A stretch of DNA of 64,000 nt from Planctomycetaceae bacterium (GCA_021732415.1 JAKFVC010000072.1:1-64000), one strand, 5' to 3'. Positions 1-64,000 are shown, counted from the stretch's first letter. Made by a program: numbers and translations. The notes: generated from the letters alone by a model not told the origin.

Positions 1-36
1 AGCCCCTCTCCCCGGAGTACCAGGGCGAGGGGAGCA
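1..36. repeat. partial intergenic GC-rich hairpin
   Basis: A short inverted repeat with the core CCCCTC pairing to GAGGGG across about 18 bases lies downstream of the minus-strand lipoprotein gene. It may be the edge of a longer element cut by the window, or a transcript-end hairpin. No T-tract is seen. Confidence 0.35.
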
Positions 37-139
37 AAATATTCACGCCACTTGGCTGATCGCAATTCATGCGACACACTCTAGACTCCAATGTGATCCC
101 GAACTGTGGGCTAGCGCCCAGCGGCTGATTGCGGTCGAC

Positions 140-1399
140 TTACCCGCCCAGCGGCAAGGTGAGCTGCGGGCCTAAGGTCGCGCCTTCCGATTCCTGCAGC
201 GCGAACAGGATCTCGAGGGTCGCCAGGGTGGCTCGCGAGGTCACGTCGTCCAGGCTGATGGAGAACCAGTACCCGCGATACTTCACAGTACACTCCGAAT
301 GACGCGGCCGATAGCGGTGGACTTGAACACAGAACAGGCCTTCGGTCGCCGGGGTCCAGTCGAAGGGCACTCCATCAGGACCAATCGTCGAGGGTGCGAT
401 TCCGCAGAGAGTGTGTTGCTCAGGAACGCGTACGCCCTTGGACAGGAAAGTCATGATCTGCAGGATCGAGCGCATGTTGAGATAGATCGTGTCGCTCGGC
501 GGAATGATTTTTTGATTCGGCGTCGAGTCGTCCGTCAGCTCGGCCTTGATCTTGTAGTAGCTTTGTTTGGGAATCAGGTTTAAGACCCGGCAAAATTCTT
601 CCAACTCCGGAGAATCCACGAACGCTGGCCGGACCGACAAGACCAGCCCCTTCTCTTTGCGACTGACGGTCAGCCGCTTTCCATTCTGCGGGTCGGCATG
701 GAAGACGTATTTCTCCTTCGCTGCATTGAAAACATCCCGCGCATTGACCTCACCGACCTCGATCGGCTCCGTACTTTCGACTTCTTCCATTGTCTTGAAG
801 GCCAGTTCCACGGCGTTGCGATTGCGCAACTCTGAGAACAGCGAAATGGCGTAACGGAATTCCGAGTTGTCTTCGCCCGCCGTGGGAATCATGGCCGTTC
901 CGCGAGACGCGTTCTGGACATCGTTCATGTCATTGACCGTCATCAGAAACAGCTGCTCGATATTGGCTCCCGCTTGAATCACGCGCGACAGTTCGGCCGT
1001 GAGGGGCGTCAACAGGGCCTTGGCGATCTCGTTGCCGCCGCGCGGATGATAGCTGAGCGTGGGGGAATCGCGGAGAGAGAGCTCACCGAGTCCCAGGTTG
1101 CTTCGCCCCGGCCCCGAACCATCCAGACCGTTGGCAAAAGAGCCGCGTCCAGAGAGCTCGAACTGACTGGTGATGTTCGGCAGGTCGATGAAGACCGGCG
1201 AATCCGCATAGCGGAGACGAACAATGTTGAGGAGCAACTGTTCGTCGTTGGTGTTGCGATAAACTTCGTTGTATTTCAGCCGAGTATGGCTGATGGCATG
1301 AGGTCCCACGCAACCGGGAACCAGGACGCAAGCGGCAATGAGCGTGACGATCCGGCCGAACCACTGCCAGCATCGCATGGCTCTCGCCGGCTGTCGCAT
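140..1399 (-). CDS. putative outer-membrane/periplasmic lipoprotein of unknown function
   Basis: This is a 419-residue protein with a hydrophobic signal (about residues 15-29) ending in the lipobox LVPGC, with Cys30 as the predicted lipidation site. The mature part begins with a conserved-looking segment, NDEQLLLNIVRLRYADSP, which I associate with uncharacterised lipoproteins of several Gram-negative phyla. No enzyme motif is visible. An alternative start at Met8 (position 1378) would give a more standard lipoprotein signal. It is followed on the same strand by nothing in the window, and the MFS transporter gene lies upstream in the same direction after a gap of about 230 bases. The lipoprotein assignment is firm; the function is unknown. 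Confidence 0.75.
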   Translation of the reverse strand: MRQPARAMRCWQWFGRIVTLIAACVLVPGCVGPHAISHTRLKYNEVYRNTNDEQLLLNIVRLRYADSPVFIDLPNITSQFELSGRGSFANGLDGSGPGRSNLGLGELSLRDSPTLSYHPRGGNEIAKALLTPLTAELSRVIQAGANIEQLFLMTVNDMNDVQNASRGTAMIPTAGEDNSEFRYAISLFSELRNRNAVELAFKTMEEVESTEPIEVGEVNARDVFNAAKEKYVFHADPQNGKRLTVSRKEKGLVLSVRPAFVDSPELEEFCRVLNLIPKQSYYKIKAELTDDSTPNQKIIPPSDTIYLNMRSILQIMTFLSKGVRVPEQHTLCGIAPSTIGPDGVPFDWTPATEGLFCVQVHRYRPRHSECTVKYRGYWFSISLDDVTSRATLATLEILFALQESEGATLGPQLTLPLGG

Positions 1400-1581
1400 T
1401 TCGATTCATCCAGTGTGGTTAGGCACAATGGAATGCCACCGTAAATCCTCGCCCAAACGCTACAATCGGCGTTCTCGTTGTAATTGTCGTCAGGATTGCT
1501 TAGGAACTTGATGAATCTCGAGGGTGGACGCTGCCGGCGCGGAGTTTCGGAAGACCAGGCAGTTTAGGGCGTGTTTGAAAC

Positions 1582-1618
1582 GGGAGGGCGAGGGCCCCAG
1601 AGGGTACCCCGCCCTCCC
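1582..1618 (-). terminator. possible 3' hairpin after the MFS gene
   Basis: GGGAGGGCG (1582-1590) pairs perfectly with CGCCCTCCC (1610-1618), leaving a 19-base loop. It lies 11 bases past the stop of the minus-strand transporter. There is no U-tract, so a classical intrinsic terminator is not demonstrated. Confidence 0.4.
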
Positions 1619-1628
1619 ATCTACCGCT

Positions 1629-2840
1629 TCAATCCTGGCTGGCGACAACGCGATCGCGGAACAAGAGGGCGAACAAAACCGCCAGCGCTCCGGACAAAAC
1701 GGCGGGAATCAGCCAAATCGCTTGCCAGTTGTGAACTGTCTGCGAGCCAGCCTGCTGCGTGTAGTGCTGCCCGACGACTCCGGAGAGCCACGAGCCGATA
1801 AACATGCCCGCTCCCAGGGTCACAAACGCATGCAGCCCCTGGGCCGCACCGCGGATCTGGGCACTCGCCCGGCTGTCGACGTACATGCGGCCCATCACGA
1901 AAATGAAGTCGTAACACATCCCGTGCACGGCGATGCCCAGAAAGAGCATCCAGGCGGCGTCCCGTTGCGCATCAAATGCCGAGAACAGGCCAAACCGCAC
2001 CGCCCAGGCGATCATGCCCACGACCAGAATTCCCTTCACGCCAATCTTCGGCAACAGCAATGGCAGCAGCATCAGGAAGATCACGTCGGAGACTTGTCCA
2101 ATTGTCATCTTCGCCGCGGCATTCGGGATGCTCAGCTCATTCATGAAGGCATTCATCCAGGCAAAATAGAAGCTCAGAGGAATGCAGACCAGGAACGAAC
2201 AGATGATGAAGACCGCAAACGAACGATCCTTCATCAGCGTCAAGGCATCCAGTCCGAGAACGGTCCGCAGCGAAACAGACTCGCCAGCCCCTTTCGGCGG
2301 CGTGTGAGGGAGCGTCAACGAGTACAGCCCCATGATGAGCGCCGCCGTCGAGGCCAGTTGGAACATGCCCTCGGTCTTCTCGAACTGCAGCCAACTCACC
2401 ACCAGCCCCGAGCAGATCCAGCCGACGCTGCCCATCATCATGACGAGCGGGAATTCACGTCCGGGGTTCTTGGAATGATGCAGAGTCAACGAGTTCGTCA
2501 GCCCGTGGCCGGCCATGTAGCTGATCGTGTAGGCAATCAACGCGGGGTAGAACAAGGAAAATGTGGTCAGAGTAGAAACCAGCAGCAGCAAACCGGCCCC
2601 TACGAGATGCAATGCCGCCAGCAGGCGTTGAGTCGCGAAGAAGCGGTCGGCGCTGATGCCCGCCAGGAAGGGTGAAACCAAGGCGCCAATCGCCGTCGTG
2701 CCGTAGGCCAGACCGATTTGCTCACCGGGAAAATGCAGCTTCTCGTTGAGGTACGTCCCCATCGTGACGTACCACGCCCCCCAGACGAAGTAATGCAGAA
2801 ACACCATCAGAGCCAGGCGAGAAAACAAGAGGGGCGACAT
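1629..2840 (-). CDS. MFS transporter, nucleoside:H+ symporter (NupG/XapB-like)
   Basis: This 403-residue integral membrane protein has about 12 hydrophobic segments, the usual size for the nucleoside/H+ symporter family (NupG is about 418 residues). The N-terminal segment FLHYFVWGAWYVTMGTYL is characteristic of that family. A central hydrophilic loop follows TM6 (around PHTPPKGAG). Its role would be uptake of nucleosides or a related metabolite across the inner membrane; the substrate cannot be read from sequence. The ATG at 2840 is the first in frame. The gene stands alone, with a 238-base gap to the next gene upstream that contains a long inverted repeat. Confidence 0.82.
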   Translation of the reverse strand: MSPLLFSRLALMVFLHYFVWGAWYVTMGTYLNEKLHFPGEQIGLAYGTTAIGALVSPFLAGISADRFFATQRLLAALHLVGAGLLLLVSTLTTFSLFYPALIAYTISYMAGHGLTNSLTLHHSKNPGREFPLVMMMGSVGWICSGLVVSWLQFEKTEGMFQLASTAALIMGLYSLTLPHTPPKGAGESVSLRTVLGLDALTLMKDRSFAVFIICSFLVCIPLSFYFAWMNAFMNELSIPNAAAKMTIGQVSDVIFLMLLPLLLPKIGVKGILVVGMIAWAVRFGLFSAFDAQRDAAWMLFLGIAVHGMCYDFIFVMGRMYVDSRASAQIRGAAQGLHAFVTLGAGMFIGSWLSGVVGQHYTQQAGSQTVHNWQAIWLIPAVLSGALAVLFALLFRDRVVASQD

Positions 2841-2982
2841 GCGGGGTGGCCTTTCGACGCGAGAAGCAGGCGGAATTCAGGGCGCAATTCATCCGACGGC
2901 CGATAACGAGTGGCCGGATTCTATTCCGTGGCGGGTGGATTTCGTAGCGACTCGGCGGAGTTTGGATGGCTGCGCGGCCTTG

Positions 2983-3050
2983 CTGTAGCCTGACTCTCTG
3001 AGTCGGGAGCATCCAGACCAAGAGTCCCGACTCGGAGAGTCAGGCTACAG
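2983..3050. repeat. long intergenic inverted repeat, 'GTAGCCTGACTC' family copy 1
   Basis: Arms at 2983-3008 and 3025-3050 are 26 bp long with one mismatch and a 16-base loop. The arms contain GTAGCCTGACTCTC. A second copy of the same family with 28-bp perfect arms lies at 32494-32566. It sits 28 bases beyond the stop of the HzsA-like gene, so it could also form the end of that transcript. Confidence 0.85.
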
Positions 3051-3078
3051 TTCGGCTAACGCCTCATCATCAATCGTG

Positions 3079-6000
3079 TCACTCGCCTACAGAAAACTTC
3101 CGCACGATCCGAGATTCGTTCCCCTGTCGATCCTTCACCGACACAGTCAGCATCCCGGAGGGCAACTTGCTCAACGGACTCTTCAAGGCGAGCGTCCAGG
3201 CACCGGGCGTCGATTCGCGGAAATGCTTAGACAAATCCTCACCCGCCTTGTGGCCCGCGACATCAAAGTCAGCAACCACCCGCAGGCTATCTGGCTCAAT
3301 GCCGGAATAGAAATCGTGGATACCAAACCGGATTTCACTCAGAGGGGGATTCGCTCCCGGTTGCGGCAACGACAGGGCCAATGTCGGCCGGGCATCGTCG
3401 AGCATCCAGCCGAAGCCGCGGGCGTCCGGCTTCTCGGGATTGAAGTCCAAGTCGATCGGACAGCCAAGGTCGATCCAGCGCAAAATCGTTAGTCGGTCTT
3501 CCTCTGAAAGAGCTTGCACCTGGCCTTTCGCAACGGCTTCGGGGGGCGGCATGATGCTGCCTGTGAAGTCCAGATCGAGCCTCGATTTGAATTGTTCGAC
3601 AGGGAGCGTCTTGCCCTCGTGAACCAATTCGCCCGATCCTGGCTTGGACTCCGAGGGGTGCGTGTCGTTGGAGAAACCATCCAGTCGCTTCCCGAACAGT
3701 TTCCATACCAGCAGGCTGCGCCGCGCCTGCAGCTTGCGAATATAGCGAGACGCCTGCGGATAACCCCACGAGTCATAACCCACCGGACGATGACCGAACT
3801 TGCCGCGTTCGTCCAGTGCCAGTCGATAGTACGTGCCGGGGAACTTGCCGTGATGATCGTGCTGGATCACAGTTTCGTCGTCATCCAACACGAGTCCCCC
3901 CGCTGGCTGTGGCGATTTCCCGGAATGGCAGCCGTTGCAGCTCCGCTTGAGAATTGGCTGGATATCGCGCAGGTACTCCACCGTGGCCATGCGATCCTGA
4001 TAGCGTAAACCGGTCTGCCCGGCCGCGTCCCATTTGCCGCCCGATTCATCCTTCGACTTGGCCGTCAACAACGGAACCTTCGTCGACAGGTCGAAGACTT
4101 GATAGTCAGGCCGTGCCGCGAATGTGTCCGCAAATTCTGTCGGCTTCTGACTATGCGCATGACAGCCGCCGCAGTCATGACGGACCTCTCCCGCTCGCAA
4201 CTGATGCCACGTTTGCGACATGTTGAGCAGCAGGCCGTCGCGGTCAATCGTCTGGAAAGTAAACACAACATCCGCCGGGATTCGGGCCAGGAAACTGGTA
4301 TCGGGATTGCCATCTGGATCGAGCGGCTCGCCGTCCGAAGTCGACTTTGCGGGGCCGGCTTTTTCGTCGGGCTTCACGAATTTGCGGACGGGGATTTCGC
4401 CGAGAATTCGCAGGCGTTCCTGGGCATGGCTGTAGAACATGCGTCCCGATTTCGGACCGCTGCGGCGGTCTGTGGTCGGCTCCATCGCGAGGATTCGAAT
4501 CGCATGAATGTCGGCGTTGTCATACAAGCCGGCATCCCCCCCCTGGTTGTGCCAGGCCACCGGCATCCCATTGCCGTGACTGGTGAACGCGTCCAGGTCT
4601 TTCCAGGGATCCTTGCCACCGGCGTAAGTCGAGGTCACCTTGCCCTCGGGGACGACACCGTTGGGATAGGTTTCTCGCTTGTACAGACTGGAAGATCCGA
4701 CCAGCCCTAGTGGAGTTCCCGCCGGCAGCCACTTCGATTTCTGGCCATCATTCGCCAGACGCGGCAGGATGGCCGGTTCCTTACGGCCATAGATCCTGTC
4801 GTAAGTGACCACGGCCCGCGGCCAGCTTTCGTTGTACTGCGGATCGTTCTTGATCAACAGCATCTGCCCCGGCTCATTGACAACGTCCCCCTTCTTGATC
4901 AGGTAGATGCCACCATCAAGCTGGGGCAGGTAGGTGTATTGATGATTGGCCGGGCCGGGCGACCAGATGGTCAGCAAATGGTTATCCGGAGCGCCGGAGG
5001 GATGCGTGACTTTCCCGACCGCTGGGGATTTCTTCTCGCCGATAATCGAGGGATCGGCGGGGCCTTCATTGTTCAATGCGAACGGGGTTAAAGAGACGGT
5101 CCCCGTCGGCATGAACGGCAGGCGATAATACTTGCCTTTGCCGTTGTCGAATCGCCCGAATCGCAGCGGTTGATTCCGCTTGTCATTCATGAAGGCGGGC
5201 CCGAACTGAGCGTAGCCCTTCGGCGGATAGAGCGGCAGCTTGAGATAAGCACCAAACCCACTGTTGTTCTGGTTGTAGTACTCTTCCACGACCAGCCCAC
5301 CATCCGACAGTTGAGTCTGAAAATGGAATCCATTGGAGGCTCCCCCTGGATCAAACGCGCTGACCAGCGGCGCCCAGTTGGTGCCATCCGGATGAATGGT
5401 CCAGGTGCCCCAGGAGATCTCACTGCGAATTCCCTGCGATTCGAGCGTGCTGAACATGATGCGTCCATCCGCCAGCACCACCGGATGCAAGGCCCCAGCA
5501 ATATTCAGATGACCAATCTTTTCGATGTTATTGGGGTAGGGATCAAGGGGATCGACGTTCTGGTCGCTGTCATCCATCACAAACAATTGCAGCGCGACGG
5601 CCGGGTAGCCCTTCGAAGGCCGATATCCATCACGGTTACTGGTAAACACGATCCGGCCGCCGGGCAGCGGAAACGGCCCCATGTTGAAGACACCATAGTT
5701 AAAATGGTCCTTCGAATCACTTGAGCTACGATAATCCTCAGACCAGTTAGCGGCTCCGGTATTGGGGGTGAATCGCTGATTGGTCAGTTGCACGATCCGC
5801 CGCGACGGCAGATGGATCTTGTAGATGTCCGCACCTTCCCGGGGCGGCGACCACTGATCGCGCTGTTCGAGATTGTGAATCAGGGCGTAATACACCCACT
5901 GACCGTCAAACGAAACGACGGGATCAGTGACTGAACCGCGACCACCCGCAACCAGCAGCTCTTCCTTGCCGTCGGGATGCAGCAGCATCAAGTCGGCGCC

Positions 6001-6246
6001 AGGCTCCATCGTCACGGGTTGGGAAAAGTCGGTATAATATCTTTTGTGAACTTGATCTCCTGCGCGGCGGGCTCGCACGTAGACAATGTCAAAATCATAT
6101 TTTACCGAAGAATCGCTGGAAATATGCGGCGGATTGACATTCAGCGGTCCCTTGAACAGTGGCTCATCTTCCTGAGCCTGAAGGGCTGGAAAGGAACTTG
6201 CCAGGCAAATCAGGACCAGCCAACCAAACTTGATCAAGTGGGTCAT
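3079..6246 (-). CDS. large secreted c-type cytochrome/beta-propeller protein, hydrazine synthase alpha-like
   Basis: This 1055-residue protein has a signal peptide (residues 1-24, ending ALQAQ). Residues about 50-560 read as a TolB/WD-type propeller with repeated 'DG-x-I-x-F-S/T' blades such as GGRIVFTSNRDG and DGRIMFSTLES. Two haem-binding CxxCH motifs follow: CGGCH at 692-696 and CNGCH at 770-774. The second lies in an 'LRDIQPILKRSCNGCH' planctomycete cytochrome context, and MPPPEA near 899 could supply a distal Met. The order matches proteins annotated with the hydrazine synthase alpha middle domain, which are widespread in non-anammox planctomycetes. Nothing else from anammox metabolism is nearby, so hydrazine synthesis is not claimed. 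It is probably a periplasmic redox protein with an unknown substrate. Confidence 0.72.
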   Translation of the reverse strand: MTHLIKFGWLVLICLASSFPALQAQEDEPLFKGPLNVNPPHISSDSSVKYDFDIVYVRARRAGDQVHKRYYTDFSQPVTMEPGADLMLLHPDGKEELLVAGGRGSVTDPVVSFDGQWVYYALIHNLEQRDQWSPPREGADIYKIHLPSRRIVQLTNQRFTPNTGAANWSEDYRSSSDSKDHFNYGVFNMGPFPLPGGRIVFTSNRDGYRPSKGYPAVALQLFVMDDSDQNVDPLDPYPNNIEKIGHLNIAGALHPVVLADGRIMFSTLESQGIRSEISWGTWTIHPDGTNWAPLVSAFDPGGASNGFHFQTQLSDGGLVVEEYYNQNNSGFGAYLKLPLYPPKGYAQFGPAFMNDKRNQPLRFGRFDNGKGKYYRLPFMPTGTVSLTPFALNNEGPADPSIIGEKKSPAVGKVTHPSGAPDNHLLTIWSPGPANHQYTYLPQLDGGIYLIKKGDVVNEPGQMLLIKNDPQYNESWPRAVVTYDRIYGRKEPAILPRLANDGQKSKWLPAGTPLGLVGSSSLYKRETYPNGVVPEGKVTSTYAGGKDPWKDLDAFTSHGNGMPVAWHNQGGDAGLYDNADIHAIRILAMEPTTDRRSGPKSGRMFYSHAQERLRILGEIPVRKFVKPDEKAGPAKSTSDGEPLDPDGNPDTSFLARIPADVVFTFQTIDRDGLLLNMSQTWHQLRAGEVRHDCGGCHAHSQKPTEFADTFAARPDYQVFDLSTKVPLLTAKSKDESGGKWDAAGQTGLRYQDRMATVEYLRDIQPILKRSCNGCHSGKSPQPAGGLVLDDDETVIQHDHHGKFPGTYYRLALDERGKFGHRPVGYDSWGYPQASRYIRKLQARRSLLVWKLFGKRLDGFSNDTHPSESKPGSGELVHEGKTLPVEQFKSRLDLDFTGSIMPPPEAVAKGQVQALSEEDRLTILRWIDLGCPIDLDFNPEKPDARGFGWMLDDARPTLALSLPQPGANPPLSEIRFGIHDFYSGIEPDSLRVVADFDVAGHKAGEDLSKHFRESTPGAWTLALKSPLSKLPSGMLTVSVKDRQGNESRIVRKFSVGE

Positions 6247-7101
6247 CGTGAACCTCCGAGCTAGAGGAAGACTGACCGTCCTGGCAAAATCCCCTGAGAA
6301 ATCTAACGGATTCGTCTATACGGATTTGGCCAGGACGATATCCCAAAGAACTGAATCTGGTCCGATTATAGACCGTTTTTCAAAGATCCATCAATGAACG
6401 TGCCTGCGTGCATTTCATATTTGTGAAATAATGAATAAGATTCTCCACACGGCTACCAACACCATTCGCTCGCAGATGAGTGAGCAACACGTAGTGATTG
6501 AAAAGACAGAACAGGGGATATAGAACCAGCTTGTCCTATTGTCCTGAGTGCCGTTGTTTCCACTTGACAAATGGGTTGAGCCACATCACAGTGCAAGAAT
6601 CACATCAATAATCTTTTATGCAGGTGTCTTTCCGTTTCGAATCGTGGTTCAGGTGGCTGGCTCGCCGACGAACCGCAAGCGTTTTAGATGCTGAGTTCGA
6701 TCGTGAAGTGCAGCGCAATCCTGTCGAAACTGCAATCTTGGCGGACGAACAGAGGAATTGATTGAGTCACAGCCTTCTTGATTTCAGCCATGTCGCGAAT
6801 AACTCTGGAATGTTTTTCAAGGTGTCTCGCCGAAGCGATACTTGACTTGATACAATCCGCGTTTTATGTCCAAGAGCGAATTGAGCCACGAAGAACCACA
6901 CGTCAGCTCGTTGAAATTCACTGACTTATGTGGACTTCAGAGCAGCCTGATCGATTGTCGAGATCGAGCGGAAAAAGAATGCATATGAACTCTCCAATTG
7001 GCAGCAGCCAGTAGGAGATTGGATACAGTGGGCCAGAGAACGTTAGAATAGCAGCGATCTCAGTTTGAGAATGCCGAACAAGAATCGAAGGGAAAAACGT
7101 C
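6247..7101. other. 855-base intergenic region, no recognisable gene
   Basis: This gap separates the divergent HzsA-like gene and the lexA-like gene. It is less GC-rich than its surroundings and holds only very short, unconvincing ORFs (one of 61 codons at 6918-7103). It must contain both promoters. No classical E. coli CTG-N10-CAG or Bacillus-type GAAC-N4-GTTC operator was recognised by eye. Confidence 0.5.
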
Positions 7102-7698
7102 ATGCGACAAAAGCCAGTTTTGACACAACGACAGGAAGAAATTTTCGAATTTCTGAAGGAAAAGATTTTGAAGCGCGGTTACGGCCCCACCGTGCGTGAG
7201 ATTGGAGCGGAGTTTGGAATCCGTTCCCCCAACGGTGTGATGTGCCATTTGAAGGCCCTGGAAAAGAAGGGCCTGATCGCTCGTGAAGCACACATGGCCC
7301 GTGCGATTCAGCTGGCCAATCAACCGGTATCGCGGTCGGCCCTGGCCGACGTCGGTCGTCTCGATGGGACGAACCCCCTCGAAGCTCTCGACCGCGGAGA
7401 CGAATCAGACTTCGCGCCGCTGTTTGAGAACAGTGACAATTTCGCGGTCACCGCTTCCGGCGAGACGCTGGTCGACTACCACATTGCAGATGGCGATACC
7501 GTCATTCTGACACGCAGCAAGAGCGCTCGCGACGGGGACATCGTTCTGGCTCTGGTCGACGGCGGAGACCCGGTATTGCGCGTCTACCACAAGGAATCCA
7601 ACCGCATTCGGTTGGACGCCAGCGGCAAAACCAAGCCGATTCTGTCCAACAGCGTGCAGATTCTCGGTAAGGCTGTCGCCGTCATCCGCAAGTTCTAA
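7102..7698 (+). CDS. lexA: LexA-family repressor lacking recognisable self-cleavage residues
   Basis: The protein has 198 residues, the normal LexA length. Residues 1-72 form the LexA winged-helix domain (LTQRQEEIFEFLKEK, GYGPTVREIGAEFGI, SPNGVMCHLKALEKKGLI). Residues 84-198 align with the S24 LexA C-terminal domain (VGRLDGTNP, FAVTASGETLVDYHIADGD, ILGKAVAVIRKF). Compared with E. coli LexA recalled from memory, the Ala-Gly cleavage bond falls on Gly89-Thr90, the catalytic Ser falls on Thr122 and the catalytic Lys on Arg160. The DNA-binding and dimer domains look intact, so this may be a stable repressor that is not inactivated by RecA in the usual way. The AAGGG upstream of the ATG is a weak ribosome-binding site. 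The gene is monocistronic. Confidence 0.85.
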   Translation: MRQKPVLTQRQEEIFEFLKEKILKRGYGPTVREIGAEFGIRSPNGVMCHLKALEKKGLIAREAHMARAIQLANQPVSRSALADVGRLDGTNPLEALDRGDESDFAPLFENSDNFAVTASGETLVDYHIADGDTVILTRSKSARDGDIVLALVDGGDPVLRVYHKESNRIRLDASGKTKPILSNSVQILGKAVAVIRKF

Positions 7699-7723
7699 TC
7701 GCAAAATCGGAATTCGTTTTCTC

Positions 7724-7748
7724 AAAGCCTCGCCCCCTGCGAGGCCTT
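7724..7748 (+). terminator. possible hairpin after lexA-like gene
   Basis: AAAGCCTCG (7724-7732) pairs with CGAGGCCTT (7740-7748) around a 7-base loop, 26 bases after the stop. No T-run follows, so the terminator function is tentative. Confidence 0.4.
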
Positions 7749-7820
7749 GAATTACGAACCGTTCTGACCGACTGGCTAACTGCGCGTACCATTCGGGTAC
7801 CGCAGTCGTACCAAGGGGCC

Positions 7821-7872
7821 CGTGGCCGACGCTGCTAGCGCCTGCGAACCGACGCTGGCAGCGTCGGCCACG
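7821..7872. repeat. intergenic inverted repeat, 'GACGCTG' family copy 1
   Basis: CGTGGCCGACGCTGC (7821-7835) is perfectly complementary to 7858-7872. Related copies occur at 31276-31300 and 55242-55295. It lies between convergent genes (lexA-like and the TPR membrane protein), consistent with a bidirectional transcript end or a REP-like element. Confidence 0.85.
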
Positions 7873-7899
7873 GCGGAGAAGACCTTACGTGAAACCGCC

Positions 7900-9105
7900 C
7901 TACTTGTCCGGCCCAGCGCGATAGATCGAGAGGCAGCCGGTGTGATTCACCAGCAACTTCTCGATCAGCGATTCCGCCAGCAGGCGATAAGAAGCTGGAT
8001 CCAGACTGATCGCCGCCCGAGCATGTTTCGCGGCTTCCTGCGCTCGTTGCATGTCCTCGTAAAACTGGGCCAGCAGAAAATGCGTTTCCGCATTCGGCGC
8101 CAATTCCAACGCCGCCAGATACGCCGCCTCAGCTGCGGACCGGTGGCCTAGTTTTCGTTCTGCGAACGCAATTCCCTTCCATGCGCGAACTTCTTCGGGA
8201 ATCCGAACCGACTCAGCTTTGAGCAGCATTTGAGCCCGCGCATTCCAATCGCGGCTGGCTGGCCACTCGCCGCGCTCTTCAGACAGCGTTCCCAGCAACA
8301 GACACGCCTCAACAGCAACCGGCGTTTGATCAACCAGCCGCAGAGCGATGGCCTCAGAATCACGAGACTCGCCCCGCATCGCCAGTAAGGACGCTTTCTG
8401 CAACGCGGCGGCGGGTTGATCTGCAGAGCTCGACAGCGAATCACATTCCAGTTGCAATGCCAGAAGCTCAGCTCGCAGTCTGCGTTCCACGAGCCGTAGC
8501 GGCTGCTTCCGAAAGCGTGCCTGCGGGTTGATTGCCAGAATTTCCACAGCGAGCTGTCGGGCGCTCCCCAGGCGTTGCTCGTCGATTCGTTCACCGAGCC
8601 GCGTCAGTCCTTTTTCGATGCGTTCCTGCTCGAAGAGCACCGGCACCACCAGCGCCACACCGACTGCGAATGCCTGCTTCCAGGCGCTGCTAGTCGTCAC
8701 GGCTAGATTTGCTGATTCGATGAGCAACATGGCCAAAACACAGCGCACCCAGACAACGATCAGCACGCTGACTGTCATCCGCAACATCCAGCTCGTTACG
8801 TACCATTCCATCATCAGCGGTGCGGCCAGCAAGCACACGAGCAACAACAGCGGATGGAACCAGAGGACCAGCCACGAGAGGCTGGCTCGATGTATCAAGC
8901 CTGCAACCAATCCGCCGCAGAGCCAACTAGCCGCAAGATAGGTCACAGCCAGATCAGCCCACACGAAGGGCAACCGCAATCCGTGATGAGATGTCGCGGT
9001 TGGGAAGCACACAACGATGGCACCCATGAGGGCCGTCGCGAGCAATGTTCGCCAGATGGTCTCTGTGCTGATCTCTGCTTCCAAGTTGCGATTGGAGTGG
9101 GTCAT
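7900..9105 (-). CDS. TPR-containing integral membrane protein of unknown function
   Basis: This 401-residue protein starts at the ATG at 9105, which overlaps the stop of the upstream gene in an ATGA arrangement. An ORF open from 9276 is an upstream extension inside the neighbour. About five hydrophobic segments fill residues 18-165. The C-terminal half (about 180-385) is helical and TPR-like, with segments such as EVRAWKGIAFAERKLGHRSA and AAYLAALELAPNAETHFLLA showing the TPR Ala/Gly/Tyr spacing. It is probably an inner-membrane protein presenting a soluble TPR scaffold. It is translationally coupled to the multi-pass protein at 9102-10175, suggesting they form one complex. No catalytic motif is visible. 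Confidence 0.72.
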   Translation of the reverse strand: MTHSNRNLEAEISTETIWRTLLATALMGAIVVCFPTATSHHGLRLPFVWADLAVTYLAASWLCGGLVAGLIHRASLSWLVLWFHPLLLLVCLLAAPLMMEWYVTSWMLRMTVSVLIVVWVRCVLAMLLIESANLAVTTSSAWKQAFAVGVALVVPVLFEQERIEKGLTRLGERIDEQRLGSARQLAVEILAINPQARFRKQPLRLVERRLRAELLALQLECDSLSSSADQPAAALQKASLLAMRGESRDSEAIALRLVDQTPVAVEACLLLGTLSEERGEWPASRDWNARAQMLLKAESVRIPEEVRAWKGIAFAERKLGHRSAAEAAYLAALELAPNAETHFLLAQFYEDMQRAQEAAKHARAAISLDPASYRLLAESLIEKLLVNHTGCLSIYRAGPDK

Positions 9106-10175
9106 GTGATGCCTCGCCGAGCCTGGCGACGACGCTTCCAGATCAGGCCATCGTAAGCATAGTGCAAATAGGCGGCCACGATATTCAGCAGCAGCCAAGC
9201 CTGTAACGTTTGCCGGTCCGAAACCCAGCCGATCACTGCCAGCGAGATGGCAAATGAACCCACTGCCAGCCCCCATTGCGGGACCATGCGGGCTAGCAGA
9301 TTTTTGTCATCTGCGGGTTCTGGAAAACGCTGATGCACGGCCCAGTTCACCAGCGCCAGATACTCGGTGGCGTGGCAGAGCGCCGAGACCGTCGAGAGCA
9401 GCAGTACAAGATCGAACCGATGAACGTGAACGGCCGCGAGTAGCGCCGTGTAGAGTGTTAAAAAACTCGTCAGATACAGCAGTCCGCCGCGATCGTCTCG
9501 ACCTCGATTTCTGATGACCAGCGCAATCAAAATCGCCGGCAAACCCATCCAGAACCAGTCGGCCTTCTGAAGCCAGGCATCTAACCGATCGGGAGACCAG
9601 TCGGCCGAGACCGGCGAGATTCCCACGAACATCTCACCCAGCAGCGACCATTGCAGACCCGACATTCTCAAGATCACATACAGCACGAATCCGCGAACCA
9701 GCAATTTTTCAAACCCGGCATGACCTGTTGCTGGTGATCCCGATTGGCGGGCGTAGATACGGACGATCCCCGCATGTTGCGAGGCAAAGTGCCAGGCATT
9801 CCACAAATAGTCAATCGCCAGCAGACAGGTCAGTGTCCCCGTCGAAATACGCACGGTGAAACACAGGGCGATCGCCATCACCGCCAGCAGCACAAACGTT
9901 TTGGGTCGCTCGCCGAAGCGATCTCGATCCAGAAAAACCAGTGCGAGCGTAATCCAGCGATGAGGGGTCGTCACGAAATACATCTGCCAGAACCGGGTCC
10001 CTTCATGGAACTCCGGGCCAAACACGATGAGCAGCACGGCTAACACCGGCCAGGCGACATTCGCGATGAAGAGTGCGTCAAACCACGGATTGACTAACCA
10101 GGCCGACGCCGCGCGTGCCGGAACGATCTTCGTACGAACCGGCTCTAGCGCAACAGACTCGACCGTCGTAGTCAT
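9102..10175 (-). CDS. multi-pass membrane protein of unknown function
   Basis: This 357-residue protein has about nine to ten hydrophobic segments. Histidine-bearing motifs lie close to or inside the membrane: TTPHRWITLALVFLDRDRF, YLWNAWHFASQHAGI, SALCHATEYLALVNW and LHYAYDGLIWK. Clustered membrane His and Asp residues often bind metal, so a membrane metalloenzyme is possible, but I do not recognise the family. The C-terminus is strongly basic (WKRRRQARR), pointing to a cytoplasmic end. The gene ends in a 4-base ATGA overlap with the TPR membrane gene, which makes a two-gene operon. The start is the first ATG at 10175. Confidence 0.7.
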   Translation of the reverse strand: MTTTVESVALEPVRTKIVPARAASAWLVNPWFDALFIANVAWPVLAVLLIVFGPEFHEGTRFWQMYFVTTPHRWITLALVFLDRDRFGERPKTFVLLAVMAIALCFTVRISTGTLTCLLAIDYLWNAWHFASQHAGIVRIYARQSGSPATGHAGFEKLLVRGFVLYVILRMSGLQWSLLGEMFVGISPVSADWSPDRLDAWLQKADWFWMGLPAILIALVIRNRGRDDRGGLLYLTSFLTLYTALLAAVHVHRFDLVLLLSTVSALCHATEYLALVNWAVHQRFPEPADDKNLLARMVPQWGLAVGSFAISLAVIGWVSDRQTLQAWLLLNIVAAYLHYAYDGLIWKRRRQARRGIT

Positions 10176-10252
10176 GTATCACAACCGGCCCACTGGCCGA
10201 TTTTCGCGACCGGGTGTTCACAGTCCAGCATTTCACTCAGTGGATCGTCTTA

Positions 10253-10268
10253 AGACCACCTGTGGTCT
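10253..10268. terminator. small hairpin between two minus-strand genes
   Basis: AGACCAC/GTGGTCT forms a 7-bp stem with a 2-base loop, about 70 bases 3' of the response-regulator stop. No T-tract is present; it could be a transcript end or an operator-like palindrome. Confidence 0.3.
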
Positions 10269-10339
10269 CACCGCCATCATAGGGAAGGCAGATTGAGAAT
10301 TGATGACGTGAGTGTGAAAGTCCGATGAACCAGCGCTCT

Positions 10340-11059
10340 TCACCCGTGCAACTGAGGAGCGACGCTCTGGACATCACCAATCCGGTAACCCAGCCCCCAA
10401 ACCGTTTCGATGACTCCCGCCCAACAACCGAGCTTCTTTCGCAATACCTTGACATGTCCATCAATTGTGCGTTCGAGCAAGCCCCAGGCATTTCCGCCGC
10501 ACGCTTCCAGCAATTCCCGTCGCGTCACCGGCTGACCATCCTTGTTGAGAAGAATCCACAAGATCCCGCATTCGGTCGGAGTCAACTGGAAGTCATCGCC
10601 ATTGATCGTCAGGCGCATACTGTCTCGTTGCAGCCGCACCGCTCGACGTTGGATGATGTCCTTTGCACTCTGTAAGTTTCGCCTTCGCCGGATGTGGGCC
10701 TTCATCCGCTCGACAATCAACCGGTCGCTGCGCGGCATCAGCACGACGTCGTCCACCCCCGCCTCAAACCCACAAATCTCTTCAGATTCCGATCCAATCG
10801 AGGTCGCAAACATGACCGCCACGGGCTCGGTCCGCTGGTCGCTCCTGAGCCGCCGACAGAAATCCAATTTCACGTTGGAGTCCAGCTCGGGCCCCAGAAA
10901 GATCAAGTCCGAGACTTCTTCCTGCTGCTGCAACGCCTCCCAGGCGGCCTGGACGTCATTCACGATCTGGGCGTGAAAAGGTTCGTCAACAAAATTATCC
11001 CGCAGGGCTTTGGCAATTTCCTGGCAAATACCCACCAGCAAGATATTCGAAGTCGCCAT
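10340..11059 (-). CDS. OmpR-type DNA-binding regulator with a degenerate receiver domain
   Basis: This 239-residue protein has a receiver-like domain (about 5-125) and an OmpR/PhoB winged helix (about 140-230, with LTPTECGILWILL, ERTIDGHVKVLRKKL and VIETVWGLGYRI). The receiver fold is recognisable, but its active site is not. The acidic pair position reads LLVGICQE, the phospho-acceptor Asp position in DLIFLGPELD is Gly56, and the Lys position in DDVVLMPRSD is Met108. It therefore probably works without phosphorylation, as in atypical response regulators, responding through protein level or another ligand. No histidine kinase is adjacent. It faces the DUF1592 operon across a 597-base gap holding a 236-bp inverted repeat element. 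Confidence 0.82.
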   Translation of the reverse strand: MATSNILLVGICQEIAKALRDNFVDEPFHAQIVNDVQAAWEALQQQEEVSDLIFLGPELDSNVKLDFCRRLRSDQRTEPVAVMFATSIGSESEEICGFEAGVDDVVLMPRSDRLIVERMKAHIRRRRNLQSAKDIIQRRAVRLQRDSMRLTINGDDFQLTPTECGILWILLNKDGQPVTRRELLEACGGNAWGLLERTIDGHVKVLRKKLGCWAGVIETVWGLGYRIGDVQSVAPQLHG

Positions 11060-11656
11060 GCAATTCGCACCCCAATCGTCGCTCCGCCGAGATCGGCGAA
11101 GTCGAATTCGTCATATTTCTCGCGCAATTCGCCCCAGAATTGCGAGAAGACCTCAAGGCAGTGAGCGTTATGGGATGCTAGCCTGCTGATGTGAAGAAAA
11201 TGTGATGGAATCTTGAAAAATAGACATCGCGTCAGTTGCCACAAGCTTAGGGGGCACGCGCTATAGGTTGGGAGCATTTCGAAACCGCCCCCGTTGGGCT
11301 TGTCCCAACGGAGCGCTGACTGGTCAGCTACCCACCGGTAAGTTTTGCAGTATTCTCAACCTTTACGTCTCCGATGCCCCCTGCCGCCGTGAGCGAACCG
11401 TTGTCGAAGCAACGACTGGCTGGCGGCAGGGAGCATCGGAGACCACGCGTTGAGGGTCCAGAACGTTCCCCTCTAGTAGCTGGCCAGTCACCGCTCCGTT
11501 GGGACAAGCCCAGCGGGGGCGAAAATACACCGTAATTCTGGGTTTCACCGAATGAAATATTGGCTGAAATCACATCGCGTCCGACGTTAGGAACGTGTAG
11601 TCTATAAGCACCCCGTTTCAGATCATCGGTCTAAATCCTGTCGGAGCACTCTTCGC
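11060..11656. other. 597-base divergent intergenic region
   Basis: This region lies between the atypical regulator (minus) and the DUF1592 cytochrome gene (plus). It holds the 236-bp inverted repeat described separately and presumably both promoters. The short ORFs inside it are products of the repeat and not convincing genes. Confidence 0.6.
11286..11521. mobile_element. 236-bp MITE-like inverted repeat element
   Basis: Terminal arms at 11286-11331 and 11476-11521 are 46 bp long with three mismatches. A second, inner pair of arms (11367-11388 and 11422-11443, 22 bp, one mismatch) lies in register, so the whole element can fold into one long cruciform with internal bulges. It contains no gene. 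The size, terminal repeats and intergenic position suggest a miniature inverted-repeat element or a composite palindrome. A target-site duplication was not identified. Confidence 0.65.
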
Positions 11657-14074
11657 GTGTGTGGTCCTCTGTATAAGCTCGCCCTTCAGATCTTCGCTGT
11701 GCTCTGGTTGCTCGTACCGATTGTCGGCCACACGACGGCCGCCATCGCCCAAGAGGTCACCTTTTCACGCGACATCCTGCCGGTTCTGCAGGCGCGATGT
11801 GCCAAGTGCCACGGAACGGACCAGCACGAGGGACATGTCGACTTTTCCCCGCTAACCGACGACAAGTCGGCCGCTCGGCAGCGCAAGTTGTGGCGCAAGG
11901 TCATTGCCCAGATCGAATCCGGCGAGATGCCTCCGCCGGACGCCCGCCAATTGACGGCAGATGAACGAAGTCGGCTGCTCGGATGGCTGAAAGCGACAAT
12001 CACGACTGTTGACTGCAGTGACCCGGCCAACCGTGATCCTGGACCTGCGACACTGCGGCGGCTCAGCCTGGCGGAATACAACCGCACGGTTCGCGACTTA
12101 CTCGGATTTGAATTCGACGCCACAACCGCAGTCGGCATGACCGACGAAACGGGAGAGGGGAACACATTTGGTAACATGGCGGCTGCACTCGAAATTCCGT
12201 CGGCATTAATCGATAAGTATTTCGCGGCCGCGGATCAGATTCTCGATCGCTTCCTCGGAACGGAACTCAGCTCGTCAGTCGACGGCCGTATTCAAGAACA
12301 AGCTCGAATCAATCGCGAACAACTCTTCGGACTGCAGCCGGGTGCATGGCGGAAATCAGATTACGTCGTAGCTCCGCCGATGAATGTCTCACCGCGCGAC
12401 GCGGCCCGCGGCATCATCGCGCAATTCGCTCGTCGAGCCTACCGCGGCCAGATGAGCGATGCCGATCTCGAGCGTCTGTTGACTCTCTTCGATCGCGCCT
12501 TGGCCCAGGGCAAGAACTATGGCGACGGAGTGCGGTTGATGCTGAAGGCAGTTCTCGTTTCCCCCAAATTCCTCTATCGCATCGAACTGAATCGCTCGAC
12601 CGCAAAGCCGGGCGAGCCGTATCCTGTCAGCGACAACGAACTCGCGGTCCGGCTCTCCTATTTCCTCTGGTCGAGCATGCCCGACGGCGAGCTACAAGAC
12701 CTCGCGAATCGCGGCAGACTGACTGCCCCCGGGCCCTCGACGGAATCAGTCAAGTACCCCGGCAAGGTGATCGCCGGCCCAGGTTCTGCCCAGCACCAGG
12801 GCAACAATGCAGCCACTGTTTTCGATGGGGACTTGCTCACGAATCTCGACGGGCCCGACGCGAACAGCTACTGGATCGGACTCGATCTGGGCGAGACCAA
12901 GGCCATTCGCCAGTTATGCTACGCAGGGCGGGTCGCTCATGAATATCGCCTGATCGGTGGTAAGTTCCAGGCGTGTAGCAACCCCGAGTTTTCAGCCGAT
13001 GTGGTCGACATTCTGGAGATTAATGAGAAGCCCGGTACAGGCTGGATCAACTACGATTTGAAAGAGCCGATCACGACGCGCTATGTCCGTTATGTGCCGC
13101 CGAAGAATTCCTACGGCAACATCGCCGAAATCGAAGTTCGCGGTCTCGCAGAAGGCACCGTCCTTGAGCAGCAGACTCGTCGGTTGCTGGCCGATCCCCG
13201 AGCAAGATCACTGACCGACAACTTCGCCGCACGCTGGCTGCAGATTTCCAAACTCTCCACGGCACGCCCCAGCACCGAGTTCTTCCCCGAGTTTAATCCC
13301 AATGTGCGCCAGGCAATGTATGACGAAACAACGCTGTTCTTCGACACGCTCCGCCGCGAGGACCGCAGTCTCCTGGAGTTGCTTGACGCCGACTACACGT
13401 TCGTGAATGAGGAACTGGCGAAGTTCTATGGCCTGCCCGAGGTCAAGGGCAAAGACCTGCAGCGCGTGACCCTGCGGCCCGAGGATCATCGCGGCGGACT
13501 ACTCGGAATGGGCAGCGTGCTGGCTTTGACTTCGCATACATCCCGGACGAGCCCCACCATGCGTGGCAAATGGATCCTGGATGTCATTTTTGGTTCCCCG
13601 CCACCGCCACCGCCCGCGAATGTCAGTCAGATCAAAGACGAGCAGGAGAAGGGCAAGGAAGCACAAACCTTCCGACAAAAACTCGCCCAGCACGCCCAGA
13701 ACGCAGCCTGTGCGGCCTGCCATCGCAAGATGGATCCACTGGGGTTTGCCTTGGACAACTACAATGCCGTCGGCCTCTGGCGTGAGAAAGCCGGAGACCA
13801 GCCGCTGGACGTCACCGGCGAATTACCAACTGGCGAGAAACTCAACGGCATCGGCGATCTGAAGCGCGTCGTACTGACACGCAAGGCCGAATTCACTCGC
13901 AACCTGACCGAGCAGCTCCTGACGTATGCCCTCGGCCGCGAATTGGATTTCTACGACGACTGTCCGGTACAAGAGATTACTAACCAGCTCTCGACTGACA
14001 ATCATCGCTTCTCGACGTTGATACTAGGAATTGTAAAGAGTTACCCGTTCCAGAATCGAAAGAATTCCCTGTAG
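11657..14074 (+). CDS. secreted DUF1592-family cytochrome with a discoidin-like insertion
   Basis: This 805-residue protein has a signal peptide (about 1-32). The first c-type haem site is CAKCH at 48-52, with MPPP at 91-94 as a possible distal ligand region. Then come the planctomycete modules DUF1587 (LSLAEYNRTVRDLLG, about 136-150), DUF1595, DUF1592, DUF1588 (second site CAACH at 685-689, followed by KMDPLGFALDNY) and DUF1585. Between about 360 and 497 the DUF1592 region is interrupted by a beta-sandwich resembling a coagulation-factor 5/8 carbohydrate-binding domain (YWIGLDLGE, RYVRYV, IAEIEVRG). It is probably a periplasmic electron-transfer protein. It heads an operon with the DUF1552 gene 48 bases downstream, the usual genomic partner. 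Confidence 0.85.
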   Translation: MCGPLYKLALQIFAVLWLLVPIVGHTTAAIAQEVTFSRDILPVLQARCAKCHGTDQHEGHVDFSPLTDDKSAARQRKLWRKVIAQIESGEMPPPDARQLTADERSRLLGWLKATITTVDCSDPANRDPGPATLRRLSLAEYNRTVRDLLGFEFDATTAVGMTDETGEGNTFGNMAAALEIPSALIDKYFAAADQILDRFLGTELSSSVDGRIQEQARINREQLFGLQPGAWRKSDYVVAPPMNVSPRDAARGIIAQFARRAYRGQMSDADLERLLTLFDRALAQGKNYGDGVRLMLKAVLVSPKFLYRIELNRSTAKPGEPYPVSDNELAVRLSYFLWSSMPDGELQDLANRGRLTAPGPSTESVKYPGKVIAGPGSAQHQGNNAATVFDGDLLTNLDGPDANSYWIGLDLGETKAIRQLCYAGRVAHEYRLIGGKFQACSNPEFSADVVDILEINEKPGTGWINYDLKEPITTRYVRYVPPKNSYGNIAEIEVRGLAEGTVLEQQTRRLLADPRARSLTDNFAARWLQISKLSTARPSTEFFPEFNPNVRQAMYDETTLFFDTLRREDRSLLELLDADYTFVNEELAKFYGLPEVKGKDLQRVTLRPEDHRGGLLGMGSVLALTSHTSRTSPTMRGKWILDVIFGSPPPPPPANVSQIKDEQEKGKEAQTFRQKLAQHAQNAACAACHRKMDPLGFALDNYNAVGLWREKAGDQPLDVTGELPTGEKLNGIGDLKRVVLTRKAEFTRNLTEQLLTYALGRELDFYDDCPVQEITNQLSTDNHRFSTLILGIVKSYPFQNRKNSL

Positions 14075-14122
14075 CAGCCCTCACTGCTGCAAGCATTCTT
14101 CAACCTCACCTGACGGTAATCA

Positions 14123-15586
14123 ATGATGAATCAAACCGGCCCTGCCATCTCCCGACGCACAATCCTCCGGAGCACCGGAGCATTACTGGCACTCCCATTT
14201 CTGGAATCTCTTTTCCCGTCAAAGGTCTCTGCGGCGGCTGATCTCGGCCGTCCTCCAGTGCGGTTTGGAATCTTCACAGTGACCGGCGGAACGGTGCTCG
14301 AATCGTGGCGTCCTCAGGAAGCCGGGCCGCTGACCAAACTGCCGTCGATTCTGCGGCCGTTAGACTTCGCCAAGAACGACATCACCGTGGTCTCCGGCCT
14401 GTCGCATGCCGGGCGCTCGGAGAATTTGAACGCTCACGAACACTGCTCGTTGATGCATCTGACGGGTGCTCCCTCCGTGAAGAAGGAAGGGGGCAAGTTC
14501 TATGCAGAAGTGTCTGTCGATCAAGCGGCCGCTCACGTTCTCGGGAAGGACACGCTGTTGCCCTCATTGGAGATCGGCCTGGCGGGGGGCGAGAAGAACT
14601 ATTCTTTCCGCTCCCGCGATTCCGTCGTCCCGTCTGAAGGCAATCCGCGCTTGATCTTTGACCGCATGTTTCGCGGTCGACAACCCGTCGTCCCCAATTG
14701 GCAAAGACGAGCCCAAGCGGGTAACGTGCCATCGGCTCCGGGTACCGATAAGGATTCCCTGGACCGCAGCGTCCTGGATTTGGTTCTCGATCAAGCGAAT
14801 AGCCTGCGCAGCGGACTCGGCCAGAACGATCGACACAAGTTAGACCAATACCTCGATTCGGTCCGATCGGTCGAGAAACGAATTGCCTTCATCGAATCAC
14901 GGCAACGACAGGACCTGCTGGACCTCGCCTCGCCGGGACCATCACAGTTGAACCTGCCGAGCGGTCTGCCGAAAGCGGGAGTTCCGTTATGGGAATTGAC
15001 CCGTCCCATCGACCAGGATCCCTCACGCCACGGTGATTACATCCGCCTGATGGCCGACATGATGGTCCTCGCTTTCCAAACCGACACGACACGCGTCGTG
15101 ACCTTCGCCGCAGGCAGCGACGAAAGCATGTTTCCCGGAGTGGTCACCGTCGGTTACGAACGTCACTGTCACACCCTGGAACATCAAGGTAACGCGTTCC
15201 GTCCCGAAGAAGCCGATCCCATCGCGCGCGAAGCGTGCCGCCAGATTCATGCCTGGTACACCCAGCTGTTCGCCGAAACCGTCAAGAAGATGCGGGAGAT
15301 CGACGAGGGAGGCAGCTCGCTCCTCGACAACAGCGTGCTCCTCTACACGAGTTATATGTCGGACGGAGGACACGGCCGCGATGACTATCCGGTGGTCATC
15401 GCAGGCAAGGGTGGTGGAGCATTGAAACCGGGCAACCATCTCGCGTTTCCCAAGCAGGCCCCGATGGCCAATTTGTACGTCGAGTTGCTGAACGTGCTGG
15501 GCGTCCAGACGAGTTCCTTCGGTGACAGCCATACGTCGCGATTCGCAGGAAGCTACAACGGAAGGCTACCGGGACTTGTCGGCTGA
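14123..15586 (+). CDS. DUF1552 (HXXSHH) exported protein
   Basis: This 487-residue protein has a twin-arginine-type leader (SRRTILRSTGALLALPFL, residues 9-26), implying export in folded form. The body matches the planctomycete DUF1552 family: GIFTVTGGTVLESWRP near the start, LNAHEHCSLMHLTGAPS in the middle, and a C-terminal SYMSDGGHGRDDYPVVIAGKG block resembling the alkaline-phosphatase-fold DUF1501/1552 proteins. The function is not established. Family members nearly always follow a DUF1592 cytochrome gene, as here, suggesting a shared exported redox or hydrolytic system. ATG at 14123. Confidence 0.83.
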   Translation: MMNQTGPAISRRTILRSTGALLALPFLESLFPSKVSAAADLGRPPVRFGIFTVTGGTVLESWRPQEAGPLTKLPSILRPLDFAKNDITVVSGLSHAGRSENLNAHEHCSLMHLTGAPSVKKEGGKFYAEVSVDQAAAHVLGKDTLLPSLEIGLAGGEKNYSFRSRDSVVPSEGNPRLIFDRMFRGRQPVVPNWQRRAQAGNVPSAPGTDKDSLDRSVLDLVLDQANSLRSGLGQNDRHKLDQYLDSVRSVEKRIAFIESRQRQDLLDLASPGPSQLNLPSGLPKAGVPLWELTRPIDQDPSRHGDYIRLMADMMVLAFQTDTTRVVTFAAGSDESMFPGVVTVGYERHCHTLEHQGNAFRPEEADPIAREACRQIHAWYTQLFAETVKKMREIDEGGSSLLDNSVLLYTSYMSDGGHGRDDYPVVIAGKGGGALKPGNHLAFPKQAPMANLYVELLNVLGVQTSSFGDSHTSRFAGSYNGRLPGLVG

Positions 15587-15645
15587 CCCGTAATACTTAG
15601 CACTGCGCATTGCCACCTCCATCAAGCTCCAACAAAGGTCCCCAA

Positions 15646-16566
15646 ATGTTTGTCGCCGTCGGCCATCATGGTTTGCGTTTGGCCTCCACCGATGGCATCG
15701 AATGGACTCACGCGCAGATCAGTAAAGAGGGTGAAGTCTATCGAGCTGTTGCATTTGGCAATGGTCGCTTTGCAGCCGTGGGCTCGTATGGTGGATCAAA
15801 CATCTTTGCATCGACCGGTGATGGCCAGATGTGGGAATCCAGCACACGCGATGCCCGGTATGTGACCTATCTCAGAGGCATCGGTTTCGGAAAAGGTGAG
15901 TTTATCGGGCTGGGGGGCGATCCCGGAGCAGTCGGCGATTCGCGACCTTTTGTGATGACCTGCAAGGACGGCAAGTCCTGGAGCGAGCCGACTCAGGTCG
16001 TCGCGACACAAGCGCTGTTACCCGGCGGCTCAACGATCCAGCCCGGTGATAAACCGCTGCCATCCAGCAAGAACATGCTGCGCCGCATCGCGTATGGTAA
16101 CGAACGATTTGTCGCCGTGGGTGACCGTGGACGCCGGTCGGTTTCGCTCGATGCCAAAGAATGGACCGATACTCCTAACGTGAAGGCTCTCGATACGCTG
16201 ATCGATGTCACCTTCGGCAACGGGATCTTCGTCGGAGTCGGCCTGCATGGGCTGCGGATCAGCAGCGAAGACGGCGTGAAGTGGTCCGAGAAACTCGTCG
16301 GCGAAGAAGGCGAACACATCAACTCGGTCGTCTGGACCGGAGACCGCTTCGTAGCCGTAGGGCAGGGTGCGACCTACACATCACCGGACGGCATCAAATG
16401 GGAGCGCGCACCGAACCAGAACGCACCACTCATCGCAGTCTTCGGTCAGGGCAAATTCGTCGGCTCTAACTGGCGCGGGCGAATCCTGCATTCCACCGAT
16501 GCCATCGCCTGGAAAGACGTCTTCCAAGCCCCCCATCACGTAGAAGCGGTGGCGTTCGGCAGTTAG
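15646..16566 (+). CDS. beta-propeller repeat protein, no export signal
   Basis: This protein of about 306 residues consists of repeated blades with the pattern F-V-A-V-G-x-x-G-x-x-x-x-S-x-D-G-x-x-W (for example MFVAVGHHGLRLASTDG, RFVAVGDRGRRSVSLDA, RFVAVGQGATYTSPDG). These resemble the Ycf48/sialidase-like propeller families. I chose the ATG at 15646 because AAAGG lies about 10 bases upstream; a TTG at 15610 would add 12 residues. Neither start gives a signal peptide, which is odd beside two exported partners. It lies about 60 bases after the DUF1552 gene, so it is probably the third cistron. The catalytic role is unknown; binding is more likely than enzyme activity. Confidence 0.72.
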   Translation: MFVAVGHHGLRLASTDGIEWTHAQISKEGEVYRAVAFGNGRFAAVGSYGGSNIFASTGDGQMWESSTRDARYVTYLRGIGFGKGEFIGLGGDPGAVGDSRPFVMTCKDGKSWSEPTQVVATQALLPGGSTIQPGDKPLPSSKNMLRRIAYGNERFVAVGDRGRRSVSLDAKEWTDTPNVKALDTLIDVTFGNGIFVGVGLHGLRISSEDGVKWSEKLVGEEGEHINSVVWTGDRFVAVGQGATYTSPDGIKWERAPNQNAPLIAVFGQGKFVGSNWRGRILHSTDAIAWKDVFQAPHHVEAVAFGS

Positions 16567-16597
16567 ACCAAGGTTCACGCGTACGAGTGCAAACCGA

Positions 16598-16718
16598 CGA
16601 AGAGTTTTTAGAACACTAATCTACGCTAATCAACACTGATCAAACAGACGCGCTCCAGCCGGGATCTCGACATGGAGCTTTCCGGATTAGCGAAGATCAG
16701 TGTTCCAAAACTTCTTCG
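16598..16718. repeat. imperfect inverted repeat between convergent genes
   Basis: GAACACTAATCTACGCTAATC (16611-16631) pairs with 16684-16704 with two mismatches, and pairing extends outwards through CGAAG/CTTCG, with arms of about 34 bp. It lies between the propeller gene and the MaoC-like gene, which converge, so it may serve as a bidirectional transcript end. A small GTCAGG/CCTGAC hairpin lies at about 16766-16781. Confidence 0.7.
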
Positions 16719-16781
16719 TAACTCCGACAAGTCATCCACCACCGCCCATTGTTCAACCCCCAGCGTCAGGCACAGCCTGAC

Positions 16782-17258
16782 CTACACGAACGGCCGCATT
16801 GGGACCACGAGTTTCGCCGTCATCACTTGAAGAATCTCCCCCAATTGATCCCGAGTCTCACACCGAATCGTGGCAATACCGCGATCAGGCCGCGACCGCG
16901 TGGGTCGCGTTTCAATGATCTCGCTGAAGACCTGCAATAGTGAATCAGGCGGAGTCGGCTTGGGCCAACTCACTTCCACGCCGGCCCCGATAATTCCCCC
17001 CGCGATCGTCAACCCGCTCTCGGTCATGAGCCGCATCGTAATCGAGGCCGTATGCCAACCACTGGCAACGAGGCCTTTGAAGAATGTATTCTTCGCCGCT
17101 TCGGGATCCGTGTGAAACGGTTGAGGATCGAACTCGCGGGCGTACTTCTGGACTTGCTCCGCATCGAGCTGATGCGTCCCGCTGACAAATTTCTGGCCGA
17201 CATATAAGTCGTTGAAATACAGCACGTTTTCAGCAGGTTGTTGCTTCGCGGTTTCCAT
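16782..17258 (-). CDS. MaoC-like (R)-hydratase/dehydratase
   Basis: This 158-residue single hot-dog-fold protein has the MaoC/hydratase-2 signature region YAREFDPQPFHTDPEAA, with Asp44 and His49 as the expected catalytic pair, followed by FKGLVASGWHTASITMRL, which is typical of the family. It would add water to or remove water from an enoyl- or acyl-CoA-type substrate in the cytoplasm; the exact substrate is unknown. Its length is normal for a single-domain MaoC protein. It is divergent from the fumarase gene, with a 222-base gap, but nothing shows that the two share a pathway. Confidence 0.85.
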   Translation of the reverse strand: METAKQQPAENVLYFNDLYVGQKFVSGTHQLDAEQVQKYAREFDPQPFHTDPEAAKNTFFKGLVASGWHTASITMRLMTESGLTIAGGIIGAGVEVSWPKPTPPDSLLQVFSEIIETRPTRSRPDRGIATIRCETRDQLGEILQVMTAKLVVPMRPFV

Positions 17259-17480
17259 GTTTTTCTGCGTACCCCAGATTGATCAGGTGGGCCCGGTACC
17301 ATAACTCCCCGGATCTTGTGTTCGCGAAACGAATTCCAAATGTCCTGCCCACGTCGACAGCGGATTTATCGGACAAGACTCGCCATCCCATTATAGAGCT
17401 CTGGCCCACCCTAGAATTACCATAAGCTCGATTTTGTGCGAGATTAGTCCACCACAGCGTTCGCATCAGGAGTTGATCTC

Positions 17481-18908
17481 ATGGCTGAATCTCAACGCAA
17501 GTCTAACGTAATAACGAGAACCGAGCATGATTCTCTCGGGCCCGTTGAAGTTCCGAATGAGCATCTGTGGGGCGCGCAAACCGAGCGCTGTCGTCTCAAC
17601 TTCGCCATTGGAGGGGCGCGATTCCGCTGGCAGAGACCGGTCATTCGCGCGTTCGGTGTCCTCAAGAAGTGTGCGGCTCTCGCGAATGGCGAGTTGCAGC
17701 AACTCTCGCGCGACAAAGTCGATCTGATTGTGCGGGCTGCTGATGAACTGATCGCCGGAGATTGGGATTCCGAGTTTCCGGTGTCGGTGTTTCAGACGGG
17801 CTCCGGCACGCAAACCAATATGAATGCGAACGAAGTCCTGGCCAATCGCGCCATTCAGCTCGCGGGAGGAATCCTTGGTTCGAATTCACCGATCCATCCG
17901 AATGACGACGTCAATCGCTGTCAATCGTCCAATGACGCCTTCCCCACGGTCATGCACATTGCGATCGTCCAGCAACTTGAATCTGCTCTATTGCCCGCTC
18001 TGCAGGTTTTGCGAAAGACATTGGACACCAAGGCCCAGTCGTACGCCCCAATCATCATGGTCGGCCGAACGCACCTGCAAGATGCGACCCCGCTCACAGT
18101 AGGACAAATGTTTTCCGGTTGGGTCTCGCAACTGGATCAAGCCACAGGACACCTGCAGCAAGCAATGTCGGGGCTGAATGAACTCGCAATTGGAGGGACG
18201 GCAGTCGGAACGGGACTGAATGCCCATCCCCAGTTTGGCGAGACGGTCGCCAGACTGATCGCCCGTGAGACAGGGTGGCCCTTTAGAACCGCCGTCAACA
18301 AATTCGCGGCGCTGTCGGCTCATGATGCCGTCGTGAATGTCAGCGGTGTTCTACGGATGCTGGCGGGCGCCCTGATGAAAATCGCCAACGATGTCCGCTG
18401 GTACGCATCAGGGCCGCGCACAGGCATTGGCGAATTGACGATCCCGGAAAATGAACCGGGCTCGTCAATTATGCCAGGCAAGATCAACCCCACTCAATGC
18501 GAAGCCCTGACGATGATCGCCGTGCAGGTCTTCGGTAACGATCAGGCTGTCGCGTTCGCCGGTTCCCAGGGCAATTTTCAATTGAACGTATTCAAGCCGG
18601 TGATGTTGCACAATGTGCTCGAATCAATCGAACTGCTGGCCGAGGGTTGTGCGTCGTTCGATCAACATTGCGCCCACGGGATTGAACCCAATGTCGCTCG
18701 CATCCAGCAGCATCTTAGCGAGTCACTAATGCTGGTCACGGCGCTGAATCCACATATCGGATACGAAAAGGCGGCCAAGATCGCGTTAGCCGCGCACCAC
18801 GACAATCTGACGCTGCGGGATGCGGCGATCAAGTCCGGTTATGTGTCTGCCCAGGACTTTGACCAATGGGTGATCCCGAAAGAGATGACACATCCCAAGA
18901 ACACTTGA
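17481..18908 (+). CDS. fumC: class II fumarate hydratase
   Basis: This 475-residue cytoplasmic TCA-cycle enzyme catalyses fumarate + water to malate. Diagnostic segments are [12 protein letters not shown], the [18 protein letters not shown] region that binds substrate, [15 protein letters not shown] with the catalytic His, and the signature loop [16 protein letters not shown]. Its length matches the homotetrameric FumC family. The ATG at 17481 follows an AGGAG about 9 bases upstream. No partner genes are adjacent. The region 3' of it contains small palindromes but no clear terminator. Confidence 0.95.
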
Positions 18909-19194
18909 TCCAGCGATTCTTCGTACCTGCTAACCAAACTGTTTGGCACAACTAGAATCCCGGGGCTTACCGGGCTGTTGATTTAATCGATATGTAAACA
19001 TATTTTCCGTATACTTAATGTGAACGGTGATCCGGTTTAAGCGTTCAAACCTATGTTCAACGGGTAGCAACTGCCGCGAAAACGAAAATACGCGATTGGG
19101 ACTTGATTAAATCAACTAGCCGTTACGCCGCCGGGCTCACCTGTGCGTTCTATTTTGCGCATTCACCTAAAGAACAGGACCTATGACAAAATGT

Positions 19195-19264
19195 CCCTTC
19201 ACCCTTCACCCTTCACCCTTCACCCTTCACCCTTCACCCTTCACCCTTCACCCTTCACCCTTCA
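19195..19264. repeat. ten perfect tandem copies of the heptamer CCCTTCA
   Basis: Exactly ten uninterrupted copies of CCCTTCA (TGAAGGG on the other strand) span 70 bases. They lie immediately beyond the 3' hairpin of the giant minus-strand gene. Perfect conservation suggests recent slippage expansion and likely copy-number variation between strains. Confidence 0.97.
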
Positions 19265-19271
19265 AAAAGCA

Positions 19272-19327
19272 AGATAGGGCTGGGACTGTCGCATTCTCAC
19301 AGAATGCGACGATCCCAACCCTATCCT
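19272..19327 (-). terminator. long 3' hairpin of the giant gene
   Basis: A stem of about 26 bp (19272-19297 with 19301-19327) has a three-base loop; the distal ten bases GTCGCATTCT/AGAATGCGAC are perfectly paired. It lies 87 bases after the stop of the 3446-codon gene. On the minus strand the stem is followed by TTGCTTTTTG, a short T-rich tract, so an intrinsic terminator is plausible. Confidence 0.65.
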
Positions 19328-19413
19328 GAAGTTCATTCATCCAACTGCCAGCCCTTGGTCAACCAACAGGTCAACCAAGGTGCCCGCAGCAGGTTTCGCT
19401 AAAACTCTTCGAC

Positions 19414-22400
19414 TTACACGATCCCCACGTGAATCAGCACGCTGACGTCATCAGATCCGGCGTTCGCGACCATCAGGTCGATTGCACCATCATTGTTGAA
19501 GTCGCCGACGGCGATGGAGACCGGTTCGCGGAAGCGGGTATCACCGGTCTTGAAGTCGACCCGGTTATTGAAGGACCCATTGCCGTTGCCGAGCATGTAG
19601 CTCAGCGTGTTGTCGTTGCGGTTGGCAATCAACAAGTCGAGGTTGCCGTCGCCATTGATGTCCGCAGTGTTGATCGAAATATCCAGCTCGACTGCCGGGT
19701 ACTTGATCTCCTTGACCGGCTCGAAGCCACCGCCGGCGACGCCCAGCAGAATGCTCAGCCGCGGTGAGAGCAGTGATGTCGTGACCACGTCCAGCACACC
19801 GTCACCATTGAAGTCGCCTTCGATGATCGAATTCGGCGTGATAGCCACATCGAAGATCGCCGGAGCCGACAATCCGCCTGCACCGTCACCGTTCATCAAC
19901 ACCACGTTGCGGCTGAACAGATCAGTGGCGACCACATCCAGGTTGCCGTCACCGTTGTTGTCGATCAACACCAGATCGCGAGGACGGCGGCCCAGGGTCT
20001 TGGTCACGCTGGCGGCACCGAATCCACCAGCACCGTCACCCAACAGGACGCTGACGCTACCGTTCTTCCGGACGTTGGCATTCGCCGTCACGATGTCCAG
20101 GTTGCCGTCATTGTCCATGTCACCGAGCTTCACGGCAGTCGGGAACTTACCCGTCTGCTTCGATCCGGTGCTGAACAACGTCGCCGCACCAAAGGTACCG
20201 GCACCATCGTTCAACAGGACGCTGACGTTGTTGGTCTTGCGGTTCGTCACGACGATATCGAGATCGCCGTCTCCGTCCACATCACCCACTGCCACCGTGG
20301 TCGTCTGCTTGGCGTGCTTGCCACCGGCCGAGTAATTGACCAGAGCACCGAAGCTGCCGAAGCCGTCACCAAACCGGACACTGATGTCGTTGCTGAAGCT
20401 GTTCGCAACAATCATGTCCAGCTTGCCGTCTCCGTTGACATCCGCAGTGACCACACCACGCGGTCCGTCACCCACATCGTATTGAGTGGCCGACGAGAAG
20501 TCTGGCGGCGTCGAGTTCCCACCCTTGATCACCAGCGTCTCAATATCGAAGTAGCTGATCGTTCCGGTGAAACCAGAACCATTGACGGTACCATTGAAGC
20601 TACCCAACTTGCCACCGTTCGGCACCTTGGTCGTAGTCGGGTTCGACCCCAACAAGTCGACATTCAATCGATCCCCAGGCGGAATCGACGTTTCCAGTCC
20701 GCCGTTGATCGTCCGGTTGAACTGGGCGATATCGACGTTGATCGTATCGTTGAACGGCGTCGCAGTCAGGTTCTCGATGATGTCACCGAACACAATCGTC
20801 CGGCCCGACAGATTGATCACCTGGTCCTGATCCTTGGCATCCAGATCGATGTGGATAGCTTCGGTCGCGGTCGAGAAGTCGACCGTATCCGATCCACCCG
20901 CACCGGTCACCGTCGTGTCGCCAGTGAAGGCACCGATGAAGAAGGTGTTGGCTCCCTGACCACCAGTCAGATTGGCATTCTCCATGCTGGTCAGCGTGTC
21001 TGTCCCTTCCGCACCGATATTCAACGTCGTATCGGTCAGCGTGAAGTTGGCATTACGCGTTTCGACCACAGTGTCGTAGCCGGCACCGCCGTCAAACGAG
21101 TCGATGCCACCGTTACCGGTCAGCAAGTCGTTACCGTCGCCACCAATCAGCGTGTCGGGACCGGCACCACCGATCAGAATGTCGTTACCGTCGCCACCAT
21201 TCAGGGTCGCGTCGGCCGACAGGTAATCGTCGCCAGCATTACCGTTGAAGACGATGATCACGGAGTTCTCCACGAGAACGTTGGCCTTGATCGTGTCGTC
21301 ACCGGCGTTGCCGTTGATCGTCAACGTATCTTCCAGAGCAACGGTGCTCGTGATATTCACATCGTAGGAGAGTCCCTGGACGTTGAGCGTTCCCACCACA
21401 GGTGCATCAACTCCGATATCGTCTCCCGTAACACGACCATTCAGAGTGACTGCATCAGCTTCGCCAGCAGCACCCAGATCGATGTTCAAGGACTTGACCT
21501 CAGTCTTGGTCAGATCGAGCACCGTCACCGAATCGGCACCAGCCAGAGCACTGATAATCACCTGATCGACACCAGCGGTGTCGACGGTGGCCGCTCCCAG
21601 CTTCACATTGAGATGACTCGGGTTGGTCGGACTGGAGCTCAACAGGAAGGCGTCAGCCGCCGCACTGCCGAGGAAGTTCAGCACGTCACCCTGGTCATCA
21701 CCACCCTGGATCGAATCGCTGCCGTCACCCGGTTGCCAGTTGAAGGTGTCAGCACCTTCGCTGCCGAACAGGAAGTCTGCTCCGGCATCGCCGGGGCCAA
21801 ACGTGTCATTGCCGGCATCGCCATATTCGAAGTCGATCCCACCCAGACCGGTGATCAGGTCATTCCCCGATCCACCGTGGATTTCGTCAGCCACCGAGCC
21901 ACCGGTCAAGGTGTCTTCGCCGTCACCACCGAAGATGGTCAGGGCCGCGGTTGCTGCCGAGCCATTCACGATATCGTTACCGGATCCGGCATCGATGTTG
22001 CCGGCCACTGAAGTCAGGGTCACCGTGACCGTGTCATTGCCACCCAGCGAATTCACCTGGAACAATTCCAGGTTGCTGACGGCCAGGGTCTCAGTGTTGC
22101 CATCGACCGTCACAGCCGTCTGGCTGACAGCGATCGTGTTGTTGGCACCGTTGGCATTGACCAGGAAGATGTCGAAGCCGTCACCACCATTGATCGTATC
22201 CAGACCTGCTCCGGCATTGAAGATGATCGTGTCGTCACCTGCATCACCGTTGATGAAGTCGGCACCGGCTCCCCCTTCCAGGGTGTCGTTACCATCCCCA
22301 CCATTCAGCGTTGCGTCTGCCGACAGGTAATCGTCGCCAGCGTTACCGTTGAGGACGATTCCAATCTGAGTATCGACATCGGCATTGGCCTTCAGAGTAT

Positions 22401-25400
22401 CGTTGCCATTGTTGCCGTTCACCGTCAGGAGATCAGCGACAGCTGCACCGGTCAGGTCGACGTCGTAAGCCAGCCCTTCAACACTCACCAGGCCAGCACC
22501 AGCAGTCGAGACCGCCAGGTTATCGGCCGTGTTGCGACCATTCACCGTGACCGAGTCAGCACCACCACCCAGAGCAATGCTCAGCGAGGTCAATGCGGTT
22601 GTGGTCAAGTCGCCGACAGTGATGGTGTCGCCACCCGCCAGGCCATTCACCTGCACGTGTTCGATACCAACGGTATCGACAGTGATGGCTCCCAGCGTCA
22701 CATTGAGGTGATTGCTCGCGGCAACCAACCCGATGACGTTGGCCGCGGCACTGCCATTGAAGATCAGCGAGTCCGCACCGTCGCCACCACCGACCACGGT
22801 GTCGCTTCCCTCGCCAGCCGACCAGGTAAACGTGTCGGTTCCGTCGCCACCATCGAGGCTATCGGTACCAGCACCGCCGGTGATCGAGTCGTTCCCCGCA
22901 CCACCATTGATCGTGTCGTTCCCGGCACCGCCGACCAGCGTATCGTTACCCGCTCCGCCATCAATACTGTCATTGCCGGCGCCACCGGTGAGCGTATCAT
23001 CACCGTCACCACCGAGAATCGTGAGGTTCGACGTCGCGGCCGCAGCATTGACGGTGTCGTTGCCAGCCGCCGCGTCAACGAAGACTTCGTAGGCGCCCGT
23101 CAGACCGATCGTAATCGTGTCCGCGCCACCCAGCCCCAGGACTTCGATGCGATCGATCGTCGTGTTGTTGATCGTTCCCGTCTTGAGACCAGAAACGGCA
23201 ATCGCCGCTCCACCGGTCAAGCCCAGCGTATCGCCGGCTGCCGTTCCCTGGTAGACGATCGTGTCGAAGTCGGCACCACCAGCGACAGTGTCGACCCCGT
23301 TCGACACGAGGATCGTGTCATCGCCGGCATCGCCGTTGACCGCGTCATCACCTTCGCCACCGTCGAGGATATCGTTACCGTCACCACCATTCAGTGTGTC
23401 AGCCCCGGCTCCGCCAACCAGCGTGTCGTTGCCAGCTCCACCATTCAAGGTCGCGTCAGCCGACAGGAAGTCGTCCCCTTCGTCACCGTTGAACACGATG
23501 CCGATTTGGCCTTCGACACCCGCATTGGCCTTGATCGTGTCGTCGCCTGCACCGCCGTTGATCGTCAGAATGTCGGTCAGGCTGACCCCATTCAGACTGA
23601 CCTGATAGGCCAGGCCTGCGACATCAACTCGACCTGCGGCCGGTGTCGTCACCCCGATGTTGTCACCGACAGCCGTGCCGTCGACGTCAATCGTCGAGGG
23701 TGTGCCACCCACGGCAACATTGATCGCTCGGACGGACGTGCTACTCAGGTCGCCAATGTCAAAGGCGTCCGAACCGCCAACGCCATCGATCTCATAAGCT
23801 TCGACATCCGCCACACCAGCAACAGTCCCTGTGTAGGTAATTGAAGTGTACACCGAACCCGGGGTCAGCGGATTCAGGGCGAATGTATCAGCACCGGCTG
23901 TGCCATTCACCACCAGGACGTCGTCACCCTGACCGCCGTCGACTTGCTTGAGGCCGGAGTTGGCATTGATCGTCAGGCGGTCCACGTCGTCCCCACCATT
24001 CAACTGATCAAGTCCATTACCGCCGTCCAGTTCGTCGAAGCCCGATCCACCGTTGAGGATATCGTCGCCATCGCCACCGACCAGGTCGTCGTTACCTTCG
24101 TCGCCATTCAGAACATCGTCACCGGCGCCTCCGGTGAGGGTGTCGTTGCCCAATCCACCGCTGACCGTGTAAGCGCGGGTGGACGTCGAAGCCGAAGCAT
24201 CGAATGTGTCGTTGCCAGCTCCGAAGAAGATGTTCAACGTCGTATTGGCGAAGCCCGCGCCACCGGCGGCAGCTCCGTCGGTGACGTTGACCGTATCGTT
24301 ACCACCCTGCAGATCCAGAGTCACCACGTCGTAGTTGGTGATGTTGTGAATCGAGTACAGGACGGCTCCATCCGTCAGGGTCAGGAACGGCGACGCGGCG
24401 TTGCCGGCGTTATCATAGTTCACATCGACGACGTCATCCCCGCTCAGTCCCGGGGTCGTGCCGTTGGAACCCTGCAGAATCAGGCGATCCGTATCACCGG
24501 CGGAACCGTCGTTGCCGTTGAAGATAAAGCCCAGGTTCGACACATAGTTGATATTGGCGATCAACGCTCCGTTGGGGAACGTGACGATAACATCGCCATC
24601 CTGCACATCTGAAGGCGTCAACGTGGTGACTTCGCTGATTCCAGCGAGTCCGTTGACGATCAGCAGGTCCTGTTGATCTCCGTCATCAGCGCCGGTGACA
24701 CCACCTTCGTTGAATGTGGTCTGGATACCCCAACCAATTGGAGAACTCGGCGGGTTGCCACCATTGGTGTAACCAGACCAGGGGGTGACTTCCAGGGTAT
24801 CTGCGTCATTATCTCCAGCTGCGGTCAGATCGTCGCCGAGGACATTCAACACCTGCACGCTGCGGAACGGAATGTCGATGCTGCCGTTGATGACCAGCGA
24901 CAGTTCGTTGGCCCCGTCCAGATCTCCACCCGGTTGCAAAACGTCAACGTCTTCACCGACCACGACAAAGTTGTCAGTCTGATCGACCGTCGGATCGTTA
25001 TTGTCGCCCACCAGGGTCAGCGTCAAGGTGCTGATCGGACCATGGCATTCGATCGAGCTTTCACGATACGGCTGGAATGAGCCCACGAACGGGATGAAGT
25101 TGAACGACACGGTCGGCGGGACCGACTTATCGCTCCAGACCTGGACTTCCAGGAAGGTCCCCAGGAAGTTGACCTCGTCACCCTGGTGGTTGACGCCGTT
25201 GTTTGGCGGATCACCACCGTTGACCGTCAACGGAATGACCTGCGACAGGCTGACGTCGATCGAGTCGGCCCGGAACCCGTCACAGTCGGGATCGGGGACG
25301 TTGGGAATCAACTCGTCACCGGAATCGACGATCAAACCACTGGTCAACGTTGGGTCGACCTGGACAAAGTCGAGGGGATCGAGGGCCACCTGGACGAAGT

Positions 25401-28400
25401 TATTGACTGTCACCAGCGTATCAGTGAGCACAATGTCGTCGAACGCATTCAGGAATCCGACGGCATTCACCAATTCGCCCGACCCATAGCCCGCCAGGTT
25501 ATTGAAGATCGTGTAACCGACGGCATCTGCAACCGGATCGATGATCCCGTTTTCGGTCTGGCCATAGACGAACAGTTGATCGCCCACCGGGCCAGCCGAA
25601 CCGTTGCCGTCAACGAAGATACCCGCGGCATTGATCAATCCGGTGAAGCTGAAGTCAGCCTCGACACCGCCACCGGCAAAGCCCGGCAGGCTGTCGGCAA
25701 ACGCCAGCGGTTCGGCAGTGCTCTCGTACGGGTTGCCCCCGATGAATGCAGCGGCCGAATTCACGCCGACGGGCACCACGGTGATCTCGTCATCGGTCGT
25801 CTCACCGATGAGCGTCGCCACTGTGTCATTGCCGTTCGTGTCGTTGTACTGAATCGTTTCCGTGGTATCGATGTTCACCGGAATGGCGAAGCCCAGGATA
25901 TCCGTTTCAAAATCACCGCCAGCCGACCAGTCAAAGCTCAACGCGGTCACTGCACCGGCATTATTCACCGTCAACCGGTCACGATTGGCAGAATCAGCGA
26001 CCCCAGCGGGAGCATTTCCGTCACCACCGATGAGCAGAGATGTCGCCGTGATGTCGGCCGCCACGTTGAGAATGAATTCGTCATTTCCAGGTGCCGTAGC
26101 AAGCGCCGTCGTAAAGTTGCCTAGGGTATCGGTCACGTGAGCATCGTTGAACGTGTCACCCAGGAAGGTGTTGGCAGCGAGCAAATTGCTCCCCGCAATC
26201 GTGATGACATCGTTCCCGTCGCCACCAAACACTGTTGTGGAGACCGTCGCACCCGTTCCATCGACGTCAATCGTATCGTCACCTTGACCAGTGAAGATCG
26301 CCATAATGCCGACCGCGGTGTACTCGATCGTCTGCTGCGCGGGAACCGTCCGGGTGATAGTCGTCGCAGTCAGCGTCAACGAGTCGTCGACCGCGGGATT
26401 AGTCGCCTTGTTGGTGGTGTAGCCAACCTGGGCAATCGTATCGAGATTACCGCCGTTGGTTCCGTTGCCTGCCAAAGTCAGGTCGGTCAGCAAGACACCC
26501 ACGCTGACATTGGAGATTTCGAAGCCAAAATTACCGTTGTTGTTGGCAGTGACCGTATCCAGAGAAGCTGCGGCGACGCTATTGATGTCAATTCCGTCAT
26601 CGAAGTTGCCGTTGGCATTCACTGCCGACACGGTGTTCCCATCGTTGCCGATATAGATTAAGGCAGTGGGGGATGTGTCGACAAAAATGCCGTCGATCTG
26701 GCCACCGCCGGCAAAGGTATCACTGTAACTACCGCCCAGAATCACGATCGGTCCGGTGACGTTCGTAGCGTTGAACCCATTGCCAACAAAGTTGAAATCT
26801 GCGTCATTATCGTTGGCATTGTCGTCCGTCAACGTCACTGGTCCCGTGATATTGTTGACGTAGATGCCGCCATCCAGATTCTGGTTGACGTTACTTCCCG
26901 TAATGCTGACAGACGGAGCATTGTTGATCACGATGCCCGGGTCGTTCAGATTGGCTGTGACATTGGTGATCGTCACCGCACCAACTGTATCCAGATCGAT
27001 ACCATCTTCATCATTGCCATTTGCCACAACGGGCTGTGCCGCACTGCCAATCGTAATAGTTGCGTTTGGTGAGTTATTGGCATTGATGCCATCCTGCTGG
27101 GTCCCACCACCATTGTAGGTACCGCCAAGAATAGTCAGTGAAGTCGTGACGCCAAAAATTGAAGCTCCATTGCCCGCACCACCATCGTTCGCATCATTGC
27201 CAGACGCATTCACATCGGTCAGCGTGAGGTTGTCGAGCGTATCGAGATCCAGACCGTCATCATCGTTCAGCGTGAAATCGCCACCGGCCACATTCATATC
27301 CGTCAGATTGCCGGCATCGATACCGTCACTGCCGTTGGACTGGGCGGTCACGCTGGTCAAAGTCGTCAAACCAGTCACGTTGCTGAGGCCAATACCGTCC
27401 GACGCGTTGCCGGAATACTCACCATCGGTAAAGGTCACAGTCCCGTCAACTTGATCGATCGTCACGCCCTGCGTTTGGTTGCCATCCGCCTCCAGTGGAT
27501 CTACCGAGCCATTCAGCAACACGTTACCACCGACGCCCACCACGAAGATACCGGTGATCTGGCGAGTTCCCGGGTCGGCATGACCGGTCGTATCATCAAA
27601 CGTACCGCCATTCACCGTGAAGTCGCCGCCAATTGCGTTCACATTGTTGTTGGCGGTCGCGTGAACGCCGTCACCGACTCCCGTGTTGTTGCCGTCGTTG
27701 TCGTTAGCCGTCGTCCGCGTCAACGTCACGAAATCGGCAATGTCGATTAGCTGGATGCCGTGGTCGGCGTTGTTCGAGTACGTGCCGTCCGTGTCTGTGA
27801 AGGACGTGACCGTGTCGATCAGAATGCCGGGATCGTTGCCGTTGGCCTCCACGTTCGTGAAATCGACCGCGCCTGCATCAAAGATATTGACGCCCTCGCC
27901 AGTATTACCGTCGAACGTGCCCGCCAGGAAAGTGATATCAGCAGCATTACTGAGTTCGACACCATTATCCCCGTTGCCGCTCGCATCGACGCCATTCAAG
28001 GTCGTCAATCCGCCCGCGCCATTCAGATCGATACCGTCGAAGGTGTTTCCATCGAACCCGCTATCCCCAATGTCAACCGTTCCAGTGATCGCACCTGAGA
28101 CGTTCAACCCGTCCCCAATGTTGTCATTGGCGTTGACACCAACGACGTCCAGATTTCCGCCCACGTTCGCGGATACAATAAAACCCGAGCCATTATTGCT
28201 GGCATAGGTTCCACCAGTAATCGACAGATTGCCGCCGACCCCACCGAGGATCACGCCGTCACCGACGACACCCGCAAAACCCTGATTCCCCGTGACAACA
28301 TTGGAACCGCTGAACGTCGCGTCAACCGTCACAGTGTCGACGGAGACACCTCGAATCTGATGGGTGGTCGGATTTCCGAACCCGGTCGTGTCTCGGAACG

Positions 28401-29754
28401 TCGATCCTTGAACCAACAGGCTGCCGCCAATGGTGTCGGCATTCAGACCATCGCCGATACCATCGTTGTCCGCATCGTTGTCGTTGGCGACCACGCCGAT
28501 CAACGTCACGTCACCCGCAATGTTGCTGAGTTGAATACCATGATCATCGTTGTCCGACACATTCGCATTAGTCAGGCTGTATGACGGAGCGTTCGTCACG
28601 CTGATACCGGGATCATTGCTGTTGGCGGTAATTCCGGACATCACCACAGCACCGGAGTTGACAATGTTGATGCCTTCGCCGGCATTGTTGGAGGCAATTG
28701 TGTTGGTGATGGTGACCGGACCGACAACTGCAATATCGACGCCTTCATCAGCATTTCCGCTAAACGTACTGCTGTTGATATCAACCGAATCAAAATCAAA
28801 GATATTCAAGCCGTCGCTGGATGAGCCTTGCACATTCAAATCGTCGATATTGAGGGTGTCGACACCGCCCAAACCGCCATTGAACGCGACTGGGAAACTC
28901 ACCAGATTGTCGCCGCCGGCCATTGTGACGATGTCATCGTCGCTCGATCCATCGATCGTCAGACTCGTAATCCCGGCGAGAGGTTCGTCGAAGACGACCG
29001 CTCCGTTAATGGTAACAATCGCATTCGTCGCGGTGAAAACAACATCAATGTTGTCCGCCGTGCCGTCGTCAGCATCCCCACCGGCGTTGATGGTGACATT
29101 ACCCCCCAGCGTGATATCCAATCCCCAGCTGGCGATGGAGCCGACATCCGCGCCGGCGTCGTCATTGACAAATAGGTTCCAGGCGCCCGCCGGGTTCAAC
29201 CCGTCGAATACGTCGAGGTTGGCTCCGGTGGGCACTGGTGCGGGAGCGGGGTAGACTTCGTTCAATGCCCCATAGTCAGCAGGCTGGTACGTGCCCGAAG
29301 AAATCGTCGTTGTGTCGGGCAAAACATTTGCGGAATCCTGGTCGAACGTCAGCGTGGCGTTGATTCCAACTGAAACACCACCCGCATCAGACATCAACGT
29401 GGAGTTGGCTCCGGTCGGGCCGACCAGCAAGGCATCGATGTCATCCGCACTGGTGTGAGTGACCCCGTTGAGATGCACATTCACATCCAGAACTGTCGCC
29501 GTCACCCCCGTAGGAATAACGACACTAATCACGGACGGATACGGCGTGGAGGCCCCCGAATCAGGAATCGCGATCGGGTTCAGATTGTTGTACGAAGACA
29601 ACAGGGTCCGATCTTCCAGGCGTTCGCCGGCGACCAGAACTGCCGGACGGCGCTGGGCCGCGCGACGCTGACGATGAAACTTGACACCGCTGCTTCTCCA
29701 ATTACTCGCTGCTGCCAATCGACTGACGAAAAGCTTGAATACGTTGTGTTTCAT
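19414..29754 (-). CDS. giant exported multidomain protein with RTX-like and FG-GAP repeats
   Basis: The protein has 3446 residues. An atypical basic N-terminal extension carries the planctomycete signature GERLEDRTLLS (about 43-53). Then come a proprotein-convertase-like P domain (about 60-215, ending AWNLFVNDDAGADVGSIASW) and a right-handed beta-helix (about 215-1150) made of short 'NxGxGINIxN'-like rungs. Several RTX-type arrays of GGxGxDxL nonapeptides start near residue 1850, and three diverged copies of a module of about 370 residues contain FLSADATLNGG/DYLSADATLNGG (near residues 2097, 2477 and 2845). About seven FG-GAP/VCBS calcium-binding repeats (about 3089-3446, DVNGDGKLDMIVAN type) end the protein. 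It is probably a secreted or surface calcium-dependent adhesin or matrix protein. The ATG at 29754 follows a GGAG. No type I secretion genes are nearby. Confidence 0.9.
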   Translation of the reverse strand: MKHNVFKLFVSRLAAASNWRSSGVKFHRQRRAAQRRPAVLVAGERLEDRTLLSSYNNLNPIAIPDSGASTPYPSVISVVIPTGVTATVLDVNVHLNGVTHTSADDIDALLVGPTGANSTLMSDAGGVSVGINATLTFDQDSANVLPDTTTISSGTYQPADYGALNEVYPAPAPVPTGANLDVFDGLNPAGAWNLFVNDDAGADVGSIASWGLDITLGGNVTINAGGDADDGTADNIDVVFTATNAIVTINGAVVFDEPLAGITSLTIDGSSDDDIVTMAGGDNLVSFPVAFNGGLGGVDTLNIDDLNVQGSSSDGLNIFDFDSVDINSSTFSGNADEGVDIAVVGPVTITNTIASNNAGEGINIVNSGAVVMSGITANSNDPGISVTNAPSYSLTNANVSDNDDHGIQLSNIAGDVTLIGVVANDNDADNDGIGDGLNADTIGGSLLVQGSTFRDTTGFGNPTTHQIRGVSVDTVTVDATFSGSNVVTGNQGFAGVVGDGVILGGVGGNLSITGGTYASNNGSGFIVSANVGGNLDVVGVNANDNIGDGLNVSGAITGTVDIGDSGFDGNTFDGIDLNGAGGLTTLNGVDASGNGDNGVELSNAADITFLAGTFDGNTGEGVNIFDAGAVDFTNVEANGNDPGILIDTVTSFTDTDGTYSNNADHGIQLIDIADFVTLTRTTANDNDGNNTGVGDGVHATANNNVNAIGGDFTVNGGTFDDTTGHADPGTRQITGIFVVGVGGNVLLNGSVDPLEADGNQTQGVTIDQVDGTVTFTDGEYSGNASDGIGLSNVTGLTTLTSVTAQSNGSDGIDAGNLTDMNVAGGDFTLNDDDGLDLDTLDNLTLTDVNASGNDANDGGAGNGASIFGVTTSLTILGGTYNGGGTQQDGINANNSPNATITIGSAAQPVVANGNDEDGIDLDTVGAVTITNVTANLNDPGIVINNAPSVSITGSNVNQNLDGGIYVNNITGPVTLTDDNANDNDADFNFVGNGFNATNVTGPIVILGGSYSDTFAGGGQIDGIFVDTSPTALIYIGNDGNTVSAVNANGNFDDGIDINSVAAASLDTVTANNNGNFGFEISNVSVGVLLTDLTLAGNGTNGGNLDTIAQVGYTTNKATNPAVDDSLTLTATTITRTVPAQQTIEYTAVGIMAIFTGQGDDTIDVDGTGATVSTTVFGGDGNDVITIAGSNLLAANTFLGDTFNDAHVTDTLGNFTTALATAPGNDEFILNVAADITATSLLIGGDGNAPAGVADSANRDRLTVNNAGAVTALSFDWSAGGDFETDILGFAIPVNIDTTETIQYNDTNGNDTVATLIGETTDDEITVVPVGVNSAAAFIGGNPYESTAEPLAFADSLPGFAGGGVEADFSFTGLINAAGIFVDGNGSAGPVGDQLFVYGQTENGIIDPVADAVGYTIFNNLAGYGSGELVNAVGFLNAFDDIVLTDTLVTVNNFVQVALDPLDFVQVDPTLTSGLIVDSGDELIPNVPDPDCDGFRADSIDVSLSQVIPLTVNGGDPPNNGVNHQGDEVNFLGTFLEVQVWSDKSVPPTVSFNFIPFVGSFQPYRESSIECHGPISTLTLTLVGDNNDPTVDQTDNFVVVGEDVDVLQPGGDLDGANELSLVINGSIDIPFRSVQVLNVLGDDLTAAGDNDADTLEVTPWSGYTNGGNPPSSPIGWGIQTTFNEGGVTGADDGDQQDLLIVNGLAGISEVTTLTPSDVQDGDVIVTFPNGALIANINYVSNLGFIFNGNDGSAGDTDRLILQGSNGTTPGLSGDDVVDVNYDNAGNAASPFLTLTDGAVLYSIHNITNYDVVTLDLQGGNDTVNVTDGAAAGGAGFANTTLNIFFGAGNDTFDASASTSTRAYTVSGGLGNDTLTGGAGDDVLNGDEGNDDLVGGDGDDILNGGSGFDELDGGNGLDQLNGGDDVDRLTINANSGLKQVDGGQGDDVLVVNGTAGADTFALNPLTPGSVYTSITYTGTVAGVADVEAYEIDGVGGSDAFDIGDLSSTSVRAINVAVGGTPSTIDVDGTAVGDNIGVTTPAAGRVDVAGLAYQVSLNGVSLTDILTINGGAGDDTIKANAGVEGQIGIVFNGDEGDDFLSADATLNGGAGNDTLVGGAGADTLNGGDGNDILDGGEGDDAVNGDAGDDTILVSNGVDTVAGGADFDTIVYQGTAAGDTLGLTGGAAIAVSGLKTGTINNTTIDRIEVLGLGGADTITIGLTGAYEVFVDAAAGNDTVNAAAATSNLTILGGDGDDTLTGGAGNDSIDGGAGNDTLVGGAGNDTINGGAGNDSITGGAGTDSLDGGDGTDTFTWSAGEGSDTVVGGGDGADSLIFNGSAAANVIGLVAASNHLNVTLGAITVDTVGIEHVQVNGLAGGDTITVGDLTTTALTSLSIALGGGADSVTVNGRNTADNLAVSTAGAGLVSVEGLAYDVDLTGAAVADLLTVNGNNGNDTLKANADVDTQIGIVLNGNAGDDYLSADATLNGGDGNDTLEGGAGADFINGDAGDDTIIFNAGAGLDTINGGDGFDIFLVNANGANNTIAVSQTAVTVDGNTETLAVSNLELFQVNSLGGNDTVTVTLTSVAGNIDAGSGNDIVNGSAATAALTIFGGDGEDTLTGGSVADEIHGGSGNDLITGLGGIDFEYGDAGNDTFGPGDAGADFLFGSEGADTFNWQPGDGSDSIQGGDDQGDVLNFLGSAAADAFLLSSSPTNPSHLNVKLGAATVDTAGVDQVIISALAGADSVTVLDLTKTEVKSLNIDLGAAGEADAVTLNGRVTGDDIGVDAPVVGTLNVQGLSYDVNITSTVALEDTLTINGNAGDDTIKANVLVENSVIIVFNGNAGDDYLSADATLNGGDGNDILIGGAGPDTLIGGDGNDLLTGNGGIDSFDGGAGYDTVVETRNANFTLTDTTLNIGAEGTDTLTSMENANLTGGQGANTFFIGAFTGDTTVTGAGGSDTVDFSTATEAIHIDLDAKDQDQVINLSGRTIVFGDIIENLTATPFNDTINVDIAQFNRTINGGLETSIPPGDRLNVDLLGSNPTTTKVPNGGKLGSFNGTVNGSGFTGTISYFDIETLVIKGGNSTPPDFSSATQYDVGDGPRGVVTADVNGDGKLDMIVANSFSNDISVRFGDGFGSFGALVNYSAGGKHAKQTTTVAVGDVDGDGDLDIVVTNRKTNNVSVLLNDGAGTFGAATLFSTGSKQTGKFPTAVKLGDMDNDGNLDIVTANANVRKNGSVSVLLGDGAGGFGAASVTKTLGRRPRDLVLIDNNGDGNLDVVATDLFSRNVVLMNGDGAGGLSAPAIFDVAITPNSIIEGDFNGDGVLDVVTTSLLSPRLSILLGVAGGGFEPVKEIKYPAVELDISINTADINGDGNLDLLIANRNDNTLSYMLGNGNGSFNNRVDFKTGDTRFREPVSIAVGDFNNDGAIDLMVANAGSDDVSVLIHVGIV

Positions 29755-30437
29755 GGGGCTAGGCTCCGGTTGAGAGATCCCTGTGTGTGGGGAAATGTGT
29801 GCTCTGTTTACGCGGGAGGCTTGCGCAGACTGCGCCAGCTGTAACGATTTTTGGCCCGTATACGTATGGAATAGCGATAGAAGCTACACGCCTAAACAAC
29901 CGATGTCAATCAATCCACTCAATTATCCCAACTTGTTTTTTTCACAAAATCGGCCCATTCGATTTCATCTGCCTTTAACACTACAATCCAACGTGTTGTT
30001 TTGTTCCGATAGATGCCGCAAAAATGGGCGCAACATGACGCTTCGTCAGCCTTTCCGCGGGCTGCATCAGTTGGCCCATCTGCTCGGACAATCCCAAGAA
30101 GACATATAGTCATCACTGACTGGCCAAGGAGTCGATACCGAAGCATCACTCAACATGACACCGAGTCTGTAGTCGACTCTCGCTGCTCAGGCAGTGACAT
30201 TGAGGTGTTCCCAAGCCGAATTGGCTCAATATTTGCGTCCGGCCGAAACAATCCGTTTTCCGGTCGGAACGGACACGCGGCGATCGGCGGCTGTGTCTTT
30301 CGCGCGAGGAGTCTGGTCGCTATCTTGAGAAACGATTTGCAGACTACGAACTGCACGTCCATCAGTGAGTTGAATCCCTCACGCATGGTCCTTGACTGGG
30401 CCAGAGAACCTCAGGTCCACCGAGCGAGACTCCCCGG
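29755..30437. other. 683-base divergent intergenic region
   Basis: This lies between the giant gene (minus) and the hydroxylase gene (plus). An AT-richer stretch around 29880-30010 is a likely promoter area for the giant gene. ORFs of up to 146 codons cross it, but none has a recognisable domain or a convincing start, so none is called. Confidence 0.45.
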
Positions 30438-31199
30438 ATGTTCCAGCGGATGATTGACTGGCTGCATTCGGCATCCTGGCTCGCAGCGGGCATGGCCTTC
30501 TTCGCCGAGAATTTGCTGATCTTGTTATTCGTGGTCGTTGGAGGCGAATGTCTCGTACGGGGCTATCGGGCGCGGCCGGTGTCGGCTCCACCAGAACCGG
30601 TCACAGCGCTGGAAATCGCAGTAGCTCTGGGCAACGTGTTGCTCAACACAGCCATCACGCTGGCCGGTTGGCAGCTTTGGAAGCACGGCGTGATCCGGTT
30701 TCGCACCGACTGGGGCTGGGGAGCGGTCGGCGACGTCTTCGCGCTCCTGCTCATCATGGATCTGTTGATGTACTGGCTGCATCGCCTCGCCCATACACCA
30801 ATCCTGTTTCAGTGGATCCACCGGATGCATCATCGCTATGAGCGAGTCCGGCCGCTGACACTATTCGCTCTGAATCCCGTCGAGAACCTGGGCTTCGGCC
30901 TGTTGTGGCTGGCCGTGATTTCAGTCTACCCCGCATCGTGGCTGGGCATGTCGATCTACATGGTCCTGAACGTCGTGTGCGGAGCCATCGGGCATCTGGG
31001 AGTCGAACCGGTCCCGATCGAGTTAGCTCGCCAGCCAGTCCTGTCGTCTGTCGCGGGAAGTTCGTTCCACGCGCAGCACCATCAAGACGCGAACTACAAC
31101 TTCGGCTTCTACACCCTGTTCTGGGACCGGTTGTTTGGCACCTTGCGAGCCGACTACGCGCAAAGCTACGGCTGCCCCCCAAAGGAAATCAGCGATTGA
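30438..31199 (+). CDS. fatty acid hydroxylase/sterol desaturase superfamily membrane protein
   Basis: This 253-residue membrane protein has about five hydrophobic segments and the full set of di-iron histidine boxes: HRLAH, HRMHH and HAQHH, each in the expected order and spacing. It would use O2 and a di-iron centre to hydroxylate or desaturate a lipid, sterol or hopanoid-type substrate in the membrane; the substrate cannot be told. The ATG at 30438 is used; the upstream ribosome-binding site is poor. It is a single gene, followed by a cluster of nested inverted repeats. Confidence 0.88.
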   Translation: MFQRMIDWLHSASWLAAGMAFFAENLLILLFVVVGGECLVRGYRARPVSAPPEPVTALEIAVALGNVLLNTAITLAGWQLWKHGVIRFRTDWGWGAVGDVFALLLIMDLLMYWLHRLAHTPILFQWIHRMHHRYERVRPLTLFALNPVENLGFGLLWLAVISVYPASWLGMSIYMVLNVVCGAIGHLGVEPVPIELARQPVLSSVAGSSFHAQHHQDANYNFGFYTLFWDRLFGTLRADYAQSYGCPPKEISD

Positions 31200-31203
31200 A
31201 ACC

Positions 31204-31449
31204 GTGGGACGGGTCTCCAGGCCCGTCCGTCCCTCTTCTTGCCAAGGTGGGCCAGGTGCCGTAAGCCCCCGGCCCCCGTGGCAGACGCTGCCAGCGTCTG
31301 AGCTCCGTCTTACGGTTGATGGCACATCCTCTGTGAGCGGACTGGCGCTAGCCACCGGTGCTTCATGCCAATAACGTTGAAAAACCGGTGGCTAGCGCCA
31401 GTCCGCTCACGGAGCAAAAGGGACGGACGGGCCTGGAGACCCGTCCCAC
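31204..31449. repeat. nested inverted-repeat cassette
   Basis: The outer arms, 31 bp and perfectly complementary (31204-31234 and 31419-31449), enclose a 'GACGCTG' family palindrome CAGACGCTG-C-CAGCGTCTG (31282-31300) and a further 27-bp perfect inverted repeat (31333-31359 with 31384-31410). Three unrelated palindromes are thus stacked in 246 bases between the hydroxylase (plus) and Kelch (minus) genes, which converge. The structure looks like successive insertions of short dispersed elements. Confidence 0.9.
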
Positions 31450-31459
31450 GACACGACGC

Positions 31460-32482
31460 TTACGGCTTCCATTTCTCCGGCAACTGCAGCGACCACACCT
31501 GAGCGGACAGCGGCTGCGCATGTCCGCCGGCCAGCCACAGCTTATCCTTCATCACAAACACGGACTGCTCGTGACGCTCTTTCCATTTGGTCTTCGTTTC
31601 CAGCATCTGCCAGTTCTTGCCATCCGCGGAATGCCAGACATCTCCCCAGTTCTTAGAACCCACACCCGGTTCGTTGTTCCAGCCACCGATCACCCACATG
31701 CGATCCCGATACACGGCCGATGAAAACCACAACCGCGGAGACCACGGAGCAGCCTCGGTCTCACGCTCCCATTTGACGCCATCACTGGAAGACCACACAT
31801 CGTTGGTCGCATGGTATTTGGGCACGTAGTTGCCGCCACCCATCACATAGATCTTGTCATTCAGCACCACTGCCTGATGATAGGCGCGCGGAGACCAGCC
31901 CGCATCGGCGGTCTCCAGCTTCCACTCCTTGCCGTCGGCGGATGACCAGACATCATTCTTGAGGCTCTTCTCGTCACCGAAGTAATAGTTCTCCGTCCCG
32001 CCAAGCAAATACATCCGCCCCTTGAACTCAACCAGTCCAGCAGCAATGCGCGGAGTCCAGGCCGCCTTATCGGTGACTTGCTCCCATTTCGCACCGTCGG
32101 TCGAGGACCACACCTGATTGCTCGCCGAGTGCCCCGCCAGGCGACCGTTATACCAGCCCCCCATCATCCACATCTTGTCCTGAAAGACGACATTCATCGG
32201 CAAGTCGCTGTGCTTCCAGGGACCATCCTTCGTCACCAGCTTCCAATCCTTACCGTCAGCGGACGACCACACATCCCGCGGCGGAGCTTCGAAAGACTGG
32301 AACCAGCCCCCCATGATCCACAACTGATCGTGATAAACGTACTCCGCCTGCGAGTCCCGCGCCTGCCAGGCGGCCTGCTCAGTCTCCAGCACCCAATCGG
32401 CGGCCGGTTGTTCCTGAGTGAACACGACAGCGTTACTTAATACCGCAACATACAGAATCAGCGTGAAGCACATGCGTTTCAT
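31460..32482 (-). CDS. secreted Kelch-repeat beta-propeller protein
   Basis: This 340-residue protein has a signal peptide (about 1-23). The rest consists of about six Kelch-like blades alternating MWMMGGWYNG-type strands with DVWSSADGKDWKL-type strands. Such propellers (galactose-oxidase/Kelch class) mostly bind ligands; no copper-oxidase residues were recognised. It resembles the other propeller proteins in this window (15646-16566 and 40863-41903) in overall style but has different blades. The first ATG is at 32482, with a second at 32473. An inverted repeat begins only about 12 bases upstream of the start, so promoter and leader are overlapped by a palindrome. Confidence 0.83.
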   Translation of the reverse strand: MKRMCFTLILYVAVLSNAVVFTQEQPAADWVLETEQAAWQARDSQAEYVYHDQLWIMGGWFQSFEAPPRDVWSSADGKDWKLVTKDGPWKHSDLPMNVVFQDKMWMMGGWYNGRLAGHSASNQVWSSTDGAKWEQVTDKAAWTPRIAAGLVEFKGRMYLLGGTENYYFGDEKSLKNDVWSSADGKEWKLETADAGWSPRAYHQAVVLNDKIYVMGGGNYVPKYHATNDVWSSSDGVKWERETEAAPWSPRLWFSSAVYRDRMWVIGGWNNEPGVGSKNWGDVWHSADGKNWQMLETKTKWKERHEQSVFVMKDKLWLAGGHAQPLSAQVWSLQLPEKWKP

Positions 32483-32493
32483 GATGATGTTAT

Positions 32494-32566
32494 CCGTAGC
32501 CTGACTCTCCAGAGTCGGGCGAATTTCGTGGGCAGAAGCGCCCGACTCTGGAGAGTCAGGCTACGG
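32494..32566. repeat. long intergenic inverted repeat, 'GTAGCCTGACTC' family copy 2
   Basis: Perfect 28-bp arms lie at 32494-32521 and 32539-32566 around a 17-base loop, sharing GTAGCCTGACTCTC and GAGTCGGG with the repeat at 2983-3050. The loop sequence differs, so arms, not loops, are conserved between copies. Confidence 0.92.
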
Positions 32567-32599
32567 CACTAATGCGCCATCAATCAATAAACTTTGACC

Positions 32600-32679
32600 T
32601 GGGTGCCACTGGCTCGGCCAGTGCCAATTGTCTAGCGAGTTGCGATCCGGCGAAGCACTGGCAGAGCCAGTGGCACCCA
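32600..32679. repeat. long intergenic inverted repeat (TGGGTGCCACTGGC type)
   Basis: Arms of 25 bp with one mismatch lie at 32600-32624 and 32655-32679. Together with the preceding repeat it fills almost the whole gap between the amidohydrolase and the Kelch gene. Confidence 0.9.
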
Positions 32680-32701
32680 AATCCTTGGAGTTGACGAGAC
32701 G

Positions 32702-33709
32702 TTAGTCCTCAAACCGAAACAACTTCTTCGCATTCTCGTACAGAATCTTCCGCTCAATCGCCTTATTCGGCGAGAGCCTCCGAATCGCAGCAATCGTTTG
32801 CGATCCCTGGCATTTGGCTCCCGTGCCAGCCGGGTCGTTGCAATCACTGCCATACAGAATCTTATTCTGATGACGCTCCAGGAACCCGCGAGTCTGTTCC
32901 TCATCGCGCAGCAACGAATTCAACCCCGAGCCCGCCGACATGTCGGCAAACATATTCGGGTAGTCGGTCAAATACTTGTCAGTTAGACCCCCAGCGACCA
33001 CTTTGCCCTTGGGATACAATACATTCTGATCGGTATGATTCTTATCGATATTCGCCCACCAGGTCTGAGCATGACCAATGAACACGGTCTTCGGAAACTT
33101 CTCGAGCATCTTATGAAATCGCTCGAACCCCAGGTTGTAGGTCCCATGCTGAAAGTGCAGCAGGATCGGAACGTTGTGCTCGGTCGCCAGGGCATACAGC
33201 TTCTGGCTCTCCGGCGAATCACATTCCACCGTAAACTTCTGCTCGCCGATGATGATCGCACCGAGATCCAGATACTTGTTGATTTCCGCGCTGGCCTCAG
33301 GCAGATCGGTCACCTCATTCACGCCGAACGAGAACTCCTTGGGAAACTGCCGGGCCACCGCGAGGACGGTCTCATTTCCACCCGCTCCCACACCACCGAG
33401 CCCATTGTACTTTCCGCCGTTGGTCGACGTCCGACTGACAGGACTCCCCGCGGGCAACAAGATCGTCCGGGTCACGCCCATTGCCTTCTGATGAGCAATC
33501 AATTGAGCATTGGTCCGCTGGGCATAATTCGTATGCTGATGGATATCAATGATGGGCTCGGGCTGAGTTTCCTGTGCCCCGGACTGGAGCGACATCAACC
33601 CGGCACTCGCGGCCAGCGAAGCACCCAGGAAACGACGACGCGTAATGAGATGCTGATTGAAGGTGTTCAACCGAGTCCCTTTCTCGTGATGATTGCGAAT
33701 CCGCGTCAT
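32702..33709 (-). CDS. exported amidohydrolase-family (TIM-barrel) protein
   Basis: This 335-residue protein has a twin-arginine leader TRRRFLGASLAASAGLMSL (residues 23-41). The metallo-hydrolase motif DIHQH (55-59) is the usual first metal ligand set. Later family features are LLHFQHG, VFIGHAQTWW and the C-terminal KILYGSDCNDP. It belongs to the amidohydrolase-2/decarboxylase-like group and probably hydrolyses or decarboxylates a small molecule outside the cytoplasm. The ATG at 33709 is drawn, but a TTG at 33670 has a better ribosome-binding site (AAAGGGA) and leaves a more standard leader. The downstream gap to the Kelch gene contains two palindromes, so an operon is uncertain. Confidence 0.85.
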   Translation of the reverse strand: MTRIRNHHEKGTRLNTFNQHLITRRRFLGASLAASAGLMSLQSGAQETQPEPIIDIHQHTNYAQRTNAQLIAHQKAMGVTRTILLPAGSPVSRTSTNGGKYNGLGGVGAGGNETVLAVARQFPKEFSFGVNEVTDLPEASAEINKYLDLGAIIIGEQKFTVECDSPESQKLYALATEHNVPILLHFQHGTYNLGFERFHKMLEKFPKTVFIGHAQTWWANIDKNHTDQNVLYPKGKVVAGGLTDKYLTDYPNMFADMSAGSGLNSLLRDEEQTRGFLERHQNKILYGSDCNDPAGTGAKCQGSQTIAAIRRLSPNKAIERKILYENAKKLFRFED

Positions 33710-34276
33710 GAGCGCAGCATGACAGTGAAGATGGTCGCGCAGTGACCATGACTTCCGCCAAGATTGTCACCAATCGGCGTCCGGTGATCAACAGTAGCGA
33801 CCACGTTGGCCACGCCACCCAGGCATCGTCGATGGTTATCGCTCATCGGCTGAGCACCAGTTCTGGATACCTGCTGATTCGCAAATGGCAAGTGGACAGC
33901 TCGTGAATTCTGAAAACTCTGTCAGGCAATGATCTTGCTGCTGCCACAGTTTCACTGTTGGCATTTCGAAACGGAGCACACCAGCGCGGCAATCGCTGCT
34001 GCCTTTATTGTCACGCCGATGCGCGTCGAGCACGACCTGCGTGCGACGAAGTTTTCCATAACCTTTTATATTCTTTCACTTTACCGAATCACATTTGACG
34101 TACTGCCGAGCGTCGTCGAGTCGTTCTGGCATGCCAACTGCTACTACGGGGTTTTCACTCAGGCTCGCCACGATTACGGATTTACCTCCGCCGTGTGCCG
34201 ATGCCCATGGAGTTGGACAATGTTTTTTATTTTGCATTGTGTTAGCGAGTGACAGTATTGCCCGGAGGAGGAATCT
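33710..34276. other. 567-base divergent intergenic region
   Basis: It contains promoters for the amidohydrolase (minus) and the DUF1559 gene (plus). A mildly AT-rich stretch around 34050-34090 is a candidate promoter area. No gene or repeat was recognised. Confidence 0.4.
34264..34272 (+). promoter_or_regulatory. strong ribosome-binding site of the DUF1559 gene
   Basis: GGAGGAGGA lies 4 bases before the ATG at 34277. It is an unusually strong Shine-Dalgarno sequence for this window, and it fixes the start of the pilin-like protein. Confidence 0.85.
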
Positions 34277-35269
<993 letters not shown>

Positions 35270-35294
35270 CCCAGTGCTGTGCTTGTGACTTTTG

Positions 35295-35329
35295 GAGAAC
35301 CCCGATCCTCGCGACGGGGTTCTCTTTTT
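35295..35329 (+). terminator. intrinsic terminator after the DUF1559 gene
   Basis: GAGAACCCCG (35295-35304) pairs perfectly with CGGGGTTCTC (35315-35324), followed directly by TTTTT. This is the clearest Rho-independent terminator in the window. Confidence 0.92.
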
Positions 35330-35384
35330 ACAGCGGTATTGATCATTATCGAAATCTTATTTATCGCCAATTGAGGTCTGACTG

Positions 35385-35816
35385 ATGCTTTTGCGATTCA
35401 ACACATTCAAGACGACGGCCCATATGCTTCTAGGTTTACTGGTCATGGCCTCTGCCGGATGTGGTGGCGGCGGACCTCCAGGAAAGCCCTCGGGGAGCGC
35501 AACAGTGACGGTCACGTTTGGCGGACAGCCGGTGACGGAAGGCCTGGTGAGCCTGCAAAACAAGACGGGGGATGGCGGCGGTGCCCCATTGGATTCGAAG
35601 GGCATGGCCACGATTGCGAATGTCGTGAAGGGCGATTATGTCGTCACGGTGACGCCCCCAGTCGTCGGCTTCGCGGCCCCCGATCCTGGCAAGCCCAAGC
35701 TGACACCCAAAGAATATCCAAACATCCCCCCGAAGTTTCGCAGCACCGATTCAAGCCCCCTCAAGGCCGAGATCAAAGTCGGCACCAACGAATTAAAGTT
35801 TGATCTGCAGCAGTAG
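35385..35816 (+). CDS. small lipoprotein with a carboxypeptidase-regulatory-like fold
   Basis: The 143-residue protein has a signal ending in the lipobox ASAGC (Cys about 26), followed by a Gly/Pro linker. The body resembles the transthyretin-like beta-sandwich common in planctomycete lipoproteins (VTVTFGGQPVTEGLVSLQNK, KGDYVVTVTPP). Such small proteins regularly follow DUF1559 genes, as here. It is probably anchored in the outer membrane facing the periplasm. No enzymatic motif is visible, and the true partner is unknown. Confidence 0.8.
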   Translation: MLLRFNTFKTTAHMLLGLLVMASAGCGGGGPPGKPSGSATVTVTFGGQPVTEGLVSLQNKTGDGGGAPLDSKGMATIANVVKGDYVVTVTPPVVGFAAPDPGKPKLTPKEYPNIPPKFRSTDSSPLKAEIKVGTNELKFDLQQ

Positions 35817-35899
35817 ATCGCGCGGAATCTGTTGTACAATGACGGTCCATTGATAGGGTGCGTCGTGTTTCAGATTTCCCTTTGGCGATTGAGTCAACC

Positions 35900-37996
35900 A
35901 TGAGCAGGCGGCGAGCAGTCGGGATCCTCGGATTGTTCGTCCTGGTTGGAGTAGCGTTCGCGGTCTGGGGTCTGCAGCGTCCGAAATGGAATGTGCTGAT
36001 CGTCACGCTCGATACGACTCGGGCAGATCATCTGGGATGCTACGGGCGTACAAATGCCCTCACGCCCACTTTGAATGCCCTGGCAGCCAACGGTGTCTTG
36101 TTTGAGCATGCTTACGCCCCAGCGCCGCTAACACTCCCCTCGCACGCGACGATGTTCACCGGTTTGAACCCACCGGAGCATGGACTGCGGACGAACGGTC
36201 AGAGTCGACTCCCCGACGCCATTCCCACTCTCGCCGAGATCTTGAAGGCCCGCGGTTATGATACCGGCGGCTTCGTCGCCTCCTTCGTGCTGGACTCCAA
36301 ATTCGGACTGGACCGTGGTTTTTCAACTTACGGTGACGACATGGCGGGAGCGGCACCGGCCGATCATGCGCTGCATCGCTATCGCGCCGGAAACCTGGTC
36401 TCGGACGAGGCGCTACAATGGTTGGATGGTCATTTCCAGAAGCCGTTTTTGTGCTGGGTCCATCTGTACGATCCTCATAGTCCGTACCTCGCACATCCCA
36501 ATTTGTTCGGCGATCGCTTTAAGGATCGCCCCTACGACGCCGAGATCGCCTTCGTGGACCAGCAACTGGCCCGATTGCAGGACTTCCTGAAACGACGAGG
36601 CATTGCTGACCGCACGCTCATTGTCGTGCTGGGAGATCATGGTGAAGGGCTCGGAGAACATCAGGAGCGCAAACATGGCAAGATGATCTATAACTCCACG
36701 CTGCATGTCCCACTGATTGTCTCGATGCCCGGGATGTTGCCCAAGGGCGCCCGGGTCTCCGGTGCCGTTTCGCTAGTCGATGTATTTCCGACAATCCTGG
36801 AAGCACTGCGAATCAATCACAAGGCCCCGGGCAATGCTCGCAGTTTGCTGGCAGCCGCGCGTGGCGAACCGCAGCAGGCACGCCTCTGTTACAGTGAGAC
36901 GGACGAACCGTTCCACGAAGCGGGTTGGTCGCCACTACGCAGCCTGACCACCGACCACTGGAAGTACATCCGGGCACCGCGACGAGAACTCTACGATCTG
37001 ACCAAGGATCCCGCCGAGCTCCACAATCTGGCAACTACCCAGGCAGAGCAAATGGAATCACTGGAGCAACAGTTGGCGAAGGTCGAGAGCCAAATGGCAC
37101 CTCGGCAGGAGTCCAACATCGAGCTCTCCCCCAGGGAACAGCGGGCCCTGGCCAGTTTGGGGTACGTCGCCAACGCGAAAACAGGATCGGCAACTCCACA
37201 CGCGACGCTTCCCGACATCAAAGACATGATGCCGCACTTCAACGAACTGGACGATGTGCATGAGTTGCTGGAAGCCGGTTCTGTCGATGCCGCAGTCGAG
37301 CGATTAAAAACGCTCGTAGTGAACGCACCATCCTATGAGATGGCGCAAGTGATTCTCGGGGATGCATACACGCGGCAGAAGAAATACGACGATGCTGTGT
37401 CCCAGTTCAAGTCGATCCTGAAACGCAATCCCGAGAGCGAAATGGCCTATTCGCATTTGGGCGATGCATTAGCCGCCCAGGGCAAGCTCGCGGAAGCGGT
37501 TACGAACTACCGCGAGGCACTGCATCGCGACCCCAATTCAGACGGCCTGCAGTACAATCTCGGACGAACCCTCGCTCAGATGGGCAACGTCCGCGAAGCA
37601 ATCCCCCACTTCGAAGCCGCCCTGGAACTCGACCCGGGTTTCGCAAATGCCTATGTCGAACTCGGCTCGGCATTGCTGCGAGAGGGCAGGGCGGATGAGG
37701 CGTTAGAGAACTACCTAACGGCTCTCAAATACAATGCCCTGTCCCTCCACGCCCATATGAATGCAGCATCGGTCTATGCCGCGCGCGGAGAGTTCGTGGC
37801 CGCCCAGCAGCATCTGGAAAAAGCGGCCAAGATCGATCCTAAGGATGCGAACATCCACTATAGCCTGGGAGCCGTACTCGCAGCTCAGGGCCATCCTGCC
37901 TCAGCCACCAAACACATCCAGGAAGCCCTCCGCCTGCAGCCCGATCACCCCGCGGCTCGTGAGCTGCTCGAAAAGCTATCCGGCGGCAATCGTTGA
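35900..37996 (+). CDS. membrane-anchored alkaline-phosphatase-fold enzyme fused to TPRs
   Basis: The protein has about 698 residues from the ATG at 35900; a GTG at 35858 would add 14. One N-terminal membrane segment (about 6-25) is followed by a sulfatase/phosphatase-superfamily domain: the metal motif TLDTTRADHLGCYG, LPSHATMFTG, and VLGDHGEGLGEH. In formylglycine sulfatases the nucleophile motif is C-x-P-S-R; here it reads T78-L-P-S-H, so no formylglycine can form, and Thr is the likely nucleophile as in phosphotransferases and phosphonate-type hydrolases. From about residue 430 to the end are about seven TPRs (for example AMNVREAIPHFEAALELDPG-like blocks). The substrate is unknown. It converges on the next gene with a 73-base gap. 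Confidence 0.8.
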   Translation: MSRRRAVGILGLFVLVGVAFAVWGLQRPKWNVLIVTLDTTRADHLGCYGRTNALTPTLNALAANGVLFEHAYAPAPLTLPSHATMFTGLNPPEHGLRTNGQSRLPDAIPTLAEILKARGYDTGGFVASFVLDSKFGLDRGFSTYGDDMAGAAPADHALHRYRAGNLVSDEALQWLDGHFQKPFLCWVHLYDPHSPYLAHPNLFGDRFKDRPYDAEIAFVDQQLARLQDFLKRRGIADRTLIVVLGDHGEGLGEHQERKHGKMIYNSTLHVPLIVSMPGMLPKGARVSGAVSLVDVFPTILEALRINHKAPGNARSLLAAARGEPQQARLCYSETDEPFHEAGWSPLRSLTTDHWKYIRAPRRELYDLTKDPAELHNLATTQAEQMESLEQQLAKVESQMAPRQESNIELSPREQRALASLGYVANAKTGSATPHATLPDIKDMMPHFNELDDVHELLEAGSVDAAVERLKTLVVNAPSYEMAQVILGDAYTRQKKYDDAVSQFKSILKRNPESEMAYSHLGDALAAQGKLAEAVTNYREALHRDPNSDGLQYNLGRTLAQMGNVREAIPHFEAALELDPGFANAYVELGSALLREGRADEALENYLTALKYNALSLHAHMNAASVYAARGEFVAAQQHLEKAAKIDPKDANIHYSLGAVLAAQGHPASATKHIQEALRLQPDHPAARELLEKLSGGNR

Positions 37997-38069
37997 ATGA
38001 GACATGCTGACGAGCATCGGCGATCGACCCACGATCACTTATGTACAAGAATCTCCAGTGCTTGTCAAG

Positions 38070-40346
38070 CTAATGCGATCTCGCCGCTCTTCTTGCCGCG
38101 GCCGAGACGTGCGGCGAGATTGTCCGCGTAACGATGTTGATCTGACGCGTCGTCGCATCGCTGTTCCAGCCGAACGCATTATTGTACTGCATTTGTAACG
38201 TTCGAGCTGCCTGAGGCAACCGCTTGTTGGCTGTCGAGAAGCTCACTTGCTTCACCAGGGCATTCACGGCAGCCTCGCTGGCTGTAGCATTAAAAGTGAT
38301 AACCAAATTGGGGCTCGTCTTACTGCCGCCCTGAACCGTTCCAATGATCACGCCACCATACATCACGTTATTCTTCTTGATGCTGATCTGCCCGGGCCCG
38401 TTTTGCGAGACAATTTTCAGGACGTCTTTCGCATCTCGGTTCTGGCTGATGGAGACCACCAGCTCCGATCCCTCGTAGTCTATATTGTTCTGCGGCATTA
38501 CAAAGCTGGCCGCCGAGTCCAGCACGGGAGTCTTCCCAATCGCATATGTCGCGGGCTCAGACGCCAGCGTGATTACCGGCAACTCGTTGATATTCTTGAT
38601 ACGGATGGTCCACGGAACAACCGTCGCGTGTTGGTCCGCATCTGTGAACGTAATCAAGAGCTGATATAAGTTGTCAGCGTCGGAATCCGTCGGATGTTCA
38701 TAATCGGGCACCGTTAAGTACGTCAGTCGCCCCGTGTCGGGATCGATGACGAACAAGGCCTGGTCCGCCCCGCCGCTGATGCTATAAGTAACAGGAGTTG
38801 TGAACGCATCATAACTATAAACCCAGCCGAGATCAGTGTAGAGCTCATATCCCGTGATCAGCCCATTTGAAAAACCTGATTCGTAAGCCCCGATATCGAT
38901 GTCCGTGCCGACAATGCGGCTGAATCCTTCGCCTCGCTGATCGACATCCCAGGACGCGGTCGGGGTATATTGCAATTCACCACGATCGATGGCTGGACTA
39001 CCAGCCAAAAGTGGCATGGTCTGGGTGGGGCCGCCATGATCGCCAAGCGGCCCAAGGCCGAGATACTCATTCGCGCCGAGGAAGATATTGTCGTGGTAAC
39101 CGGAGAAGATGTTGCCGGAGGCAGGTCCGACCAGGTTGTTGCGAGAGTGCTCGTTTTCGATCGATCCTTTGAGATTATCTGCGAAGTTGCCACGCAGATT
39201 GCCAGCTAGAATGACGTTCTTGAGAGCCACGTCGGAGATGTAATCGTCTATCCAGATTCCCCCACCGCTGGTCGTCGCCGAGTTGTTGCTGATTGTCGCA
39301 TTCGCGATCTCCATCGACCCCGAATCGTAAATTGCACCGCCCAGATCAGAGGTATTCTGGGTGAGAGTGGAATTTAGCACACGCAGTCGGTCGGATGTGA
39401 AAATGGCCCCTCCGCCATAGGCCGCCTGGTTGCCGACCAATAGTGACCCCGAGATCGTTGCTTGCCCCTTAGCGATCAGGGCTCCGCCCATGTAGGCCGA
39501 ATTATTGCTGAGTGTCGAGTATGAGATCGTTAAGACACTCGTTTCGCCGACTTCTTGCGCTATTCCGCCACCGAAACCCCAATCTAAGCCCGCAGTATTG
39601 CTGTCAATCTGACAGTATGACAGCGATGTCGTCCCCTCACTGTAGATGGCCCCGCCATCCGCCGCTGCTTCGTTCTGGGAGAATTCAACTCGAGTTGCGA
39701 CCAGGACACCGCGATTGCCAATAGCCCCACCCGATTGCGACGTGTTATGACTGAGTATCGAATCGGAAATCGTCAAGGTCCCATAATTCATAATCGCGCC
39801 GCCAAAGTAGACACCGCTATTGCCTGTCAACGTGACGTGTGACAGGCTGAGCTGGCCACTATTGAAGATGCCTGATCCCTCGGCGAACGACAGTTCACCG
39901 TCGGCAAAAGTCGGATGTCCGTCGATAATCGTGAGGCCATCAATGAAGGCTGTCGCCCCGGCCTTCACTTCAAACGCGCGGCTCAAGCTGTTGCCGCTGA
40001 CGGTGAGGAGATCCATTCCGGGGCCGGAGATGATCGTCGCCCCAGTCGCGTCGGTCACTGCTGGAAGTTGAGTTCCTGTGAGCGTGATCGTCTGGGCCGA
40101 ATTAAACGTCGCATCAAACGTGATCGTATCGGACCCGACGTTGGAGTTGGCTTGCTCAATGGCCCAGCGCAACGTGCCGGCATCCGTCGTATCGGCTGTG
40201 CTGTTGACGAGAAACGAGGTCAGCATCTCGCGCGATTCCAACTGCTCCAAGAACGTCAGGTTGCCAGTCTGCCGTCGACGTGCTCGCGCCGCGCCGGAAA
40301 CCTGAGGAAACAGACTGGACCATAACGGACGACTCCAAAACTTCAT
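38070..40346 (-). CDS. exported beta-helix/cadherin-like surface protein (LExR-x-LL class)
   Basis: The protein has 758 residues from the ATG at 40346, which follows a GGAG; the frame is open to 40445. The N-terminal extension carries LEQLESREMLTSF, the same type of signature as in the two other giant proteins of the window. The next part is a right-handed beta-helix (about 60-420) with polymorphic-outer-membrane-protein-like rungs such as GGAIMNYGTLTISDS and GGAIYDSGSMEIANA. Then come a cadherin-like domain (YSISGGADQALFVIDPDTG, NINELPVITL) and a terminal beta-domain (FNATASEAAVNALVKQVSFST) shared with the protein at 58077-61082. It ends in a basic AARRAARSH tail. It is probably a surface or secreted structural protein. 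Confidence 0.82.
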   Translation of the reverse strand: MKFWSRPLWSSLFPQVSGAARARRRQTGNLTFLEQLESREMLTSFLVNSTADTTDAGTLRWAIEQANSNVGSDTITFDATFNSAQTITLTGTQLPAVTDATGATIISGPGMDLLTVSGNSLSRAFEVKAGATAFIDGLTIIDGHPTFADGELSFAEGSGIFNSGQLSLSHVTLTGNSGVYFGGAIMNYGTLTISDSILSHNTSQSGGAIGNRGVLVATRVEFSQNEAAADGGAIYSEGTTSLSYCQIDSNTAGLDWGFGGGIAQEVGETSVLTISYSTLSNNSAYMGGALIAKGQATISGSLLVGNQAAYGGGAIFTSDRLRVLNSTLTQNTSDLGGAIYDSGSMEIANATISNNSATTSGGGIWIDDYISDVALKNVILAGNLRGNFADNLKGSIENEHSRNNLVGPASGNIFSGYHDNIFLGANEYLGLGPLGDHGGPTQTMPLLAGSPAIDRGELQYTPTASWDVDQRGEGFSRIVGTDIDIGAYESGFSNGLITGYELYTDLGWVYSYDAFTTPVTYSISGGADQALFVIDPDTGRLTYLTVPDYEHPTDSDADNLYQLLITFTDADQHATVVPWTIRIKNINELPVITLASEPATYAIGKTPVLDSAASFVMPQNNIDYEGSELVVSISQNRDAKDVLKIVSQNGPGQISIKKNNVMYGGVIIGTVQGGSKTSPNLVITFNATASEAAVNALVKQVSFSTANKRLPQAARTLQMQYNNAFGWNSDATTRQINIVTRTISPHVSAAARRAARSH

Positions 40347-40862
40347 CAATGCGAACTCCAGTGGGTGGGATCCCGGGCTCGGGAGGCGAACAATCGTACA
40401 AAAGGACGGCTGGCACGCCCTCTTGGTTCCGGACTTTGGGCTCATTTCACCAACGTGTCCAAGAATAATTAGCTTGCTTACGGATTTTATTCTGACGGCG
40501 AATATCTATCGGAATTGTTATCATCTCACAATGACACGCCCGTGCAGTGACGTCGGTGATAAGGATTGAGCGTGTTATCCCGCTAACAGGGTTTTGACTT
40601 CAGAACTTGGCCATTCCAGACAGATCACCCAACGAGACGTTACTCATTTGATGAAAGGCACTTACAACAACTCAGCACCATCACACATCCGCCGAGAGGC
40701 GTTTACCTCATCCAATCACACGCCATTTTGATCGCACCTCCGAATGTCATGAAATCGCGATGAACTCATCCTGAACCCAAGATGCAGTACCATTCACACC
40801 CGGCGTCGGTATAGTGAGCAGCGCAACGCATCAATCCACGCTCACAGATAATTGGAGCTGCA
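40347..40862. other. 516-base divergent intergenic region
   Basis: This lies between the beta-helix protein (minus) and the sialidase-like gene (plus). It is AT-richer around 40460-40520. No gene, repeat or RNA was recognised; it presumably holds both promoters. Confidence 0.4.
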
Positions 40863-41903
40863 ATGCGACACCGTCCAGCTTTGTCCGTCCGATTCGTGAG
40901 AAACGCCGCATTCTGCCTGCTTGTGCTCTTGGCATGTGCCCCTCGCCTGCAAGCCGAAGACCAACCCGTCGCGATCGCGCAGTCGGTCGCCGGGCACGTG
41001 CATCCCTCCATCTGTCGCACGAAGGACGGTACGCTGATCATCGTCTACAAAGGGGCCAATGTCCTCATGCGGACACGCTCGGTCGACGAGGGCCAGACGT
41101 GGGAGAAGCCCGAGACTATCGCGACCTCTGCCGTGCGTCCGGCGGTCATTCGCGAGGCGCCCGTATTCGAAGTCTACCCGGGCACGGCCGACGTCCTGCC
41201 CGATGACCGCGTGGTCGTCACATGGAACTACATCGCCGACGATAAGAAGAAGGATGGCTACTACGAACGGGCGCTGCTGTACTCGATCAGCACAGACCAG
41301 GGACGTACATGGAGCGAGCAGGGCTTGATCGGCCCGGTCGACGGCAAACACCTGGGAGCCGTCCGGCACAATGTCCTGCCGTGGAGTGATGGCCGCTGGC
41401 TGCTGCCGCTGCGGGTCGGGCCGCCGCGGCTGTTCGATCCCAAGTCTGGCGAATTAGCCGTGTTCCCCCTAGTCGGTGCGGACAAGAAGCAGCACTCGTT
41501 CCAGCAGATCGTGCGGACTCCGAAAGGGACGCTGCTCGCTATGGGACCGGTCTTTTTACGATCCACAGACGAGGGCCAGACCTGGACCACCGTGGAAGCC
41601 TTTCGCCCGGTCCCCGATATCGACACGGCCGAGGGACGCTACCTGACCGTGCTGAAGGACGGCGGGCTGCTCGTCACGTTCGGCGTGGGCACGGCGAATA
41701 AGGGTCTGAGCTACAACTACTCCGGCGACGATGGTCTGACGTGGAACAACGACCGCACCGTCGTGCTCTTGCCAAAGATGAATATTGCCGCCCGCTATTA
41801 TTCGGCCCGCACGGTGCAGATCGACGACCAGCACGTGGGCACCACATTCGTAAGCAGCGGCGTGCAGTTCTTGAAGGTGAGTTTGGATCGCCTTAAGAAA
41901 TAA
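40863..41903 (+). CDS. secreted sialidase-like (BNR repeat) beta-propeller
   Basis: This 346-residue protein has a signal peptide (about 1-31, ending RLQAE). Several Asp-box (BNR) repeats S/T-x-D-x-G-x-T-W are visible: SVDEGQTW, STDQGRTW, STDEGQTW and SGDDGLTW. The fold is that of exo-alpha-sialidases and related carbohydrate-active propellers. The sialidase arginine triad could not be confirmed by eye, so the substrate is open; planctomycetes use many such proteins on algal or mucin glycans. It ends only 7 bases from the convergent small membrane protein gene. Confidence 0.82.
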   Translation: MRHRPALSVRFVRNAAFCLLVLLACAPRLQAEDQPVAIAQSVAGHVHPSICRTKDGTLIIVYKGANVLMRTRSVDEGQTWEKPETIATSAVRPAVIREAPVFEVYPGTADVLPDDRVVVTWNYIADDKKKDGYYERALLYSISTDQGRTWSEQGLIGPVDGKHLGAVRHNVLPWSDGRWLLPLRVGPPRLFDPKSGELAVFPLVGADKKQHSFQQIVRTPKGTLLAMGPVFLRSTDEGQTWTTVEAFRPVPDIDTAEGRYLTVLKDGGLLVTFGVGTANKGLSYNYSGDDGLTWNNDRTVVLLPKMNIAARYYSARTVQIDDQHVGTTFVSSGVQFLKVSLDRLKK

Positions 41904-41910
41904 GGACGGA

Positions 41911-42162
41911 TCAAACGGCCGGTTTGTGTACCGGGCGCCGATCAAGACTGGCAGTGCAAGCCAGATACGCCAGGAAGCTGATCGGCCAATAATACATGGC
42001 AATCGCAATGGCGAACGCCACGGCAAACAAGCGGCTCTTCGAGCGTCGCTCGGCATCCAGGTACACGTAATACGTGGTGACAATCCACAAGAACCAAGTG
42101 ATCGTCGCCAGAGGCACGCTGACCAGCACGCTCATCAACTCCATGAAATCGCCGCTGGACAT
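41911..42162 (-). CDS. small two-helix membrane protein
   Basis: The protein has 83 residues. I chose the ATG at 42162 because GAGGAGA lies 5 bases upstream; the open frame reaches 42276 but would then overlap the NADAR gene. Two hydrophobic helices are visible (LMSVLVSVPLATITWFLW and LFAVAFAIAIAMYYWPISFL) with a basic loop between them, so both ends face the same side. The function is unknown. It is the last gene of a minus-strand run that includes NADAR, a hypothetical, HAD and transglutaminase-like genes. Confidence 0.65.
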   Translation of the reverse strand: MSSGDFMELMSVLVSVPLATITWFLWIVTTYYVYLDAERRSKSRLFAVAFAIAIAMYYWPISFLAYLACTASLDRRPVHKPAV

Positions 42163-42233
42163 AGAGATCTCCTCAATTGCAGATACGACCTGCCCCGGCC
42201 TGAAGCCAAGCGGCTTCAGTGACCTCGGGACAG

Positions 42234-42674
42234 TCATCTTACACGCAACCGCTCTCGGATGTCCACGAGAATCCACCCCAGCATATTCTGGCCACGGCCG
42301 TCGCCACCATCGCCCCAGTAGGCATCGTTCTCCGTGTGCTCGACGATCTTGGCGTGACCAGTCGACAGCAGCAGTGTCCGTAGATCGTCATGCTGAGTAA
42401 ACTTCGCCAGCACCGCCTGGCGCATGATCTCAACCTTCACGCTCTCCCAGTCAGAACGCAGGACTTGCTTGCGATCGCGCCCCATCTTTGCGGCCTGCAT
42501 GGGGGAAATCGTCTCCCGGATCTTCTGCCGATAGGCTGCATCTGCAAACTTCTGAGCTTGAAAATAGTGCTCCGAAGTCGGCCAGACCTTCCCGTCAATT
42601 TCAATCGGAAACGCGGCGAAATTCGAAAACTGCCCGAAGTCGTCCGAGACACTGTAGAAATTGATCACGTCCAT
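42234..42674 (-). CDS. NADAR-family protein (YbiA-like N-glycosidase)
   Basis: The 146-residue protein carries the whole NADAR pattern: INFYSVSDDFGQFSNFAAFP, VWPTSEHYFQAQKF, and the end block AYWGDGGDGRGQNMLGWIL. Family members cleave N-glycosidic bonds: YbiA/RibX acts on early riboflavin intermediates as damage control, and other NADAR proteins remove ADP-ribose from guanine or act in defence. No toxin or riboflavin gene is adjacent, so a housekeeping or damage-control role is the default. The ATG at 42674 is the first in frame. Confidence 0.92.
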   Translation of the reverse strand: MDVINFYSVSDDFGQFSNFAAFPIEIDGKVWPTSEHYFQAQKFADAAYRQKIRETISPMQAAKMGRDRKQVLRSDWESVKVEIMRQAVLAKFTQHDDLRTLLLSTGHAKIVEHTENDAYWGDGGDGRGQNMLGWILVDIRERLRVR

Positions 42675-42721
42675 TTTGATGCTATCCGGTTGAAATTTCC
42701 GATCTGTCGCTGGCAGGCAAG

Positions 42722-43066
42722 TTAGCCAGATGAGGAAAATCCGCCCGACTGCTCAATTGCCGCGGTGACATCCTCTTGCAGCTTCTCACGGCGCTTTTGC
42801 ACAGCGGGCCACCAACTCCAGGCATTGGCGATGTAGATCTTGCGTTGCCCCAACTGCTCCTGGATGCAAACAAAACTTTGTACGTCCTTGCCGCCCGGAT
42901 AGCGCACGTCGATCACTATCAGATCTGGAAAAGGCGGATAAGGTTCGCGGCTCACCGCAATTTCAAAACCGGCGGCGCGCAGCCGATCCGGGAGCAACTC
43001 CACATCTGCATCCAGCATATCGCGTTCATCGATACCCATTTCCATTTCCTGCGTCAGAAATTGCAC
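42722..43066 (-). CDS. hypothetical cytoplasmic protein
   Basis: The protein has up to 114 residues. The frame starts with a GTG at 43066; ATGs at 43045 and 43039 are alternatives, and the latter has AGGA at good spacing. No signal or membrane segment is present. The core FPDLIVIDVRYPGGKDVQSF looks like an alpha/beta strand-loop, and the middle is Trp-rich (YIANAWSWWPAV). I do not recognise a family. It lies 17 bases after the HAD phosphatase gene on the same strand and is probably cotranscribed. Confidence 0.6.
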   Translation of the reverse strand: MQFLTQEMEMGIDERDMLDADVELLPDRLRAAGFEIAVSREPYPPFPDLIVIDVRYPGGKDVQSFVCIQEQLGQRKIYIANAWSWWPAVQKRREKLQEDVTAAIEQSGGFSSSG

Positions 43067-43083
43067 AGCAATCCGATCAACGG

Positions 43084-43629
43084 CTATCTGATTCTCCAGC
43101 CACGTTTCTCAATCGTACGAAAATTGTCGCTGTCAGCCAACAGGATTAAATACGAGGCCAAACGCTCTAACTCCTGATCCCTTTGGTCGCCTTCAAACGC
43201 CCGGACGTAGATGGCATTGCCGTAATTGCGTTCGACCTTTTCCGGCGTGTCATCGACGATCAAGACTCGATTGAGGTCAAATCCCAGCCGACGGACCTTC
43301 TTGAGATCTTTGATCCAATAGTAGTCTTGCCATTCGGCATCGTACCGTCGAACACAACGTTCCTGCGACCACTGGAACTCCAATGTGATCGCTGCAGGAA
43401 AAATGCCGCGGGTAACGGCCGCCACATAGTCGCACGATGCTGACGACCAAACGGCCAGTCGATAACTGGCGACGACACTTGCGAGGAACTGATCGAGACT
43501 GGGGCGCTTGTAAACGAAGAACGGCCCGGCTCTGAAATCGTGAGGCCGCTCCAGTGCGCGACCCGTCCCATAGATGAGGGTCTCATCCAGGTCGAGGATC
43601 AGCAGCGGTTTATTCTCAACGCTCGGCAT
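43084..43629 (-). CDS. HAD-superfamily FCP1/SCP-like phosphatase
   Basis: The protein has about 181 residues from the ATG at 43629; a TTG at 43671 is possible. The NIF/FCP1 hallmark is clear: LLILDLDETL (catalytic DxDxT), KRPSLDQFL, LAVWSSAS, and VLIVDDTPEKVERN with the second Asp pair. This subfamily is best known for phosphoprotein phosphatases in eukaryotes and also occurs in bacteria with unclear substrates. The protein is cytoplasmic. It is flanked by a hypothetical gene (17 bases) and a transglutaminase-like gene on the same strand. Confidence 0.88.
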   Translation of the reverse strand: MPSVENKPLLILDLDETLIYGTGRALERPHDFRAGPFFVYKRPSLDQFLASVVASYRLAVWSSASCDYVAAVTRGIFPAAITLEFQWSQERCVRRYDAEWQDYYWIKDLKKVRRLGFDLNRVLIVDDTPEKVERNYGNAIYVRAFEGDQRDQELERLASYLILLADSDNFRTIEKRGWRIR

Positions 43630-43709
43630 TCTGGTCGGACACGATTTTATCCCACGAGTTCGCTCGAACAAATCGCGCAGTTAGGGAACAGCAACGTAGC
43701 GGAAGTCTG

Positions 43710-44468
43710 TTACGGCTTCGGCACTTCGCTACAGATCACCGTGAAGCCCGCCAGCGTATTGGGGCCAAACGTCGTGCTGATGGCAACATCTACCGCATCC
43801 CGGCCGCGGGCCATCAGGACTCGGCCGATTCTGGGTTTGTTGTTGCGCGGGTCGAAAGTGTACCACTGGCCGCCGAGAAATGCCTCGAACCAGCCGGCGA
43901 AATCCATGGGGCCGAACGGGGGCGTCAGGCCAATATCACCGAGGTACCCCGTGCAGTAGCGAGCCGGAATGTTCAGGCAACGGCAGAAGGCAATCGCCAG
44001 ATGTGCATAGTCCCGACAGACTCCGGTGCGTTCGTTGTAGGCTTCGAGAGCCGTCCGTGTCGCTCGCGCCATTGCGTAGTTGAACTTGATGTGATTGTGG
44101 ACGAAGTCGCAGACCGCCTGGACTCGAGCCCACCCCAGCGGCGTCGTGCCGAACTGCTTCCAGGCGATCTCTGACAAGAGATCGGTCTCGCAGTACCGGC
44201 TGGCCAGCAGAAACACCAAGGCGTCCGAGGGCAACTCCCAAACGGGATGCTGCACTGCGTTCGGAACCACGGGATCGGGGATTCCGTTCGAACGGACGAT
44301 CGCCGATGTGCTGATCCTGGTGCGGCCGGCGGGGGCCTCCAAACGGCTGCACCAGTTGCCGAACCCGTCGCGATAAGGGGTGATCATCAGCGGCGGGTTG
44401 GTGACTAACTGATCGGGAAGGACAACTTCATGGGCTTGGCTGTAATGGGTGTTAAGCATCAGCATCAT
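43710..44468 (-). CDS. transglutaminase-like cysteine protease-fold protein
   Basis: This 252-residue protein has no signal peptide. The N-terminal beta-domain (about 1-90) and transglutaminase core (about 120-225) match the COG1305 group. The Cys motif is ERTGVCRDYAHLAIAFCR. The position usually occupied by the catalytic His (H-A-W-x-E) reads A-G-W-F-E here, in PMDFAGWFEAFLGG; the Asp motif is YTFDPRNNKPRIGRV. The enzyme may use another His or be inactive, or this may be normal for the subfamily. Its function is probably peptide or isopeptide-bond cleavage. It sits in a same-strand cluster with the HAD phosphatase gene. Confidence 0.82.
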   Translation of the reverse strand: MMLMLNTHYSQAHEVVLPDQLVTNPPLMITPYRDGFGNWCSRLEAPAGRTRISTSAIVRSNGIPDPVVPNAVQHPVWELPSDALVFLLASRYCETDLLSEIAWKQFGTTPLGWARVQAVCDFVHNHIKFNYAMARATRTALEAYNERTGVCRDYAHLAIAFCRCLNIPARYCTGYLGDIGLTPPFGPMDFAGWFEAFLGGQWYTFDPRNNKPRIGRVLMARGRDAVDVAISTTFGPNTLAGFTVICSEVPKP

Positions 44469-44688
44469 GGGCGTCGGCTGGGGGCAGTCATAAATGAGTT
44501 CACAGCCGACTTTGATATAAATGATGGAGCTCGCTTTCGCCGTGATACGGCAATGAGAACGTGAGACAAACGCCCGACGGCAAAACCGCCGCAGTGCGTT
44601 CCGAGGACATACCTCTGTTGTTGCGAGCGCGCCTGCATCATACGCGTGACTGGCCCGGAAGAGGGGACAATTCCGCGATTATTCGCAA

Positions 44689-45420
44689 TTACGTCCGGCT
44701 TTGAGCACACGCCGCGACAAATCGCTGGATCAGATCGAAATTAAAAACTCCCTCCCCCCGTTCGGGATGCCACTGCACACCAAGATAAAACGGCCGCAGA
44801 GGATCGTCAATCGCCTCGATCACGCCGTCGGGTGACGCCGCCAGGACTCGCAAACGGCCGGGATCCTCGACCGCCTGGTGATGCGACGACACGACGGTCT
44901 CGCTGGCCAGGTCCGCATTCAACAGACTCACAGGAGCCCCCGTTGATGCGAGGAGTGCCGATGCCCTGATTCCGAGCACGACGCGATGGCGATGGTTCTC
45001 CTGGTGAACTTCGACCGCATTCGGCAGCGTATCCGGGAGGTGCTGATTCATACGCCCGCCCGCATGGAGCGCCATCAGTTGCATCCCCAGGCACACACCC
45101 AGCGCTGGCCGCTGCGGTCTCTGCGTTAAGGCATCCAGCAGTGCAAATTCGAAGGCCTGCCTCCGCGGGTCGATGCATCGGGACTGAGGATGCGCCGGGA
45201 CACCCAGATCCTCGCAGCGGGCATCGTCGCCGCCGGTCAGCATCAGCCCGTCGCACAGGTCGACGTAATGGGCCGCGAGCTCCATCTCTTGAGGCAGTAA
45301 CAGCGGCAAGCCACCCGCTTCAGCCACCATGCGGCTATAGGCAATGTTGCTTTCATATCTGCCGCTGGCAATGTTGCTATCGACGTTGTCGACCGTCACT
45401 CCGATTACGGGGCGATTCAT
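44689..45420 (-). CDS. peptidase C26 family gamma-glutamyl hydrolase (PuuD-like)
   Basis: The protein has 243 residues from the ATG at 45420; the frame is open to 45480, but the extension has no homologous look. This is a class I glutamine amidotransferase fold with nucleophile Cys110 in ALGVCLGMQL and the His218/Glu220 pair in VQWHPERGEG. RPVIGVTVD at the start and LMLTGGDD are typical of PuuD-type gamma-glutamyl-GABA hydrolases. It would hydrolyse gamma-glutamyl amides in the cytoplasm. No putrescine-pathway gene is adjacent, so the substrate is not assigned. Confidence 0.87.
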   Translation of the reverse strand: MNRPVIGVTVDNVDSNIASGRYESNIAYSRMVAEAGGLPLLLPQEMELAAHYVDLCDGLMLTGGDDARCEDLGVPAHPQSRCIDPRRQAFEFALLDALTQRPQRPALGVCLGMQLMALHAGGRMNQHLPDTLPNAVEVHQENHRHRVVLGIRASALLASTGAPVSLLNADLASETVVSSHHQAVEDPGRLRVLAASPDGVIEAIDDPLRPFYLGVQWHPERGEGVFNFDLIQRFVAACAQSRT

Positions 45421-45932
45421 GTGGTTCGTTTCCAGACAAAAGTGAGGGCAAACTAACAATAGAAAGACGGGGCTCACCAAGCCGTAGATTCAGGCGACTG
45501 GCTGGGTGGTAATCCGATTTCTATCTGATTGACCGGCGGACGTGAATCAGCGTCAGGGACTGAGACTAGTGCAAACCCGATTCCGCACTGGTCTCGTTAA
45601 TTGATTTTTGACAGAAAAATGGGCCGACAGAAAGAGGAGTCGCCGTGCCCCTGTTCAACAAAACGACCTTCGCTTTTTCTCTCGTAACATCTTTCTGTCA
45701 GCACAATGCACACTCAAACATGACGAAGCTGCAAGATTATTCGTCTTCGGCACGATTTTTGAAAAATGGCACTTTGAACACAGATTCTATTACCAGTGGA
45801 CACGCCATTTGTGATAACGTTTCGTTTATAGGTTCTTCCCGGGCCGCGTCCCCTCAACGATTTAGCGCTCGTTCCGAACAGGGCATCCTTTCCGGGAATA
45901 AGGAGTAAATTTCGCAAGTATCGATCTGACGA
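45421..45932. other. 512-base divergent intergenic region
   Basis: It separates the C26 hydrolase (minus) from the kinase/chemosensory cluster (plus). It is locally AT-rich around 45640-45830. Short ORFs of up to 87 codons are present, but none is convincing. An in-frame stop at 45927-45929 fixes the upstream limit of the kinase gene. Confidence 0.45.
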
Positions 45933-47387
45933 GTGGTTCGTCCTGAAACGGTGGGCATCGTGGGCGAGAAGAAGAATCTGGCAGTCGGCGATCAGTCGAC
46001 GAAGGCCGACACGGCCACTGAACGCAACCAGATGGACGTCACCTGCTTCGACAGCGGAGCCGGATCGACTGACGTAAAGCGATATGAAGTCGGGGGTTAC
46101 CTCGGCAAGTACCAGATCGTGGGCTACCTCGGACGAGGTGGCATGGGTGTCGTGTACCGCGGCTTCGATCCGCTGGTCGAACGCGATGTCGCGTTAAAGG
46201 TATTACCCTCCGGACTCTCCGTGAGTCCCCAAGCCCGGCAGCGATTTCTGGCCGAAGCACGCGCCATCGGCAAACTCAATCACCCCAACGCCACGGCTCT
46301 CTACGAGGTCGGCGAAACGGATGGCTCATATTTTCTCGCGATGGAGTTCGTCGGCGGCGGATCGATTGCCAATCTTCTCGACGAGCAAAAGTGTCCGGTC
46401 GAACGGGCCACGCGGTACCTTGCAGAAATCTGTTTTGGTCTGGCGGCCGCGCATGAGGTCGGCCTGATTCATCGGGATATCAAACCCGAAAACCTGCTCC
46501 GAACGTCTCGCGACCATATCAAGATCACCGATTTCGGACTCGCCAAGGTCCTGGATGCTTTATCCAGTTCGTCCCTGAAACTGACAAATCCCGGCAGCAT
46601 GCTCGGCACGCCACTCTATATGAGTCCCGAGCAATTCAGTGGTGGCGAGGTCGATTCCCGGTGCGATATTTATTCGACCGGTGCGACCTACTTGCACATG
46701 CTGACCGGCAAACCTCCGTATTCGGACTGCGAAAACCTCTCGCAACTGATGTATGCCCACTGCCAGAGACCCATTCCCGACCCTCGAGCCATGACCCCGC
46801 TGCTCCCCGCGGCCTGTACCGAAATCGTGCGGCGGGCGATGTCTAAGCGGCCGGAAGATCGCTACGAATCAGCCGATGATATGGCACACGCGGCCATGGT
46901 CTTGCTCGGGGAATTGGGAGGTACCGATGCCGTCTCGCTGTCCGATTCCCATCACGGGCTGGGAGACGCGCCGGCTCGCCTCAAGCTGTCCGGTTCAGCA
47001 ATTCGTCTCCAACCGACAACGATGTGGCTGGTGGAACCGTCACGCATGCAGGCCCGCGTGCTGCAGCAACATCTCACCGAATTGGGAGTCGCCCACATTC
47101 AGGTCTTCGCCACCATCGGCGAGACGATTGCAGGTCTGGCGGACAAAGTTCCGAGCGGCATCCTGTCAGCCATGCATCTGGATGACGGAAGTGGCGACGA
47201 TCTGGCAACACAAGTGCGGAAACATGCCCGCGGCTCAGCCATTCCCTGTTTTTTGATTTCCAGCAGTTCGTCAGATGCGGCGGCCGGCGCAAACGATCCT
47301 CACCGGCCACTAGTCCTGCAGAAACCAGTCACGAAAGAAATGCTCGCGGAGGTATTGAAGCGGATTGCCGCATTGCCGGCGCGATGA
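45933..47387 (+). CDS. Ser/Thr protein kinase fused to a C-terminal pseudo-receiver domain
   Basis: This 484-residue cytoplasmic protein starts at a GTG (45933); an ATG at 46032 is the alternative. A Hanks-type kinase spans about 58-325: LGRGGMGVVYRG, Lys89 in VALKVL, HRDIKPEN (180-187), DFG (200-202) and GTPLYMSPEQ. All catalytic residues look intact. After a linker, residues about 362-480 fold like a response-regulator receiver (MWLVEPSRMQARVL, FLISSSSS, LQKPVTKEMLAEVL). The conserved Lys464-Pro is kept, but the phospho-Asp position in ILSAMHLDDGSG is Ala or Met, so it is a pseudo-receiver. No transmembrane segment is visible. It is placed directly before CheA, which suggests crosstalk between Ser/Thr and His-Asp signalling. 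Confidence 0.87.
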   Translation: MVRPETVGIVGEKKNLAVGDQSTKADTATERNQMDVTCFDSGAGSTDVKRYEVGGYLGKYQIVGYLGRGGMGVVYRGFDPLVERDVALKVLPSGLSVSPQARQRFLAEARAIGKLNHPNATALYEVGETDGSYFLAMEFVGGGSIANLLDEQKCPVERATRYLAEICFGLAAAHEVGLIHRDIKPENLLRTSRDHIKITDFGLAKVLDALSSSSLKLTNPGSMLGTPLYMSPEQFSGGEVDSRCDIYSTGATYLHMLTGKPPYSDCENLSQLMYAHCQRPIPDPRAMTPLLPAACTEIVRRAMSKRPEDRYESADDMAHAAMVLLGELGGTDAVSLSDSHHGLGDAPARLKLSGSAIRLQPTTMWLVEPSRMQARVLQQHLTELGVAHIQVFATIGETIAGLADKVPSGILSAMHLDDGSGDDLATQVRKHARGSAIPCFLISSSSSDAAAGANDPHRPLVLQKPVTKEMLAEVLKRIAALPAR

Positions 47388-47636
47388 ACCAAGATTCGAA
47401 TCTGCATGTAGCGGAACGTCGTAAGACTTCCGCCGCATACGGAAAGACTTAAGAATTCCTACGAATTCTTCTACACCAGAAAACGGACGCAAGGAGGCGA
47501 ACGCGTTCCCCCGACACAACCTGATTTATTACTCGTCCACTGCCCGAACGCGTGCCGTGAGGTTGCGTGGACGAATTACAACACTGGGGCGGCAACCTCC
47601 CTGGGCTGCCGTGTTTTGTCTCGTCGGAGTGCGTCC
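47388..47636. other. leader between the kinase gene and cheA-like gene with hairpins
   Basis: In 249 bases, a perfect 8-bp stem AAGAATTC/GAATTCTT (47451-47470) follows a weaker stem around 47422-47450. There is no U-tract. It could be a processing or attenuation structure, or an internal promoter region. Confidence 0.4.
47625..47629 (+). promoter_or_regulatory. ribosome-binding site deciding the cheA-like start
   Basis: CGGAG lies 7 bases before the GTG at 47637, supporting that codon over the upstream TTG at 47616. Confidence 0.6.
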
Positions 47637-50558
47637 GTGGATCAATCGTTGTTACAAGAGTTCGTCCTCGAGTCGACTCATAGTCTCGAAAAGGTGGAGC
47701 AAGATCTTCTCGCCCTGGAACGGACGTTTGATGCGGCGGCCATCAACCGGATGTTCCGCGCCCTGCACAGTATCAAGGGGTCAAGTTCGTACCTGGGACT
47801 GCACACGATCGAGCGGTTATCGCACCAGGCGGAAACGTTGCTCGACCTGCTGCGGCAGCGCTTACGAGAACTGACTCCCGCCACGGTGGACGTCTTGCTG
47901 CAGTGCGTCGATCAGTTGCGCCAGATGCTGCAATTGCCCGATCACGGGGCGAGTGTTGATATCAACCCCACTGTGATGCGGCTGTTCGAATTCATCCGGG
48001 AACCCAGCGTCGAAGCCCCGGCCGACGAATCATCAGACGCCGATTTCACCTTGTCCGAACCGCTGCCGGCACCCGTCGAGCGCGCCACCGTTGATCGCAG
48101 CACCGTCGAATTAGAGCGTCCCTTGTCGAACAGCTCCGTTGCGCAAGCGATTCCACCCGGTTCCGGTGAGAGCCCTCTGGGACGCACCCTCATTTTAGAA
48201 CATGACGACGATCAGCATGATCGAAACGGGGGACGAGTGCTGGTCGCAGCAACAGCCCCGCCAGTCGCACTGGCGCCAGCCTTGCAATCGTTATCTGGCA
48301 GCCATAGTGGATTTACAACAACGCCCGCCGCCCAGGCGGCAGCTCGAACAGGGGCCGTCCCGCATGCAGGCAACGGCTCCGCGGCACCAGCAGGAGGGAA
48401 CGGCAGCTTATCCACACCGCCGACCGCGGCGCTCTCCGATTCGCGCGGTGACGAGCACCCCGCAGAAGAGAAAATGATGCGGGTGCGGGTCAAGTTCCTA
48501 GACGATCTGCTGCAACTCACGGGCAACATGGTGATGGCCCGCAACCAGTTGCTCAGCAAGTACAACTTCGCCGACGACCCCGCATTTGGCACACTGTCGC
48601 AGTGTGTGACCCAGGTCCATAAGACGATCGTCCAGACGCGCATGCAGCCGATCGGCACGTTGTTCGATCGGTGCGAACGCCTGACGCGAGACCTGGCCCG
48701 ACAGTTGGGGAAGGAAGTTGCGCTCGAAGTCCACGGCCGCGAATTGGAACTCGACCGAAGTGTCCTCGAAGCATTCTCTGATCCGCTCACGCACCTGTTG
48801 CGAAATGCTCTTGATCATGGCCTGGAAACGCCCCAGGAGCGCCAGGCCGCCGGCAAGACACGCGTCGGACATCTCAAACTGGCCGCCCGGCAACAAGGGG
48901 CAGAGATCATCCTCTCACTGGAAGACGATGGCCGCGGGATCGATCCCGATCGCATCAAGCATCGCGCCATCGAACGGGGTTTAATTACCGCCGACCAGGC
49001 CGAAACACTGCATCGCCGCGCTCTACTCGACTTTATCTTCCGCTCGGGACTTTCCACGCGCGACGAAGTCACGAGCCTCTCCGGTCGCGGAGTGGGGCTG
49101 GATGTCGTCCGTACGAATCTGGAATCACTCGGGGGTGTTGTCGAAGTCCAGAGCACAGTCGGGAAGGGCTCGGCATTCGTCGCTCGGTTGCCTTTGACGC
49201 AGGCCCTCGTCTCGTCATCGCTCATCTCGGCACTCATCGTCAAATGTGAGGAAGAACGCTACGCAATCCCGCAAACGGCAGTCGATGAGATCATCAAAGT
49301 CGACCCGCGCAGTGATCGCGACCGCATCCGCCGCCTCAATGGCCGGATGGTCTATCAATTGCGCGACACTGTGCTGCCTGTCGTCTCGCTCCGGTCGGTC
49401 CTCGGCGGAGGCGACGATACCCCCGAGGAAGAACACGTCGGCGAGCGGATCCTCGTGGTGATTCAGTTCCGCCAGCAGTTGTTCGGACTGCTGGTGGATC
49501 TGATCGTCGGCGTCGACGAAATCGTGGTCCGACCGCTGCCTCGGATGGTGAAAAACTGCGGCATCTTCTCCGGCCATACGGTGATGGGAGACGGACAGAT
49601 CGCGCTCATTCTCGACAGCGGCGGCATCGTTGACCGCGAACAACTCATATTCGCCGACGATACGCTCGGCACAAGCCTGCTGCACGGTGAACGCGAACAT
49701 GTCGAAGGCGATCAACGCCTGGTCGTCTTCAGCTATTCCGATACCGAACACTTCGCGATCCCCCTGGAAATGGTCTCGCTGATTGAACGGGTTGAACTCG
49801 ATGACATCCGCCGAGTCGGCGCACAGGAGTACGTACAAGTGATGCAACGGACCTTGCCGTTGTTGCGTCTGGACAGGGTGATGGGGGTCGGCGGCCTGCC
49901 GAAACTGGCGGAATCGTACGTCCTGGTCCCCGCCCGGGTCAGCTATCCGATTGCCGTACTGACGGGTCGCCGCGTCGCAGTGGTTGATGCGGTCGAGCAA
50001 TTCGAATCACGGCTCAGCGACGGTCAGGGGATGCTGGGCACGTTCATGCACGACAATAAACTGGTCATGCTGCTCGATCTGTACCGCCTCTTCGAGCGAC
50101 ACTCACCCGATCGGTTCCGCCTCAGTCCCGTCGAGCAGCGTCCCGCTCAAATCCTGCTCGCGGAAGACAGCCCCTTCTTCCAGAATTTGATTCGCAGTTA
50201 TCTCGAACATCCGCCGCGACGATTGACGGTCGTCAGCGACGGCGAGGAAGCACTGGACCTCTTGCGAGAGCATCCGGAAGATTTTGACGTCCTGGTCTCT
50301 GACATCGAAATGCCCAAAATGGATGGCTTTGAACTGGTACGCCAGATCCGCGCTGACGCCGCATTACGAACGCTCCCCGTCATCGCCGTGACGTCGCTGG
50401 CGACTCCCGAACATATCGAACGCGGACTGCGAGAAGGGTTCGACTCCTACCTCATTAAGATCGATAAGGAGCAACTCGTGTCGACGATTGACCGCTATCT
50501 GGAACGGGGAGCGCGCCATCGGGCCGCCTTCACGAGCGCGAGAAAGGGGAGCAACTGA
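47637..50558 (+). CDS. cheA: CheA-type hybrid histidine kinase with two CheW-like domains and a receiver
   Basis: The protein has about 973 residues. The N-terminal Hpt domain carries the phospho-His in MFRALHSIKGSSS (His44). An Ala/Pro/Ser-rich linker (about 120-280) occupies the place of P2. Then come the dimerisation helices and HATPase domain with intact boxes: LLRNALDHGLE, EDDGRGIDPD and SGRGVGLDVVRTNLESLGG. Two CheW-like domains follow (about 520-665 and 690-825), then a functional-looking receiver (ILLAEDSPFF, phospho-Asp889 in VSDIEMPKMDG, Lys in YLIKIDKE). The architecture is that of non-flagellar, alternative-function chemosensory kinases. It is cytoplasmic and overlaps the CheW gene by one base (TGATG), so translation is coupled. 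Confidence 0.93.
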   Translation: MDQSLLQEFVLESTHSLEKVEQDLLALERTFDAAAINRMFRALHSIKGSSSYLGLHTIERLSHQAETLLDLLRQRLRELTPATVDVLLQCVDQLRQMLQLPDHGASVDINPTVMRLFEFIREPSVEAPADESSDADFTLSEPLPAPVERATVDRSTVELERPLSNSSVAQAIPPGSGESPLGRTLILEHDDDQHDRNGGRVLVAATAPPVALAPALQSLSGSHSGFTTTPAAQAAARTGAVPHAGNGSAAPAGGNGSLSTPPTAALSDSRGDEHPAEEKMMRVRVKFLDDLLQLTGNMVMARNQLLSKYNFADDPAFGTLSQCVTQVHKTIVQTRMQPIGTLFDRCERLTRDLARQLGKEVALEVHGRELELDRSVLEAFSDPLTHLLRNALDHGLETPQERQAAGKTRVGHLKLAARQQGAEIILSLEDDGRGIDPDRIKHRAIERGLITADQAETLHRRALLDFIFRSGLSTRDEVTSLSGRGVGLDVVRTNLESLGGVVEVQSTVGKGSAFVARLPLTQALVSSSLISALIVKCEEERYAIPQTAVDEIIKVDPRSDRDRIRRLNGRMVYQLRDTVLPVVSLRSVLGGGDDTPEEEHVGERILVVIQFRQQLFGLLVDLIVGVDEIVVRPLPRMVKNCGIFSGHTVMGDGQIALILDSGGIVDREQLIFADDTLGTSLLHGEREHVEGDQRLVVFSYSDTEHFAIPLEMVSLIERVELDDIRRVGAQEYVQVMQRTLPLLRLDRVMGVGGLPKLAESYVLVPARVSYPIAVLTGRRVAVVDAVEQFESRLSDGQGMLGTFMHDNKLVMLLDLYRLFERHSPDRFRLSPVEQRPAQILLAEDSPFFQNLIRSYLEHPPRRLTVVSDGEEALDLLREHPEDFDVLVSDIEMPKMDGFELVRQIRADAALRTLPVIAVTSLATPEHIERGLREGFDSYLIKIDKEQLVSTIDRYLERGARHRAAFTSARKGSN

Positions 50559-51025
50559 TGCAAATCGTGACATTTGCCTCGGCAGGTGGAGTCCACGGTA
50601 TTCCAGTACTGGCCGTCGAAGAATTCTTCCGGCCGATCCCGCTGACACGCGTCCCGCTGGCCGACAAACGGATCGCCGGACTGTTGAATCAGCGTGGCAA
50701 GAGCGCCACGGTGCTCGATCTGCGCCAGTGCTTCCATCGCCCGACCGGCGAACCCGCACTCCATCCGAAGATGATTCTGCTGGAGACCGAAGACCATCTG
50801 ACCCCCGAGGCCCGCAGCATGGGAGTCCGGAGCTTCGCCGATCCGGTAGTGCTGCTGGTCGACCGGATTCTCGACATCGTCAACATCGACCGCAAGGATT
50901 GGCAACCTCGCCCCGCACATATTACTGAACAGTTTGTATCAGGCGTCGTCCGGCATGGCGACGGCTATATCTGCTTACTTGAGCTTCCTACATTGATCGA
51001 CGACATTTTTAGTCCAAAGGCCTGA
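50558..51025 (+). CDS. cheW: CheW-like coupling protein
   Basis: This 155-residue single CheW domain (VEEFFRPIPLTRVPLADKRI, GLLNQRGKSATVLDLRQCF, VLLVDRILDIVNI) would couple a sensor to CheA in the cytoplasm. Its ATG shares a base with the cheA stop and has GGGGAG upstream, so both are made at matched levels. The gene after it starts one base past its stop. A partner receptor with a methyl-accepting domain is absent from this window; the adjacent tandem Cache protein is the obvious candidate. Confidence 0.9.
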   Translation: MQIVTFASAGGVHGIPVLAVEEFFRPIPLTRVPLADKRIAGLLNQRGKSATVLDLRQCFHRPTGEPALHPKMILLETEDHLTPEARSMGVRSFADPVVLLVDRILDIVNIDRKDWQPRPAHITEQFVSGVVRHGDGYICLLELPTLIDDIFSPKA

Positions 51026-51026
51026 C

Positions 51027-53387
51027 ATGAGCACCGTTACTCAATCTCCCGTCGCCGCGCCGGCACACCGCAACGGCGACGCCCGCTTCAGCATCTTCAG
51101 CCCCGTCATCACGGTCGAACACCGCGAGTTCTACGAGAAGATCGTCTCGGAACTGAACGGTGTCTTTCCCATCTGTACCCAGGGGAAATGCACCGCGGTG
51201 GAAGTCAGCGAAGACGCCACCGAGCAGGAACAAATCACCGACCTGATGAAGCGCGTGGAGAGTTTTTCGGGTGAACTCCTTGAAGTCACGAAGCAACTTT
51301 TCGACCAGTTTTACCAAGCGAAAGAGCACTTCTGCCGGATGATCCACGGCACGACGGCGTACGTCAAAATCAATCTCATGGACCGAAACCTGCTGGAGCG
51401 AACTTGCGACGTCCGCTGGTGGGCACTCGAAACGGCCTTCAGTGATTGTATCGACTTGACGCAGAAGGTCCACGAACGACTGAAGCGACTGGTACCCATC
51501 GCCGGGGATTCCGCTGGCGGCAAGGCTCTCCGCAAGTGCCTCGAAAAAGTCCCTCGTTGGGAAATCGATGCCGAGACCAACTCGCAATTGCAAACCTGCC
51601 TCACAGGCCTGGCCAAGCAACTTCCCGAGAGCCACCGCGCCGAAGCGACGACTCTCGCCAGCGACGTCGTGCTCGTCCTCAAGAAGGCATCCTTCGCCTG
51701 CGACCGCCTGGAAGATATTAATAACTCTTATACACTCTACCGCGACATCGTCATCGCCACGAAAGACGGGACGATCATCGCGAATTCCAACCAGCAGACT
51801 CGCTCGCAGGTGCTGGGCCTGAACATCGCCGACGAGAACTGGTTTCAGAAGGCACTCGCCACAAAAGATGGAACCCAGTATCACGCGCAAGACTTGACTC
51901 AATCGCGACTCGAGACCGATCAAAGCCTGGTTTACTCGGCGGCCATCCGCGAGAACAGCGACAACTATGGCAAAGTCATCGGTGCCATGGGGGTCTTCTT
52001 CGATTTCCAGGGTGAAGCCCAGATGATTCTCGACGATCATATGGCGCGGGATACGGTCAACCAGAACCACGTCGACGACGGCTGGTTCTCATTCCTCACA
52101 AATTCCACGGGAACGGTCATCGCCTCCAGCGACGCAGGCATCATCGAGCCCGGGAAGATGCCGCACGTCTCACGCAAACATCGCACGCCGGCCGCGGGCG
52201 AACTGCCCATGAGCTACGCCGTCTTCGAAGGCCGCGAATCGGCCATTTTCTCCGCCCGCACCGACGGCTACCTCGACTATCCGGGCCTCGGCTGGTCATC
52301 ACACCTGATCGTACCCAAAGACCAGATTTTCCGGACCGCCACCGTCACCACACAACTGGGCATCAGCATCGACGATCTCATGCAGTCGCGCCTCGTCCCG
52401 GAAATTAATAAGCAGACGTTCGCTAAAGTGCAGGACGACAAGGAATCGATTCAGTTGATCTCGCTCAACGGCATCGTATTCGCATCCAAGCTGGGCAAGC
52501 GTGGCGTCGCACTCGGTCCGATCTTCGACCAGATCAAGCAAACCGGCGAATTCACGACGAGCAAGATGGAAGACTTGCTGAAGGAAATGGCGATCGGAGA
52601 ACTGCAACTCAACCTGCAGGCCCTGGAAAACTTCTCGAAACAAGCCATCGACTTGCTCGACCGCAACTTATTCGAGCGAGCCGCCGATATTCGCTGGTGG
52701 TCGACGGACCAATTCTTCTGGACGGCCCTGCGTGAACCCACCGCCGAGAATTTCCAGAAGGCAGCCCATCGGATGGAAGTCATCAACGGCTCCTACACAA
52801 TGTACCGCAATCTGGTCCTCGCCAATCGCAACGGTGAGATCGTCGCCAGCGCCAAGAGCGAGGACCGCAACAAGCTGCGGTCCATCAGCGTGTACGACGA
52901 CCCGTGGTTCCTCTCCGCAATGCGCACCACCAAGTCCAGCGAGTTCGCCGTGCAGGACGTGCAAACATCAAAACTCGAACCCCGCAAGGAACGCTCATTG
53001 ATCTATTCCGGCGGAGTCCGCGCCGGTGGCGAACGACAGGGCGACCCCATCGGCGTGGTCGGAATTCTCTTCGACTGGGATACCGAGGCCAAGAAGATCC
53101 TCAGCACGTGCCTCCCCAAGAACCGGGACGGAGAATCGATCGCCGGTTGCGCCGCGTTCTACACCAACTCCGACCACGAAATCATCGAAACCACCGACGA
53201 ACAGAATTTCCCAGTCGGCAACACGTTGGCGCTCCCCGCCGCACACAGTGCATTGAAGGCGGGCCAGTCAGCCTCCGGCCTCTTCGTGCATCAGGACAAA
53301 CGATATATCCTGGGGTCTTCGCGAACGAAGGGTTACCGCGAATACGCTGGATTGTCCTGGACGGCGCACGTCGTGCGGCCGATCTGA
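51027..53387 (+). CDS. soluble tandem Cache-domain protein
   Basis: This 786-residue protein has no signal peptide and no visible membrane segment, although Cache domains are normally extracytoplasmic. Two homologous halves are evident: MDRNLLERTCDVRWW (118-132) matches LDRNLFERAADIRWW (544-558), and INNSYTLYRDIVIATKDG (231-248) matches INGSYTMYRNLVLANRNG (586-603). Each half has the Cache-type pattern of a 'D.xWF..A' block followed by an 'SLxYSxxxR' strand. There is no HAMP, methyl-accepting, kinase or cyclase output domain. The first 110 residues are helical and Cys-rich (C50, C55, C103, C127). The ATG is 1 base after cheW, with AAAGG upstream. It is probably a cytoplasmic ligand sensor feeding CheW/CheA. 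Confidence 0.85.
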   Translation: MSTVTQSPVAAPAHRNGDARFSIFSPVITVEHREFYEKIVSELNGVFPICTQGKCTAVEVSEDATEQEQITDLMKRVESFSGELLEVTKQLFDQFYQAKEHFCRMIHGTTAYVKINLMDRNLLERTCDVRWWALETAFSDCIDLTQKVHERLKRLVPIAGDSAGGKALRKCLEKVPRWEIDAETNSQLQTCLTGLAKQLPESHRAEATTLASDVVLVLKKASFACDRLEDINNSYTLYRDIVIATKDGTIIANSNQQTRSQVLGLNIADENWFQKALATKDGTQYHAQDLTQSRLETDQSLVYSAAIRENSDNYGKVIGAMGVFFDFQGEAQMILDDHMARDTVNQNHVDDGWFSFLTNSTGTVIASSDAGIIEPGKMPHVSRKHRTPAAGELPMSYAVFEGRESAIFSARTDGYLDYPGLGWSSHLIVPKDQIFRTATVTTQLGISIDDLMQSRLVPEINKQTFAKVQDDKESIQLISLNGIVFASKLGKRGVALGPIFDQIKQTGEFTTSKMEDLLKEMAIGELQLNLQALENFSKQAIDLLDRNLFERAADIRWWSTDQFFWTALREPTAENFQKAAHRMEVINGSYTMYRNLVLANRNGEIVASAKSEDRNKLRSISVYDDPWFLSAMRTTKSSEFAVQDVQTSKLEPRKERSLIYSGGVRAGGERQGDPIGVVGILFDWDTEAKKILSTCLPKNRDGESIAGCAAFYTNSDHEIIETTDEQNFPVGNTLALPAAHSALKAGQSASGLFVHQDKRYILGSSRTKGYREYAGLSWTAHVVRPI

Positions 53388-53831
53388 TGCGCCCCCAGGA
53401 GGGATTCTCGGCAGTCCTGCAAATCAGATTAATCTGGCGACATCGCATTGATTCTTCTGCGAATCCTTATAGTTTTAGCTGCATTCATTCGCTGCCATCC
53501 TGGCTCATGCCGGCGTATGGTCCCGGCTTTGCTGGCCGCTGAATGTGTTTGTTAAATCGATGCTCCGGGATGGAAGTTTTCAAAACAAACTGATAGGCTC
53601 GCGCATCGGCTACTCAGTCAACCGGCAGTTTTTTGTGGCCGATCAGATCCCCACCAGGGCAGGCTGAAGTCGTTCTGAGACCGCTGTCGCGACCACGCGA
53701 GGCTGGCTCGTTGTGAACTGCACTCGGTTAACTACTCTGGGGCGAGTGCACCGGCTCCCCGTTGGTTTTGACGGGTGCGTTGAGCCGTCCGTTGAGTACT
53801 GGTTTTCGTCATTGGATTAGGAATTTCCGTC
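53388..53831. other. 444-base intergenic region
   Basis: No gene or clear repeat was seen after the chemosensory cluster. A short AT-rich stretch at about 53560-53600 may hold the sulfatase promoter. Confidence 0.4.
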
Positions 53832-55202
53832 ATGCGATCTCGTTGGATTTCGGCCTGCCTCCTGTGGGCCGCTTTCATCGCCGTTCAAAGTCTCTCTCTA
53901 GCTGCCATTTCTGCGGCCGAGAAACCCAATCTCGTGATCTTCTATGCGGATGATCTGGGGTGGGGAGAAACGGGTGCTTACGGTTGTAAGGATATTCCCA
54001 CGCCACATATCGATTCGATCGCGACCAACGGCATTCGGTTCACCCAGGGTTATGTCGCCGCGACTTATTGCAGCCCATCCCGAGCGGCGCTGCTGACGGG
54101 CCGCTATCCGACTCGGTTTGGCCATGAGTTCAACAGTGTTGCCGCCCGAAAGGGACTCGATCTCCATGAGACCACGATGGCGACTCGGCTGAAGGAATTG
54201 GGTTACGCTACCGCCTGCGTCGGCAAGTGGCATCTGGGCGAGCGACCCGAATATCGCCCGACGGCGCGCGGATTCGACGAGTTCTTCGGGACACTCGCCA
54301 ATACCCCGTTCTTCCATCCGACCAAATTCGTCGATTCGCGTGCTTCCGATGAAATTCAACAAATCACCGACGATGCATTCTATACGACCGACGAATACGC
54401 GGCGCGCTCGATCGACTGGATCGATAAGAACAAGTCAAAGCCGATGTTCCTGTATCTGCCGTTTAATGCTCAGCACGCTCCGCTGCAGGCCCCGCAGAAG
54501 TATCTGGACCGCTTCCCGAACATCACCGAGCCCAAACGCAAACTGTTCGCGGCCATGATGTCGGCGATGGACGACGGCATCGGCCAGGTAATGGCCAAGG
54601 TTAAGGAAATCGGTCAGGAAGAGAACACTCTCTACTTCTTCATCGGCGACAACGGTGGCCCGACCAACGGGACGACTTCGCAGAACGGCGGGCTCCGCGG
54701 CTTCAAGATGACCACCTACGAAGGCGGCCCGCGCGTGCCGTTTATCGCTCAGTGGAAAGGCAAGCTGGCACCCGGCAAGACCTATGATTTCCCGGTGGTA
54801 AACTTCGACCTGCTGCCGACAATTATCACGGCCGCCGGCGGCAAAGTGGATCCTTCATGGAAGTTGGATGGCGTCGACCTGATGCCGTACCTGACCGGCA
54901 CCATCAAGGGACGTCCGCACGAGACTCTCTTCTGGCGATTTGGTGATCAATGGGCCATCCGACAGGGAGATCTCAAATTGGTTGTCTCGAAGGGAGGGAG
55001 CGGCAGCCCCGAACTTTATAACCTCGCGACCGATGTCAGCGAATCCAATAATCTGGCGCCAGCGCAACCGGACAAGGCGAAAGAGCTGCAGACGATCTGG
55101 AAAAAGTGGAGCGACAACCAGGCCGAACCCAGCGTGCCGGATGCTCCCGCGAATCCGAAGAAGGCCAAGAACAAAAAGAAGAAGGCAGCTGACGACGAGT
55201 AG
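53832..55202 (+). CDS. secreted formylglycine-dependent sulfatase
   Basis: This 456-residue protein has a signal peptide (about 1-29). The type I sulfatase features are complete: metal Asp pair FYADDLGWG (Asp40, Asp41), the formylglycine motif C80-S-P-S-R84 followed by AALLTGRYP, GKWHLGE, and the C-terminal metal block FFIGDNGGPTNG. It hydrolyses sulfate esters, probably on algal or other sulfated polysaccharides, in the periplasm or outside. It needs a formylglycine-generating enzyme encoded elsewhere. The last 20 residues are very Lys-rich (KKAKNKKKKAADDE), which is unusual. It is followed by a long palindrome. Confidence 0.95.
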   Translation: MRSRWISACLLWAAFIAVQSLSLAAISAAEKPNLVIFYADDLGWGETGAYGCKDIPTPHIDSIATNGIRFTQGYVAATYCSPSRAALLTGRYPTRFGHEFNSVAARKGLDLHETTMATRLKELGYATACVGKWHLGERPEYRPTARGFDEFFGTLANTPFFHPTKFVDSRASDEIQQITDDAFYTTDEYAARSIDWIDKNKSKPMFLYLPFNAQHAPLQAPQKYLDRFPNITEPKRKLFAAMMSAMDDGIGQVMAKVKEIGQEENTLYFFIGDNGGPTNGTTSQNGGLRGFKMTTYEGGPRVPFIAQWKGKLAPGKTYDFPVVNFDLLPTIITAAGGKVDPSWKLDGVDLMPYLTGTIKGRPHETLFWRFGDQWAIRQGDLKLVVSKGGSGSPELYNLATDVSESNNLAPAQPDKAKELQTIWKKWSDNQAEPSVPDAPANPKKAKNKKKKAADDE

Positions 55203-55241
55203 ACCCCAAAGTATATTCCCGGTGGCGTCAGCCCCGTGGTC

Positions 55242-55295
55242 CCGTGGCAGACGCTGCTAGCGTCTGAGATCCGACGCTGGCAGCGTCGGCCACGG
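55242..55295. repeat. intergenic inverted repeat, 'GACGCTG' family copy 3
   Basis: Arms of 25 bp (55242-55266 and 55271-55295, three mismatches) are each themselves palindromic around GACGCTG-GCAGCGTC. It is closely related to the repeats at 7821-7872 and 31282-31300 and lies 40 bases after the sulfatase stop. Confidence 0.9.
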
Positions 55296-55415
55296 TGGTA
55301 AGCCATCGACTCGGACATTGACGAATGGAGTCGGCCAAAGCACACTATTGTTGCCGACTCCATTTTGTATTTCCATCCGATCGTCCAGCGCGAAGATCGC
55401 GCACTCACTGTCGAT

Positions 55416-56024
55416 ATGCAAATCAACCTCATCGACGTCGCCAAAGTCAGTGCGGCCTGGGTCATCGCCACGACTCTGGTGATCATATGGATTCATCTGA
55501 CTCGCCCAGCTGCGATTCCACGTACAGCCTACAGTGCGTTCGTGATCGGGGTGCGACTGCTCTTTCTCTACTCCTTTTCATACGCGTTTTTCAGCATCTG
55601 CCTCGGCGTTCCGGTCAATGCCCTGCTGATCATCTCATCGCTGATTCTCGCGGTGACTCCTCTGGCAAGACTCGACATGAACCCCGGGAACGATGAACTA
55701 AGCGTGGCCATCGGCCTAATCGTCATGGTTCCCATCTATATCCTCAAACAACTGGTTCTTGGCTTTCCGGATCACGATGAAGTCATACTGATCCCACCAA
55801 CGCATTCTGGCCCTCATGATTTGTCCCATTTGATTCAAGCGGTTGGATCGGTCACGGCGACGCTCAGGCCGTCAGGCAAAGTCGAAGTGGCCGGAATAGC
55901 CTACTCCGCCACGACCGCCGACGGAAAGTATCTCGACCAAGGTACGCAGATTCGAGTCTCTGGAGTTCGCAACGGCACGCTGATCGTCACGGCAGTACCG
56001 CCACTCGAACAACGTTCGGCGTGA
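55416..56024 (+). CDS. NfeD-like membrane protein
   Basis: The protein has about 202 residues from the ATG at 55416; a TTG at 55365 would extend it. Three to four hydrophobic helices (about 5-110) are followed by a soluble C-terminal OB-fold of the NfeD type (GSVTATLRPSGKVEVAGIAY, YLDQGTQIRVSGVRNGTLIV). NfeD proteins usually partner with membrane SPFH/flotillin proteins or serine proteases; neither is next to it here, so the partner is elsewhere. It is probably involved in membrane-domain organisation or quality control. Confidence 0.78.
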   Translation: MQINLIDVAKVSAAWVIATTLVIIWIHLTRPAAIPRTAYSAFVIGVRLLFLYSFSYAFFSICLGVPVNALLIISSLILAVTPLARLDMNPGNDELSVAIGLIVMVPIYILKQLVLGFPDHDEVILIPPTHSGPHDLSHLIQAVGSVTATLRPSGKVEVAGIAYSATTADGKYLDQGTQIRVSGVRNGTLIVTAVPPLEQRSA

Positions 56025-56191
56025 CTAAAGTAGAGATGTGACGGTCGGCTCGATTGCGTCGGACCGGAGAAAGGACTTCAATAGGGTCTGTTCTCACATT
56101 CAAGGCCATCACTCGACCGCTCCGGGAATGGTTGGTTTCGCTGACACATCCGGTCTGAACTTGTTCGGACAGCCCTCTCGCGGATCCTTTC

Positions 56192-58054
56192 ATGCAACAC
56201 TCCCCCTCAGGTCGGTGGCTGGTTAGGTTGGCGACAATCGCATTGTTTGCGAATTGCTTGCTGCTCAGTGGATGCTCCTCCGAAACTCAGCCCCCAGTCG
56301 GTACTCTGCGAGCCGACGAGAAAGTGATCAAGGGGCAACCCGCTCCTTCGGCAGGTCCCGAAAAAGGGACAGTTCCGGCGTCTGGCGATCAGGCTTCCGA
56401 TGTGATCATCGTCGGCGCGGGGATCTCGGGATTGTCCGCAGCGCTGGATCTCGGGCGAGGCGGCGCGAAAGTCACCGTGATCGACATGGCCTCTGTATTT
56501 GGCGGCCACGCCGTGATGTCGCAGGGGAGTTTGAGCATCGTCGCCACGCCGACTCAAAAGGCGGCCGGGATCAAGGATTCACCGGATCTGGCGTTTCAAG
56601 ACTTTCATCGCTGGGGTGAAGACCCTGCAACGGATTGGGTGCGCTATTACGTCGACAACTCAAAACGCGACATCTACGACTGGGTCGACGAGCTCGGCGT
56701 GCGATTCTCCGAAGTGCTGGCATCGTCCGGAAACTCGGTTCCGCGTGAGCATCAACCCATCGGCCGCGGCATCGGGCTGGTCACGCCGATTTATCGCACG
56801 TGCCTCGAACTGGGTACGATCGACTTCTTGTGGAACAGCAAAGTTGTGCAGTTGCTGACGGTCGATCGTCGCGTGATCGGAGTGCTGGTGCGTGATGTGC
56901 GGACTGGTAGCGAACGTAAGCTACTTGGCAAAGCGGTGATCCTGGCCACGGGAGGATTTCAAAACAACCTCGACATGGTCCGCGAATTCTGGCCCGCCGA
57001 GTTTCGCTTTCCCGAACGCATTCTGGCGGGATCGGGGAAGAACTCGATCGGGCTGGGACACCAGATGGCAAAAGCGGTCGGCGGTGATCTCGTGAAGATG
57101 GACCATCAATGGAATTATTTCACCGGCCTGCCTGATCCACGCTCACCCGGCAGCAATCGTGGACTGAATGCGACTAATCTGTATGGGATCCTGGTGAACT
57201 CCGGGGGCCAGCAATTCGTGAACTTTCACAGTTGGGCGAAGGAGGGGACTCCTGCGTTGCTGAAACAAAAGCACGCCACCTGTTGGTGCATCTTCGATGA
57301 GGCCAACAAACACAACTTCAACGTCTCTGGCTCTGACTGGGCCGACTTCAAGAAAGTCGACAAGCTGATCCTGCAAGACCCCAAGTTGGTCAAACGAGCC
57401 GACACGATCGAGAAGCTGGCGGAACTGTCGGGCCTTCCGGTGCAGAATCTGGTGGCCACGATCGCCCGTTACAACGCACATGTCGAACAAGGTGAGGACA
57501 AGGACTTCGGCCGGTTTGGACCGGGTAAACCCGCGTTTTCGAATAAAGCCTCCCCCAAGATTGCAACGCCCCCGTTCTATGCCATGCAGACCTATCTGCT
57601 GACCCGTAAGAGCATGGGCGGCGTGGCCATCGACCTTAATTGTCGTGTGCTGGATAATCAGAAGCAGGCCATACCCGGCCTGTATGCCGTCGGAGAATTA
57701 GCCGGCCTGGCAGGTATCAACGGCAAGGCGGCACTCGAAGGAACGTTCCTGGGGCCGTGCATCGTGACTGGTCGGGTCGCAGCACGCACGCTCTTGAAGG
57801 AACTCCAAGTGACTTCGACTCCTGGGGCCATCCACCAATCACGCTGCACAGCATGCCATGACATGCCAAAGTTGCTGGCTCAACCGCGCGAAGGATATTG
57901 GCACTTCGAAGGAGTCCATCGGGCGGCTCAAGAACGCGGCTTCGACTGCCGGTTCTGCCATAGCGAGTTGACGCCATATCGCCCCGACAGCCATCGGATC
58001 AATCGGCAATCATTGACTGCCAGTTGTGTGCTGTGTCACACAGCGCAAGAGTAG
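56192..58054 (+). CDS. lipoprotein FAD dehydrogenase/flavocytochrome c with C-terminal triheme tail
   Basis: The 620-residue protein starts with a lipoprotein signal ending LLSGC (Cys28). The FAD-binding Rossmann motif is VIIVGAGISGLSAALDL (71-87), and the fold throughout is that of the FrdA/succinate-dehydrogenase family (KAVILATGGFQNN, GLYAVGELAGLAGINGKAALEG). At the C-terminus are three c-type haem motifs: CTACH (552-556), CRFCH (586-590) and CVLCH (612-616). Shewanella-type fumarate reductases carry the haems at the N-terminus, so the order is reversed. The usual H-T-M-G-G and Arg substrate positions read K-S-M-G-G and Lys, so fumarate is an unlikely substrate. It is an exported, membrane-anchored electron-transfer dehydrogenase of unknown substrate. 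Confidence 0.85.
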   Translation: MQHSPSGRWLVRLATIALFANCLLLSGCSSETQPPVGTLRADEKVIKGQPAPSAGPEKGTVPASGDQASDVIIVGAGISGLSAALDLGRGGAKVTVIDMASVFGGHAVMSQGSLSIVATPTQKAAGIKDSPDLAFQDFHRWGEDPATDWVRYYVDNSKRDIYDWVDELGVRFSEVLASSGNSVPREHQPIGRGIGLVTPIYRTCLELGTIDFLWNSKVVQLLTVDRRVIGVLVRDVRTGSERKLLGKAVILATGGFQNNLDMVREFWPAEFRFPERILAGSGKNSIGLGHQMAKAVGGDLVKMDHQWNYFTGLPDPRSPGSNRGLNATNLYGILVNSGGQQFVNFHSWAKEGTPALLKQKHATCWCIFDEANKHNFNVSGSDWADFKKVDKLILQDPKLVKRADTIEKLAELSGLPVQNLVATIARYNAHVEQGEDKDFGRFGPGKPAFSNKASPKIATPPFYAMQTYLLTRKSMGGVAIDLNCRVLDNQKQAIPGLYAVGELAGLAGINGKAALEGTFLGPCIVTGRVAARTLLKELQVTSTPGAIHQSRCTACHDMPKLLAQPREGYWHFEGVHRAAQERGFDCRFCHSELTPYRPDSHRINRQSLTASCVLCHTAQE

Positions 58055-58076
58055 CATTGTGCGTCGTGCCCCTATC

Positions 58077-61000
58077 TCAGACCACAGCCTTTTTACGAAC
58101 GCTAATCGTCCGGTTGATCGTCGCCGATTGGCCGCTGGTGTCGGCGAGAGTGACGGCCACGCTACGCGTCGTCTTCTTCAGGCCCGCTCCGCTGGTGGAG
58201 AAGGTGATTCCTCGCAAGAACGCCTGGACCGCGGCGTCCGTGGCGTTTTCATTGAGTTCGATGTGCACGGTCAAACGTCCATTCAGAATGACGGGGTTGG
58301 AGATCGTACCGATCGCGCCCGACGACGGCAGGTGGAACTGGTCCAGGGCCTTCTTTTTGGTGACGACGATGTCGGTTGCCAAGGTCAGCGTGGCACCTGC
58401 CAACCCTGCGACTCCGCTGGTGACCGTCACTTGAGGCAACACGACGACCGGCGGATTCTTCTTCACCCAGGTCACTATGGAACCACCGCCGCTCAGTTGA
58501 GGACCGTCAGCGACGTTGGTCACCGTGACCGTCAGATCCTGGACTGTCACGCCACCCGCTCCGTCGCCTGCGGACACCTGGACTTCGTATTGGTTATCCA
58601 AGTCGCTGTCCAGCTGCGTCTCGAAGTCGGGGGCCGACACGAAGGTCAAGGCGCCGGTGGGGGTGATGGAGAACAGACCCTGGTCGGCTCCGCCGCTGAT
58701 GGAATAGGTGATGACCTGCGCCGGAAGATCGGCGTCGGTCGCGGCCACCGTCAATGCCGTTGTGCTGTTCTCGGCAATGGAGAATGAGCTGGACGACGTG
58801 AATGACGGATTCGTGTTGACTTTAACCAGCAGGTCGAGGCTGTCGACGTCCGTGATCGACTGGAGGTATGAACTGCCGGGAATATCGAGCCCCTCTTCTG
58901 TCGCGAAGTTGTTACTGTTTGATCCGAACTCGAGTATGGAAAAACGATTGGCAACGGCGGGAACAAACCCATCGATGAACGTCACCTGCAGTGTTCCGTC
59001 GAGATTCGCATTGCCTCCCACCGCCAGCTGATCGTATTGACTGCCTGGCGTCAGACCGCCGATTTCTATGCTTAAGATTCCCGTAGCCGACTGCAGATAG
59101 CTGCCCGTGACCGCAAGGCGGCCGGGGGACGAACCGGGACTGACGAGCCCCGCGTTGGTCAGGTTGCCGGAGATGGTGCCCGTACCACTCAGCGATCCAC
59201 CCGTGATGTTCACAGTGTTACTCGTCGCGAGTGTGGCTCCGGCATTCACGATCGTGGTGCCGTCCGACTGCGTGTAGGCTGGATTGACCTGCAGCTTCCC
59301 TGAGGTCACTTGCACAGTGCCGGTATTCGTGATTCCGGCGAAGAAGGTCGTTGTTCCAAGGGCTCCGGAAGTAGTCTTATTCAGAGTCCCCTGGTTATTG
59401 ACCAGCACGTTCGTCCCAGCATCAGCGTTGATATTGAAGACGCCGTCGGGCAGATTGTTTATGACCCCGGCCGTCGCGAACACGGTGATGTAGTTTGTGC
59501 CGCTCCAATTGATGATGCCCGAGTTGTTGACGACCCGCTCGGGAGTCGCACCGCCCTCGACACCCACGTCGAGCGTCGCGCCGTTCAAAATAATGAGTTC
59601 ACCTGCGCCATCAATCCGACCGTTGATCCAATGGTGGTGCCCCGAGATTGTTAGATTACCAGTCCCGGTGACCTTGCCGATGTTTGACGACTGTTCGAAG
59701 TTTTCGACCACCAAATCGGTGTTGATCACGAATACGGCCTCGTCGATGACCAGCAAAGTTCCCGATCCCGTGAATGTGGCGCCACTGTCATAGGTATAGT
59801 CGTCCGCGACACCGGTGCCTCCGCGATACACGACTTGCGTCCCGGCCGCCGCGTTGACGACCCCGGAACTCGTACCGCGCGAGAATTTGAGAATCCCGGA
59901 GTCGACGTTGACGGTCCCTGTATTGTTGAAGATGACCCCCAGCAACGTCGACGCCGTGCCAGGCGCAGCGGAGCTTGTCTTAATAAACGTTCCCATATTA
60001 TTGAACGTGATGGAGTCACCACTATTAAGCGTGTGATCGCCAGACACATTCACAATACCGGAGCCCAGATTGGTGATCGTGGTGTCGACTCCGGCGATGC
60101 CCCCCGACGACCAGTTGATCGTGCCCGCATTATCAATCGTGCGGGTGGTGAGGAAGCGAGCGTCTCCCTCGGCGCTGATATTCAGCGTGCCTCCCGCTTG
60201 AATGATGAATCTGCCCCCTCCGCCTTCAATGCGTGCACCTTCCCAAGTGTAGGTGGCCCCGTTCGGAACAATCAGATCACCCGAACCAAGCAATGTGCCA
60301 CCCGAACCGTTCAGGAACTGCCGGAACGTTCCACCGACCGTGACGTCGGCATTCATCGTCATCGTCCCGTTGCCGAGTTCAAAGTTCTCGGGAAACGTCA
60401 ACGGTGCGTTAATCGTAAACGACGGTATATTAAATCCGGTTCGGCTGAACAGGCCCGATCCCGTGAACGTCGTCCCCGCGTTGAGGTCGTGGCCCGCAAA
60501 TATTCCCCCAAACAGTAGCATCGCACCGGCGCCGGCATGCAAGGTTCCCGCATAGGTGCTGTCACCAGACAATTCGCCGCTGCCCACGACAAACTTAGTG
60601 CCGTCACCCTCCACACCCAGCTCGCCGCCGGCATCCAACGTGACTCCCTGGATCGTGCTGGATGTCCCGCTGTTAATGATCAGTGATGATCCGGAGGTGA
60701 CGTGGATCCGCGCGACGGACGACAACGTCCCCACGGACGCGGCTGTGTTCACGGTCACGGTAAACTCGCCGTTGCCGTTAATGATCGCCGTATCAGACCC
60801 ACCCGGCACACCGTGGACGTGGTCCGCATGGAGGAAGTTGAGAGTCTCTTCCGTGACCCAGTGCGTCGAATCGTTGAAATCACCATTGAAGTCCTTGGGG
60901 CCACCGTCTTCCGGAGTCGGAATCCAGATCCACGTCGTCAGGAGCAAGCGATCTTCAATCGTTTCGATGGCGGTCGCCATTGTCCCCTTACGCTGACGCC

Positions 61001-61082
61001 GGGTGAATCGGGTCGTCGATCGCGAGACCGGGGGCCATGGCAAATAGTGTTCGACAAAACGGGCGATGTGTTGCAGAAGCAT
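58077..61082 (-). CDS. exported beta-helix/cadherin-like surface protein (third LExR-x-LL protein)
   Basis: This 1001-residue protein has a basic N-terminal extension with ETIEDRLLLTTW, which shares the spacing of LEDRTLLS and LESREMLTS in the two other large proteins. A beta-helix of about 700 residues follows, built from autotransporter-like rungs (GAGELIILNGATLDVG, NNSGIINWSG, NTGTVQVTSGKL). The segment ISGNLTNAGLVSPGSSPGRL is the passenger-associated repeat type. A cadherin-like domain (ITYSISGGADQGLFSITPTG) and a terminal beta-domain (NENATDAAVQAFLRGITFST) complete it. The latter two are shared with the protein at 38070-40346. It is probably a cell-surface or secreted structural protein. 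It converges with the flavocytochrome gene (22 bases). Confidence 0.83.
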   Translation of the reverse strand: MLLQHIARFVEHYLPWPPVSRSTTRFTRRQRKGTMATAIETIEDRLLLTTWIWIPTPEDGGPKDFNGDFNDSTHWVTEETLNFLHADHVHGVPGGSDTAIINGNGEFTVTVNTAASVGTLSSVARIHVTSGSSLIINSGTSSTIQGVTLDAGGELGVEGDGTKFVVGSGELSGDSTYAGTLHAGAGAMLLFGGIFAGHDLNAGTTFTGSGLFSRTGFNIPSFTINAPLTFPENFELGNGTMTMNADVTVGGTFRQFLNGSGGTLLGSGDLIVPNGATYTWEGARIEGGGGRFIIQAGGTLNISAEGDARFLTTRTIDNAGTINWSSGGIAGVDTTITNLGSGIVNVSGDHTLNSGDSITFNNMGTFIKTSSAAPGTASTLLGVIFNNTGTVNVDSGILKFSRGTSSGVVNAAAGTQVVYRGGTGVADDYTYDSGATFTGSGTLLVIDEAVFVINTDLVVENFEQSSNIGKVTGTGNLTISGHHHWINGRIDGAGELIILNGATLDVGVEGGATPERVVNNSGIINWSGTNYITVFATAGVINNLPDGVFNINADAGTNVLVNNQGTLNKTTSGALGTTTFFAGITNTGTVQVTSGKLQVNPAYTQSDGTTIVNAGATLATSNTVNITGGSLSGTGTISGNLTNAGLVSPGSSPGRLAVTGSYLQSATGILSIEIGGLTPGSQYDQLAVGGNANLDGTLQVTFIDGFVPAVANRFSILEFGSNSNNFATEEGLDIPGSSYLQSITDVDSLDLLVKVNTNPSFTSSSSFSIAENSTTALTVAATDADLPAQVITYSISGGADQGLFSITPTGALTFVSAPDFETQLDSDLDNQYEVQVSAGDGAGGVTVQDLTVTVTNVADGPQLSGGGSIVTWVKKNPPVVVLPQVTVTSGVAGLAGATLTLATDIVVTKKKALDQFHLPSSGAIGTISNPVILNGRLTVHIELNENATDAAVQAFLRGITFSTSGAGLKKTTRSVAVTLADTSGQSATINRTISVRKKAVV

Positions 61083-61257
61083 GATGTTTCCAATGTGCCA
61101 GCGTGGGCAGCAGGGCGTGGTTGTGCTCGATCGAATTTCGATGACAGTCTGCGGGCATCAGCCGTCATCTGGCCATGAATGGCCCTGCTTCATGTGCGGT
61201 TCCGTCAACCGTTCGCAGGGCACGACGTCGGACTTAATGAATGTGAAACGGGGACGC

Positions 61258-63867
61258 TCAGTTGTTGCCGGCCTCTTTCCAGAACTCGTCAATGGGCTTG
61301 CCATTGATCGTTCGCAGAGTGCTAATCGAGCGCAGCAGTTCGGCGTCGCGAACCGAATTGACGGGGGCATCTATGTTCTCCAGCGGCATTCCTCGGAGGA
61401 GAAAGAAGTCAGTGACTTCGGTCCCTTGGCACGCCAGGTATTTCAATGGCTTGCCTTTGAGGGGCGACAAGTCACTGATCCGTGTGTGAGAGCACTCCAA
61501 CCAGACCAGCGGCTCTCCTTGCAAGGGGGACAAATCGGAAACCGACGTCGATGAAACAGCGAGAGTTTCAATTCCCGTGCCACGCAAGGGCGACAGATCT
61601 TTCAGTGCGGGATTATTATGTATCGAGAGATTCCGCAGAGGCATTCCCTGGAGCGGCGCCAGATCGCTGATCTGCGTACGATAACACCACAACAGCTTCA
61701 GTCTCATACCTCGTAGCGGTTCCAAACTGCTGACCGGAGTATTTCCGCATAACACTTGAGTCAATGGTGCACCGCGCAACGGCGACAGATCGGCCACGCT
61801 GGTGTCACAGCAGTTAAAGTAGTCCAGCTTCAAGCCCGCTAGCGGTAACAAGTCTGCCAGCTTTCCTCGCACTCCGGGGCTGCAGATGCTGGCCACATGA
61901 GTCAGGTGCGGCAAGGCACGTAGCGGCGAGATGTCCGTCACATGGTCAGCATGAAAGTCGAATTCAGTGAGATGTTCGCCGTGAATCTTATGCTGGGCCT
62001 CTCCATCGAAGTTGGGATTGAGTTCTTTCAGTTTTTTCACGACAGCGGCACCTTGCTCTGTCACCGGCAGCTTGCCGACCTCATCCGCCCACTTCAGGAA
62101 TTCAGGTGATTCAAAACTTCGAACTGGCGCCTTGGCCGCAGTTACCGCAGGACGCGTGAGTGGCCCCAGTCCCACTAACCTGTCGTCACTAGTCACAGCA
62201 ATCAAGTCTTTAACAATCTCGACCTTGACGAGCGTCTGCCCACTCCGCTTCAGCTCAAATTGTTGAGTTTTGAACTCCACGTCACCCCGCTTGATCAGCA
62301 ATGTATGCTGAACTCCAGCCAGCTCGCGGGCTCCCTCTTTCGCCGCAGTGGTTCCGAGTTTGACTTGAATGGGGGACTGATCCTTCTCGGAGCTCGTCAC
62401 CAGGAGGCCCTCGCCGTCGAAACGAGCTTGCGTCTGGGGATCGGAAATCTCGACTCGAACAGTGGCTCCCTGTGGTGTTTTCCAATACAAGATGAAGCCC
62501 GCCAACAATACTGCGACCGCCGCGCCCCAAGTCAGCCAGTAGCGCGCTGGGGGCCGCTGGGCCACTCCGCCTGGTGATGTCGTGCCGCTGGTCGCCAATG
62601 CTTCTGCGACGTAAGATTCGGTGGTCGCTGTAGCCGTCAACAATGTCGGACTGTCCGCAACTGCCTGCTGGCGATGGCCAGCGGCAAAACTAGTTATTAG
62701 TGCAATGGGGTTCAGACGATTCAGATCCGCTCCCGTACAGAACGGCTGCAGGGCCTGAGCGACGGCGCTGGGGGTGACATAGCGATGGTCCGGTAAACGA
62801 GCAAGCATGCGGTCGACGATTTCGGCCAGCGCGGCAGGGACCTCGGGGCGACGATCGCGTAGCGGGACCGGCTGCTGTGTGGCCAGTGCGGTCAGCTTCT
62901 GCATCATTGTGGTGTGCGCGGGGTTGGCAAACGGGGCTTCTCCCGTCAAAAGCTTATAGAGCGTGGCCCCCAACGAGTAGATATCAGCTCGAATATCGAC
63001 ATGGTGCGTATCGCCCCCTTGCTCGGGAGCCATATAGTCGATCGTCCCCATGATCTGCCCGGTCGACGTCAGCTCTCGCTGCGGAACGTCCGCTTGATTT
63101 AACAGGGCTAGACCCAGATCCAGGATCTTTACCTGTCCCTCCGTGCTGAGCATCAGGTTGGACGGCTTAATGTCGCGATGGACCAGGCCCTTCTGATGAG
63201 CATACTCCAGTCCTAGTGCCGCCTGACGGATCAGTTCGCAAGCTTCGGGAATAGGCAGCTTCCCCTGTGATCGAGTCAGATCCGACAGATCCACGCCATC
63301 GACAAACTCCATCACCAGGAAATGTTGCCCCTCAAACTCGCCGGCGTCGTGAGCTCGAATCACGTTCGGATGTTCCAGCCGTCCGATCGCTTTCATCTCG
63401 CGCGAGAAGCGGGCAATGGCACCAGGGTTCGACCACAGGCTGGCCGACAACACCTTGATGGCCACGATCTTATCTAATCGTGTGTGGAGCGCCTTATAAA
63501 CCGCCCCCATGCCCCCCTGGCCGAGCTTCGCAATGATCTGATAGTCTCGCAATTGCGGGAACACGTCGACAGCGTGGTTGGCAATCACTTCCGGTTGTGA
63601 CCTGGCGTGTGACGGCTCACTGCTTAATGCTTCCACTGCGGCCAATCGCTGCTGGTAGGTCGCATCTCCAGCAAATGGCGAGGCGACAGCGGGCTGACGA
63701 AGTTGTGACAGCACGACATCAACCGTCCCGTCGAGATTGTGGAGTGTCTGCTCGCAAGCAGCACAACTTCCGACATGGTCCGCCAGCTGATCGGCGAGCG
63801 ATTCGTCCAGCGTCCCCAATGCGTACGCAGAAAGTTCTGTAGGCCGAGGGCAGCGAGTATCAGTCAT
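61258..63867 (-). CDS. membrane Ser/Thr kinase with zinc-finger-like N-terminus and leucine-rich repeats
   Basis: The protein has 869 residues. The N-terminus (about 1-45) resembles an anti-sigma zinc-finger: H31-x3-C35-x2-C38 in ADHVGSCAACEQ. The kinase domain (about 108-365) has LGQGGMGAVYKA, Lys138 in VAIKVL, HRDIKPSN (230-237), DLG in place of DFG (250-252) and GTIDYMAPEQ. One transmembrane helix (about 444-462) leads to an exterior region ending in leucine-rich repeats (about 660-860; blocks like ISDLSPLKGKPLKYLAC), which would act as the sensor. The anti-sigma-like start suggests a partner ECF sigma factor, possibly encoded outside the window. The DFG-to-DLG change is tolerated in many kinases. 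The first ATG, at 63867, is used. Confidence 0.9.
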   Translation of the reverse strand: MTDTRCPRPTELSAYALGTLDESLADQLADHVGSCAACEQTLHNLDGTVDVVLSQLRQPAVASPFAGDATYQQRLAAVEALSSEPSHARSQPEVIANHAVDVFPQLRDYQIIAKLGQGGMGAVYKALHTRLDKIVAIKVLSASLWSNPGAIARFSREMKAIGRLEHPNVIRAHDAGEFEGQHFLVMEFVDGVDLSDLTRSQGKLPIPEACELIRQAALGLEYAHQKGLVHRDIKPSNLMLSTEGQVKILDLGLALLNQADVPQRELTSTGQIMGTIDYMAPEQGGDTHHVDIRADIYSLGATLYKLLTGEAPFANPAHTTMMQKLTALATQQPVPLRDRRPEVPAALAEIVDRMLARLPDHRYVTPSAVAQALQPFCTGADLNRLNPIALITSFAAGHRQQAVADSPTLLTATATTESYVAEALATSGTTSPGGVAQRPPARYWLTWGAAVAVLLAGFILYWKTPQGATVRVEISDPQTQARFDGEGLLVTSSEKDQSPIQVKLGTTAAKEGARELAGVQHTLLIKRGDVEFKTQQFELKRSGQTLVKVEIVKDLIAVTSDDRLVGLGPLTRPAVTAAKAPVRSFESPEFLKWADEVGKLPVTEQGAAVVKKLKELNPNFDGEAQHKIHGEHLTEFDFHADHVTDISPLRALPHLTHVASICSPGVRGKLADLLPLAGLKLDYFNCCDTSVADLSPLRGAPLTQVLCGNTPVSSLEPLRGMRLKLLWCYRTQISDLAPLQGMPLRNLSIHNNPALKDLSPLRGTGIETLAVSSTSVSDLSPLQGEPLVWLECSHTRISDLSPLKGKPLKYLACQGTEVTDFFLLRGMPLENIDAPVNSVRDAELLRSISTLRTINGKPIDEFWKEAGNN

Positions 63868-64000
63868 GACATGTCCGCCAAGTCTTCAGCGATAATCCAC
63901 CCGTCAATTCTCGGGCCAGTCTGAGCGTCTCCGGAAGACTCGGGGACTCTCTATCAGATCAACGCCAGGGCATAACGCGAATTACAGAAGTTCGCTACAA

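Follow-up and report, generated by a model that had tools for sequence, protein, structure and literature searches.

How does a CheA histidine kinase receive its input when no chemoreceptor gene is in sight? This question is raised by a four-gene locus of a Planctomycetaceae bacterium, located in the 64,000-nt stretch of DNA that was analyzed here (the window). An earlier note had interpreted the locus as a receptor-less circuit in which Cache domains replace a chemoreceptor and a Ser/Thr kinase takes part. All four open reading frames (ORFs) lie on the plus strand, and the genes, their order, their coordinates and their junctions agree between that note, the ORFs and the Pfam matches. The genes and domains are as follows.

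45933 to 47387, plus strand: Hanks-type Ser/Thr kinase with C-terminal pseudo-receiver, a lineage-specific accessory gene (Pfam)
About 46110 to 46889, plus strand: kinase domain of this gene (Pfam Pkinase, 8e-46)
About 47016 to 47381, plus strand: C-terminal pseudo-receiver of the kinase (sub-threshold Response_reg; acceptor Asp replaced, ILSAMHLDDGSG)
47637 to 50558, plus strand: hybrid CheA (Pfam, motifs read from the sequence, start codon, clade)
47649 to 47924, plus strand: CheA Hpt domain (Pfam)
Up to 49199, plus strand: CheA dimerization/HATPase region (Pfam)
49230 to 49640, plus strand: CheA CheW-like P5 domain (Pfam)
49740 to 50099, plus strand: second CheW-like domain of CheA (Pfam)
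50151 to 50489, plus strand: C-terminal receiver (REC) of CheA (Pfam)
50558 to 51025, plus strand: CheW, 155 aa, sharing one base with cheA (Pfam, 2.7e-22)
51027 to 53387, plus strand: tandem Cache protein, a putative soluble chemoreceptor of 786 aa with two repeats of helical hairpin plus dCache (two Pfam dCache_1 matches, AlphaFold2, hydropathy)

The CheA reading frame extends from 47616 to 50558, with the GTG at 47637, preceded by GGAG, as the likelier start. Its translation retains the Hpt histidine motif (HSIKGSS), the ATP-binding motifs, and the receiver Asp and Lys. The CheA and CheW genes overlap by one base (TGATG), and a single base separates CheW from the Cache gene. The kinase gene is spaced about 249 bp from CheA, which limits the coupling to the last three genes. 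Since overlaps of a few bases at CheA/CheW or CheW/Cache recur in several related loci, this coupling exceeds what chance would give. A Pfam scan of the four genes and their neighbors (43084 to 58054) revealed no gene for PF00015, CheR, CheB or CheY. The earlier note had likewise reported the lack of a methyl-accepting protein, CheR, CheB and free CheY, which holds locally only, since the host genome (9.9 Mb, 98% complete) carries two complete MCP/CheA/CheW/CheR/CheB clusters on other contigs, one of them with a free CheY.

The Cache protein was modeled with AlphaFold2 from 16 sequences (mean pLDDT of 82.7, pTM of 0.78), yielding a predicted layout of hairpin, long helix and dCache, twice in one chain:

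51114 to 51422, plus strand: hairpin 1, residues 30 to 132, ending in DRNLLERTCDVRWW (AlphaFold2; no profile signal for an MCP tip)
51693 to 52316, plus strand: dCache 1, residues 223 to 430 (Pfam, AlphaFold2)
52401 to 52700, plus strand: hairpin 2, residues 459 to 558, with an altered MCP tip (pairwise MCP alignment, HMM test, AlphaFold2, conservation)
52437 to 52526, plus strand: tip core of hairpin 2, residues 471 to 500 (same evidence as hairpin 2)
52794 to 53384, plus strand: dCache 2, residues 590 to 786 (Pfam, AlphaFold2, fold match)

The dCache fold is indicated by Pfam (8.5e-17) and by the match of the predicted model to DctB (3by9; Z of 19.7, rmsd of 2.4 over 227 residues). No transmembrane segment was detected in the protein (maximum 19-residue hydropathy of 1.17). 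A sequence search of solved structures gave no useful match, and the Foldseek and VIA matches are taken up by the dCache domains, so that they hardly probe the helical part. Folded in isolation, hairpin 2 is predicted with low confidence (pLDDT of 67, pTM of 0.35). Together with the whole-chain pTM, this would fit an intramolecular bundle in which the two repeats form a covalent pseudo-dimer. Although both hairpin-dCache repeats are present, no MCP tip is detectable by profile in hairpin 1. The motif LNG...GK (residues 43 to 54), spotted by eye as a candidate second tip, was discarded, as it lacks profile support and the AlphaFold2 turn falls elsewhere (61 to 63).

The second half of the protein suggests an answer to the opening question. 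In pairwise BLAST, residues 457 to 784 match annotated soluble MCPs that have a single repeat, and the alignment runs ungapped across the tip (E value of 7e-34 against an MCP of Burkholderia stagnalis); the tip reads IQLISLNGIVFASKLGKRGVAL in the window protein and VKMLALNALIEAARAGEQGRGF in the annotated MCPs. The plasmid-encoded matches annotated as MCPs belong to Methylobacterium currus and B. stagnalis (MCPsignal E values of 9.7e-17 and 1.7e-15). The plasmid search returned no full-length copy of the Cache protein. This half also matches an HMM of 14 short soluble receptors from end to end (8e-65). Shuffling the tip alone lowers the HMM score: none of 200 shuffles reached it in eight of the 13 sequences, and no more than four did in any of the others. 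The short receptors, as a set, are in turn related to canonical MCPs (99.2% probability, E value of 1.5e-19), and in planctomycete single-repeat relatives (about 340 to 420 aa) the Cache domain is preceded by a partial MCPsignal domain, which corresponds to the tip.

Hairpin 2 thus has a homologous hairpin tip that aligns with accepted MCP tips, with the hallmark residues partly lost, and its turn in the AlphaFold2 model (489 to 496) lies where the MCP turn falls. Based on an ungapped alignment in Tsr numbering, E385 presumably corresponds to F485, E391 to K491, and GF to AL in the window tip. The locus appears receptor-less because Pfam misses this tip (PF00015 gives no match up to an E value of 10 in the window protein and 11 relatives) and because tip 2 gives no significant match on its own: compared with canonical MCPs by profile, it aligns at the right position but not beyond shuffles. 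Judged by its sequence, the tandem Cache protein belongs among the soluble chemoreceptors, as a divergent member with a recognizable but altered MCP tip. On the HMM test and the pairwise alignment, the receptor-less reading is rejected, and with it the idea that Cache domains replace a chemoreceptor.

To which partners does this receptor belong? Scanning the Cache protein against about 85,000 species genomes retrieved 15 relatives. CheA and CheW adjoin the Cache gene in 13 of them, the exceptions being two Methanolobus loci. The adjacent trio occurs in the window genus, Zavarzinella formosa, planctomycete and unclassified metagenome-assembled genomes, Desulfobacter vibrioformis and Chitinispirillum, and hence spans Planctomycetota, Desulfobacterota and Fibrobacterota; a further, paralogous set is present in SZUA-421, with the genes ordered Cache-CheA-CheW. 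Full-length or near full-length Cache copies were found in about nine of 392 sampled Planctomycetota genomes, in one of 297 genomes from the phylum of Desulfobacter, and in one of 168 from that of Chitinispirillum. The trio is therefore a rare and patchy module. It is also not obligatory: among the Methanosarcinales, the order of Methanolobus, eight of 186 genomes encode the Cache protein in intact ORFs, with no CheA or CheW within the examined flanks (about 8 kb for most). The earlier note had proposed a search for conserved synteny across Planctomycetota, and it is the CheA-CheW-Cache trio that proves to be kept there and in further phyla.

The phylogenies point in the same direction. The 12 trio CheAs form one clade (97/100) that excludes the two other CheAs of the host, the other sampled CheAs of the family, and the paralogous CheA of SZUA-421. 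The sensor tree recovers the same groups as the CheA tree, and two Planctomycetaceae sensors group with those of Desulfobacter, Chitinispirillum and Methanolobus, a placement at odds with the species tree. Given this congruence and the conflict with the species tree, CheA and sensor appear to travel together, and between phyla. The lack of a transmembrane segment, the multi-phylum synteny and the single CheA clade also bear out a further proposal of the earlier note, namely, a soluble dCache sensor dedicated to one CheA/CheW pair.

The best-conserved stretch of the Cache protein is residues 471 to 493, in the tip. In seven trio lineages that are overall only 56 to 62% identical to the window protein, 22 to 23 of these 23 residues are identical. 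This number drops to 16 to 17 in the Methanolobus orphans (54% overall) and to 14 in the SZUA-421 paralogue, which is paired with a different CheA (53% overall). Among 742 sliding windows of 23 residues, the 12 that best separate the proteins with a trio CheA from the others all lie at 467 to 505. Because the tip is conserved alongside the trio CheA and diverges in orphans or beside another CheA, residues 471 to 493 likely contact CheA/CheW, and this partner-tracking is the strongest indirect evidence for such a contact.

The kinase shows a different distribution. Next to the trio it occurs only in the window genus and in Zavarzinella, where its receiver lacks the phospho-acceptor Asp, a count to be read with the limit that several other trio loci end upstream of or within CheA. 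In the host, each of the three che clusters lies near a gene for a Hanks kinase whose C-terminal domain is receiver-like and Asp-less; in two cases this gene is directly upstream of cheA. The three pseudo-receivers share a conserved Asp-less motif around M.L.D.(S/T)G. Kinases of this type occur at three of 40 further che loci in the family (L094, L103 and L126). The genomes that have such kinases include G036 (two loci), G009 and Zavarzinella. The kinase is a lineage-specific companion of che clusters generally, not part of the trio core. A core role, as the earlier note had suggested, was rejected on this distribution: the gene is absent from most trio loci, outside the genus only the Zavarzinella trio has it, and it sits equally beside the ordinary che clusters of the host. 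In Desulfobacter, the gene that immediately follows the trio is instead a REC-REC-GGDEF gene, so the output may not be the same in every host.

Taken together, we consider it probable that the last three genes form a self-contained cytoplasmic chemosensory unit, with the tandem Cache protein as its chemoreceptor. The opposing view holds that there is no receptor at all, that CheA/CheW take their input from the Cache protein as a novel, non-MCP component, and that the kinase is integral, linking the unit to phospho-Ser/Thr signaling. Pfam, which finds no MCP domain, and the same-strand kinase gene upstream of the trio here and in Zavarzinella are in its favor, but the MCP homology of the second half, tip included, and the kinase distribution just described, with equivalents flanking ordinary che clusters, make it very improbable. 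Another reading assigns the protein to arrays of the host's ordinary MCPs, where it would act as a scaffold or modulator, like DosM in Vibrio cholerae (PMC7534058), and not as the sole private receptor. The host and each of the 14 relative genomes that were tested do encode other MCPs, from which the trio CheA might in principle receive input as well; the orphan copies of the Methanolobus relatives, without a neighboring CheA, agree with such a role as well. We nevertheless judge it unlikely, as conservation of the tip goes with the private CheA clade and not with the MCPs, and this clade is separate from the ordinary-cluster CheAs of the same genome.

A third possibility concerns the kinase and is compatible with the chemoreceptor reading. 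As a general che accessory of the lineage, the kinase could be gated by CheA or a receiver docking on its pseudo-receiver, thereby giving an output. The kinases near all three host clusters, with their shared motif, and those of G036, G009 and Zavarzinella speak for this idea; the low frequency at other che loci of the family (3/40) and the many trio loci without the gene speak against it. On balance, we regard this as rather doubtful.

For the three-gene chemosensory unit, the following scheme is suggested. The Cache protein, whose two repeats in one polypeptide would form a covalent pseudo-dimer, probably descends from soluble MCPs with a tip hairpin followed by a C-terminal dCache. A cytoplasmic small molecule may bind one or both dCache domains, from where the signal would travel through the long DRNL(F/L)ER helices and reach hairpin 2 at its altered tip. 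This tip could contact the private CheA, at P5 or its second CheW domain, together with CheW, and set CheA autophosphorylation. The phosphate would then pass to CheA's own receiver, acting as sink or relay. Since the unit includes neither CheR nor CheB, nor a free CheY, it probably does without methylation-based adaptation. A more far-reaching proposal is a hitherto undescribed class of single-chain, soluble pseudo-dimer receptors, with two hairpin-dCache repeats, a tip reworked in evolution so that it fits no other partners than the cognate hybrid CheA and CheW, and no need for methylation, encoded in a three-gene module moving between phyla with an orphan branch in methanogens; we see this as about equally likely to hold or to fail.

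Parts of this system have known counterparts. Soluble single-repeat MCPs with a C-terminal dCache (M. currus WP_269154015.1, B. stagnalis WP_060148510.1 and planctomycete L005-L008) display a tip hairpin, a DRNLYERxCDxRWW helix and a dCache in the same order as the window protein. However, they have one repeat and an intact tip (EAARAGE.G.GF), whereas the window protein has two repeats and an altered tip, and their inspected neighbors mostly lack a CheA/CheW pair, except in G413, where CheA adjoins the receptor. Single-chain chemoreceptors exist naturally in Rhodospirillum centenum and a few others and have been engineered as Tsr~Tsr fusions (PMC4692393). Like the window protein with its two predicted hairpin-dCache repeats, they have two receptor units per polypeptide, and the natural ones are soluble; they differ in joining MCP signaling domains, while the window protein bears a C-terminal dCache on each hairpin and only one recognizable tip. 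DosM combines two signaling units in one chain of a cytoplasmic system, much as the window protein would, but its two true signaling domains lie at the rod ends and span two CheA/CheW layers (PMC7534058); with only one recognizable tip, nothing in the window protein shows this geometry. The Che3 system of R. centenum, one of the alternative-function Che systems with a hybrid CheA, resembles the window unit in its CheA-receiver fusion and its cluster without flagellar genes (PMC3868531), and the tethered receiver of CheA3 can act as a phosphate sink (PMC3868531). In contrast to the window unit, which has none of these except the altered receptor, it includes an MCP, CheR, CheB, CheY3 and a second hybrid kinase.

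The known receptors that come closest are DosM and the natural single-chain proteins. New features are the tandem hairpin-dCache architecture, the reworked tip, a CheA clade private to the unit and its distribution over several phyla. Among the papers searched, none described a cytoplasmic receptor with a C-terminal Cache domain, nor a planctomycete Ser/Thr kinase linked to che genes, which is not proof of absence in either case. A census of chemoreceptors based on MCPsignal misses this tandem Cache family, so that CheA clusters regarded as receptor-less may hide receptors. The compact three-gene unit of one soluble receptor chain, one CheA and one CheW would lend itself well to reconstituting, in minimal form, the control that a receptor exerts on CheA. 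The altered tip, which changes with the CheA clade, offers a natural experiment on the tip residues that specify the partner.

The N-terminus of the tandem Cache protein carries a very conserved motif in its first helical hairpin, in which C50 is an invariant cysteine.

51147-51200, + strand: motif ELNxxxPxCxxGxxxA, Cache protein residues 41-58

In the MAG GEM2.Bin49, the Cache gene is broken up into two overlapping frames, with the break between the halves (locus L022:8001-10428). This split may represent a frameshift, an assembly error or a two-chain version of the protein.

As at the trio of CheA, CheW and Cache genes, a Ser/Thr kinase with an Asp-less pseudo-receiver lies close to each of the host's two ordinary che clusters.

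L074:9532-11136: kinase with Asp-less pseudo-receiver, contig C175
L075:7959-9920: kinase with Asp-less pseudo-receiver and one true receiver, contig C257

Elsewhere in the window, a single ORF contains calcium-binding-like GGxGxD repeats, with VCBS/FG-GAP-like repeats at its C-terminal end, and probably encodes a giant secreted surface protein.

19414-29754, - strand: single ORF, 3446 aa

In Desulfobacter vibrioformis, a REC-REC-GGDEF gene follows the trio by approximately 17 bases (L014:10139-11401), which suggests c-di-GMP as the output there. Eight Methanosarcinales genomes (loci L019, L020 and L144-L149) encode the tandem Cache receptor, full-length and intact, with no CheA or CheW nearby. 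The receptor is an orphan in these methanogens and appears to have come from bacteria.
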